Of a stretch of DNA of 64,000 nucleotides, positions 1 to 64,000 are shown in pieces. Origin of the DNA: Rhizophagus irregularis (lineage: Eukaryota; Glomeromycota; Glomeromycetes; Glomerales; Glomeraceae); NCBI RefSeq assembly GCF_026210795.1, contig NC_089433.1:5419001-5483000 (forward strand). The letters run 5' to 3'. Position 1 is the first letter of the stretch, and the number at the start of each line of letters is the position of its first letter. The translations under genes were made by a program, and so were the position numbers. The notes beneath the pieces are model-generated. The model was not told the origin of the DNA and made no database searches. It saw nothing but the letters and a program-made list of their open reading frames with translations.

Positions 1-3000
1 AAAAAAAAAAAAATTTCAAAAAAAAGTTTTGTTACCTTTTTAAGTTCATCGATTAAATGATTTACCGAAATTCTCATTCAATTTCTTTTGACGGATCATT
101 CTTCCTAATAGGTAATATAAGTTAATTTTAAAAAAACCGTTTGACTATTTTTTTCTACCATAGAAATATTCATTGTAATTATTACAATCTCATGATTTTT
201 TTTATTTTGGTTAAAAAAAAAATAATAAAGCAAAGCATACAATATGATAAATTTTATTGGAGTAAAATTTGTTGATGACTTGATGCATGTAATGTGAAAT
301 CCTTTATTTATATAACAAAATGAAGGGCATAGGACATATGAAAAATAAAGAATGTAATTAGAAGATTTGGAAGGTTATTTAAAATTTTTGTAATTTTTGT
401 ACATTTTAGAATATGTAGATTATAAAGAATGTGTATCATAATAAGAGATTTTTTTATTTTTTTCTTACAAATATACAAATAAGGTTATTTAAAATTATTT
501 CGATTATTTGTTAATATTTTTTTATGCTTAAAAATTTCTGTATAAGCATGGAATCCATCCTAAATGTATGTTAATATGTCATGCATGTAATGTACATAAC
601 CTAAGTTACAATTATGATATATTAATTTTTTTCGCGTGTTATGCTTGTTATGCTTGTGATAGCTTGTAACGCTTGTGATGCTTGTGCCGTTTTTTTCGTG
701 GCAACTTAATGATCTCATTGAAGTCATTGAGGCACCATAATAACAGATCATCAATGATTAACCACGATTGGTTATTTAAAAATACTGCGAGAATCACGTA
801 TATATATAAAATCACGATAATCACGTGTTTATACGTGGTTTACGTGGGATACGTGTTACGTGACTAAGTTACGTGTAATGTGTATCATAATTTAGAATTC
901 GTAAAGAAGCTGAAATGGAAGCAATGATAATTGTTTTCCAGATTTGTATATCTATATAAGTATTCATTTAATTTCATATAATAATTATAGGTAAATGTTT
1001 CTTAAAAGTATCACACGTTTTTGTAACTTTCTAATTCAGTTATATGATAATGAAAAAAAAATCACGTTGAAACGCAGATGGTTTTAAATAGTAAATAAAT
1101 ATTCTTGTTTGTGATATTTTAAATATATACAAGGATTTAAATACTGTATTAGTGTATAGTGTTATATACACAAGTTACTGTAAAAAAACTAAAACTAAAA
1201 AAAAAAACGCCGCAAGTTTGAACCCCCTTTAATATATTTTTTTGTCAAAATTAAAATAAATAAAAAAATAAATAAATAAAATAAAGAAAAATAAAATATA
1301 AATTTGTTATAATTTTCCCGATTAATAATTATAAATAATAATAATAAAAAATTTTAAAACTCCGCCCCGACGCCCCCCCTTCATTTTTAAAAGGATTAAT
1401 AATCAAAATAACTTATATAACTTATATATACTTTTTTATATACTTTTTTTATATACTTTTTTTAATAAATCATCCCAGAAATCTTTTTTTTTATTTTAGT
1501 ATAAATCAAATTTTTTTTTTTTATTTATTTACCATAAATTTGATCATTCATTTGTTCGTTAGAAAAAAAAAAAAAAAATAGTAAGCCACTTTAAACCTTA
1601 TTAATTACCTTGGCGTTATTTTAGCCAATTTAAGTTGTAGAAAAATTTTTTTTTTTGTTTGATTTGTTTGATAGAATTTCTTGATTACAATCACGTTCTT
1701 AATTTGCGATTGTTATTGTTTTTTTTTTCACTTGATAAAAACTTGTTTGAATTGTTTGGATTATTTGGATCTACTTACCATACAAATTTTTTTTTTTATC
1801 ACGTTTAAAAGTTTAAAAAGAAATATATACATATATATATAAATATATATATATACGTATAAATAATACAAATAAATATACGGTAAATAATATAATAACA
1901 ATAATAATAATTATAATTATAATTATAAACAATAATGATGAATAATAATAATAAGAAAAAAAAAAGAAAAAGAGAAAGAAAATTTTACTTAATACAATTA
2001 TATAATAATTGAATTACGTTTTATGTATTATAATTGTATTATGTTTTTTTTTGTGAATTGTGATTTTGTTAATTCCGACTCCGACCCGTTCATATGAATT
2101 TAGGTATATAGAAAATTTAGAATACATTAATTTATTATCAATTTAAAGTAATTCAATCATCTGATCTTTTTTTTTCTTCCGAAGTTATCCGATTTGAACA
2201 ATAATTGTATGAAGAATGAAAAAAAAAAATAATAAATTTCTTGTTTAACGAATTTAATGGCGAATTATTTTTTAATGTATCAAATAATAATATTTTTAAT
2301 AAATTTTGTAAACAAAAAAGGATTCAACAAAAAGTAGATCAAATAACACTTTTATATGATATAATTGTAAGGATCGCGCGTAACTCTTTTAAAATAAAGA
2401 AATTTGTACCCAATACATTAAGCAAATCATCTTTACAAATGACGTAACGTATCACGTATTATATGAGCACACCTGATCATTTTATTTTAAAAACACCTCC
2501 TGAAAGGTTTTCAAAAAAATGACATGACAAATTGAACAAACAAGAATTTTTTTTAAAATTTTTTTTTTTTAAAAAAAAAAATTCTTATCATTCAATTAAT
2601 TTTTTAACGTTTTTTCTTTAAAAATTTTTTTTTTTATCTAATCCAAAATTTTCAAATATGCAATATTAAATTTTATATTTATATAATAAACTTTACACAA
2701 GGAAATTATGCGAACCAATAATTCAATAAATAATATAATAATAAACTAAAAAAGAAAAATTTAAAGTTTACTCATCATAATATATATATTTCGTCATCAA
2801 TTTATTTAATGTAACAAAAAAAAAAAAAAAAAAATATTCTTTTTTTTTAAAATAATAAAAAAAAAAATGGGACACATGCTTTTTCCTTTTTCTTTTCTAA
2901 TATATTTTTTTTTATAATTCGGAGATTAGCAAATTGTGTAACTTACAAATTTTTTTTTTTTTAAAATTTTTTATATGTTATATGCCTGCTTTTTTTAAAT

Positions 3001-3520
3001 TAACATATATAAATAAATAATAATAAAAACTTAAAAATGATATTTTGTTAAACTTAATAAAAAAAAAAAATTTTTTTTATATTATGTATTATAAAAAAAA
3101 AAAAATAATGTACTTAAAACTGACAACATAAATTAAACAATAAATACAACGTAAATTTACCCAAGTTTTTTTTTTTTTTTGTTTCAAAAAAAAAATTTTT
3201 TTTTAAATTTATTTTTTCCTTTACTTCCTTTTTTTGCTCTTTTTTTTTAATTATATAAAAAAAAGAAAAATATTAAAAAAATATTCATCATTAGGAATCA
3301 TTAAAGCAATAAATAAACAGGCGCATAAACCTGCTTTATCATTCTTTTTGGTTCATAAAGCAAAAAAAAAAAAAAAACTTATATATATCATATATATTTT
3401 TTTTGTATATTTTAGTTGTATTCTCTTTTTTTTAAAAAAAAATAAAAAAAAAAATCTTTTTTGGACGCTTTTTATTTTTCAAAGGTTTTTATTTAAAATA
3501 GAATATTTTTTTCTTTTGTC
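1..3520. other. AT-rich upstream region without recognisable genes
   Basis: No convincing coding region is seen on either strand; short open frames are rich in K, F, N and I as expected from low-complexity AT DNA. The stretch holds many A/T runs. Around 640-690 the unit GCTTGTGAT-like recurs, and around 790-880 ACGTG/CACGT words are clustered. The last few hundred bases presumably contain the promoter and 5' UTR of the gene starting at 3521, but no specific element can be named. Confidence 0.6.
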
Positions 3521-4861
3521 ATGGCAGAGCCTAAATTCAATGAGAAAAATGGAGTCGAACTTTCACCTGAACTTAAATCATCATTAGATTTAATACAGGA
3601 CGCAACATTGGTTCATGTTCATCATAATAATCATAATGAAATATTATCATTCTCACAACAATTAAATATAGCCTCACCTCATATGCCACCGCATCATTAT
3701 TTGGTAGATTCGGAAGATGAGATTGATGAGAGTGATGATGATGATGACTTAGATTATGAATTTGTAAATGATGATGATTATGATGATAGTGATATTGATG
3801 ATAACGATTTTAATGAAAAAATTAAATTGGAAGTTTTTAATAGACCTCCTTCAAGATTAGGTAGACCTTTATCAAATCCATATAAAAGACATAATAAAAG
3901 GAATGGTCCTTCAGTTGATAGAATAAAAATGGATAATGCTTTCTTAAGAAATCAAAATAGTAAATTAAGTCAAGAACTTGAACAATGTAGATTAACAATT
4001 CAAGCCCTTAAAAATATTGTTACTCAAAAAGATATCGCTTTACAAAATTCTCGTTCTGATTATCAAAAAGCAATTTTACAGGTTAGAGTATTAGAAACTT
4101 TGATTTTAAGTAAACATTCTAAAGATGGTAGTATTATCGTAAGAAGTGGTGGTATTGGTGGTAATAATTTACCTACAGTAACTTCTCTTTTACAAGAGAA
4201 AGAAATGATTTCTCTTTTTCAAGAGAAAGATTTAATATTACAAGAGAAATGTTTGGATAAACCGATTGATTCTATTGATTCTATTGATTCATTAGAATCT
4301 GATTCTCTTGAAAATACCATTATCACCTCACAAATTCCTCAAACAACTCAACCACCATCTTTAGAAACTCCTTCAGATTTTATAGGATCTTCGGATGATG
4401 ATGATGAAGATTTAATTCCACCTCCTCTTCCACCTAAAAGAGCGAATCGACATATTAGAAGATGGTCAATGGATTTTGGACCAAATAATCGTTTAGGTCA
4501 AGATGAAGAAGGATCAATACAAATGAATATGATTAATAGTAATATAACTCAAGCAACATCATCTGATGATAATACGATAATATCATCATCAGGTACCACA
4601 CCATCATCATCAACGCTAACTCCTATCAATAATGATCTACAACGCAACCTTCCTCGTATATTGAGACGTCGAACGGGTGATATAATTCAATCATTATCGT
4701 CATGTCGTTCTTCATCAACTAAAAATGGGTACGATCATTCACCACCAAGTACTCCTTTTAGTGATGATTCGAATGAAACGATCATAAATGAAAAATCGAC
4801 AAAGAAGAGAAAATCCGCTCAACAAAATTTATCGAAACTTCGTAAAATCTTTTTACGTTAA
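3521..4861 (+). CDS. Acidic, coiled-coil, proline-rich protein of unknown function
   Basis: Single-exon gene of 446 aa; I do not recognise a named family. Residues 1-60 are His/Asn-containing. Residues 63-100 are a very acidic stretch dominated by Asp and Glu. Residues about 130-198 are a probable coiled coil with regular Leu/Ile spacing (NSKLSQELEQ onward). Residues 223-243 contain three LLQEKE/LFQEKD-type repeats. At 299-307 PPPLPPKR fits a class II SH3-binding motif (PxxPxR). The tail (425-446) is Lys/Arg-rich (STKKRKSAQQ) and could act as a nuclear localisation signal. The ATG is the first in frame after a long T-rich leader; an upstream overlapping frame (3234-3587) is low complexity and rejected. 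The composition suggests a scaffold or regulatory protein, possibly linked to SH3 signalling or the nucleus; that is inference. No intron is needed. Confidence 0.8.
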   Translation: MAEPKFNEKNGVELSPELKSSLDLIQDATLVHVHHNNHNEILSFSQQLNIASPHMPPHHYLVDSEDEIDESDDDDDLDYEFVNDDDYDDSDIDDNDFNEKIKLEVFNRPPSRLGRPLSNPYKRHNKRNGPSVDRIKMDNAFLRNQNSKLSQELEQCRLTIQALKNIVTQKDIALQNSRSDYQKAILQVRVLETLILSKHSKDGSIIVRSGGIGGNNLPTVTSLLQEKEMISLFQEKDLILQEKCLDKPIDSIDSIDSLESDSLENTIITSQIPQTTQPPSLETPSDFIGSSDDDDEDLIPPPLPPKRANRHIRRWSMDFGPNNRLGQDEEGSIQMNMINSNITQATSSDDNTIISSSGTTPSSSTLTPINNDLQRNLPRILRRRTGDIIQSLSSCRSSSTKNGYDHSPPSTPFSDDSNETIINEKSTKKRKSAQQNLSKLRKIFLR

Positions 4862-7800
4862 AATTTTCTTATTCGTTGGGGTGATTTTTAATCGAAATCG
4901 GGTCGGATTCTTTTATTACAAAATAGAGTCGTAAAAAAATCGTTTTTATTTTTTATTTTTTTTTTATATATTTTTTTTGTAAATAGTAATATATTTTTTT
5001 ATTAAAACACCTTTGTATACCTCTTTTTTGTAAGATTTTCTTTTCACCCTCGACATCATTTTGCACGCACGCACACTTTTTCACACAATTTTTACATTTT
5101 TTATACACAAAAAAAAAAAAAAAGAAATTAATAATTTTTAATAATAATTTTTTTTTTAGGAAATGATTATTACACAGTACTAATAATATATAATTTTCCC
5201 TCTCCCCCTCTCTTAAAAACAAATATAGATTTTTTTTTTATTATCATAAACAGATTTCAAAAAAAAAAAAACAATTTATCTTTTGTATAAATCATCAAAA
5301 CATTTCACACACAACAACACAACACACACAACCATACCCAAAAAACAACCACGATTTTTTAAATTTTTTTTTTGTGTATATATGTAGATATTTTATTATT
5401 CTATTGTTTTTTTTTTTATTTTTATTTTTATTTTATTTTTGTTTTTGTTTGTTTTTTTTTTTTACCCCCTCTTCCCTCTCCCCCCTCTCCTTTTTAGTTT
5501 AATTTTATGAAAATTTCATCATACAAGGAACATTAAGGATATGGTTAGCTAGAAAAAAAAATAATTATTTTTTTTCTTGGGATTAGAAATAATAATTATA
5601 TGGTAATTTAGGTAGGATAGATTAATGGGACAATTTTTTTTTTTTTCGGAATCGGATCTTATCGAGAAGGTTATAGTTAGTTAGTTATATGGAATCAAAG
5701 AGGTGTGCAAAGGAAATTGATTCGTTTATTTGGTTAAAAAACAGTTAAGATAGTAAGTTAGTAAGACGTAAGAAGTTAGTAGTTAGTAGTAAATAGTAGT
5801 AAATAGTAAGTAGTAACACACACATAACAATAAGAATATATTATATAATGTGAGTTGTAATAATGAAAAAAGGATAAATAATAATGAAGAAGAAAAAAGA
5901 AAAGAATTTTAATATAATTTTTTTTTTAAAAAAAAAAACTATTTTTATTTTCGGAAAATCCTATCTATTTTTTTTTTTCATTTCTAAATATCGATGTTTG
6001 TGTCGTTTGTGTCCTCGATTAAAATGACCTAAAAAAATGTGTGCTCGGAATGTATTGTTATATGTTATGTATATGTATGTCGGCATGTGTGTCGGATTAT
6101 TGTTTAATTACACACACATCATTACACTATATTACATACACTATTAAGTGATACACTCACAAAGTCCGTGAACTTTTTTTTTTTTATGAAAATAATAAAA
6201 AAAAAAGATAAGAAGTTATTTATTATATGATAAGATTTTTTTTATAATCCATTTATGGGTTGAATGCCCTTTTTTTAATATATGTATATATGTATATATG
6301 TATGAAAATATTGGGTGGGAATTTAGAATTTAATCAGGAATGTCTTTGGAATTTATGGAATTTTTTAAAGTTTTACTACATAATTACTATAATAACATAA
6401 CAAAAAAAAAAATATTATAACAAAGGATTTATTTCTTTGTAAAAAAAAAGATAAAAAAAAAATTTTTTAATGCAAGTAATAATAAATAAATCGTAAAAGG
6501 CTTATCATCCGTGAGATTATTATGGCGTGGGCATATTATGATGAATAATTTGGGCTTATGAAAAAAAAAAAATATAAATTTATACTTGTATTGTATATAA
6601 ACTTGTAACCATATTGTAAACATTTTTTTTAAAATTCCAAATTGAGAAGTTTAGAATTTTTTGTTTATCAAATTATATTTTTGAAATATTCCCATTCTAA
6701 TGGTTCCATTCTACTATTATTCTTTTACTATTCCTTTTTTTAATAACGTACAAAATTTTAAATAAGGTTTATATTTATGTCAATCAAATTTAACCAAATA
6801 CAATAACTTCATTGTGTTTTAAATAATTTGATTTTCAACAATAACACTTTTTTTTTGGTTGTTTTCAATGTTTCATTTTTTTATAAAAAAAGAATCTGAT
6901 AATTAATAATTTTTTTTTTTTTTTTTTTTTTGTGAAAAAGTTTCAGAAATTATTTGATTGGGTTTGATTGATGAATTTTCTTATTGTTCACAAAGAATAA
7001 ATATAAAGCAAACATGTAGTAAATATGGAGAATTTATTGGAGTAAAAAATATGGAGCAAATTATTGGAGTAAAAAAATATGGAGCAATTATTGGAGTAAA
7101 TATTCGAGTAAATATCTAGTAAATATTGAGAAAATATTTTTGAAGATACAATATATACAATAGATACTATACTGAGATACTGTAGATATATAGTAAATAG
7201 GGATGATCAAAAATGAAACTTATATGAAATACTTAAAAAAAATTCATTCGGGATAAAGAACGAGATAATGAACGAGATATTGAACGGGATTTATTATGAT
7301 ATAATTTATTGATGAGTAAAAATCGGGATATCATTTTTTTCCAAAAAAAAAAAATCTTCTGATTAGATAAAAAAGAATTTTTTTTTTTTTTTTTTGTAAC
7401 TGTGAAATGTAAATAAAATGTATATCTTTTTAAAAATAAAAGGTAATAACCATGTGATTATCGGTAATTTGCGTTATGACTAACATTGTAAATAATATTT
7501 ATTTTAATTTTTAGGTTTTCAAAGTTTACATTGAGAAATTTTTCAATTGTTTTTGAATAAAATCTTTTTATTCTATCATTCTTTCAATGAAAAAAAAAAA
7601 TTTAAGTTGAAAAATATTATGACAACGTTTTAAAAGTACAATTAATAATAAAATTAGTTAATGTTTGTAATAAAAAAATATTAATTTTTTTTTTTTTAAA
7701 AGAAACCTAAGTTAACGATATGTGTAATTAAGTGTAGTATAGTTATTCGTAGTAGTATGTGTAGTATTTGTATGTCACTGTAGTGTGTAGGGTTGATATG

Positions 7801-8220
7801 TGTAATTGTGCATTATATACAGTTACTAAGTGTTTAAACAGGTTTAAAATCCCGTCATTCAAGATTTTACCATGCAAGTATTTTGTAATCAGGGAACGAA
7901 AAAAAAAAAAAAGAGTCACACGATCCTTAAAATAAACCAGTTTTTCTAATTTTACTTTTTCTTTTACGAAATTCCGAATATTGAATATTATAAAAAAAAT
8001 TAAATTTTTTTTTTTTTTTTTTGTGATGAGTGAAAGAATTGATTTACCCACGCTTTAAATATATCGTGTTACTTGCACGTTTAGAAAAAAAAACACTTTT
8101 TTTTTAAATATTAAGGGGATACCATTGCGAATTTCCTTTATTAGATTACAATCGTCCAAACTTCCCTTTTTTTTTTCTTGATGGAAAATTATCCCGTGAT
8201 TTTTTATTATATAAGGAGTT

Positions 8221-8290
8221 AACATATTAAATGATATAAAATGATATAAATGATATAAATGATATAAATGATATTAAATGATATTAAATG
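8221..8290. repeat. ATGATATAAA/ATGATATTAA microsatellite
   Basis: About seven imperfect copies of the unit ATGATATAAA or ATGATATTAA stand in tandem. This is a simple sequence repeat in intergenic DNA. Confidence 0.8.
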
Positions 8291-9263
8291 TTTATTTTTT
8301 TTTATTTATAAATTTATTTATTTATTTATTTATTTTATTTATTAGTTTTTATTAGTTTTTATTTTTATTTTTATTTTTTTTTGTTATTTTTATTCTTTTT
8401 TTCATTTTTTTATTATTTATTTATTTATTTTTGGACGTAAAGAAAAAACTAAATAAAGCGAAAATAAATGTGGGGGAAATTGAAAAATTGAAAAAAGTAA
8501 ATAACGCGGGAGAAAAATAAAAAAAAAGGATGGATTTTTCATGCCATGTCATGTTATGTACAGTGTAAATGTGTAATAATAAATTAAAAAAACATCCGTG
8601 CGCAAAAAGATGTATTGTCATTTAAATGTATTGATGTCATTTATAAAATTTTTTTTTTTTTTAAATTAAAAAAATTATGTAAATTCATTGTTCTTATGAT
8701 TTATAAATCTTAAATTAATTGGTTCATATAGTTTATATAATTTTTTTTTCGTTTGATTAAAAAGTGTGAACAATTGTTGTGGTTTTATATTGTATTATCT
8801 GTTATATTATATATATAGTTATATACAGTATGATTATACTGTATGATTAAATATGGAATATATCTGATATGTAGTATGTACGGTATGGTTTTGGAATCGT
8901 AATAATATTATTAATATTATAATAAATTATGTAAATTAATAAATTTAAATAAATTTAATAAGTTTTTTTATTGTGTAAAATTAATGCTGCGCCATAACGC
9001 GCGTATGGAATTATATTATACCACTTGTTCCGGAACCAAATTACCCCGTGAATTCCGTAAATTTATACTGTTATTTTATATGAATACATGTCCAAAATTA
9101 TGTATTACTTAAAGTGAGGTAACTTTTATTGAATTTTACCCTAGACTTACTTAGACTTGTATAAAATTTTACTATAAATATATTGTTTCAGATCAGAGTT
9201 TACACGAAATACAAAATCGCAAATTATTAGAGATCTAGTGATCAGAATTTAATGAAATTTACA

Positions 9264-9300
9264 TCATTCGATTCGTCTCATTAAGACAATTCTAATGATG
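9264..9300. repeat. Copy of a recurrent ~35 bp palindrome
   Basis: The sequence around GATTCGTCTC...AGACAATTC forms an imperfect palindrome and is followed by a TAAGATCATG-like tail. The same unit recurs near 31473, 32601, 33535, 33988, 34132 and 34280. This copy stands alone in AT-rich DNA. Confidence 0.65.
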
Positions 9301-9770
9301 GTAAGATCATGTCTTTACAATAGATATTGATGGAGATCGTCCCCATTTTCACGACTGATCATTGCACTTCAAACAGGTAAATAAATGAATTTACCTTATT
9401 TATATTACAAAGGATTTTATAAACTTATATTTAATTAATTTTTTTCCTTATTTGAATTTTGATTTTTTACTTTAACATAAAGTTTATACATTTTAAATAT
9501 TTTTTCACACAAAGAAAAATGGGATCCGATTTTACTTTAACATAAAATTTTTACATTTTAAATATTTTTAAATATTTAAAATACAAAGAAAAATAAGAAA
9601 AACTCAAAAAGTCTAAATAAATTAAAAATAAACCCAGTATACTGACTATTAACTTTAAAATACAATGATATTTGGTATAAGATTCATAAAAAAATCTTTA
9701 TTTTATAAATTTATTTTTGATCATAAAAGATCTAAAAGATTTAAACTAGTAAACCTTTTTTTAATATAAA

Positions 9771-10320
9771 ATTTTACAAAATTTTCAAGATGTTTTACAA
9801 ATGGTTTCCATTACTGGTACCTATACTGATACTTCTGACTGATTAGAATGGTCACTGCTTTAATTGAGCAATAGAAGTTACAAAATTATAAATACATTAT
9901 TTATTTTCCAACTATAACCAAGTCCTTATTTTGCACAACTCCAATTCATAGTCAAAGAGAAATATGATGCTTAATTGCCTGTGAAATAAGGATTGCACAT
10001 CTCAACTTCATGCCCACCAAAAAGCAATGCCAAAACAAATGGAATTCTCTCAAATCAGAGTGACATAAAATTCCTTTTGAAATGTTTTTTCAAAAGTTTT
10101 TGGATTTTATCACAGACAATGTTAATAATAAGATGTACTGGTAAATTTTTTTTAATGGTTTGTAAAAAAAAATAATAAAAGTAAAGCTGAAAAAAAGAAA
10201 AAAACTTGTTCTTTTTTTCTACTAATGACTCTTTACCAAACAATTACTATATTATCATTTGGATAGAAAATAAAAAAACAAAAAACTAAAGTATAAAAAA
10301 AAATGATAACAAATTCTAAA
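9771..10320. other. Less AT-extreme stretch, possible gene relic, not identified
   Basis: Base composition is more balanced than the flanks, which suggests a relic of coding or transposon sequence. Short frames exist on both strands (plus 9993-10175; minus 10055-10243), but neither reads like a known family and both are interrupted. No function is assigned. Confidence 0.3.
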
Positions 10321-10402
10321 CAAAATAAATAAATAATGGTAGTATTAGTATTTAATAGTTAAATATAGTATTAAAGAAAAATTTTTACTTTCTATTAGTA
10401 AA

Positions 10403-10657
10403 ATAAAATTTTTTAAATTTTTTTTGTTTTCATTAATTTTGGGAATTATAAAATACCATAGAACCAAAGAATTTAGGTCATTTATGACTTACAATGAAAG
10501 TTCTTTTCAAACGGCCATCAAGATGTTGATACCACCTGAATATCATATGTCAGAAGTGCAATTAGTCATTAATAGAAGTAAAAAAAAAGGCGATGGTAAA
10601 TTCCAGTTGTCATATTATCATTTGAATAGAAATCAAAAAAAAAACACAAGAAATTAA
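10403..10657 (+). repeat. Repeat copy A with a short open frame (paired with 18745-18985)
   Basis: This segment and 18745-18985 are near-identical direct copies about 8.3 kb apart. Copy A keeps an open frame of 77 aa (10424-10657) containing RSFMTYNESSFQTA and PPEYHMSEVQLVIN; copy B has lost the frame through a one-base change in an A run. The peptide is not recognised. It may be the remnant of a transposon-encoded protein or of a captured gene. Confidence 0.6.
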
Positions 10658-11890
10658 AGTATAAAAATAAAAGTGATAACAAAATTTTAAAAAAAACAAT
10701 AATAAGCAATTATCAAATATTTTTATACTTATATAAAAAGAAATTATAAAGTATAGTTATTTAATAGAGAATAATTATAGTAAAATAATATTATTATAAA
10801 GAATCTCTTAATAATTCAAAATTAATATATTAGTATTATTTAATAGTTAAATACAATATTAAAGAAAAATTTTTACTTTTTATTAGTAAAATAAAAATTT
10901 AAAATTTTTTTTTTTTTTTAAGCAGTTATCATATTATTATTTGGATAAAAAATTAAAGTATAAAAAAAATGATAACAAAATTTTTTAAAAAAAAATAAAT
11001 AGTGAAATAATAATTGTTAATTCGTAATCCATGTACCAATCGGACCACCCTTAAATCTGCATTTCCAATATAGGAATATCCACCAATTTTTAATCGAATA
11101 AATTGAAATTTTTAATGAAAAAACTTTGACATTTGCTTTATTTTATTAAAGTATCAAAAATAATTCTTAAAAAAGTCAAACTTTCACCAATAAACTTTAA
11201 ATTTCTTCAAATCGTAATTTGTGTAACCATCGACATAAAACCGAAATTTTTTTTCACTTAATAATTTGAAAATAAATGCTTTAAATATGTTTAGAACTAA
11301 TATTTTAAGATAAAATTACCATTTTTAAATTCCTAAAGATTGATTTATAAAAGTTTCATATAGGCATTAAAAATGGGAAAATGGATTATTGTTAGTTAAC
11401 CTTAAAATAGGAAATATTTTTACATTTATTATATCATTTTTTTTTTAATATTCTATTAATATATGTCCAAAGTATATATGTGTGAATTTTGAGACTTCTT
11501 GCTAGTACTTTTATTAGAAAAAAAAATGATAAATAATTTTTACTAAAATTTCGCTAATTGATGATATTTAAAAGCAATTTGCAAAATTTTGAGTTTTGAA
11601 ATACTTAAATTTATATTTTTACAAAATAGATTTAATCTCTAAGTTTTTTTTAAAAAAAAAATTTAATTGGTTTGGCTAAAAATTGACCGACTTTACTTTT
11701 TTTGGAAGTGGAGATTTGATTTTACCAATCACTAGATCTGATTCATTCGTGAATCGGCAATTAAACATTTTTATACTTATATAAAAAAAAAAATTATATA
11801 TATTTTTCATTGAAAATAAAAGTATAATTAATTTAATAAGAAATTTTTAAATTATAAAAATAAATATTTCTTAATAATTTAAAATTAATA

Positions 11891-12074
11891 CAGCCAAACC
11901 TTTATATAACAATATATTGGGACATATATAAAATTTTTAGAAAATATTATTATATCAAAGTTATACCGATATTTATATGTCCTCACATATAGTGGAAAAA
12001 TAGAATTTTATCAGTATATTAAATTTTTAATAGTATATCGATATATCAAATATTAGTATATTGAAATTAGACTG
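11891..12074. mobile_element. 184 bp TA-flanked MITE (copy 1, uninterrupted)
   Basis: The element begins CAGCCAAACCTTTATATAAC and ends TATTGAAATTAGACTG, imperfect inverted ends, with TA on both sides (11889-11890 and 12075-12076). This pattern fits a Tc1/mariner/pogo-type non-autonomous element. A second copy lies at 13811-18697, split by the hAT transposon. Copy 1 therefore shows what that target looked like before insertion. Confidence 0.75.
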
Positions 12075-12091
12075 TATATAATATTATTTAA

Positions 12092-12871
12092 TTGCTAATT
12101 CGGTTAAGATCAGCAGTGTCCTACTATGTAAAATTGGGGAAATTGGTGCAAATAATAAAAATAATTATCATATGATCTAATAATCCAATTTTGATGAACT
12201 TTTTTTTGTTCTGTAAGTCTGGATTACCTTTATAAAATAAAAATAATTTCATTGAAATTGGACCATTAGGTTGTGAGATAATCACAAAAACATATTTTAC
12301 CGACAACGATCAGATTCCATTAATAACAAAGCAGACAATTATCTCTGATTCAGTGATCCAATTTCGATAAACTTTTTTTTGTTATTTAGATCTCAATAAT
12401 CTCTACATAATAAAAAAATTTTGTCAAAATTAGCTCTATATCGTGAGATAATTGCGAAAACATATTTTGCCGGACGATTTTTAGATTCACTGATATGGCA
12501 AAATATATCTTTGTGATTATCTTCCGATCTAGCAGTCCAATATTGACAAACTTTTTTTTATTGTGAAGAAGAGGTTAAGACCTAAAAGACAAAAAAAAAT
12601 TATTGAAATTGGATCACTGAATTAGGAATCAATTCTTTTTTTATGATTTACTAAAATTTAGTTATAATAATAATATGAAATACTTTTTCACGATTTTCTT
12701 ATAATTTAGTATTTCAATTTCAATAAATTTTTTATTTTATTGAGGAAATCAAGATCTATAAAACAAAAAAAAGTTCATTGAAATTGGATCATTGGATCAA
12801 GAGATAATTATTTTCTTTTTTTGCCCCGATTTTACATAGTAAGACACTGCTGATCTTAACCAAATTAGCAA
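12092..12871. mobile_element. 780 bp TTAA-flanked non-autonomous element with ~40 bp terminal inverted repeats
   Basis: Left end TTGCTAATTCGGTTAAGATC and right end GATCTTAACCAAATTAGCAA are inverted copies that continue for about 40 bp through the GCAGTGTC and CTATGTAAAAT words. TTAA flanks both ends (12088-12091 and 12872-12875), and the related empty locus near 18703 has a single TTAA. A TTAA duplication is typical of piggyBac-like elements, but the terminal bases are not the usual piggyBac CCC, so the superfamily is inferred. The interior holds about four degenerate ~150 bp units built around AACTTTTTTTTGTT and TTGAAATTGGA(C/T)CA. No transposase is present. Confidence 0.75.
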
Positions 12872-13296
12872 TTAATAGTATTAAAGAAAATTATTAGTAA
12901 AATAAAATTTTTTTGATTTTTTTTTTAATTTTTTAAGCAGTTGTCATATTATTATTTGGATAAAAAATGAAAAAAAATGAAAAATTAAAGTATAAAAAAA
13001 TGATAACAAAATTCTAAAAAAAAATAAATAGTAAAGTAATTGTTAAACATTTTTATATTTATTGTCTGAAACGTAGCGTAGGATATTAACAGTTAGACAC
13101 ATTGTAATGCAAGATATATCTGTCCGCACACATGATTAACCAATAAGATGTATTATATATTATTATTACATGATCAGATTTTTGGTTAAATGAGTGTTTC
13201 AAATATTACAACAGATCCCATTACCTAATATATAAAAAAAATTATATATATTTTTTATTAAAAAGAATAGTTATTTAATAAAAAATTTTTAAATTA

Positions 13297-13416
13297 CACA
13301 GGTTGAAAAGTGAAAAATCAGGCATCAATCAGGCACCAATCGGTTACCAATCAGTCACCAATCAGCTACCTGATTGATGACCGATTGGTGCCTGATTTTT
13401 CACTTTTCGATCTGTA
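13297..13416. mobile_element. 120 bp foldback MITE with CAC ends and TTA target duplication
   Basis: The element starts CACAGGTTGAAAAGTGAAAA and ends TTTTCACTTTTCGATCTGTA, so almost the whole unit folds on itself. The interior repeats CCAATC(A/G)G(T/C) words in both orientations. TTA lies on both sides (13294-13296, 13417-13419), and unfilled copies of the host repeat lack the insertion. A partial relative is at 31556-31667. CAC ends with a 3 bp duplication suggest a CACTA-like or PIF/Harbinger-like origin. Confidence 0.75.
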
Positions 13417-14193
13417 TTAATTATAAAATAATTATAGTAAAATAATATTATTATAAAGAATTTTTTAATAATTTAAAATTAATATATAGTATTATTTAAT
13501 AGTTAAATATAGTATTAAAGAAAAATTTTTACTTTTTATTAGTAAAATAAAAATTTAAAAATTTTTTTTTTTTAAGCAGTTATCATATTATTATTTGGAT
13601 AAAAAATGAAAAAAAATGAAAAATTAAAGTATAAAAAAAATGATAACAAAATTTTAAAAAAAAATAAATAGTAAAGTAATTGTTAAACATTTTTATACTT
13701 ATATAAAAAAAAAATTATATATATTTTCATTGAAAATAAAAGTATAATTAATTTAATAAGAAATTTTTAAATTATAAAAATAAATATTTCTTAATAATTT
13801 AAAATTAATATAGCCAAACCTTTATATTATACTTCCCAGCGAAATTAATTTAATTACGTCATTATACCTGACGTAATAAGCCGTAATAATTACGGTTTTA
13901 AATTTTAAAATGCCGATATGCCGTAATTAAATTAACCTGTCAAATTAATTACGGCAGTAAAATTTAAATTATATTAAAATAGGAAATAGATCAACTAATA
14001 AACACATGATTTAACATGAGTATATTAAATGAACGTAGTATATAATCATGTGTTATATTTCTTAAATTTTTTTTAAAATATTTCTTTGTCTTAAAAAATG
14101 CCAAATTTAAAATATTTTCTAACGCGTGTACCAATTAAACATTCTGATATAAAATAATACATTTTTTTATATATATTTTATACACTAATTATA

Positions 14194-16667
14194 ATGTCTA
14201 CTCAAGAAACAAATGGTGGAAGTTCAAGTGGCGTATTATTAAACACAAATAAAGAAAAAGGAAAACCAGGAAGAAAAAGAGGACCTGTTTGGATTCATTT
14301 TAATGATATTGGCACTAAAAAAGAAGGTCATATTGGTTGTAAATGCATGTATTGTGGCTGGACTCAAAACCGAGGAGAACCAGCCCAAATGCAAGCACAT
14401 TTAGCTTTATCCTGTTCAAAAGTTCCTTCTACAATTAAAATAGAATATTTACTTCTTATTAAACAAAATGCTGAAGAGCGAGTTACTAACTCTACTTCAA
14501 CTGTCTCAAAAAAAAGATGTGTTAATTTATCTCAAACAAGAATAGATAAATTTTATGAATCTGACCAGATTGATAGTACCAAACAAGTATTATGCGATAA
14601 AGCTGTTGCAAAATTCTTTGTTTGTTGTGGTGTGGCATTTCATTTAGTTTCTCATCCTTTTTTTATTGATATGGTTAAAAGTTTATGTAATGGATATGAG
14701 CCATCGTGTTCTACTACTTTATCCAATACACTTATGAACAACGAACTTACTAAAATAACTGTTGATCAGCAACTTACGTTAGATAAAGAATCAGATTTAA
14801 CATTAGGTAAAAAAATAAATTTTATTTTTAGATTTTTTAATTATTTAATAAATTTTGAATTTTTTAGGATTTGATGGCTGGACGAGCCCACGAGGTCAAT
14901 CATTATACGTTTTTATACTTATTACATGTGAACGAAAGGAAATTATACATAGTTTAAAAAATCTATCATCAGAATCTCATACAGCAAAATTTTTAGCTGA
15001 AAAAATTAATGAAGTAATTACAAATATTGGGCCTGAAAAATTTTCTGCAGTTGTTTCTGATCATGCTGCTGCTTGTGCATCTGCTAAACGAATCATTGCT
15101 GATACACATAAACATATTATTCCAATTAGATGTATTGCGCATCACATTAATCTCATTACAACTGATATTTGTAAAACTTCATTTGCCAAAGAGGTTATTG
15201 CGAAGTGTACAAAGTTAGTAAAATTTTTTAAAACATCACATCAAGCTGGTAAAAAGCTTAAAATGAGTATAATTGATGATTCAGTTAAAGGTGGAAATCT
15301 CAAAACTTATGTCAAAACTAGATGGACAACAGCTTGGGATTGTACGAATTCTATTTTACGTCTTGAAAATCAGTTAAAAAATGTAAGTTTATTAATTATT
15401 AATTATAAAATGAATTAAAACGTGAAATTTATTTTATTTTATTTATTTATTAGTTATTAAATGAATGCCCAGAAATATTGAATAATGAAATTAAAAGTTT
15501 ATTGCGAAGTAGATCATTTTTTAATGATGTTGATGCCGTTAATACTTTATTAGGCCCAGTCAAATCAGCAGTAAAGGCTCTTGAATTCAAATCAACTATG
15601 CTTGCTGATTGTTTTGTTGAATTAATCAAGTTATCACAAAGGATTAATTTCCTTCCACCAATATCAGATCAAAATTTTAAATCTACCTGTATTGAATTAT
15701 TTAATAAAAGATGGAAACAATTCGATTTTGATCTTTATATTTTAAGTTATATGCTTCATCCATACTACCGAGGTAAATTGTGAATTTTTTTTTGAATTAT
15801 TTATTTTTACACTAATCTTAATTAAATTATTATATTTATACTTTAGGTAAAGGTTTACATCCAATGGTCTTTCGTGATGTTTGTCTTAATGCAATGAAAT
15901 TGCTAAAAAATATGGGTGGTGGTGAAAATTCTTGTAGCGAATTAGTTGCTCAAATTCGCGCATTTACACAATATGAAAAACCTTATGATTTAGAGTATGT
16001 ATTAGGAATAGATAATGTTTTTTTATGGTGGCGATTATGCAATCCAGTACGTCCTGAAGAACATTATATTCAACAACTTGCTATGAAGATTTTATCAATT
16101 ACTCCACATAATGTAGGATGTGAACGTGTTTTCTCCATAATTGGTTGGATGGCTAATAAAAGGAGAACACGGTAAGTTAATATTTAATATTTAATATTAC
16201 TATATTAAAAAAAGTATATTATGCCTTTAATTTAGTTTTAATGTATTTAATTTAGATTAAATATTGAAAAACTTGAATCAATGGCGAAATTACATACGTA
16301 CTATATAACAAATGCAAAGTCTGAGCTCAAATTTGCATATAACACACTTTCCGAAGATCAATTTCAAAATGAAATTCAAGAAACATTATCTGATCCTTCT
16401 TTTTTTGATGATGATGATGATAATAGTGATTATGATGATGAAGATGAGGATTATGATCAAAATGAGGATGAGGGTGATGATACTGAGGCAGCTAATAATA
16501 ATAATTTGGAAATTTCACGATGGGTTAATATTATGGATAAAGAATTGCAAGAACTACTTCAAACAGAAGTTAAAGTAGTAATTGATATTTCTCCTCCACC
16601 ACCACTGGTAGATCACGGTTCTCAAGAATTTAATATGGAAGAAGTGTTAGATAGAATTCTCACTTAA
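14194..16667 (+). CDS. hAT-family transposase, 727 aa, five exons
   Basis: Cut-and-paste transposase acting on the ends of the surrounding element. Exons threaded by GT-AG signals with frame kept throughout: 14194-14806, 14868-15382, 15454-15772, 15847-16171, 16256-16667 (introns 61-84 bp). Residues 45-80 form a BED zinc finger (CMYC at 51-54, then H69 and C74). The middle is a DUF659/RNase H-like core: D207 in LGFDGWTS and D269 in VVSDHAAA fit the first two catalytic acids, with RCIAHHINL and TRWTTAWDC nearby. The C-terminal hAT dimerisation region contains PHNVGCERVFS with E575, the expected third acid. A highly acidic tail (DDDDDNSDYDD region) follows. No stop or frameshift interrupts the model, so the protein is probably functional. 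Some acids assigned by family knowledge could be off by a few residues. Confidence 0.9.
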
Positions 16668-16959
16668 AAACATAAAAATACATTGATAAATAAATTTTAA
16701 TATTTGTTTGGTATAATTACCCATAAATTTTTATAATGCTTAATTACGTCCAATATAAAATTGACCCGTAAACTATTTAAAATTATTTATTTATTGAAAT
16801 TAATCGCTAAACGCTAACACATTTTATACATTTTATTAAAAAAGAAAAAAATTTTTTTACGTCGAAAATATGATTCCGATGATTGGGTTGATCAGATGAC
16901 AGATCACAGATCCATAAATTCGATCTCATCGATCATTTTTTTTTTATTTTAATCTTTTT

Positions 16960-17575
16960 CTTTAAAAAAAACAATTTTAAAACCGATTTGTTTTAAAAAA
17001 AAATGATATTTCGGTTTTCTTAAACCGATTTTTTTTTATTTTTAAAAATTTAAAATCATTTATTTATTTTTTATTTATTAATTATTTTTTTAAAAACAAT
17101 ATTTCGGTTTTTTAAACCGATTTCTTTTTATTTTTTTAATTTTTTTTTTTTAAAAAAAATAATATTTCGGTTTTCTTAAACCGATTTTTTTTCTTTTTTA
17201 AAATCATCATTTATTTATTTTTTATTTATTAATTATTTTTTTAAAAAACAATATTTCGGTTTTTTTAAACCGATTTTTTTTTATTTTTTTAATTTTTTTT
17301 TAAAAAAAACGATATTTCGGTTTTCTTAAACCAATTTTTTTTATTTTTTTTTATTTTTTTTCTTTAAAAAAATAGATATTTCGGACCAATTTAAAAAAAC
17401 TGATTTTTTTCTTTTTTAAAATTTAAAATTATTTATTTATTTTTTATTTATCAATTATTTTTAAAAAAAACAATATTTCGGTTTTCTTAAACCGATTTTT
17501 TTTCATTTTTTAAAATATATTTTTTAAAAAAAAACATTTCGGTTTCTTAACCGATTTTTTTTTCTTTTGCTTTTT
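16960..17575. repeat. Array of eight TCGGTTT..AAACCGA hairpins in the hAT tail
   Basis: Eight imperfect tandem units of about 60-90 bp each contain ATTTCGGTTTTCTTAAACCG or a variant, followed by a T-rich tract and an A-rich spacer. The core folds as a 7 bp stem with a 4-base loop (TCTT). Unit 6 is the most damaged. The order of A run, hairpin and long T tract resembles the 3' half of the hairpin introns further downstream and at 25.6-28.1 kb, but no exon-like segments are visible here. Confidence 0.7.
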
Positions 17576-17599
17576 AATTATTTTTTTTTATTACAATTA

Positions 17600-18045
17600 T
17601 TTACTCTGAAGTCAGAATTGTAACTTTTTTAAGATCAAGAATACGGATCTTGGGTAAGTTGCCTTTTTTTTAAAAAAAAATTACTTTTAGAAACGTTATT
17701 AACGTTTCTTTTGTCTTATTTTTTAGGACTTATACTTTTTCGGGTTGAAATTTCAACTTGAAAGGTATGAGGTTTTTTTAAAATTTGCTTTTTTTTTAGA
17801 AATTATTAACGTTTATTTTATTATATTTTGTAGGGAAACATTTTCGGCTTCCTGGATTCTTCTAAGACATGAGTATGTTCTGTGTGGGGTTATTTTTATA
17901 ATTTCTTTAAAGAATCATATTAACGTTTTTTCTTTTAATTTCTCTGTAGGTTTTGGCTTCCTAATTCCTTCAGGATACAGGTATATGTGTGGGTGGGTAT
18001 TCTTTTAATATTAACATTTCTTTTTTTATTTTTTATAGGGTTTTC
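17600..18045 (+). other. Mini-exon / mini-intron array inside the hAT element
   Basis: Short segments of 31-39 bp are separated by four intron-like spacers with GT...AG borders: 17654-17726, 17765-17833, 17873-17949 and 17981-18038. Exon-like segments 17834-17872 and 17950-17980 share a TTTTGGCTTCCT-type core, so they are repeats of each other. The first spacer carries a perfect 9 bp hairpin (AGAAACGTT, loop ATT, AACGTTTCT; 17689-17709) just before its pyrimidine tract. No long reading frame runs through the segments. It could be the 3' part of a captured gene or a separate cargo transcript; no function is assigned. Confidence 0.5.
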
Positions 18046-18525
18046 CATAAACTGCTTTTCCATTTGTAATTTTTGCGATCTAATCATTATTGTTACATAT
18101 ATTAATAATTACGTCATTTAATTTGCAGTCTGTCCTAACAAATAAATGAAAAATATCAATAGTGCTAAAACTAAAACTAAAAAAAAATAAAATAAAATAA
18201 TTAAGTATATTGTTTAAGAACTCTTTTTTATGTAATAAATAATAATTGAATTAATTGAATAATATAAACATATAATTTTTAAAAATCGGTTGTACAATTA
18301 GTTATACGTAATATAAATTATTTTAATAGCAATAAAGATAAATGGAATAATGGATCAATGGATCAAAGATTCAATTCTAATATAAAATCAATTCCGTCAG
18401 TACAAATTAATACGTCAGTACAAATTAATTACATCAGTACAAATAAATTACGTTACGTCAATATGCAATTCGGCATTGTGCCGTTATATTACGGCATTCA
18501 AAAATCAATTACGCTGGGAAGTATA

Positions 18526-18697
18526 CTTTATATAACAATATGTTGAGACATATATAAAATTTTTAGAAAATATTATTATATCAAAGTTATACCAATATTT
18601 ATATGTCCTCACATATAGTGGAAAAATAGAATTTTATTATATCAAATTTTTAATAGTATATCGATATATCAAATATCAGTATATTGAAATTAAACTA
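18526..18697. mobile_element. Right part of the MITE copy interrupted by the hAT element
   Basis: From 18534 the sequence resumes exactly where 13811-13827 stopped when aligned with the uninterrupted MITE at 11891-12074 (ATAACAATATGTTGAGACAT and onward). The outer ends of this copy have drifted (TAGCC instead of CAGCC, AAACTA instead of AGACTG), so it is the older or more mutated copy. Confidence 0.8.
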
Positions 18698-18744
18698 TAT
18701 ATAGTATTATTTAATAGTATTAAAGAAAATTTTTACTTTCTATT

Positions 18745-18985
18745 AGTAAAATAAAATTTTTTAAATTTTTTTTTGTTTTCATTAATTTTGGGAATTATAA
18801 AATACCATAGAACCAAAGAATTTAGGTAATTTATGACTTACAATGAAAGTTCTTTTCAAATGGCTATCGAGATGTTGATATTACCTGAATATCGTATATC
18901 AGAAGTGCGATTAGTCATTAATAGAAGTAAAAAAAAGGTGATGGTAAATTCCAGTTGTCATATTATCATTTGGATAAAAATCAAA
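18745..18985 (+). repeat. Repeat copy B of 10403-10657
   Basis: Near-identical to copy A, including TTGGGAATTATAAAATACCA and the ACTTACAATGAAAGTTC word, but one A fewer in the AAAAAAGG run shifts the frame. It is followed by the same ~330 bp repeat family up to about 19160. Confidence 0.75.
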
Positions 18986-19510
18986 AAAAAAACACAAGAA
19001 ATTAAAGTATAAAAATAAAAGTGATAACAAAATTTTTTAAAAAAACAATAATAAGCAATTATCAAATATTTTTATACTTATATAAAAAGAAATTATATAT
19101 ATTTTCATTAAAAACAAAAAGTATAGTTATTTAATAGAATAATTATAGCAAAATAATATTATTAGAATCTCTTAATATAAATATAATATTTTTCATTTTA
19201 GAAATTAACTAAGTATAACCGCAGGTGATATCACCTAACCAAAATCACATGATCAATATAATATGATATTATTTTTAATAGTTAATCAAAATTAGACTAT
19301 TTATACTAATTCCCACATTCCCTTCTTTTTTGCTCTTCTTTTCTTTTACTATATTATATATACAATGGAGTATAAAAACCCTAAATAAAAATAATCCTAT
19401 GGTTGAAAGTGATAAAGATGATTCTATATTAGATAAGTGACGAAGGTGAATATCATGATACTAAATTACTAATGTAGAAATTACACTATGTCCTGGTATG
19501 CAATTTCAGT

Positions 19511-20285
19511 TGTAGGAAGAATTAGAAACCCACCTTAATATTTACGCTCTTCAAGAAGGTTTTTCTTACAAAAAAAATAAGGCTTGAATATTACATGAGT
19601 CTAGTGGTACAGCCATCCCGATTTTTTGAGGAGATTAATAATATTTGCAAAAGAATTTTTTAACATTACATATACTTTCAACAGTTCAAAACCAAATGAA
19701 ACAAATCTTTTTTTTTGATGCTTCAAGAATATATAGAACAGGTATGGAGTAATTGATTATTTAATGACATGGTATTAAGATTAGGGTGTGGGATTAGGGT
19801 TAAGATTAGGGTGTGAGATTTAGTTAGGGTTAGGATTAGGGTGTGGAATTAGGGTTAGGGTGTGGATTAGGGTTAGGATTAGGACTTGGAATTAGGGTTA
19901 GGCTTAGCATGTTTATTGTTTCTAACTTTATTTATTTCTTTTTTTTTAATTTTTGATTGATGGTTCAACTTGCAAAGATGGATTCCGGGAATATGATTAT
20001 AAAATTAAACTAATTCTACTCAAAAATTTGATTGAAAATGTGCTATTAGATTCTATTGTAGAAATTTGGCAAATTAAGCCTGAATTATTACCAACACATT
20101 CACAGTTCATCATTTATTTATACCAGCGTGAACGTCCGCCAAAACTGTATCAAAGTGAAGGAGAACCACAAAAAATAATTAAAGAAAACAAAGAAAATCA
20201 AAGTGTTAATATAATGATAGCACTCTGAAAAAATTACAAAACTGTAGAGGTTTGTCATAATTTACGAAATTGCAAGGTTCTTAGC
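19511..20285 (+). pseudogene. Remnants of a FAR1/MULE transposase (N- and C-terminal pieces)
   Basis: At 19511-19584 the frame reads EELETHLNIYALQEGFSYKK after a stop, which resembles the start of a FAR1-type DNA-binding domain. At 19953-20228 an open frame ends in RERPPKLYQSEGEPQK and KENKENQSVN, like the basic RGRPPK tail of such transposases. After a one-base shift it continues CHNLRNCKVLSDKN and stops near 20297, resembling a zinc-knuckle end. The DDE core between these pieces is missing and replaced by telomere-like repeats. Family assignment is from recognition and is moderate. Confidence 0.5.
19779..19905 (+). repeat. Interstitial telomere-like (TTAGGG) repeats
   Basis: At least ten TTAGGG units appear in about 125 bp, many as GATTAGGG or TTAGGGTG variants, all in the same orientation. 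The array lies inside the MULE-like element rather than at a chromosome end. Confidence 0.85.
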
Positions 20286-20539
20286 GATAAAAATTGATGT
20301 TATATTATTTGTAGATAATTAATTTATTTTAGTAGATGTTATAAATAAATTTTATTGTATATGCCATATCAATAATAATTCAATCATGTGACCATACTGG
20401 AGGTGATATCACCTGCGGTTATAATTAGCAATTTTCTTAATTTTATTACTATATACTGATTTTATTATAAATTCTGCAATATTACATATATTTTTTCCGC
20501 CTAACCACATATAGTCTTTGAAGTATAAGAACGATCATC

Positions 20540-21652
20540 TCAATTAGCTTCAAAAGGATGTGAAGATATTGCGATCTTACCATCTTTCAAATGATTAAGA
20601 TCAGCCCTGAGGCTTATATAACAATGTATGCGCTTCACAACCCACTGTGGTGCTTTACCTATTTTTCTTTTGCAATCATCGCACAATTGAAATCCTTTGC
20701 ATGGATTTGTGCAATTGCAACATAGTATTTTGCATGGACTTGGATTCTCGCAATCTCCACGTAGTCTTTTACAATCATCACACAAATTCAGCTTATTCTC
20801 ATCACATTTTATGAGGATATTGCAATATATTAATTGTACTATAAACCATTGTATATGATCCATTATCCAGAGTAAACCTCCATCTTTACCCTTGCGAACC
20901 TTTTTAATAAAGTTAGCCGATTGAGTCAAAAAGACTAGCATGCATATGAAGACAATTTTTATGGCTAATGAATTTTTGGTCATGACCAAACCAATGAAAG
21001 AAAGGAACAAAAACGAGGTTGAAATATAATATGCATAGTAGAAATTTGATACTATAAAATAAAAAATGAAAATTGCGATGGTCATTAGGAATATTAAAAT
21101 TCGAATGAATATTGCTTGAAAGGATAGATGGAAATGTAAAAAATCGATATATAAAAAATAGCCTATCATTACTAAAACATGGATAAGTACTTGATAAATT
21201 AGGGGATAAAAGAAATCAAAAAATATGAAAAGATATCGTTTTACTCCCACCAAATTTTCAAACGAGTGTATATTAAGTAAAGAAACTTCCGGGTTACGTG
21301 ATTTGTTGACGGAATAGTGAAAAAAACGTGAAATAATTTTTATAATTATGCAAATAATCATATAGATGGTAAACCAACTAATCGCTCTTGGTGCATCTTC
21401 TGTAGCGAATTCATTGATGATAGATAATACCAATGGTAAAAGGTGAGAAGAAACGACAGTGTGGAAAAGATTGACCCAGTATCCATAATGAATATGGTCA
21501 TTTTCTTTGTCGGTAAATGCAATTATCGAAATAATAATTGGCAAAATTGTAAAGAATAAATTATCAATAAAAGCATCATCATTATTTTGTTCTTTGTCGC
21601 TTTGAGCAATTACAATGCTAGGGAAGAAAATTAAGATATAGGAAATATCCAT
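20540..21652 (-). CDS. Multi-pass membrane protein with cysteine-rich C-terminal region, unknown function
   Basis: Uninterrupted 370 aa frame read from 21652 down to 20540. The N-terminus (SYILIFFPSIVIAQ, residues 4-17) looks like a signal peptide or first membrane anchor. Hydrophobic segments follow at about 31-46, 64-80, 92-110, 140-167, 179-203, 207-224 and 229-245, giving seven or eight membrane spans. Residues 283-327 hold twelve cysteines in CDDC, CCNC and CDDCKRK patterns, which could bind zinc or form disulfides. The family is not recognised. The gene lies between transposon remnants yet keeps an open frame of better base balance, arguing that it is real. No intron is needed. Confidence 0.75.
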   Translation of the reverse strand: MDISYILIFFPSIVIAQSDKEQNNDDAFIDNLFFTILPIIISIIAFTDKENDHIHYGYWVNLFHTVVSSHLLPLVLSIINEFATEDAPRAISWFTIYMIICIIIKIISRFFHYSVNKSRNPEVSLLNIHSFENLVGVKRYLFIFFDFFYPLIYQVLIHVLVMIGYFLYIDFLHFHLSFQAIFIRILIFLMTIAIFIFYFIVSNFYYAYYISTSFLFLSFIGLVMTKNSLAIKIVFICMLVFLTQSANFIKKVRKGKDGGLLWIMDHIQWFIVQLIYCNILIKCDENKLNLCDDCKRLRGDCENPSPCKILCCNCTNPCKGFQLCDDCKRKIGKAPQWVVKRIHCYISLRADLNHLKDGKIAISSHPFEAN

Positions 21653-22270
21653 TTTTTTAAAGTTGAAAATAAAAGTAATTTTAAAAATCTTTTATATAAT
21701 TTGTATGTTCCACAATTGCTCCATCAAAAATCGTCTGATAAATTGTGGACAGTTAATTCCGAGCTCAGCTAATTCTGAACTCTGAAGTGATTGTAACATG
21801 AATTAGGTAACAATAACAAATAATAATCATTTATGCAAAATATTTATTCTTGATCCCGACAATAATGACGTGATCGGTTTTAAAAATAGGCTGACTCCGA
21901 TAACAAAACATTGAACTGTAAATACATATCTGATATGAAAAATGTTCATATCCGCCGATCTTTGGAATTGGCCAAAATTAATAAAAATATATTAGTTCGG
22001 TATAATAAAATTATTTGTTTTATCGAATATTTGAAATAACGACTTCGTTATATCGAGTTCTGACTGCACATTGCTATATTGTAAATTTTGATACACGATT
22101 TTCCTGCTATACCTTTATTTTTATTTCACAAGCGATATCACAATAATGAATAATACATTTGTTTTGTAATCTATTGTGCCCTGCCCACCCACTGTGTTCA
22201 CGCCCTGAAAAAATAGTAGCTAACATAACCGCCACTTAATAAAAAACAGACTAACTCTGCTTGACATTAA
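21653..22270. other. Intergenic region with an old transposon end
   Basis: No gene seen. The segment near 22040-22072 (ATATCGAGTTCTGACTGCA) resembles the right end of the pogo element at 36650-39129, so this is probably a degraded pogo-type terminus. The part next to 21652 should contain the promoter of the membrane-protein gene. Confidence 0.4.
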
Positions 22271-22964
22271 TTACATTCGTGTTTTGCGAAAGGAAGGAAG
22301 AATTGTAGGTGTTACAGGCCTAGAAACAGCAGGTTCTTCTATGGATGGTGTCACTGATCTTGATGGCACCTCCTTGTCAACTTTTGATGATTTCTTAGAT
22401 ATGCTACGAGGGGGAACTGATTGCTCAGTTTCAGAACTCAACCATTCAGGTGTAGAGATCGAAGATACTCTTGAAGACAACTTGGCCGTTGAAGGTGAAC
22501 CCTGACCTAATATTTTCATTCGAATGGAAGTTCTAGCAAATGAAAAAAAAATTGTGTTAATTTTGGGTACCACTCACTTATTTTCCCAGAAACAATTACC
22601 TGGTTCTGGCTTCGTTGAGAACTCCTCATATAACTTCTCCCCAACTTTCTCTTGTTCCCAGTTCTTTCTCTATATTTTTTTCATTGTCTAATAAAATAAT
22701 AAATAAATTAACCAGACAAGTCTTCGTAGGACGCAAGCAGTTGCAAGCAATCGGCCAGTACTACTTACGTAAAAAGCTTTCATGAGACTTAAGAATTTTT
22801 ATAACAATCTTCGCCAGTGAAGTAATTTATATTTTCTTGTTTGTTTATTTTCCAGCAATATTATCCCAAAAGAAATATTTCTTCTTACTCAGAGCATGAT
22901 ACTCAGCATTTCTTTGTTTTCATTCATCAATGAGAATGCAAAGCTGGGCGTCAGAGAACTCCAT
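22271..22964 (-). pseudogene. Decayed gene with Myb/SANT-like N-terminal region
   Basis: Reading the minus strand from 22964, MEFSDAQLCILIDE is followed by an in-frame TGA, then KQRNAEYHALSKKKYFFW and DNIAG. This resembles the start of SANT/Myb-like DNA-binding proteins expanded in this type of fungus. Further down, out of frame, GEKLYEEFSTKPEP and then a Ser/Pro-rich tail (STPEWLSSETEQS, RSVTPSIEEP) end at 22271. Frames change between the pieces and no splice set repairs them, so I call a pseudogene. The domain name rests on recognition of a few motifs. Confidence 0.45.
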
Positions 22965-23689
22965 AGTTGACTACATGGTGAGAAGCTTTTCTAGGAGCGC
23001 TTATTTTATGGAAAAAATATCGAGTGATGATCAATTATAACGGTGGCTTAGCTATTTTATTTAACTAGCCCCCCAAAAAAGCACTGGTCGGCCGGCATTA
23101 TGCGGAATTATGTACTGTCACGTGAGCAGTGCGTGGTGACAAATAATGCACCCCTTTTTTGTGTGCCAGGTTCATAGCTTAGCAAGCCACGCACCACAAA
23201 ACTTATTTTGGCCAGAATTAAAATGAATTAAAATTAAAGTATATAGTCCACGCGGTACCACAAAACTTATTTTGGCCAGAATTAAAGGGAATTAAAATTA
23301 AAGTGTATATATCGTATCAATAATGCAAAATTTTAAGAATATAATTAAACGAATTATTAAAAATACTAAACTTTTAAGAAATTAAATGAATAATAAGTAT
23401 CTTTTTTAATAAATTTAAAGTGTATATATATATAATAAATATGGACAAAGTAAAAATATTGCAAATTTATTTAATAAAGCACAAGTTAAAATTAAAAATA
23501 TAATTTAATTCAACTGATTTCTTAGAATATTTTTGCTTAAATTGTGTTCTTTTTTACCAGTTTTCTTTTTTTTCTGACTTGGAATTATTTATGAATCTAA
23601 ATTTTCTTTTCTGTCAGCTTGCTTATTAGTGCCACCTGATTTATTTTTTTACACCGCTTAACAGACTCTATCTGAACACGAATTATTGC

Positions 23690-25101
23690 ACCACTCTTAA
23701 TGCGTGTTAGATCTACATTGTGGTTAATATCATAAAGGAAGGAACACAAGTGAGGAATTGATTTTGATTTGATGTATGGTATCGTTCAGCAAATTTGTCT
23801 AATGCAGTACGAAACTGTGGACCACAATTTTCATAATCTACTTTAATTTCTTCCAAGAAATCGCCCAAAGTAGATGTGTTGATTTCATTCTCTTTTATTT
23901 TATTATTTTCATTTAATTCTCTCAGAAATTAGTTGTCAGTTATAGAATTCAATTGATAGCTGCAGTTCAGAATTGTCAATTGTTTATCATTTTCGTTATG
24001 CGATTCTATCTGCAGAGTTTGAACTTGTGAGAAAGGACCTGCATGTAGTGAAGCATAAAAAGAACCATTTTTTGCAATGTAGCTTAAAATAATAATAAAT
24101 TATGTGAGTGATAATTATAATAAATATCAAATTTAATGGAATCTGTTTGCCAAGTGCGATATAGAAATAGATCATATGATCATTAAGAGTTAATGATGGT
24201 AGAAAATTAAAATTTGAAATGTGAAATTTTACAGAAACAGCTTGCACGGTGTGCCTATCATCCTAACATGACAGCTACAAGTTCCAATAGCACTGTTAAA
24301 CAACATAAAAACAACCCATTTTTTTTGTACTTGGAACTAAATATTCATTTTTGAAAGTTGTTGGTTAAATGGAATTACTATTCACTTTTTCCCAATCTGG
24401 ACAAAAGAACCTTTTTGTGATCGTATGATCCAGGTGTTTATATGCAATTCTGAGCAGTTTAAATTTATAAAAATGGTCTATGTTATCTGTAACAAAATGA
24501 AAGACTTGAACTGGATTAAAAGCTTGAGTTCTAGAAAAAATGATATTCTTAAGTATGCTAAAGCTACATTCAATATAATTATTTGTATTGTTTCCACGTA
24601 TCAGTAGCATCAAACGAAAAGATAAAGCCCATAATTGGCGCTGTTTCCATAAAAGATCAAAGTGTTTTTGTAATTGAGAATATAAGTGAAAAAAATTATG
24701 TTTAAAGTCTTGATAATGGTTATCCATCTCTGGCTCTGTTAATACGTAAAGAATTTTTTTCATCATCTTTATAATAGGTATTTGATCATTTTTATTTATA
24801 TGATGTTTTGAATCGTACAACCATCTTCAAAATACCTGGAGTATATGGAAAGTACATAAAAGACGTATTCCCGTGGCCAACAGAGCTTTAGAGCGTTTCT
24901 TTCTGCGCTTGAATCATCTGTAAAAAATACTATAAGACCAACTTGAGAACTACATTTATAGAAGGCATATGAAGGTAAAATCATCTTTAGCAAATTTAGC
25001 TAATCGTAAAAAAGAACAATAATTAGAAATTTGTAATTACCGAGAAAAAAATCATAGGAAAATTACCGCTTTTTCCAATATTATTTCTGATTTATCTGAT
25101 G
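23690..25101 (-). pseudogene. MULE transposase, C-terminal half (decayed)
   Basis: Read on the minus strand from the insertion point: LITSDKSEIILEKA, then AKDDFTF-region decay, then MLKMILPSYAFYKC, FTDDSSAERNALKLCWP, and a frameshift to the part beginning near YDSKHHINKNDQIPI. This continues through WKQRQLWALSFRLMLLIRG, NNTNNYIECSFSILKNI and RTQAFNPVQVFHFVTDN (24365-24820). After further stops, AVSVKFHISNFNFLPSL and NDHMIYFYIAL lead, across a probable intron, to YIAKNGSFYASLHAGPF. The TDDSSAERNAL block fits the MULE DDE core, and the later part the SWIM-adjacent region. Several frameshifts and stops make it non-functional. Confidence 0.75.
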
Positions 25102-25630
25102 TAACACTGGTCAAAATCAAAACTTTCGACCGTTAAGAGCTTTCGGTATAATTTTTGCTGATTGGTCATATGATTCATCACATTTTTTGACCAATGGCAA
25201 AAATCAGTAAAATCAATCACAAATCAACTAATACTGATTGTTAAACGAAAACTCATTCAGTCTTTTGGTGAAAAATCAACTTATACCGATTGTTATACAA
25301 AAAATTGCTCTTTTAAGATCATTCAGTAAAATTATACTGATTGGTCATATAAATCAACACAATTTTGCCAAATTTGCCAAACGGTAAAAATCTGGCAATA
25401 ATTCGGCAAATCAGTTGATAAATGACTGAAAAAATCAGATGATCCAGATCGATATTTTACAGGTCTTTTTAAAATAAACTTTTTTAAACTTTTTAAACTT
25501 TTCGCCTCTCTCTTTCATTCGTAAATGTACACATTAAATTCGGTAACTTTTTATTAAATCAAAAAAGTTTCGAAACTTTCTTTAAAAAAACATTTTTTAC
25601 ATTAAAAAACGTTTTTTTTTATACTTTTAG

Positions 25631-27172
25631 TGAAGAAAATCGGTTCCAGCGTGGATACCGATATTACAGGTAAAGTTTTGAAAAATTTTGAAACTTTCTT
25701 TTAAAAAAAAAATGTTTTTAGCTAAAAACGTTTCTTTTTTATATTTTTTGCAGAAAATCGGTTCCGATGTGGATACCGTTTTCCTAAGTAAAGTTTCGAA
25801 AAAAATTTTTAAAACTTTCTTTAATAAAACATTTTAATAAAACGTTTTTTTATTTTTGTATAGGAAATCGGCTCCAGCGTGGACGCCGATATTCCAGTTA
25901 AGTTTCAAAACTAAATGGTTTAAAACTTCTTTAAAACGTTTTTTAATAAAAAAAACATTTTTTTTTTATTTTTTTTATATAGGAATTCAGCTCCAGCGTG
26001 GATGCCAATATTCCAGTTAAGTTTCGAAACTAAAGTTTCAAAACTTTAATAAAACGTTTTTTAATAAAAAAAATGTTTTTTTTTTATTTTTTTTATATAG
26101 GAATTAAGCTCCAATGTAGACGCTGATATTCCAGTTAAGTTTTGAAACTAAAGTTTCGAAATTTTAATAAAACGTTTTTTAATAAAAAACGTTTTTTTTT
26201 ATTAATTTTTGTAGAAAATCGGTTCTGGCGTGGATACCGATATTCCAGGTAAGTTTCAAAACAAATGTTTTGAAACTTCTTTAAAAACATTTTTTTTATA
26301 TTAAAAAACATTATTTTTTTATTTTATTGTATAGGAATTTGGCTCCAGCGTGGACGCCGATATTTCAGATAAGTTTCAAACCATTTTTGAAACTTCTTTA
26401 AAAAAAAAACGTTTTTTAACGTTTTTTTTTATACTTAATTGTAAAGCTATCAGTTCCAGTGTGGATACTGAACCCCAAAGATAAGTTTTGAAAAATTTTG
26501 AAACTATAATAATAAACGTTAAAAATTAACATTTTTTTTTTATTTTTTGTAGGGATATCAGTTCCGGTGTGGATACCAAAATCCCAAAGGTAAGTTTCGA
26601 AAAAAAATTTTAAAACTCTTTTTAATAAAACGTTTTTAATAAAACATTTTTTTTTATGTTTGTATAGGAAATCGGCTCCTACTTGAATACCAAATTCCAA
26701 AGGTAAGTTTCAAAACAAAGTTTTGAAACTTTAAAACATTTTTTAATATTAAAAACGTTTTTTTTTTACTTTTGTATAGGAATTCGGCTTCAGCGTGGAT
26801 GCCGATATTCCAGTTAAGTTTCATTTTCAAAACTTCTTTGAAAAAAACGTTTTTTAACGTTTTTTTTTTAATATTATTGTAGAGTTACCGTAAAGTTTCA
26901 AATTTTTAAAACTTTACGAAACTTAATAAAAAAAACGTTTAAAGTAACGTTTTTTTATTATTTTTTATTATTTTTTTTTGTAGAGAATTGGCTCTGATTT
27001 GGATACCAATTCTACAAGTAAAGTTTCGAAGTTTTTTTTTCGAAACTTAATAAAAAACGTTTATTTTAAACGTTTTTTTTATTTTTTTGTAGGAAATCGG
27101 CTTCAATATGGACGCTAAAATCTCTTCGGTCAGGTTTCAGGATGAGTTCAACATGGAATTTCGAAGGTAGAA
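25631..27172 (+). other. Mini-exon / hairpin-intron array, type 1 (GSSVDADIP repeats)
   Basis: About fourteen exon-like segments of 33-39 bp alternate with introns of about 65-90 bp. Clear ones: 25631-25669, 25754-25787, 25864-25896, 25983-26015, 26101-26133, 26215-26248, 26335-26368, 26553-26589, 26668-26702, 26780-26812, 26984-27017, 27093-27128. Each begins after T-rich..(G)TAG and ends at GTAAGT, GTAAAG or GTTAAG. The consensus frame reads E-I-G-S-S-V-D-A/T-D-I-P and is the only frame open in all well-kept units. Introns start with palindromic AGTTTCGAAACT words and carry an AAACGTTTTTT..AAAAAACGTTT hairpin before the T tract. Units near 26369 and 26481 have damaged donors (ATAAG). I could not thread one continuous frame through all units because 33- and 34-base exons alternate. 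Confidence 0.6.
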
Positions 27173-27293
27173 CTTCAAAATATTTCATTAATTTATCTAA
27201 TAAACATTACTAACATTCCTTTGTATTTAGAAAATTTTTTTTTTTTTATTTGAACGAAACGTTTGCTAACGTTTTCGTTCTTTTTTTTTGTAG

Positions 27294-28091
27294 ATTCAAG
27301 ACGCCCTCAAAGTATAATAGGGGTTTAGGGCATGGAATGGTTGATGGTAAGTTTTGAAGTTGGTTTAATTTTGAAACTTTAAAAGAAATGATTTACTAAT
27401 CATTTCTTTCTTCTTTTTGTAGGCTTTCACTTCAGGCTGATGGATCGGGTAAGTTTCGAACTATTTTGAAACTTTTCAAAATTTTTTTTTTATAAAAGAA
27501 TCGGTTTGCTAACCGTTTCTTCTTTTTTTTTGTAGATTTCCCCCTTCGACTTTTTATTGGATGGGTAAGTTTTTCGAAACTTCATTTTTTATTATTATTA
27601 AAGAAACGAACTAACCGTTTCTTTTTTTTTGTAGGTTTCCATTAACGAATTGGAGGTAAGTTTCGAGTATCGAAACTTTAACTTTTTTTATCGAAGAAAC
27701 ATTAAACTAATTGTTTCTTCTTTTTTTTTGTAGGTTTCCCACCCTTCGGACTTTATTGGATGGACAGGTAAGTTTCGAATTTTTTCAAAACTTTATTTTT
27801 TTTATTGAAGAAACGTTAAACTAATTGTTTCTTCTTTTTTTTTGTAGATTTTCTTCTTCGGACTTTATTGGATGGGTGGATAAGTTTCGAATTTTTCGAA
27901 ACTTTATTTTTAATTATTATTAAAGAAACGAACTAACCGTTTCTTTACTTTTTTTTTGTAGGTTTCCCCTTCAGATTTTATTAGATCGGGTAAGTTTCTT
28001 TTGAAACTTTAACTTTTTTTATTTAAAAAATAGGTTACTAACCATTTTCTCTTTTTTTTTGTAGGTTTTCTACGGATTTTTATCAGGTTAG
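27294..28091 (+). other. Mini-exon / hairpin-intron array, type 2
   Basis: Eight exon-like segments follow the type 1 array: 27294-27346, 27423-27448, 27536-27564, 27635-27655, 27734-27767, 27848-27875, 27962-27989 and 28065-28086. Several share a TTTCCCCCTTCGGACTTTAT-like core and a GGATGG end. Introns of 70-87 bp start GTAAGTTT(C)GAA and end in a 9-11 bp hairpin, a T tract and GTAG. The intron ending at 27422 has a perfect 11 bp stem (AAGAAATGATT, loop TACT, AATCATTTCTT; 27383-27408). CTAAC or CTAAT overlaps the loop in seven of the eight hairpins. A transition intron at about 27167-27293 joins the two arrays. The product is unknown; exon lengths do not keep one frame. Confidence 0.6.
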
Positions 28092-28372
28092 GTGAGGATG
28101 ATGGGTGGATAATGGATGGTGGATGGTGTATATAGATGATAGATAGCTATATATTAATTTAATATGTAATTTTTAATACATATGGGCCGATCCTTGGAAT
28201 CTAATTTTTTACACAAAAATAATTTTATTAAAGCAAATATAAATTATCATTTATATAAGAATAATAAATTTATACTAGGTAATGCAAAAAAAACTAATTA
28301 ATTATATAATTTTTAATTTTTTTTTAATATATGATATCATTAAAATTTAAAAGATCAAATATAACTCTCATG

Positions 28373-28930
28373 ACAAAATCATTGATAATTCTTCGTAGAA
28401 ATAAGCTATACAAATAAATTTACATTCATTTGAAAGAGAAAATCGAGATCTATCTAATGAATCTAAAATCAAGTGAATTGAATCACTAGTTGTTCAGTAA
28501 TCACGTTCAGTATATTTATTGAATTTTATCTAAATTTGATCATTAATTACTTCACATGTAGTGATTCAATTTGAATGATCTTTGCTCCCTAAGGTGATGC
28601 CAACTTTTATCTTTAAAATAAATTTAAAATAATTCGTTTAATATATGTAGAATCATCAATTATATTATTAATATAAAATTTTATAAGTTTGATAAAATCT
28701 GATATAAAAAAATTTATTAAATACCTGTAGATGCAAGCTACACGAATGAAATTATATTCATTTGAAAGAGAAAATTGAGGTCTATCTAATAAGCCTAAAA
28801 TCGAATGAATTGAATCACTGGATTGTGAATAATTACGTCTAATATATTTATTTTTAATTTTTAAATTTGATTTGACTTTGATCGTTAATTACGCCTCATC
28901 CAGTGATCCAATTTTCCTGATCTTTGATTC
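28373..28930. repeat. Two diverged ~330 bp direct repeat units in the CACTG element
   Basis: CATTCATTTGAAAGAGAAAA..GAGNTCTATCTAATNA with a following GAATTGAATCACT and a later GATC(A/G)TTAATTAC..TGATTCAATTT/TGATCCAATTTT occur in both 28373-28600 and 28700-28930. The copies are about 332 bp apart and clearly diverged. No coding content is seen between 28140 and 29800. Confidence 0.65.
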
Positions 28931-29946
28931 TTACGATAGAGCAAATTCTCAGCTTTCAAATGAATGTAAAATGATGACGTTAGCATATCTCCAGGAATAA
29001 TAATGCACGATTTTGTCACCTGCATAAAGTCCGATCTGAAAATTTTATTTCTTACCAAAAAATGCTTTCATAAGAGAATCCCAAATTCTTTTACTTTATT
29101 TAAAAGATTTTATTTGCCATTTAAGGATTTTAGTAGAATAAATCTAATAAAATAATTTTAAAAGATAAAAAACAAATATATAATTAGTTATTTTGAAAAA
29201 AAAAGAATATCTTATTATTCATTTTACAACTATTTTACATCATAATTATTTTTTATTTGCATGTATTTTTTACAAAGAAAAAACAATAAATTAAAGCTAA
29301 AAATTATGAAAAAATATGTCTTATCTATGTATATAAAATATTAAGTTTTTTCTTTTACTTACCACTTAAAAATAACTGCTATATTTGCTTATAAACTTTT
29401 TTGTCATATTTAATAAAAGTGAATAGAAAAATGATGGAAAAGTGATGGGCAGTGATGGGAAAAAAGAAGTGGTTATTACCGTTATTTTTGAATATTGATT
29501 AAAAAAATTTTTTTATTTTTTATTAAATCTGAGTTACGTAAATATGTAACACATATTTAATTTAGATTTGTGTAATGTTAATCTTACTAAAATATTAAAT
29601 TTTTATAAAAATCTTAATTTAGACTAATTCCAAAAATCGGCACATATGAAAATGAATTAATAAAATTTAATTAATAAATTATTATAAAATTAAATCAGTA
29701 ATCAGTTAAATGTACAAAAATCGGTAATAAATTATTAGGTTTATTAACAATCGTCAATTTGATTTTACCGATTTGTTGCCAATTTTTACTGATCAATTTG
29801 TTGACAAATGGCAGGCGTTATGGTGCAAATCATCTATATAATTAGTTGCCGATTTTTTGGTACTGATCGGCTAAGGTAAGACTGAATTTCGTCCAACATT
29901 CAGCAATTTAAAATTTTGCCAAAATGAACTATTCTGACCAGTGTAA

Positions 29947-30695
29947 TTAACATCCAAGTGGCAGCACACCTGCTGCATAACTTGTATATAAAAGTGTAAT
30001 TGAGGTTCAAACGATGCAGATGCATCAACATAACAAATTTCTCCAACTTGCAGAATTTTTTCATGAATGCGGCACATTAAACTGGATACAATGCATAAGA
30101 TGAACGCTTTTTCAGTTTATATATCATATTCCTGTATAATCGCTTTACCATTACCCAAATTGTTATAATGATCAATTACTTCTACTAAGTGTTCAAACAT
30201 TTTCTCACCATTACAACTGCCAAGCATATTATTATGGTATTTATGGAAAAGTCTAACAATATAACCATAGTCTGACTTGATAGCTCGATCTGCAAGCATT
30301 TCAAGCAACTCCTGATTACTTTCTGCAGTAGTGTGAAACCTATCTTCATAGAAATATATTGTCAAAGCAGACGAATGCCCATCTTCAAATAACTCTAAAA
30401 ACCTTTCATGTACCTCTTCCTTAACATGCTAAAAACTTAATGATTCTGCCAAATTTATTACATGATTGTGCGTAAATCTAATATTGATTTCCAGCAGATT
30501 GCTATGCGACTCAATATGCCAATTTTCTAGCTGAATTTTAATACTTGCATTGCAGTGAACATTTCTTATTCAAGTTGACTGCTGAAACTTTATTTCACGA
30601 TTACCTTATTTTTTTTTAACATCATTTCCATGTATACAATGTCGTTTTAAAAGCACCTTTTTTCCTTTTACTCTGTATCCCTTTGTTTGAGACAT
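29947..30695 (-). pseudogene. MULE transposase, N-terminal half (decayed)
   Basis: Read on the minus strand from the ATG at 30693-30695: MSQTKGYRVKGKKV, a stop, IQLENWHIESHSNLLEIN, NHVINLAESLSF, a stop, HVKEEVHERFLELFEDGH. An open frame (30117-30365) then has EDRFHTTAESNQELLEML, DYGYIVRLFHKYHNN and EHLVEVIDHYNNLGNGKAI. After another stop and shift come LMCRIHEKI.. and GEICYVDASASFEP (29871-30077), followed by TSYAAGVLPLG ending at the insertion point. GEICYVDASASFEP fits the first DDE region of MULE transposases. It belongs to the same gene as 23690-25101. Confidence 0.75.
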
Positions 30696-31472
30696 CGTGA
30701 TTTTAGAATGACTGATATTAATAAATGCTTTTAGTTCAAATTGTGGGATCGAAAAATTCTCAAAAGTTTGATAAGATAGTAGTTAATTAAACTTTTTAAT
30801 TAAGTATGAGTAACCTGATGAAAGAACTAATTTCAAAAGATCGGGTAATGAACTCTAAACTAAAATCTGTAAGAATTAAGAAATAACAATTATGACAAGT
30901 TTAGCAACAATGGTGACTTTGACAAAATAAAATATTTTAACAAATCGGAATAGTAAAATTTTTGCAATATATTAATATATTAATATTTAATGAAAATAAT
31001 TTACAATAGTACAAATTTGATAAATTAAAATATAAAATATAGTTATATAATACTAATAAAACTTTGTAATTTGTACTTTAACCTCGTCTATACTATTATC
31101 GTTCTCTATAATTTTAGACAGCAAAAAAAAAACAAAACTATTTGGTTTTATTTAACTAAATAAAACGTTAAATAAAAATATTTATTATAGTCTATGTGGT
31201 TTTATATTTCGCTTCAAAAAATGGTAAATAAGATGGGAAGAAAAAGAGATGGTTAACACGACACAAATAAAATCAATAAAATCTGTGTACAATGCGAAAT
31301 TAGGTCACGTAAATAAGTAAATTATTAGAAGAGTGGTGGCGCGTGACGTATGGTGCAGCTGTGCTACACATTTTTGCCATGAACCTGGCACACAAAAAAG
31401 GGATGCAAAATATATTATTTATATTTTATTTAATTTTTTATTAACTATTAATTCTAAAAATGCGATTTTACT

Positions 31473-31508
31473 ATCATTAGATTCGTCTTGTTGAGGCGAT
31501 TCCAATGA
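31473..31508. repeat. Copy of the recurrent ~35 bp palindrome
   Basis: CATTAGATTCGTCTTGTTGA followed by GGCGATTCCAATG forms the same inverted repeat as the copies at 33.5-34.3 kb. It lies just outside the MULE end. Confidence 0.65.
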
Positions 31509-31555
31509 GCTATATTTCATCCTTTTCTGATCATTGGATCAAAAGTTAGCAAACT

Positions 31556-31667
31556 GCCTGATTGGTGATAGTATTTGGCGAAAATGCCAATCAGTTACCA
31601 ATCGGTCACCAATCAGCTAACAGATTGGTGACTGATTGATACCTGATTTTTCACTTTTTGACCTGTG
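31556..31667. mobile_element. Partial copy of the CAC-ended foldback MITE
   Basis: Shares CCAATCAG/CCAATCGG words and the terminal TTTTTCACTTTTTGACCTGT with the 120 bp MITE at 13297-13416; it ends GACCTGTG at 31667. The left terminus is missing or rearranged. Confidence 0.6.
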
Positions 31668-32445
31668 TTTATTCAGTAGATATAGTTGGTTGAAAAATAT
31701 TTTCACAGATTTCTGACTGCATATTATTTCAGTAATTTCTTGCTGGATCATCCACAATTGTATTTCAGCTTCCAGTACTATAATATATAATAGTTCAGCC
31801 TAGTAAAGTTAAATTTAATTAGAAAAGTGTAAGGAAAAGCATAATGCTATATTTAATAAGATTGGTATATATTAGTATTACCTGTCGTAAATAGTTGTAA
31901 GTTTAAAAATTAAGTAATTATAATGGTTGTAAATTAGAATTATTATTTTTTAGTTAATCACAATAATATTTTACATTTTTCATTTAACTATTATTTATTA
32001 TCAATAATTCTTGTAAATATTATTGAAATTTACCAATTATATCTTGATATACTTATCCTAAATGTTTATATTTCTATAAATATAAATATGTTTCTTTATC
32101 TTTTAAGTTTTAAATATATAAGATATTTTCATTTAGAATTATAAATATGTGGTTTTCTTTGATAATTTATTCTTAATCTTTAGTATAATTTTTATTTTAA
32201 ATTTTGTTATAATTTTCATTTTTAATTTTTAATTTTATAGTAATTTTATTTTTAATTTTTAGTATAATTTTTATCTTGATTTTTAATATAATTTTAATTT
32301 AATTTTTAATTTAATAGTAATTTTATTTTTGATTTTTGGTAGATTTTACTATAACTTGCATTTTTGATTTTTAGTGATAATTTTCATTATTAATTTTTAA
32401 TTTTAATTTTAATGTAATTTTTATTTTGAATAATATTTATAATGT
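31668..32445. other. AT-rich intergenic DNA
   Basis: No gene is seen. From about 32150 to 32440 the sequence is built of loosely repeated ATTTTTAATTTTA / TATAATTTTTATTTT words. The same word type resumes at 32960-33290 on the other side of the MITE, so the MITE split one low-complexity tract. Confidence 0.5.
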
Positions 32446-32449
32446 TTAA

Positions 32450-32954
32450 TTCATGATCCGCCAGTGAACCATAAAATTTGACTATTAAAAGGCGGTGATA
32501 AGTTCATATATATATTTATCAATAATTTAGAATCTGCGATTCCAGAGAAAAAATATGGGATAACTCGCCTTCTATTGGTCATGGAGACATAAAATCATTA
32601 CCATTAGATGCGTCTCGATGAGACGAATCCGATGAACCAAATTTTATTTTCCTACGACCACTAGATGATGAGTTATCTTTAAAATTTTTAAAATACTAAA
32701 TTTTTTTTTTTTCAAATTCAAATTTTCAGCTCTTATGAAAGTGTCTTTTGGTGCTTAAAATTTTTACCGGTCTTTTATTATTAAGACAGCCAAATGGCAT
32801 ATTTTTATGGCTATAATATTAGTTTTCATATTATATTTTAGTAATTTGTACCTTGCATTGCCGGAACTGTAGATTCCGCGCTATTAGTAAATATATATAT
32901 AACTTTCACCGGAATTTAATAGCCAAGTTTTATGGTTCACTGGCGGATCACGAA
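32450..32954. mobile_element. 505 bp TTAA-flanked MITE
   Basis: The left end TTCATGATCCGCCAGTGAAC and the right end GTTCACTGGCGGATCACGAA are inverted copies that extend through CATAAAA/TTTTATG. TTAA flanks both sides (32446-32449, 32955-32958). The interior includes one copy of the recurrent palindrome (32601-32635). No open frame of note. Confidence 0.75.
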
Positions 32955-33291
32955 TTAATGTTTTTATTTTTAGTTTAATAGTAATTTTATTTTTAATTTT
33001 TTTTTATTATATAATATTAATATAAATTATTAGTTTTGCAAAAAAATATATTGATATAATAAAATTTAGTAGTAAAATTTTAATATTTATTTTGTAAGAT
33101 TTATGTATATTGTATTTTAAATGTTAAATTTAAATATTATTTATTTATTTTATTTGTTATTTTTATAATATTTTATTTTTATTTTTAATTTTTATTATAA
33201 ATAATATTAGAATTTTATTTAATTAAATGTTATATTAAAATATTCAAATTATATTATTTTTAGTAGTATAATTACTATATTTTTCATTATA

Positions 33292-34838
33292 CAGTCAACT
33301 CCCTCTATAGTCACTCCCGTTATAGTCACATTCTACTATATAGTCACACCAGTTGAATGTTCAAAACACTTTATTATTAAAATCTATCCTATATAGTCAC
33401 AATCTATCTATAGTCACTATCACACCTATCCTCAAAAAACTTATATTAAAAAGAACCGTTTATAATCACAGTTATATAAAGAATATATTAAATAACTTGG
33501 CATCTAATAATCGTACAAAGATGTATCATAGCTTGTTAGAATCGTCTCACTAAGACGAATCGAATGGTAGTAGTTTTATCCTTTTCCTTTGCTAGTGTTT
33601 ACGGCCAGACCACCCATTGCCTCTTATGAGACTAATCTCGGGTCTGTGTCCTATCATCTTCAATGGGCAACCATTATACCGAGTACTTAATTCCTCAGGT
33701 AACAGCACCACTATAGAAGACATCCCCCATCGGGCCATTATAGGCTGATCTGAAGCTAGGTACACGCCGCCTACTCATCCTATACCCATTGCATGATACT
33801 GATACTCAATTTATTTAACGACCTTTAGAGAGTGTTTTATCCTTTTCCGATTACTGGCTGACGAGTTATTCAACAAAATGTTAAACATCGGCATTATAAT
33901 ATTTCTTGATTTACGTTTACTGCACCATTTAACATTTTGCTAGATTTCTCGGTACCTAGTGATTGTAAAAAGACGATTTATAGCTCGTTGGAATCGTCTC
34001 ATCGAGACGAATCGAATGGTGGTAAGCTCATCTCTCTGTGATCGATATTGACGGAGTTATTACTTAAAAACCATTTAATATTTTTTAATTTCGGAAATTG
34101 ATCTAGTGATTGGATTTCGATGTATATTATACCATTAGATTCGTCTCATCAAGACGAATCAAATGGTAGTACGATCGTCTTTCTAGGATCAATATTGGCA
34201 GAGTTATTACACAAAAACCATTAATATTTTTTTTAATTTCGGAAATTAATTTAGTGATTGGATTTCGACATATTTTATACCACTAGAACCGTCTCATCAA
34301 GACGAATCGAATGGCGGTAAGATCATCTCTCTACGATTAATATTGGCGAAGTTACGATACAATAAAGTTTTAAGTATAATTCTGGCTAAAATTATGTTAA
34401 TTTTTGGCCAGAATTATGATATACAAATATAAGAAATTTTTTATATAGTCACATCTCTTTATAATCACCAAATATTTTGAAGGTTATCTGATGAAAGTCC
34501 TCCGTGACAGTAGTAGTGGTGAGGGGTTTATAATAGTAGCCATTACAGTATCATGCAACGGATTAAAGGACAAGTAGGGTGGTGTTCAGCAGATTCGAAG
34601 GCCTTCGGGTCCCTGGGATAAGTCCTTGCGTCTCGGTTGTGGTGTTGAATTGTCCTTGTTAAAAGGCGGCGGGAATGGTTACATCATGGCTTAGTGAGGA
34701 TGATGCATTGAACGACCTACCTCTATAACCTTCAGTAGAGGATGCGGAAAGTAGTGGCCACTAAACGTACAATACACTTGTAAAATAATCACCAAATATG
34801 GACTGTCCCAAATGTGTGACTATAAAGAGAGTTGACTG
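33292..34838. mobile_element. 1.5 kb TA-flanked element with AGTCAACTC ends
   Basis: The left end CAGTCAACTCCCTCTATAGT and the right end ACTATAAAGAGAGTTGACTG are inverted repeats, with TA on both sides (33290-33291, 34839-34840); TATAGTCAC words recur inside the left end. This fits a Tc1/mariner/pogo-type non-autonomous element. The interior carries four copies of the recurrent palindrome and two more GC-rich blocks (about 33596-33830 and 34490-34770) whose base composition stands out from the surroundings. Those blocks may be fragments of a retroelement captured in opposite orientations; I could not identify them. No intact frame is present. Confidence 0.65.
33988..34340. repeat. Tandem ~145 bp units each starting with the recurrent palindrome
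   Basis: Three units begin at about 33988, 34132 and 34280. Each has a palindromic core (CGTCTCATC/AAGACGAATC type) inside CCATT..AATGG, then a GATC.TCT.T.TA(G/C)GAT..ATATTGNCGNAGTTA tail and AATTTCGGAAATTGAT..GTGAT. A further palindrome at 33535-33568 lies upstream. Confidence 0.7.
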
Positions 34839-34840
34839 TA

Positions 34841-35558
34841 TATAAAATTAAAGATAGTATTAATTTAAGTAAAACCAGTTTAACTGCAGTTTAAAACTAA
34901 ACTAATATAAAATAGTAACTTTTGATTAAAAGTAATATTAAGCAATTTACCTTCCAATCCAGCCACTACATGAAATACATCTTATGGTATTTGTGTATGA
35001 CGATCTTGAAATAATTGATCCAAAACATTTAGTTTAATAATTTAAATTTTTTATTTTTTAGATAAAAAACCATTATTAGTAAAAAGGATTTTTTTTAATT
35101 ATTATGTTTAAAAAATCTGATTACTGAAAAAATTAGCAAAGATAATAATGAGAATAATCAATCTGATAATAATAATAATAATAATGGTAAGAAAAAAAAT
35201 GAAAAAATGAATAAGTTTTTGATGTTAATAAATTATGAAATAAATAAATAATTGTGAATGTTATTTCTAATTGTTATGATAAATTATAAATTATATAATA
35301 ATTTAATAATTAAATATATAAATTGCAGTTTAAACTGTAGTTTGCATTAAATAATAAGCCACGATCAGTTCAGTTTGTTGTTTAAACTGCCAGTTCATAA
35401 ACTAAATTAAACTAAATTAAACTAAATTGAATTAATATCATTTCTATATAAAACTTTAAATTATTTTAATAAAAGCATAATTTCTTTAACTGTATTTTTA
35501 TTATTATATAATTAATTACTAATTAATTTTATTTATTATGAAATAAATAAATTAAAAA
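34841..35558. other. AT-rich region with short tandem and palindromic words
   Basis: No gene seen. CAGTTTAAACTG-type palindromes occur near 34870-34900 and 35328-35390, and AAACTAAATT is repeated three times at about 35399-35430. These could be ends of a further small element, but boundaries are unclear. Confidence 0.4.
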
Positions 35559-36600
35559 AATCAGTTTATAGATGAGTTCATGACATTAAATAGGAATAGA
35601 ATAAGATATCAGTCAGAAGTATTAGAATTGATTGACTGGAAAACATCATTAAAATTAAATTGTATTGATCAACACTATACTTTATTTGAAGATTATTTTC
35701 TGCAATCGTTTAGGACTAAAATTTGTTGTAATGAATTACCAACATGTGTAAATTTAAGGAAGCGCAAACCTGATTTATATGATGATAGTTAGAAGTGTAA
35801 CTTCTGTAAAATTGAAGAAGAAATGTTTGACCATTTTTGGAAATGTATTAAGATCCAAGATATTGTGCAGAATATAATTAAAAGATTCAAAATGTTTTTG
35901 GTAAATATAATAGGTGAATTTTCAAAAGAAGAAATATATAAATAACAACTTGAGGATAAGGTTGAAAAGTTAAATATGTGGGATATTGGTTATTTTTATG
36001 ATTTCACTTTTTTGATGAAAAATCAAGTTAGTCACCAGTTAGTTGATCTGTTGAAGTTTTACAAGATAACAGATGTAAAAGTATTACGAAGGATGTTAAA
36101 ACAAATAGTTAGAAAAATTATTTTAGAGTTTAAGATATTGATTTGGGAACCAAGGAATGAATTGCAGATTGCGAAAGAAAAGAAGTTTGATATTAATAGT
36201 AAAGATAAAAAAATGAAGTTGAATAGTAAAAAACGTGATGATACAAATGTTAATGTATTAGGCTTCAGTGATGAGACTAAATGGAACAAATGGAATAATT
36301 TAGCATTCTATGATCGAGAGGGGCACTGAGCAAATTTTTAGGTAGATCTTGACAGTTACCTAGGAATTTGAGTTGTATTATTGTTTTTAATAGTGATATA
36401 ACCATTTAGGTGACAGGTCAACTTGTTCTTAGGAGAAGTAATCTTGTTTCATAATGCTTAATTCTTATATGTATTTTGTTTATCTTATTTTAACTTTTAT
36501 ATATGTAAGTAAGCGTAGTTATAATAAGACAAGATCGCATCTAAAATAAAAAAAATAAATAAATAAATAAATAAATTAAAAAAAATAATTAGATAAATAA
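35559..36600 (+). pseudogene. 5'-truncated LINE: C-terminal part of the ORF2 protein plus A-rich tail
   Basis: One frame runs from about 35559 to 36329 with only two in-frame stops (TAG 35790-35792 and TAA 35943-35945). It contains FRTKICCNELPTCVNLRKRK, CNFCKIEEEMFDHFWKC (a CxxC..HxxxC zinc-finger-like motif), then a Lys-rich region (KDKKMKLNSKKRDD) and ends GFSDETKWNKWNNLAFYD. This resembles the segment after the RNase H domain of non-LTR retrotransposons common in this fungal type. The sequence ends in repeated AAAT units (36548-36600), a typical LINE 3' tail. The reverse transcriptase part is absent, as expected for 5' truncation. Confidence 0.6.
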
Positions 36601-36649
36601 ATGAATTAGTGAATATTACTATAAAATTATTTTAAATTTTTAATAATTA

Positions 36650-39129
36650 CAGTCTGTCCTTTTTATAGCGAATTTTGATATAACGAATAACACGATATAG
36701 CGGATCTTTAGCGTGGTACAGATTTTGACATATGAAAAAAACCTTGTCAAACCGAACTTTACTAATTAAATTTCGTACAACGTTTAACGAAATAAAGTGT
36801 GTGAACATGCTTATATAAAATGATCCTTTTTATAACGGATTTTTTTTATAACAGATTTTTTCTGATTTTTTTATGAATATACCGAAGAATTATTTTTTAT
36901 AACGAATTTTTTGAATTTTTATGAATATACCGAAGAATTTTTGCGAAATGAATCTTACTATAAAGGACTATTTATCATGAAATATTTTCTCAATGTAAGA
37001 ACTACATCATAAAATTAATTTATAATGGATACTTTCATACTTCATATTTTATTTTACACTTCATTGTTACTCTGGATATTTTTTAAAAATGCCAAAAGCC
37101 AAATCTGTAAAACCTGGTAATAAACAACTTAATGGAATCCCCAGAAAACGTAAATCTCTTATAGCAGCACAAAAGAAAGAAATTTGTTTGAAAAAAATTT
37201 CTACTCCCTCCTTAAAACAAAAAGAACTAGCCAACGAATATGAGGTTAGTGAAGGAATGATCAGTGATATTTTAAAGGAAAAAGACCGTTGGCTTGTTGT
37301 AGATCTTGATTCACATCAAGCTGGATTACGACGCGAAAAAAGATTCCTTTTCCTATCATTGAAGAGGCTTTAACTCTTTGGGTAGAAAGTGCACTTCAAG
37401 CCAGTCTTATCATCAATGATGATATTCTTTCAAGCAAGGCCTGCCTGAGCTTGCTTTTTTGTGTGGAGAAGATAAATTCAAAGGGTCAAATGGTTGGGTT
37501 GACAATTTCAAAAAGCGGCACAATCTTAGGCAATACAACATGCATGGAGAAGCAGCAAGTGCACCTGTTCAAGAACTTGATACAATGCGTGAAGAAATTC
37601 GTAGAGTTTTAAAGAATTATGCCCTGAAGACATCTTTAATTGTGATGAGACAGGTCTTTTTTGGAAAATGCGACCTAGTCGTACAATTTCTAATGCCCCA
37701 ATTTCTGGAACAAAACAGTCAAAAGATCGTGTAACTGTTTTGCTTACTTGCAATGCAACTGGGAGTGAAAAATTATGTCCATTATTCATACACAAATATG
37801 AAAACCCTCGAGCCCTCAAAAACATCAATAAGAAAACTCTTCCAGTAGATTATCACTGGAATCCAAAAAGTTGGATGCAAGTTTCGATCTGGGCCAATAT
37901 CTTAAAAAACTTGATGCTCGAATGAGAACACAAGGTCGAAATATTCTTCTTTTAGTCGACAATGCTCCAACTCACGCCCTATTTGAAACCACACGCCTTA
38001 CAAATATCACGCTTGAATTTCTTCCTCCAAACACTACTGCACACCTCCAACCATGTGATCAAGGTATTATAAATAGCTTCAAGCGTAAGCTTCAATTAAT
38101 GAACATTCAATTCAGAATGTAGTAATGTTTTATACTTGAAATTTTAAAAATTCGTTGTTTATTTTAGGCACAATATCGAAAGCTATATTTACACAATCGA
38201 GTCAAATCATATGATAATTTTAATGAATATGGCACTGAACCCGTTGAAATTAATATTAAAAAATGCATCAAATATGTTGCACGTGTATGGGATAGTGTTA
38301 CAAAAACTACCATTGAAAACTGTTGGCTAAAAGCGGATATCCTGCCTAAAGATGATGATGGAGACGAAGTTAGAGATGATGATTGTGAGCATGATGATCA
38401 TGTCCATGATGACCATGACTCCAATGACCATGCCGATACTCAAATTTATCTTACACATATTAAGGAATTGGAAGAGATTCAAATGTTGATTGATAAACTT
38501 GATTTTGAAAAACCTTTTACTGCTGAAGAATTTATTCAATGTGATAGGGAAGAAATTACAACGGAAATGATATCCAATGAAGAAATTTTGAAAACCGTTC
38601 TTCCCAATAATAATCGAAGAGGAAGTAGAGGAGATTCCTTTACCTAGTATCTTCTATGTGTATTGAATTTTATGATAAGGTGATTTTATATTTGGAGCAA
38701 CAGGAAGACGGTTTTGATACAAAAAAAGAAGAGTTGAAATTTGTTAAAAAGCTAAAAAAAGAAGCTTTAAAACAACGGTTTATTTCTGCAAAACAGACTA
38801 ATCTTGATAGTTATATTAATATAATTGAGTAAATTTATTCGTGTAATTAAGAGGCTCAATTTTTGTTACATTTTCATAAATAATTCAGTATAATAAAATG
38901 TTGTTAAAAATTTAAAAATCGCGTAATTTATTATTTATAGTTATCTCTTAAAATAAATAATAATAAATTTTTAATGAATATTCGGTATAATATAATGAAA
39001 ATTCGTTATAGTGGCATACCGATTATTCGCTATGATATACCGAATATTTCGTTATAGTGTTACCAAATTTTTGTATTACGAAGGCCTGATCGGCCCGGAC
39101 ACCAAATTCGTTATATCGAGGGCAGACTG
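36650..39129 (+). mobile_element. Pogo/Tigger-type DNA transposon (degenerate)
   Basis: The left end CAGTCTGTCC (36650) is an inverted match to the right end GG(G)CAGACTG (39129), and TA flanks both sides (36648-36649, 39130-39131). Subterminal words such as TATAACGAAT/ATTCGTTATA repeat at both ends. It holds a frameshifted DDE transposase (37089-38832). Length about 2.5 kb is normal for the family. Confidence 0.85.
37089..38832 (+). pseudogene. Pogo/Tigger DDE transposase with multiple frameshifts
   Basis: The N-terminal psq-type helix-turn-helix (KQKELANEYEVSEGMISDIL) is intact from the ATG at 37089. The frame then moves by -1 at about 37345, 37440, 37625 and 37875, each piece clearly continuing the same protein: EEALTLWVESALQASL; GEDKFKGSNGWVDNFKKRHN (CENP-B-type domain); FNCDETGLFWKMRPSRT; YLKKLDARMRTQGRNILL. 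The catalytic acids are seen in NCDETG, LLLVDNAPTH and PCDQGIINSFK. An intron probably ends at 38167, after which AQYRKLYLHNRVKSYDN continues; its donor region carries an extra base. Further shifts near 38610 and 38675 precede the tail KKLKKEALKQRFISAKQ ending at 38832. It cannot make an active protein. Confidence 0.85.
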
Positions 39130-39131
39130 TA

Positions 39132-40084
39132 CTACCAAAAATATTATAAATACTAGCTAGTAAATTGGAATAATATTAGCTAATCTCTATATATATATTT
39201 TATAATTTTTTGTTACTAATTATTTTGGTTATATAGTGATTATATATTAATAATATAATACATAAGATAATTTTTATATGTACAAAAGAAATGACATTTT
39301 GAATATGATATTTTAATTATTATACTTTAATTATCACATAATATTATTTATAAATATACTGTATATGTAATATTCTATTATATATTTTATTATAATATCC
39401 TCTAAAATAAAATGACAAAAAAAAATTATAATACATCAATATATAATATTAAAAAAAAATAATATAATAAATGTATTTTTGCCTTCTTTACAAATTTATT
39501 AAGATAACAAAAATGGTTTTAAATGTTATTTTTTGATTTATTTGACAAAAAGCATTTTTTTTATCAAGTAATCTGCAAAAAAATTTCCTTTTTAAAAAAT
39601 TGTAAATTTCAGGATTTGTATAATATCATGTGATATGAATTGATCAATAAGAATGTGCCCATTTCAAGATATTACAGATAAGAGAATGTATATTATAATT
39701 AGGTTGGAAAAAAATCACTATAAAGCTAGAATTATATAAATTATATAGTAAATAAATTTTGATTGGAATGCTATAATTAATTTGGAATTTAAGATTTATC
39801 TTGGCAACATGTTTAGTTGCATATTAACAACTCTGATATCTTAGTGCTGCACTAATCAAACTAAATAATACAATTACTCAAACTTAATTTTGTTAAGCAA
39901 AAGATTTTATCTATTATTCCATACTTCTTTGAGGCAATTTGCCTATTTATTTTTTTAAAAGAAAAAAAAAAATTTTTTAAAAATAAATTAGAAAGCAAAT
40001 AAATACTGCTTTTAATTAGATTACATGCATAATCATGTAAACACTAATTATACTAAAGAATTTGCTTTCAGGAAAATTGACCAG
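39132..40084. other. AT-rich intergenic region
   Basis: No gene or element was recognised between the pogo transposon and the UGP1 stop codon. The right part contains the 3' UTR region of UGP1, which is transcribed toward it. Confidence 0.5.
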
Positions 40085-42058
<1,974 letters not shown>

Positions 42059-42360
42059 GGCTATTGATTCCAAGAGAGAGTTTTTTCGGGAGAATGAATA
42101 ACTACGAAAATACGGCTATCACGATTTTACCGTTTTTCTATCATTATATCATTACGTATTTATTAGATCATTGTCAAATAAAGATTGAAAAATTGAAGAC
42201 AATTATAGGCATCGATCATCTAGTTGCAGAAATTTCTCATGTCAAGTAACTCTTATTTACGTCATACGAATTTTGGGTAACTATGTACACTGCAACCTAG
42301 ATGTGACATCACTGCCATGCAAATACGAAGATACGAAGAAAAATCAACCGAAGAGTATAA
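42059..42360. promoter_or_regulatory. Bidirectional promoter region between UGP1 and TRM4/NSUN2
   Basis: Only about 300 bp separate the two start codons of divergently transcribed housekeeping genes, so both promoters and 5' UTRs must lie here. A plus-strand frame (42007-42249) overlaps UGP1 exon 1 and is not supported as a gene. No TATA box can be assigned with confidence in such AT-rich DNA. Confidence 0.6.
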
Positions 42361-45758
<3,398 letters not shown>

Positions 45759-46093
45759 TCGAGTATCTATAAGTAAGTAAATTATTTTTATTTTTTTCTC
45801 TACTAGAAATTGTCATTTTATTTTTCTTATAAAATTCTCGAATTGATGATTTCGTAGTAAGAATTTATTGTGAACGTATTTATAAAAAAGCCGTGTTTAA
45901 GTCTCGTGCTGATTTCTTTTTGATAGATCCTAATTCAATTTGCAATAAATAAAAAAAAATTTTGAAATTTGATATTCCTTTTTGTGTTACCTAATTAGAT
46001 TATCAATTATTATATTGTGATCTTTTTTGTTTTTTTTTGGTTTTTTTACTATTATACCGAATTATTTAAGAAAAACGGTCTGTCCTTAAAAAG
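45759..46093. other. Intergenic spacer between the NSUN2-type gene and MEF1
   Basis: About 335 bp. The segment 45856-45950 contains an open stretch (RIYCERIYKKAVFKSRAD on the plus strand, followed by FFLIDPNSICNK and a stop), preceded by an intron-like CTACTAG and GTAAG. It could be an alternative last exon of the upstream gene. It presumably also holds the MEF1 promoter. Confidence 0.4.
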
Positions 46094-49168
<3,075 letters not shown>

Positions 49169-51931
49169 TAATTTATATAGGTAATGTAACTGAAGTTACA
49201 AGAAATTCTATATAAATATAAATAAGAATGAATAAATAAGAGTAGCGTATATAATGATTGTTTTGAACAAATAATGCGTTAAGAAAAAGTTGCGGTGATA
49301 AAAAATTATATATAGTCATAACGATTCGGGATAAACCGATTTTGGCCCATAACGAACTTTTCCTTAAACCAAACTCGTCTATAATTAATTTATTACTATA
49401 TACGACTTTATTATAAATTTCGCGATATTACATTAACGAAGTTTGATTATAAACCAAGTATTTGCGATAAACCGATACTATCCCAATTCCGGCCGGAATT
49501 AACCCGGTACTACGTCTCAATTTTAAAAGTTCTATAAACGTATTTTGAACGATAAAACATGACTTTATAATATATATTTGAATTTTTTATATAAATCGGT
49601 ATAAGATTTGATACGATTTAGATCTGAAAAAGTTAATACACTTTTATAGCGAACACATTTAATAATCAAATATAAAATGATATAACTTTATCAGTTACTT
49701 TTTACTTTTTACTTTCAATAGGAAGGTTGCTTCGATATAAAAATGAATATAATGAAAGATAACGGAATAGTGTTTCAAGAGGAAAAATACTAATACAAGT
49801 CAATGAAGTCAGATCAAAAATTTACTATTAGAAGTACGCATTTCCTTTCCTCTAGTCGCAAATCACGTGATTTAACAAATTAAGTGTTAAACCCTTCTTT
49901 TGATTTCTAATAAACGACAATAAACTGATTTTTGTTTGTATAATCTTGAATTTGAAATTTTTTCAATAACTTTATTACTTTTTTTTATATGCATCCATTC
50001 TCACACATACTGTATTTCTGATCAATTTTCAAATTAATGCCTATAAAAACTTAGTAAATATTTCAAATTTAGCAACGTAACTTTGTTATCCTGGAATCAA
50101 AATTAGTTTATAGCCTTAAACAATCTAAATTTAGTATGGGAAATTACAAATCATATAAATGAAAAAGTCTAGCTCGGAAAGCAGCCCAAGAAGCTAGAAA
50201 ACGGCACAAATATCACACAATGTTTCCCATAATAATACCATCAGTCAATTAATTATCCATGGCTTCATTTACCCTTATCTTGGAGATTCTGCACATGCCG
50301 ACAGTATGATCTTAAGAAGTGATTGGAATAAACCATAAACAGATAATACGGATATGAAATTAAGATTTACAAAAAATGACATTAATTAATACTTTTGATC
50401 TGGTCTACAAAAATTTTATTAGATAACAAAGAATTTTGCAAGGCTGATAATCTTATATTATATTAAAAAACATCTCTATTTTATTATTATCCACTAACAA
50501 CAAGTTGAGGAGTTGAGGGACTTTTTAATAATTAGATTTAAAAAAAAACTCATGCAAACATGGCATTACCTTTAAACAAGAAGTAGCTGCGTCAATCCTT
50601 TTTAACTTGTATAATAGGCAATAAAATTACATTAGGAAATATAATGGGATTGACATGTGAAAAATCTTATTTTACATGACATAGCTGATAGTTTTGATTT
50701 ACATAAGTGCACCCTCTATAAGTGCACTCCCACTTCCTCTATGTGCAAGCAATTCTGAATCCCCGGTATATTGTAATGCATTCACGTGACTTTGGTAATA
50801 TTATACGAACTACTAGATACTGTTAACACAAGTCTGATTATTAAAAAGGTGTTCAAATTGCGTCCAGCTGACAATTAAAGACAAAGAAGCTGAAATTGCC
50901 CAACTAAAAGCAACAATAAGCATAAATTTTACTAAAATTTTATGTAGTAAAAAATCCTCTAAAAATTTTTATATTTGTGATGAAGCAATTGATTGAAACT
51001 TTAAAAAATAATAATTTCATTTATACATTTCGTACTATATAGTAAAATTGTCAACCCTACTTTCTTTATTTACTGTATACAATTTATTTGATATTATGTT
51101 ATATTTTCTTTTACTTAAACATGCAAAAAATTGCTATCTAAATTTATATAATTATAGAACTCTTTTATCATTCTTTTACAAAAATAAAGTCATTCTTCAT
51201 AATTTTTTAAATTTTTCTTACAAATGGATCAAATTCTAATGGTTCGTTCAATCGAATTCAACTAAATTGAAATCAGATAAATCAATCGTAACATCAATAT
51301 TAACTCAATAATAACATTTATTGGATCATACCCATTCCGGCCATTCGTACGTTAATAGTACCGTTCACTACCGTACCTTCACACTCTAATCACACTCAAA
51401 GGGTTATTTATGTGATATTATGATTCCTTGGTGTTTCAGTACGATTGGCATCGTACCTATATATGATTCTTCTTATATGGTATATCATATCGTAGTATCG
51501 TACCGTACTATACTATATCAGAATTCAAATATATCCTTTTGTACCTGTAACCACATCTGCATCGTACCTGTACCAATTAAATATGCGTGTTATATGTGCA
51601 AAATGCTTCCTATAAAAAATTTTATCCGGTACGAATGAGCTTTATTCACGGAAAATGTAAATAAGTCGATAAATTCCGTGATATAAGGTTATTAATTAGC
51701 TTTTTACGGAAAAAAGACAAAACGGATCGACAGGGGCTTCGAAAAAGGAAAATTTGTTTGGAAAAATTCTGTTTATTTTGTTTAGCTCAATAAAACTTAC
51801 AATTTTTGAGATTAAAATAAATTTTTTTTTGAAAAAAAAAAAAAATAATAATAATATTTTAAATATAAATACCTCTTAAATTCCTTAAACACGTCAATAA
51901 AAAGATTTCTTCACAAATATTATTATTTCCA
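49169..51931. other. Intergenic region with transposon debris, no gene recognised
   Basis: 49310-49500 contains GATAAACCGAT-type words and CCGGCCGGAATT, similar to ends of TA-flanked elements elsewhere in the window (for example 54906-55290). Near 50880 the frame reads VQLTIKDKEAEIAQLKATIS, a coiled-coil scrap without context. 51350-51600 repeats CGTACC/GTACGA words. The frames at 51048-51239 and 51420-51638 look accidental. The last 100 bp include the leader of the next gene. Confidence 0.5.
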
Positions 51932-52804
51932 ATGGAAAAGTGCACAATTATAGGTGATTCTGATATAGTAGGACCAGGAGTAAGATTTTCAGTTTACCTT
52001 CAATGTATAACAATACTTATTAAAATACTAGCGGATGAAGATGAGATTTTAGAATCAGTAAAACTTGGAGCATTAACATCCTTCTCCTTGATATTATCCG
52101 CTCTAATCAGTGACTTAAACTATGTATTATTATTAGAAGTATCTAAATTTGTATCGATATTGACACTAACATCAATAATAATGACATTACAAAGTCCATT
52201 ATTCATAATAAAGAACTTTGAAAATGTTAAAAATTTTAAAAATACGTATTCTACAATTCTGTTATGCTTGATAGCTAATTTAACAGCTTTAATTTATAAC
52301 GTATGGTTATTTACAGTGCTTAAATGGAAGTTGCCCAAAGAAGAGTGCGGAGACCAAGTGAAATTTTATTTTTATGCTGTTCCTGTTAACCCAATTGGCG
52401 GGTTTCGAATCTTCATGTTAATAATGAGCTATATTACATCGATATATTTATCAATATGGTTAATAAGCTTAATTATCGCGGGATTCGTATACAGAAAGGA
52501 AATTAACTTTATTCGAAAAGTTACACCAGATTCAGGGTCAGAAGGGTCAAAAGTATTAACCCGAGAAAATCCAAAGAAAAAAAAAGGTAGAATGTTTTTT
52601 ATATTACCAATGGCAGTTGAAATAGTTTCAACTGAATTATCAGTGCAAAGAAATTCGATATCAGGAATCTGGGACTGGGGGTTTGGTCAAATATTAGCTA
52701 TGGTATTGGCTGTGTTAGATTTGTTAAGAACATTTATTGTAGTTTATAGAATTATTTGCGATATATTTGAGAAGTTGACAACACAAGATCGACTCAAAAC
52801 CTGA
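51932..52804 (+). CDS. Multi-pass membrane protein of a fungal lineage-type family
   Basis: Single-exon 290 aa frame. The N-terminus IGDSDIVGPGVRFSVYLQ has a D.D..G.GVR...Y.Q motif that I associate with an unnamed family of fungal multi-pass membrane proteins; this is recognition, not a search. Hydrophobic segments lie at about 18-33, 47-62, 66-93, 107-131, 156-185, 221-236 and 250-274. A charged, basic loop (190-220, with NPKKKKGR) separates the later segments, and the C-terminus is polar. Function is unknown. The preceding A-rich leader is typical here, and the ATG at 51932 gives the full family-like N-terminus. Confidence 0.8.
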   Translation: MEKCTIIGDSDIVGPGVRFSVYLQCITILIKILADEDEILESVKLGALTSFSLILSALISDLNYVLLLEVSKFVSILTLTSIIMTLQSPLFIIKNFENVKNFKNTYSTILLCLIANLTALIYNVWLFTVLKWKLPKEECGDQVKFYFYAVPVNPIGGFRIFMLIMSYITSIYLSIWLISLIIAGFVYRKEINFIRKVTPDSGSEGSKVLTRENPKKKKGRMFFILPMAVEIVSTELSVQRNSISGIWDWGFGQILAMVLAVLDLLRTFIVVYRIICDIFEKLTTQDRLKT

Positions 52805-53013
52805 AGAAAATGAAATCAGAAGATCTCATAATTGGTCGAATTTGTAACATAACACGTAAATTTTTTATAGTCCAATTTATAATTATTTTTTTTTATTATA
52901 GTTATAAAGATGTTTTATTAAAATCATCTATCATTAAAAAAAACTTGTGTTGTCTTAAAAAACTGTTATCGGTGAATTTTTGCATGCATAATGTCGGGCC
53001 CTTAAAAACTTTA

Positions 53014-53645
53014 TCATCTAGCATATTCCGTAATGTTACAGTGGCAGATATTTATCTTCTCATTATTGTCTTGCACCGGTGAAGAATGACGCGAATGCGA
53101 CGTTGGAAGCTTGTTCATTTTCTGGGAAGAGGTAAAGTAATTAAGTTTGTAAATCTTTCTGAGATCAATAGTTCCATGCTGTGAAACAGTAACAAAGTAA
53201 TTTCCATTATCCAACAAACTTCTATAATGTAAAAAATTGTTTAGTTTTTTGTAAATAAATAAAATTTTAATATAAGTTAAAGTATTGCCTGGCTTGGCTT
53301 CTATATCGTTTATCAGGTTGCCTTCTAATACGTCCCATTCTTCAATAGTATTATCGAACGAAATTGATATGAAAATTATATGCAAAAAAGATTTGAAATA
53401 ATATAAAATTAAATGATAGAAAAGACAAAATCAAGTAACCATAATAATATCTGTATAAACGGTAAAAGCTAATATATGACCCTCGAGAGTACGATAATGT
53501 TCCCCAGATTGCGCTCCCCTAATTCAAGTATTCCTTAGAGTCATACAGTATATATATACATACAATTTTTGCAACAATAAAAAAGTTGCGAACCAGATTT
53601 TAATCTCATTATCTAAACCTCCAGAAGCGACTGGTGGCTAACGAA
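53014..53645 (-). pseudogene. Fragment of a WD40-repeat protein gene
   Basis: On the minus strand three WD-type blades are seen: SGGLDNEIKIW (53588-53640); then after a plausible intron GAQSGEHYRTLEGHILAF (about 53465-53520); then SISFDNTIEEWDVLEGN (53300-53370), followed after another intron by LLDNGNYFVTVSQHGTIDL and a Ser/His-rich tail ending at 53014. The junction before SISFDNT lacks any AG acceptor, and no start exon or further blades are visible upstream. It is therefore a broken or partial gene. WD40 proteins usually need about seven blades to form the propeller. Confidence 0.6.
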
Positions 53646-53659
53646 CCGACCATACTTGT

Positions 53660-54905
53660 GATTTATGTGCTTACATAGTATAAATTAAAAGAAAATACTT
53701 GTGGGTAGCATAAATATTGGTTTTTCATCAAAGGATACAAATTGTAAACTCTATAATAATGAAATAAAAGATTTTTAGATAAGGGGAAAAATATAGATAG
53801 AAATAGAAAATAATGTTTGTAAAAGCAAAGAATGAAAACTATTCAATATTACTGAGTTGTCCACGAAAAAGAAAAATGAACTAAAAAAAAAAATATATTT
53901 TATTTACTATTTTAACGCTTTATTATTAAAACTAAGTAACAGGCGTTAATATATACATATTTTTATATTCTGCGTTATAATCACATGATCATTAAAAAGA
54001 AAATTATCGCAATACATTTTTATTTTAATTAAAATTATCGATTTGTTTTGAATACTGTATTAAAAAAAACTAATTGTTGCACATTACAATAACTGCACTC
54101 AACACGTGTACGGACAGACATCACATGCATGATAACGCTTCGGGGTTCGGGAAATAAACGTTTTCATCCCACGCATGAAGAAATTATTTTTTAGGGAGTC
54201 ATATAAATTTATCAATAATTCTCACAATGTGATCTTGAACCTCTTTAATCTATTTAAGAGCTTCGTAACGCTCTGTCTTTAAAATATTTTACATTTCTAA
54301 CTATTCATTTTGCCAACATACATTTTCTTCATTTGCCATTAATACGTCGTGAACTTTACGGGCATAAATCAGAAGCTTAGGTGTGCTAAAAACGACCCAG
54401 GACAGTCAATAACTAGGTGTGATGAATCAGAGGCTAGGCGCTCAAAGTATTATGAATCAGAGGATAAGCGTGACGAAAACAGTTCAGAAAGCTGTAACCA
54501 ATTTTATGTTTATTACAAAAAAAAGGAAATTTTTATTTTTTTTTTAGAGGAACTTCGTTCAATAGCGAGAACAAAAAATTCACTTCTTCGTGGAAAAGAC
54601 TAAAAGGTCAAATTATTATATAAAGATGCTGGAACATTGCCAATGCATTATCCCATGAAACTTGAGGATCTCTTAATAAAGCCACTAGAAGAGGATAAAA
54701 TCACTCCTAATCTTCATCTTTCACTTCATTTGAATGAATGTACGTATGATTTGACCCTTATACGCGCGTATGAACGGAATATTAGACAAATTATTGTTTA
54801 TATATTTAACAAATTAAGATCATAATTTTAAATGGTTAATCGAAATTTTTCTATATGTATTCTATTCTAAAAGTTAAATCATTACAAGGATTATTTTTAT
54901 ATGTA
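53660..54905. other. Intergenic region with a possible decayed ORF at 54349-54825
   Basis: Most of the stretch shows nothing. From 54349 to 54825 one frame is open except for a single TAA at 54601-54603: CDESEARRSKYYESEDKRDE, FFLEELRSIARTKNSLLRG, stop, DAGTLPMHYPMKLEDLLIKP, RAYERNIRQIIVYIFNKLRS. It has protein-like composition but no recognised domain, and may be a recently broken gene or a chance frame. Confidence 0.35.
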
Positions 54906-55290
54906 CACAGTGAAATTCGATAAACCGGATCTATCGGTTCCACTAAAAATATATTTCGATGTATTGAAAATCTATTATACTGATTTTTCATGCTAATTAA
55001 ACTAATACACACTATATTTTAATTTTTTCATCATAGTTTTAAGTCATAGAGATCATGAAAATAAATATAAAAATATTTTTAATTGAATATATAAGTAATT
55101 CATAACTTCAACCGGAATTAATATTTTTATAATTCTGGCCAAAATTAAGATTTACCGCATCAATTTTATTGGTTCATGATCACGTGATACGGTTTATCGA
55201 ATCATTTTTACTATAGCTGGTTAGAACATTCGTTATAGCGAATATCAAGCTTTTACTAGTAAATTCCCGGTTTATCGAATTTCATTGTTG
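54906..55290. mobile_element. 385 bp TA-flanked MITE
   Basis: The left end CACAGTGAAATTCGATAAAC(CGG) is an inverted match to the right end (CCG)GTTTATCGAATTTCATTGTTG. TA flanks both ends (54904-54905, 55291-55292). The interior has a CCGGAATT..AATTCTGGCC inverted word and no coding content. It is a probable Tc1/mariner/pogo-type derivative. Confidence 0.7.
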
Positions 55291-55434
55291 TATTATGTAA
55301 TCAATTGTAAATGATCAGCAATTATATTTGATGTGTTATTTTAATGTATAATAATAAAGTCACCTTGTACCACAATAAAAATTTCCGAGAAGGTTTTCGC
55401 TATATTGATCCTCAAATAACTTTTCTTGATCCCA

Positions 55435-55707
55435 TTACAGTTTAAACTTCGTGTAATGGTAATGGTAAGGGTAAATTTTCATCAAAATAGTGGTCCTTGT
55501 ACTGTATGTGGTCGGTAAATTCCTGAAGAAATATATACCAGAACGATAAAAAGTTCTGCTGCACAACAAATTACTTTTGAACTTAAATTTAATGATCAAT
55601 CGTGTCAGTTTCATTATAATAATTTTGATATTTATAATCGAGGAATAACTAACACGAAACAAAAGAAAAATTCAGATCTATCATATTATCCAAAAAAAAA
55701 ATAGAAA
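55435..55707 (+). pseudogene. Short decayed coding remnant, family unknown
   Basis: The plus strand reads VNFHQNSGPCTVCGR, a stop, then IPEEIYTRTIKSSAAQQITF, ELKFNDQSCQFHYNNFDIYN and RGITNTKQKKNS before a stop near 55704. The CxxC and protein-like composition suggest a remnant of a real gene; I do not recognise it. A minus-strand frame over the same bases is judged a shadow. Confidence 0.35.
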
Positions 55708-56774
55708 AGGAAACATATGATGAACTTATACAACAAATAGAAGATTTCAATTAAATCAGATGGAAAGAGCAAAAGAACCTGGTAATTTTTACTTTTTCTT
55801 AAATTTAAATTAATTTTATTCTTAAATAAGGATTGAATGAATTCTCTGAGTTTTTTTTTTTCAGATAAAATACAAATATTTTATATAGATATTTTCGTGA
55901 AAAAAATTTACCTGTTCTGAATTTGAAGAATACATTCTGGGCGTGAAATTTTGGGTAGTAACCAGCAACCATTTGTAAACAAATTTTAATATTCGATATA
56001 AATTAAACTTGAAAAAAAATTTATTATTAGAATTTTTTACGGCACATTGCGAATTTTTTAAAAATATAAATTCTTTAAATCTTATTCTATCAATAAATCA
56101 AAAATTTAAAATAATTTAAAATACAATGTATTGTAATAATATTATCTCCATATGAATAAGCAAATTACAGTAAATTGCCATTATTTAAGCTTTTTTTTCG
56201 CGACATCTGTAAAAAATTATATATTTCAATCAGTCATTAAAATTTCTCAAAATATTTCCAATTTCGTTCTAATCCTTTAAATAAATTCTCGGGAACAAAA
56301 AGCAATCTTTTCCAGCAAATATAAATGAGTCTTTATTATTTCTATTATTTATATAGAAAATTTGTATGTTTATAATAATATTCTGTAATTCATGCAGACA
56401 AATATCGTACAATTCTTCGTACGTGGACTCCGAAAATCTTTATTTTTCCTTTGCTTTCAGATTTCATGAATAATTGAAATTGTCAAATACTTCATTAATG
56501 AATATTCTTTTATTATAGGAAGGAAACAGACGTTTGTAAAAAGTGAGAATATGAAATTAAAGGGAGGATGCATATAAAAGGAATAATAAAAAGATTGTGA
56601 TGAGAAGAATGATCCTAAAATGAAATTTATAATAATAATATATATTTATTAGATTTGGTCTTTTGTTTTAGGCTGAGGCGCAACTTTGTCAACTACGTAA
56701 AGATCGCGACAAAACAAATGGTTTTATTGATATCTGAGACCGCTAAAGATCGTTTAATGTTATTCCTTTTCTTC
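55708..56774. other. AT-rich intergenic region
   Basis: Nothing definite is seen. A scrap at 56672-56739 reads AEAQLCQLRKDRDKTNGFID before a stop, probably part of a broken gene whose other pieces are duplicated nearby. Confidence 0.4.
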
Positions 56775-57500
56775 TTATATAATAATATGAAAACCCGACA
56801 AAAAAAATATTACTATTAGAAAATTCGCAGTAAATATGAATATATTTTAAAGTATATAAAAAAAGTCACACAATGATATGCACAACTTAAAGATAAATAA
56901 TGAATTAACTTTTTAGAGAAGCTATAATAATTTGATATTTACGCCAAGTGTGTGTACAAAATTACAAATGCAGGAATAATTAACTACCTAAAATAGTATA
57001 GGTAGGTAATATATTCGTGAATTGCCGAGTGGACCGTCTCGAATTCAAATTATTCTGTAAATTTTCAATCCGTATAATTTATTCAAACTTTTACATACGT
57101 TAAATAAATTCAGTCATTTATTACAATTATTAAAAATATTTAGAATTTAAAATTATGAGATCTTTTAGATCATTAAATGATTCGTTGATATGTTCTATTG
57201 TAACTTATTTTGCCAATAAATTAATAGATACTGCAATAAACTTTACCGTTTATTGATACTTCACCAGAATTTAAAAAAGCAGAGAAAATATTTTATAATT
57301 TTTTTCCATACATAAATGTTGGTAATCATACAACGAAAAAATGTAGAAGTAAAAGTGCTTATCAAAAAAAATAAGGAAGAAGTGCATTAAGGTAAACTCA
57401 AAATGAAGATGCTTCTTTTGTTATGTCTAAATAAATCACCGATGACCTTAGCATGACTACAAACGAAATATTTCATCAGTAATTCGTATTACTCGATGAA
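56775..57500 (+). repeat. Older, shorter duplicate of parts of 61185-63345
   Basis: Two blocks match the region of the decayed C2-type gene: 56775-56975 with 61185-61345 (shared words AATGAATCAACTTTTTAGAG / AATGAATTAACTTTTTAGAG and AAAATTACAAATGCA), and 57370-57480 with 63218-63335 (GTGCATTAAGG / GTACATTAAGG, ACTACAAACGAAATATTTCA / ACTACAAATGAAATATTTCA). The order is the same and the middle has been deleted. The 5' copy is far more decayed. Confidence 0.65.
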
Positions 57501-58171
57501 TGTGACACGTATTTTTTATTTTACAAAGGGCAACTTTTATTCGAAGAATTATTATAAATATCTACTTAGCAAGGGCGTGCAAGCATTTCACGAATATTCT
57601 AAACACATATATTTTTGTAACGTTAATCAGAGTTATCCTCTCGAAAAAAATGCAATCGAAATAAAGGTCTCAACAAATAAATTGAGAGTAGAGTCTTTTA
57701 CAAAAGCACGTACCACTGTATTTTTCCTAATGAAAACCCTCCTAAGTATATATGGAAATTTGACCTCAGCTAATTGATCATGATATTTTGTCACGGGTTT
57801 CACATCCTCTGAACTAGCTTTACCAAAGGAAAGCAATTTAACTAGAGTATGTCAATGCATTGTCAGAGACGTGATCAAGAATATTATTTAAGGAAGTGAC
57901 TACTTCGTATGGAGAAGGGATTGGATTCGTATAACTTTAGTATGCATTAAATTTTTCTGAAGTGAAAGTATAACAGATAATCTTTTTTATTAAAATTAGT
58001 GTTAGCTAAAAAATTTACTTTGAGAAAAATTTTCTACTAATGATGATGATTAAGTTGTCTCGCAAAAAAATAAATAACATTGCATTCTTACACTAATATG
58101 TAATACAAATTAAATGCAATAGACTTTTTTTATTAATGCTTTTTCAGCCAACCAAGTTCACACCTATAAAA
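57501..58171. other. Unassigned region with short frames on both strands
   Basis: A 93 aa plus frame (57496-57777, QAFHEYSKHIYFCNVNQSY) and a 67 aa minus frame (57633-57836, EVKFPYILRRVFIRKNTVV) overlap. Neither is recognised and they cannot both be real; the minus frame has slightly more protein-like composition. Confidence 0.3.
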
Positions 58172-59223
58172 TTATATGTGTCGTCGTATTATGTCTTGAA
58201 CTTCCCAGAGATCCAAATTAAATCCGGCAGCAAACCCTGCAGGAGGTGTATTTGGTACAATAGGAAACCCTGCGGGAAGTAAATGTGAACTCCATCAAAT
58301 ATTTCTGGCCTAGGAATATTCATTTGGTAATCTGGAAGATTTGCCGCATTGCAAGGAGGAAATTTATTATTATTATTAGGATCAGAATGTCCAACACCAA
58401 TAAAAGCTACCAGAAGGAACACCCATTTGATTAATAATATATTTTACAATATTTGTATCAGGATTTGCTGTCCCAAAAGAAATGAAAAAATGACACTAGT
58501 TAGAATCAGTGGGGTTGTGCTTGTACGAAGGTACAATGCAGAAATTAGTGCAATAGTACTAGTGTTTGTATTAGTGTTTATACGTTTTCCAAATATCTTG
58601 ATGGTTAACACAATCTGGATTGTGGTTCGTCGATTAAAGTAGAGAGCGGCTATTTGATGAGGATCAGGCGGGAGACTCTGAGAAAAACCAACTTCAATCA
58701 TCATTGTTGGATATGCTTTATCCTTTCCATCTACGCCCTGACCTGATCCAGCTGGTGGATCGGGACGATGTCTTGGTCGAACCCAAAAATCAGATTCCTT
58801 TGCAATGTTTTGACCCAGAATTGCGGTTGCATCAGTACCATAATCCAAATCCTGATCATTCCATCTACCCATCAATACTGTGATACGTCCTATTACTGTT
58901 GAACGAACAAAGGAAGGTACTTTCTTCCACTTCTTCCCCTTCTTCTCGGGCTTTTTTAAATGTGAGCAATTTTTCTCTTGCTGAATTAATAGCCACGGAG
59001 GATAAGTGCTCTTGTGTAGGCTGGAGAGGAAGTTGATTAGAGTCACTAAGCTGAGAAGTAAGTTGACTAGACTGTCGAGACTGGGAACACGTGATACGAT
59101 AAGGAAAATAACGAACTCCTGAGTCTGAAATTACAGCACTAGTTAATAGACTTTATAATGATAAAACTGGTAAATTTCTATAATCTTACCATCTGCTGTA
59201 TCGTTGCGAGAACTTGAGGTCAT
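58172..59223 (-). pseudogene. Decayed nuclease-like (PD-(D/E)XK / Uma2-type?) family gene
   Basis: Exon 1 (59223-59190) MTSSSRNDTAD is followed by an intron and then DSGVRYFPYRITCSQSRQSS ... INSAREKLLTFKKAREEGEE. A frameshift near 58915 leads to FVRSTVIGRITVLMGRWNDQ, KESDFWVRPRHRPDPPAG, YPTMMIEVGFSQSLP and YFNRRTTIQIVLTIKIFGK. A second shift near 58480 gives FGTANPDTNIVKYIINQMGV and GVGHSDPNNNNKFPPCN; a third near 58295 gives NTPPAGFAAGFNLDLWEVQD and a stop at 58172. The pattern D..(W)VRPR, then (M)IEVG..QS, then a K-containing strand suggests a restriction-endonuclease-like fold; that is inference. The family appears common in this fungal type. Three frameshifts make it a pseudogene. Confidence 0.6.
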
Positions 59224-60298
59224 AATTTATATATTTTAAGAGCGATTGTTGAGATATTTCTTTAAAATAGAAATATTTATGATATTTATAAGAACGATTG
59301 TCGCACAGATTTGGTAATAATCACAATATCAAACATAATCAATTGTTTAGCAAATATATCGTTTTGATTAAGAAGATAATTATAGAAGTTAGTTGTATAA
59401 TATACTTTATTTTTGATTATTAAAAAAAAAAAAATTGTATCGTTTTTGATTATTCATTGGTCCAAATTAATATTTATTAATTTGCGTAATATCTTAGAAA
59501 AATTTTATCGCATCTTTAATATTTATAAACTAAATTTGATTTTCCTGCGACCATTAAATCATAAGATATCAGAAAAAAGGTGCTTAATAATGGTCAAATA
59601 CGATATTTTGTACTTTATGCTATAACTTTAAGATAATATATACTGTAATAACAATAGCTCGGGATAGCTATGGGAAATCATCTGCAGCTACTTACGGGAG
59701 CTCTAGCGTACCTACAACCTTTAATTTTCGCTCTAAAGTATCTCAAGCGTTTGGGATGTGATAATAAATAACTAAAGTCTAGTAATTAAATTAAAGTAAT
59801 TAAATTGTAAATTATCAAATTAGAAATAATAAATATGGCTTGATATTTACATAAAAGAGCTCGTATATTATCCTATTGTTTTTGATTCACCAATTTATTA
59901 CTTGGATTAATATAGAAAATGTCTAAGCTCTAAAGTTAATCACAATCAACATTATAGCATTAAGGCATTAAGAATTAATTTCACAATGGCAATAGGACGT
60001 ATGACGTATGATATGTCGAAATTTTATGTATAATTAAATTAAAAAAATTAAAAATGGCATTGTGGTATGAAAATAGCTATGGAACAATCTATTTATTACT
60101 CAAATTAAATAAGAGTTATTGCGTCAGTCACACAAGATCATGTTTTAAGAGTATATATTCAAATACGTTTTATTATTAATAAGAAATAATGTGTCACATG
60201 TTTTGGCAATTTGAAAAAAATATCAAAAAAAAAAGAATAAATGAAATATTTTTAACATTTCTTTAAATACAAGCTGTCATATAATCAAAGATTGGTAA
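59224..60298. other. Intergenic region, nothing recognised
   Basis: Only short, AT-driven frames are present. No terminal repeats, RNA genes or coding remnants could be supported. Confidence 0.5.
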
Positions 60299-61017
60299 TC
60301 ATTCGTTAGATGTATCTTCATCAAACCATGAATACAATTTTTCTTCTCGGATTTCTTTAGATTTTTCTAACCATTCTTTCATTAAATTTTGATCTCGACG
60401 AAAACAAATATATTTTGATGATTGTAATGATTTATATAAATCCGCACCATGAAGTCTTTAATAAGTCCTGATCGGAATATTAAAAGTCCGTGTTTACCAT
60501 CTTCTTTAGCTTTATTAAACGCATCACTATATATGTAAATATATATTATTTAAAGGTTAAATAAATATTTATGAATAATATAATAATATAACTCTTTAAT
60601 AAATACATATAATAATATTACATATTTATTATACATGTAATTCATAAAAAACTTATATATAAAAAAGCGTTAAACATACCATTTCAAACCAAAGTATTAA
60701 GGTAGTTACCGATGTTAAAAGAATAATCCATTCACTTTCAATTCCAGAAATTATTAATGTTTACTACATAGATCAAATGTGTGTAACATTGATAAAATAT
60801 TTTTCATCTGCAAAAACTGAACAATGAATAAATCAAATCCAAGGTAATAAAATATTACGATCATAACTACATTTGGTGTTTTGCTATAATTTTCATTATT
60901 TTTTAAAAAAATTCGAGAAAGATAAGAAAATAGAACTAAAAATATAAGATATTTAATTAAAAAAATCATCCAATTAGTTTTTGCTTGTTTCCATCTTGAA
61001 TTTATTACTGCTTCCAT
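60299..61017 (-). pseudogene. Truncated TRP-like ion-channel gene remnant
   Basis: The minus strand reads MEAVINSRWKQAKTNW, two hydrophobic spans (LIKYLIFLVLFSYLSRIFL; NVVMIVIFYYLGFDLFIVQF) and then, after a shift, ISGIESEWIILLTSVTTLIL with LWFEM before a donor-like GTATG. The C-terminal part at 60299-60540 has SDAFNKAKEDGKHGLLIFRS, a one-base shift, then YICFRRDQNLMKEWLEKSKE and LYSWFDEDTSNE. This order resembles the ion-transport domain and tail of TRP-like channels expanded in this fungal type. The pore region is missing and the frame is broken, so it is a deletion derivative. Family assignment is moderate. Confidence 0.5.
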
Positions 61018-61611
61018 AGCCGGAATATAAAAAAATGGACTATCGTATTTTTCAATTTGAAGAAATGGACTAAATTGTTCATCTTAATAATTTTGCACAT
61101 TTTTCAAATTTTTCAATTTCTTCAGGATAATTCTTCCCATATCATTTTGCTTTTCTTCCATATTTACAGCAACACTCATATTTCTTTTTTCTTATATAAA
61201 AATATGAAAAAGCGACAAATTCTAGTAGAAAAATTTTCTTTTTATAACAGATCACTTAAAAAATTATTGCAGTAAATAATGAATCAACTTTTTAGAGCAG
61301 CTATAATAATTTGAAATCACACCAAGCAAAATTACAAATGCAAAACCACCGTTACCTTCGTGCCGAATCTTTGGCAAAACAAGTTTGGGAGATGGTAAGA
61401 AATGACGATACTCCTGATGTTAAGAAGTTTTTAGATATTGTTCCTCATGGTAAAACATATTTAAGAGTAAAATGTTTTTTACGCTAACCATTTTTAAATT
61501 CATCAAAGAGTATAGCAGCGCTGTATTTACAAATATAGTAATTTTAAATAGTATAAGTCGACTAAGTTTAAATTTTAAATCTTTATTTTCAATTATGGTA
61601 AACGGTGCGCA
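61018..61611. other. Region with a short exon-like frame at 61339-61443
   Basis: The plus strand at 61339-61443 reads MQNHRYLRAESLAKQVWEMV, RNDDTPDVKKFLDIVP and then a GTAAA donor-like site. It may be an isolated exon of the neighbouring broken gene. The left part duplicates 56775-56975. Confidence 0.35.
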
Positions 61612-63345
61612 ATGAGTTCAATGTCTATAACAAATGAAAACGATTCTATAGTTATAGAATCACCGCCTCAACCTAATCCTGTAAAACATACAAAGGAAGA
61701 TGTCTCAAAACCAGGTCCGCGAAAAATAAATTTTAGAATTTTATTTAATTAAATCATTTGTTAACATTTTATTTATATTTCAGTCAGTGCCAAAATTTTA
61801 AATAATTGGCTTGATGGCGATTCTTTGAATTTTTATGTAAAAATTACTTGTTTATCTAGTGGTTTTGAATTTTGCAAAACTCATATCTGCAATGACATCA
61901 ACCCAGAATGGAATCAAGAATTTTATATTCCAATTTACGACATTGATAAAAAATTCAAGATTCGAGTTTATAATAATAATGCTTTCTTTAACCATGTAAG
62001 TTTATCCTTGATCCTAAAGACCTAATTAAAGGAAAGAAATTGGATCTTGAACGCGATTTAATAAAACCAAAAAATAGATTTTTACACATACCACCCAGAC
62101 CTAATAAAGGACAACTTCGTTTTGTTGCCAACTTCTATTCCTTTTCAAAATATCCAAAAACAACAAAATTTTTTAAAACTACTATTACTCTTTATAATTT
62201 ATATAATTTGATAAATTACCAATGTACAGATGGTAATTTCGAACTAACAGACAAATTAGCAAAATTATTTAATTTTGATTCCAAAAATGAATTGAAAAAA
62301 AGCATTCACTGCTACTATAAAGGATGATGAAAAAGTAAAATCTCTCCACAATGATATCTGGGGCACCGTATTAACTACAGGTAATTTTATTTCTTTCATT
62401 ATTATTAACTTGCGACATTTATAATTTTATTAAAATTACATAAAATATTTTACTCGCATATTAAATTGTCACATATTTCTTTACCTAAAGCACTCCTTAA
62501 AATTTTATATACGGATCACGTGATGTGGACGAATTCATTTAAGGAAGCTGAAGTTTACTTGAAGAAAATCGTTACAGATACAAAACAATTATATGGTTTG
62601 GCTGAAAATTTTGCAAATGATCATTTTAAAATCAATGAAGAGGAAGTATTAGAACTTTCTTGGGCCAGTTGGATTGGTGAAGCTGCTATAGATGTATCTC
62701 AATCAACAACAAAAACTAAAAGCAAATTCGAAGCTACTAAAGAATTTATTGAAAATATTCTTATAGAAACTACTAATAATCTTACTGGAAAACTCCTTGT
62801 GCTTATACCTTGACTAAAGTCCATTTTCAAAAATGCTACTGTTTCAGATCAAGAAGTCAAGATCACTTCCATTTATCAATGTGGTGAAGAAATTGAAATA
62901 ACTGTACCTGAAATTCAAAATAATGGAGAACAATCGAAGATGGTCAAAAATGAAGAGAAACCTACTATAATTGTTAGGAAACAGAAGAAAAAAGATCCTC
63001 AATGTGAAAAGGAAAGCCATGCCTATTGTCACCAAAACCAAGAAAGTGGAACTTACTGATATCATTTATAAAGTAGATTTTCCATCCACTACACCCACCA
63101 TACTACTATTATTGAAATCACTGTCACTTTACCAGTGAAAAGCACCAACACAGTCATTGTTAAATATACAACAAAAAAAGTAATCTTATCAAAAAAATTC
63201 AGAATCTGTAACTGAGGAAGAGTACATTAAGGTTATTAAAACTCAAACTGAAGATGGTTTATTTGATATTTTCAAACAAATCACTGATGATCTTGGCATA
63301 ACTACAAATGAAATATTTCATGAATAATTTGTATTGCTGATGAAT
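61612..63345 (+). pseudogene. Decayed gene with a C2 domain and a VWA5-type C-terminal region
   Basis: Exon 1 (61612-61714) encodes MSSMSITNENDSIVIESPPQ and is spliced (intron 61715-61783) to a C2-like domain: LNNWLDGDSLNFYVKITC, THICNDINPEWNQEFYIPIY, KKFKIRVYNNN. A one-base shift near 62000 leads to LDPKDLIKGKKLDLERDL and LYNLINYQCTDGNFELTDKL, which resembles the LISLQ..DG.WEL segment of VWA5/VIT proteins. Another shift near 62302 gives TIKDDEKVKSLHNDIWGTVL. After an intron, FKEAEVYLKKIVTDTKQLYG and ASWIGEAAIDVSQSTTKTKS follow to 62812. Later pieces with stops (SDQEVKITSIYQCGEEIEI; EEYIKVIKTQTEDGLFDIF) reach about 63345. Several breaks make it a pseudogene; C2 would bind membranes or calcium. 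Confidence 0.55.
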
Positions 63346-64000
63346 ATGTCAAAGAATTGAATACTAAAATATTGATCACATTCTTAACATTAGCTTATTG
63401 CAATAAAGTATTATATAAATATCAACAAAAATTTAACTCAAAATGAAAAAGCCTGTTCTTGGTTGCATATCCAAGTTAAAAATGAAAAAGAACTGTTAGA
63501 ATTTTGTGAAAAATTATTGTTGAGAGAGTTTTCAATATAAAGAAGAAAGAAAAATTTTCTTGATTTGGCAATATTCCAAAATGATAATTAATAAAAATAA
63601 GAAATATAAGATTATAAAAATCATTATATATATTACTCGAACTTTGATTTTTCTTTAATAGTAAATGAAATGGTAATAAATTTATCAAAAAAAAAAGAAT
63701 GGTAATAAATTAGTACAAAAAGATTTAGTTTTAAAGTTTAATAATTTTAAAAAGTTAAATTGTAATACACATAATAAGATTCATATTATCCTATTGGTAA
63801 ATTTATTTTTAAAAAATGTATATACCTTATGATAGGACCCCGCTTACTTATAATAAAAGTCACTGTAATTCTAAGGTAAAACCATTAAGAAAAAAATTTT
63901 GATGACGATCCTACTATAAATAAATAAATTATATCTAAAAAAGGAAATATTACACTGCATTATTATAATTTTTTTCCTTTTAAATCAATTAACCAATAAT
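63346..64000. other. Trailing AT-rich region with further scraps
   Basis: Scraps such as KNEKELLEFCEKLLLREFSI (about 63478-63540, plus strand) appear to continue the decayed gene upstream, but stops separate them. Nothing else is recognised. Confidence 0.35.

Follow-up and report, generated by a model that had tools for sequence, protein, structure and literature searches.

In the parts of the literature considered here, Plavaka transposons, which belong to the CACTA/CMC/EnSpm group, are described as prevalent in several strains of Rhizophagus irregularis (PMC11075540), and expression of CMC-EnSpm or Plavaka elements has been reported for this fungus (PMC11075540, PMC8647823); words beginning with 'splic' or 'tandem' are absent from the main text of PMC11075540. 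The soybean element Tgm-Express1 is, according to the portions of PMC1947982 consulted, a CACTA element whose exons and introns are used by the spliceosome. Many sequence-similar introns are found among fungal introner-like elements and symmetrical stwintrons, where terminal inverted repeats span the intron (parts of PMC8469720 and PMC4457414). SP7-like effectors, finally, which occur in R. irregularis as several paralogues with repetitive peptides, alter splicing in the plant; their genes are described as encoding a signal peptide and 6-11 repeats, the first of which has a conserved intron in front of it (PMC11333574, in the parts examined).

Here we describe an array of mini-exons in a window of 64,000 nucleotides of R. 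irregularis DNA, by which we mean the whole stretch that was analysed. This array is probably cargo of a non-autonomous CACTA-type (CMC/EnSpm/Plavaka) cut-and-paste DNA transposon, a family in which spliceable exon-intron units were amplified in tandem. The element resembles the CACTA/CMC/EnSpm and Plavaka elements of R. irregularis in having a terminal inverted repeat (TIR) starting with CACTG, a 3-bp target site duplication and a relative with Transposase_21, but differs in carrying tens of mini-exons with hairpin introns. While Tgm-Express1 holds five unrelated host gene fragments, it contains tandem arrays of similar short exons (compared with PMC1947982 as far as consulted). Its introns and those of the stwintron paper are alike in their inverted-repeat structure (PMC4457414, in part); however, the array introns mostly form two local hairpins each, and exon and intron were amplified jointly inside a transposon, unlike what the consulted parts of PMC8469720 and PMC4457414 describe. 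In SP7-like genes, as presented in the same parts of PMC11333574, the intron stands before the first repeat. An intron may precede the first array unit too, but every repeat of the array is an exon of its own, separated from the next by an intron and housed in a transposon; those parts of PMC11333574 contain no description of mini-exon arrays. Literature searches on mini-exon arrays in transposons, R. irregularis CACTA elements, Plavaka and splicing, and introner-like elements of Glomeromycotina returned nothing describing such arrays among the matches listed, and the main text of the introner survey PMC9860276, in the portion available, has no words beginning with Rhizophagus or Glomero.

Direct reading and a recount of the plus strand gave 21 exon-like segments of 21-74 nt between 25631 and about 28131 and, near 26885, a remnant of 7 nt. 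This bears out an earlier note on the same DNA, which had claimed about 22 mini-exons alternating with mini-introns, and likewise its distinction of two main exon families; the intervening mini-introns carry splice signals. The features of the element are as follows.

25105-25505, plus strand: left terminal and subterminal region, beginning with CACTGGTC, with TAA (target duplication) before it; 25104-25505 has 42 matches in the genome, and a pattern search gave 64 left ends
25520-25560, plus strand: putative end of a leader exon and first donor (GTAACT at about 25542), from reading the window copy and L047
25631-27017, plus strand: type-1 mini-exon array of 12 units with exons of 33-39 nt, EIGSSVDADIP type, plus the 7-nt remnant
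25670-28064, plus strand: mini-introns, in most of those folded with hairpin A at the 5' splice site and hairpin B around the branch-point region (RNAfold, 19 of 20 introns)
27093-27166, plus strand: 74-nt exon with a type-1 start and a unique tail
27294-27346, plus strand: 53-nt linker exon with stops in two of three frames
27423-27989, plus strand: type-2 mini-exon array of 6 units of 21-34 nt, TTTCCCCCTTCGGACTTTATTGGATGG type, with a CTAAC/CTAAT branch-point-like motif and TTTGTAG
28065-28131, plus strand: last exon, one frame of which reads GFLRIFIRLGEDDGWIMDGGWC, a tail similar to that of protein models P0001 and P0004
28179-29648, strand unassigned: nested insertion of 1.47 kb, bounded by inverted ends CATATGKGCCGAT; in 16 of 20 loci, 28178 continues into 29649 within a few bases
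29649-29943, plus strand: right subterminal region and right TIR ending with GACCAGTG, followed by TAA (target duplication); at least 40 genome matches

The first segment starts at either 25631 or 25636. Internal donors in the window array begin with GT in 17 of 20 cases (GTAAGT, GTAAAG, GTTAAG and one GTAGAA), the other three, at 26368, 26480 and 27879, being GATAAG; its acceptors end in AG, with one irregular segment near 26445 (AAAG) whose start is uncertain by about 2 bases. Eighteen of the 20 introns measure 70-87 nt, one 127 nt and one, which holds the 7-nt remnant, 171 nt, and exon lengths modulo 3 are mixed across the array. In length, the array introns are like those of the host. The tandem repeats finder TRF reported a 118-bp tandem array at 25568-26822 and a 114-bp tandem array at 27673-27969. 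Judged at the level of sequence, exon and intron have been multiplied together as tandem units, types 1 and 2 in the window and two further types, 3 and 4, in the copy L026; the duplication of exon-intron pairs as units that the earlier note had proposed is upheld to that extent.

The window element spans 25105-29943, with the TIR CACTGGTC and the 3-bp duplication TAA on both sides, and its TIRs begin in the CACTA/CACTG style of CACTA transposons (CACTGGTC...GACCAGTG). We searched the genome (32 contigs, 146,748,485 bases) for further copies. When 22001-31000 was used as BLAST query, 16 of 20 loci joined window position 28178 to 29649 within a few bases and continued to about 29943, and in five of the 20 the match began at about 25104, the rest having a different left part or an end beyond the fetched stretch. 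The nested insertion passed over at these loci has the ends CATATGGGCCGAT and ATCGGCACATATG and contains internal inverted repeats as well. A set of 24 oriented sequences, comprising the 20 BLAST loci, three more and the window copy, was examined for ends and duplications. Both ends were found in 17 of them, 13 of which have identical 3-bp flanks, the target duplication of CACTA elements, compared with a mean of 1.2 and a maximum of 7 in 5000 shuffles of flanks among copies; in this count the right end of L011 is doubtful, and L012 and L047 deviate in the final base of the TIR. The flanks of L013, L021 and L046 do not match. At about 5950-5975 of L011, the right end of the copy passes into TTAGGG repeats. 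The genome contains 64 occurrences of a 33-base left-end pattern, allowing up to three mismatches, and none of its reversed form; the array has at least 91 genome matches and the right end at least 40, spread over many contigs. The element thus has defined ends and target duplications, is dispersed over many chromosomes and has a transposase-bearing relative with the same left end.

This relative is represented by L052 and L053, which have the left end in common with the window element (269 bp, 92%). The L052 protein matches Transposase_21 (PF02992), the type of transposase expected of a CACTA element, with 36.3 bits against a cut-off of 28.6, the relationship being followed from the left end only: L052/L053 is one of the 13 among 42 left-end matches that cover just the first 270 or so bases, and beyond that end its DNA shows no similarity to the array except for one 32-base match. 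The transposase of this relative lies on the opposite strand and, as read by eye, a second, repetitive gene on the same strand, an arrangement known from CACTA elements. At least 18 of the 64 left ends have a match to the transposase C-terminus in antisense orientation no more than 3 kb away, involving 17 distinct transposase matches, in a count that used 27 of 123 such matches. No transposase was noticed in the window copy, which we accordingly read as a non-autonomous member. A transposase in L045 was considered as autonomous partner and rejected, since it sits between ends of its own, TAGCATAGYGAACAT, in a disrupted exon and is therefore read as part of a nested element; Pfam gave no transposase hit on the five pieces scanned. 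That separate transposon occupies about 1000-6200 of L045, with a minus-strand transposase-like gene between the TAGCATAGYGAACAT ends, inside a type-1 exon. The open frames of L046 look LINE-like by eye, as does a fragment in L014/L015.

The copies also vary in their array content. In type-B elements, such as L012, another leader stands in place of the type-1 array, and in L026 the two further exon families precede type 2; in the reverse-complemented L026 copy, the third and fourth mini-exon families lie at 2700-4900, with the 5' splice site in the loop of an exon-intron hairpin. Protein models P0016-P0018 show, by eye, type-1, type-3-like, type-4 and type-2 peptides in that order. To compare splice signals across copies, units were collected by a profile search at E 1e-3 or better, a threshold that favours clear units, in the window copy and 23 fetched loci; this yielded 126 unique units of type 1, from 11 sequences, and 169 of type 2, from all 24. 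The acceptor A is present in 122 of 123 type-1 and 167 of 168 type-2 units and the acceptor G in 116 of 123 and 161 of 169, respectively. In type 2, the branch-point-like CTAA is conserved to at least 96% per base, and TTTGTAG is kept. Donors are weaker than acceptors: an aligned GT is found in 85 of 119 type-1 and 123 of 162 type-2 units, and the remaining 34 and 39 units without it count against the spliceable reading. Taken as sequence, the splice-like signals of the array units nevertheless exceed chance, and we infer that the host would splice the array introns. It is possible that exon skipping in such an array generates many isoforms.

The intron families follow a common plan: one hairpin lies at the 5' splice site and another around the branch-point region, and a T-run and AG complete it. 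Hairpin A includes the 5' splice site itself, GT being followed by AAGTTTCGAA paired with TTCGAAACTT; in L026, GTAAGT lies in the loop of a stem formed with the exon end. Hairpin B contains the branch-point-like CTAAC/TACTAAC. RNAfold returned a mean z of -2.29 for 19 window introns (the 171-nt intron was left out), compared with -0.06 for 17 host introns (Mann-Whitney p 1.7e-4), which were taken from an EF-G-like and an NSUN-like gene, named by eye, and delimited by reading frame, with one donor set one base early. For three of the 19 window introns z is positive, and the mean z of six type-3 introns of L026, folded with the exon arm omitted, is -0.84. An RNAalifold run on a MAFFT alignment of 42 type-2 introns found no consensus pair, the arms appearing out of register, and Rfam at gathering threshold had no match over the window.

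Across the genome, the pattern GTAAGTTTCGAA-N(0-28)-TTCGAAACTT has 256 matches and its reversed control none, while hairpin A without the GT requirement occurs 369 times; GT would thus stand on one side of up to 69% of these hairpins, compared with an estimated expectation of about 10% from base composition. Among the 100 matches listed there are 68 different strings and 57 different loops of 7 nt or more; in 35 of these 57 loops, two or more further Watson-Crick pairs prolong the stem inwards (mean of 11.5 and maximum of 23 in shuffles), although the loops come partly from related copies and are not independent events. Of these 100 matches, 11 fall within members of the TIR family, 9 close to other matches of the array, as scored with 18 of the at least 91, and 80 elsewhere. 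CpG states in hairpin A of 208 units match weakly (85 complementary compared with 70.7 expected, permutation p 0.02), and doubly mismatched CA/CA pairs are not avoided (17 compared with 19.3 expected), so that selection at the RNA level in present copies is not demonstrated by these states.

Stable secondary structure or inverted repeats, as present in the array introns, have been described for fungal introner-like elements (PMC8469720, in part), which raises the question whether the introns themselves are mobile, self-multiplying elements of this kind, here caught in tandem. The 80 of 100 listed GT-hairpins outside the listed TIR-family elements and array matches would fit such an origin, but they may lie in elements with other ends, and in the window exon and intron were duplicated together, as expected of unit duplication and not of intron insertion; we regard introner-like mobility as unlikely. 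CACTA elements are well known for repetitive subterminal motifs. It is thus conceivable that the arrays are satellite-like subterminal repeats whose palindromes are DNA motifs bound by the transposase, their intron look being incidental, and the density of short inverted repeats in the arrays and the nearly neutral CpG states of the hairpins agree with this. The frequency of GT before the hairpin (256 matches compared with 369 hairpins), the order of branch-point-like motif, T-run and TAG conserved in 169 type-2 units, and the gene models that join exons at array borders all speak against it, rendering this explanation very improbable.

Protein databases do contain models of the array. A threaded, partly idealised type-1 peptide matched 19 proteins at E up to 1, of which ten reached 1e-3; of the 19, 16 are from R. 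irregularis, one is from R. diaphanus and two are unnamed. P0017 as query had 47 matches at E up to 0.01, itself included, all from R. irregularis and four with OCT59_ names, which we take to denote models of the RNA-read-refined annotation of this fungus. For strain DAOM197198, that refinement used Illumina and Nanopore RNA reads, and the annotation was curated to remove transposons, according to the available part of PMC10234402. In a translated search, P0046 was not placed on its own contig, and its sole match was on C4. The models, from several R. irregularis strains, thread the arrays and could indicate a protein-coding family, either a hydrophilic repeat effector or an accessory protein encoded by the transposon, which would yield isoforms by exon skipping and for which the transposon is merely the vehicle. 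Yet among these models all three frames of one and the same exon are in use. The consensus exons of five sub-families are free of stops in three frames, also across self-junctions, but between 13 and 65% of shuffles per sub-family give a single consensus that is equally open; the window exons, which are homologous and hence not independent, contain 18 stops over three frames compared with 30.3 in shuffles, with none of 200 shuffles as low. When all 21 segments are joined, the three GATAAG borders included, each frame has 6-8 stops, and the longest open stretch, 145 codons in one frame, runs through a GATAAG border; the leader ATG of the window is missing in L047, as seen on reading both copies.

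Divergence between copies was also compared, with the window copy set against L009, L010, L011 and L023, where some aligned units may not be true counterparts. Outside CpG, exons diverged faster than introns (0.110 compared with 0.049), but diversifying selection was rejected as the cause: C and G sites outside CpG are equally diverged in exons and introns (0.104/0.107 and 0.120/0.121), and the excess is confined to A and T sites (0.087/0.033 and 0.051/0.031, exon/intron), as expected if the other copy retained C or G. Transitions account for 130 of the 148 changes in exons. In each part, divergence is highest at CpG sites (0.23-0.34), which is what methylation of transposons would lead one to expect. 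Three of the comparisons together gave 12 exon indels, 11 of which have a length not divisible by three and shift the frame. The equal C/G divergence, the transitions and the frame-shifting indels make the copies look neutral, and a protein-coding family is, on this evidence, quite unlikely. Nor did a kinship with SP7-like effectors, to which the earlier note had pointed without claiming sequence identity, find support, given the transposon context, the lack of visible coding constraint between copies and the absence of an SP7-named match among the 19 and 47 hits, as judged by match names and the published description. The array is probably not a plant-directed effector gene.

As transposon cargo, the arrays would have grown in progenitor elements through unequal exchange or slippage during replication, amplification of the units being favoured by their palindromes, and then spread passively with borrowed transposase, present copies mostly decaying. 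The cargo is most likely passive in these copies. Upon transcription of the element or of a gene around it, the host spliceosome could remove the array introns, and the insertion would then act as a string of optional mini-exons, stop-free by consensus in all three frames, so that an element inserted in a gene could add optional exons. Three models are of interest in this respect. P0054 joins a transposase C-terminus (57% identical to that of L052 over 82 residues) to array peptides, P0052 joins an array to the C-terminus of another protein, and P0034 joins one to a protein family present at many places; over just 36 residues, the N-terminus of P0034 is similar to the second gene of L053 (E 5e-06, single comparison). 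These chimeric models may be annotation fusions or real exonisation. A wider proposal, doubtful but conceivable, is that mini-introns with hairpin donors form a class spread over the whole genome that multiplies jointly with frame-agnostic mini-exons in CACTA transposons, that each insertion delivers a cassette of optional exons, open in every frame, to host transcription units, and that the chimeric models are its products. A transposon that multiplies whole exon-intron units would, provided that the arrays are spliced, be a natural source of exon shuffling and perhaps the origin of some orphan repeat genes in annotations of mycorrhizal fungi; the hairpins at 5' splice sites, which number in the hundreds, offer a testable case for the joint proliferation of introns and small exons. 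The arrays are also a warning that spliced 'hypothetical proteins' of the R. irregularis genome can be transposon cargo.

Other repeats and open frames occur elsewhere in the window. On the plus strand, open frames at 14158-16667 resemble a hAT-type transposase by eye, the first of them without a Pfam hit. TRF reported another tandem array, of palindromic units (ATTTCGGTTTTCTTAAACCGAT) with periods of 61, 150 and 222, at 16986-17590, interstitial TTAGGG-type (telomere-like) repeats at 19775-19907, and a tandem repeat of 148 bp in 2.5 copies at 33991-34354.
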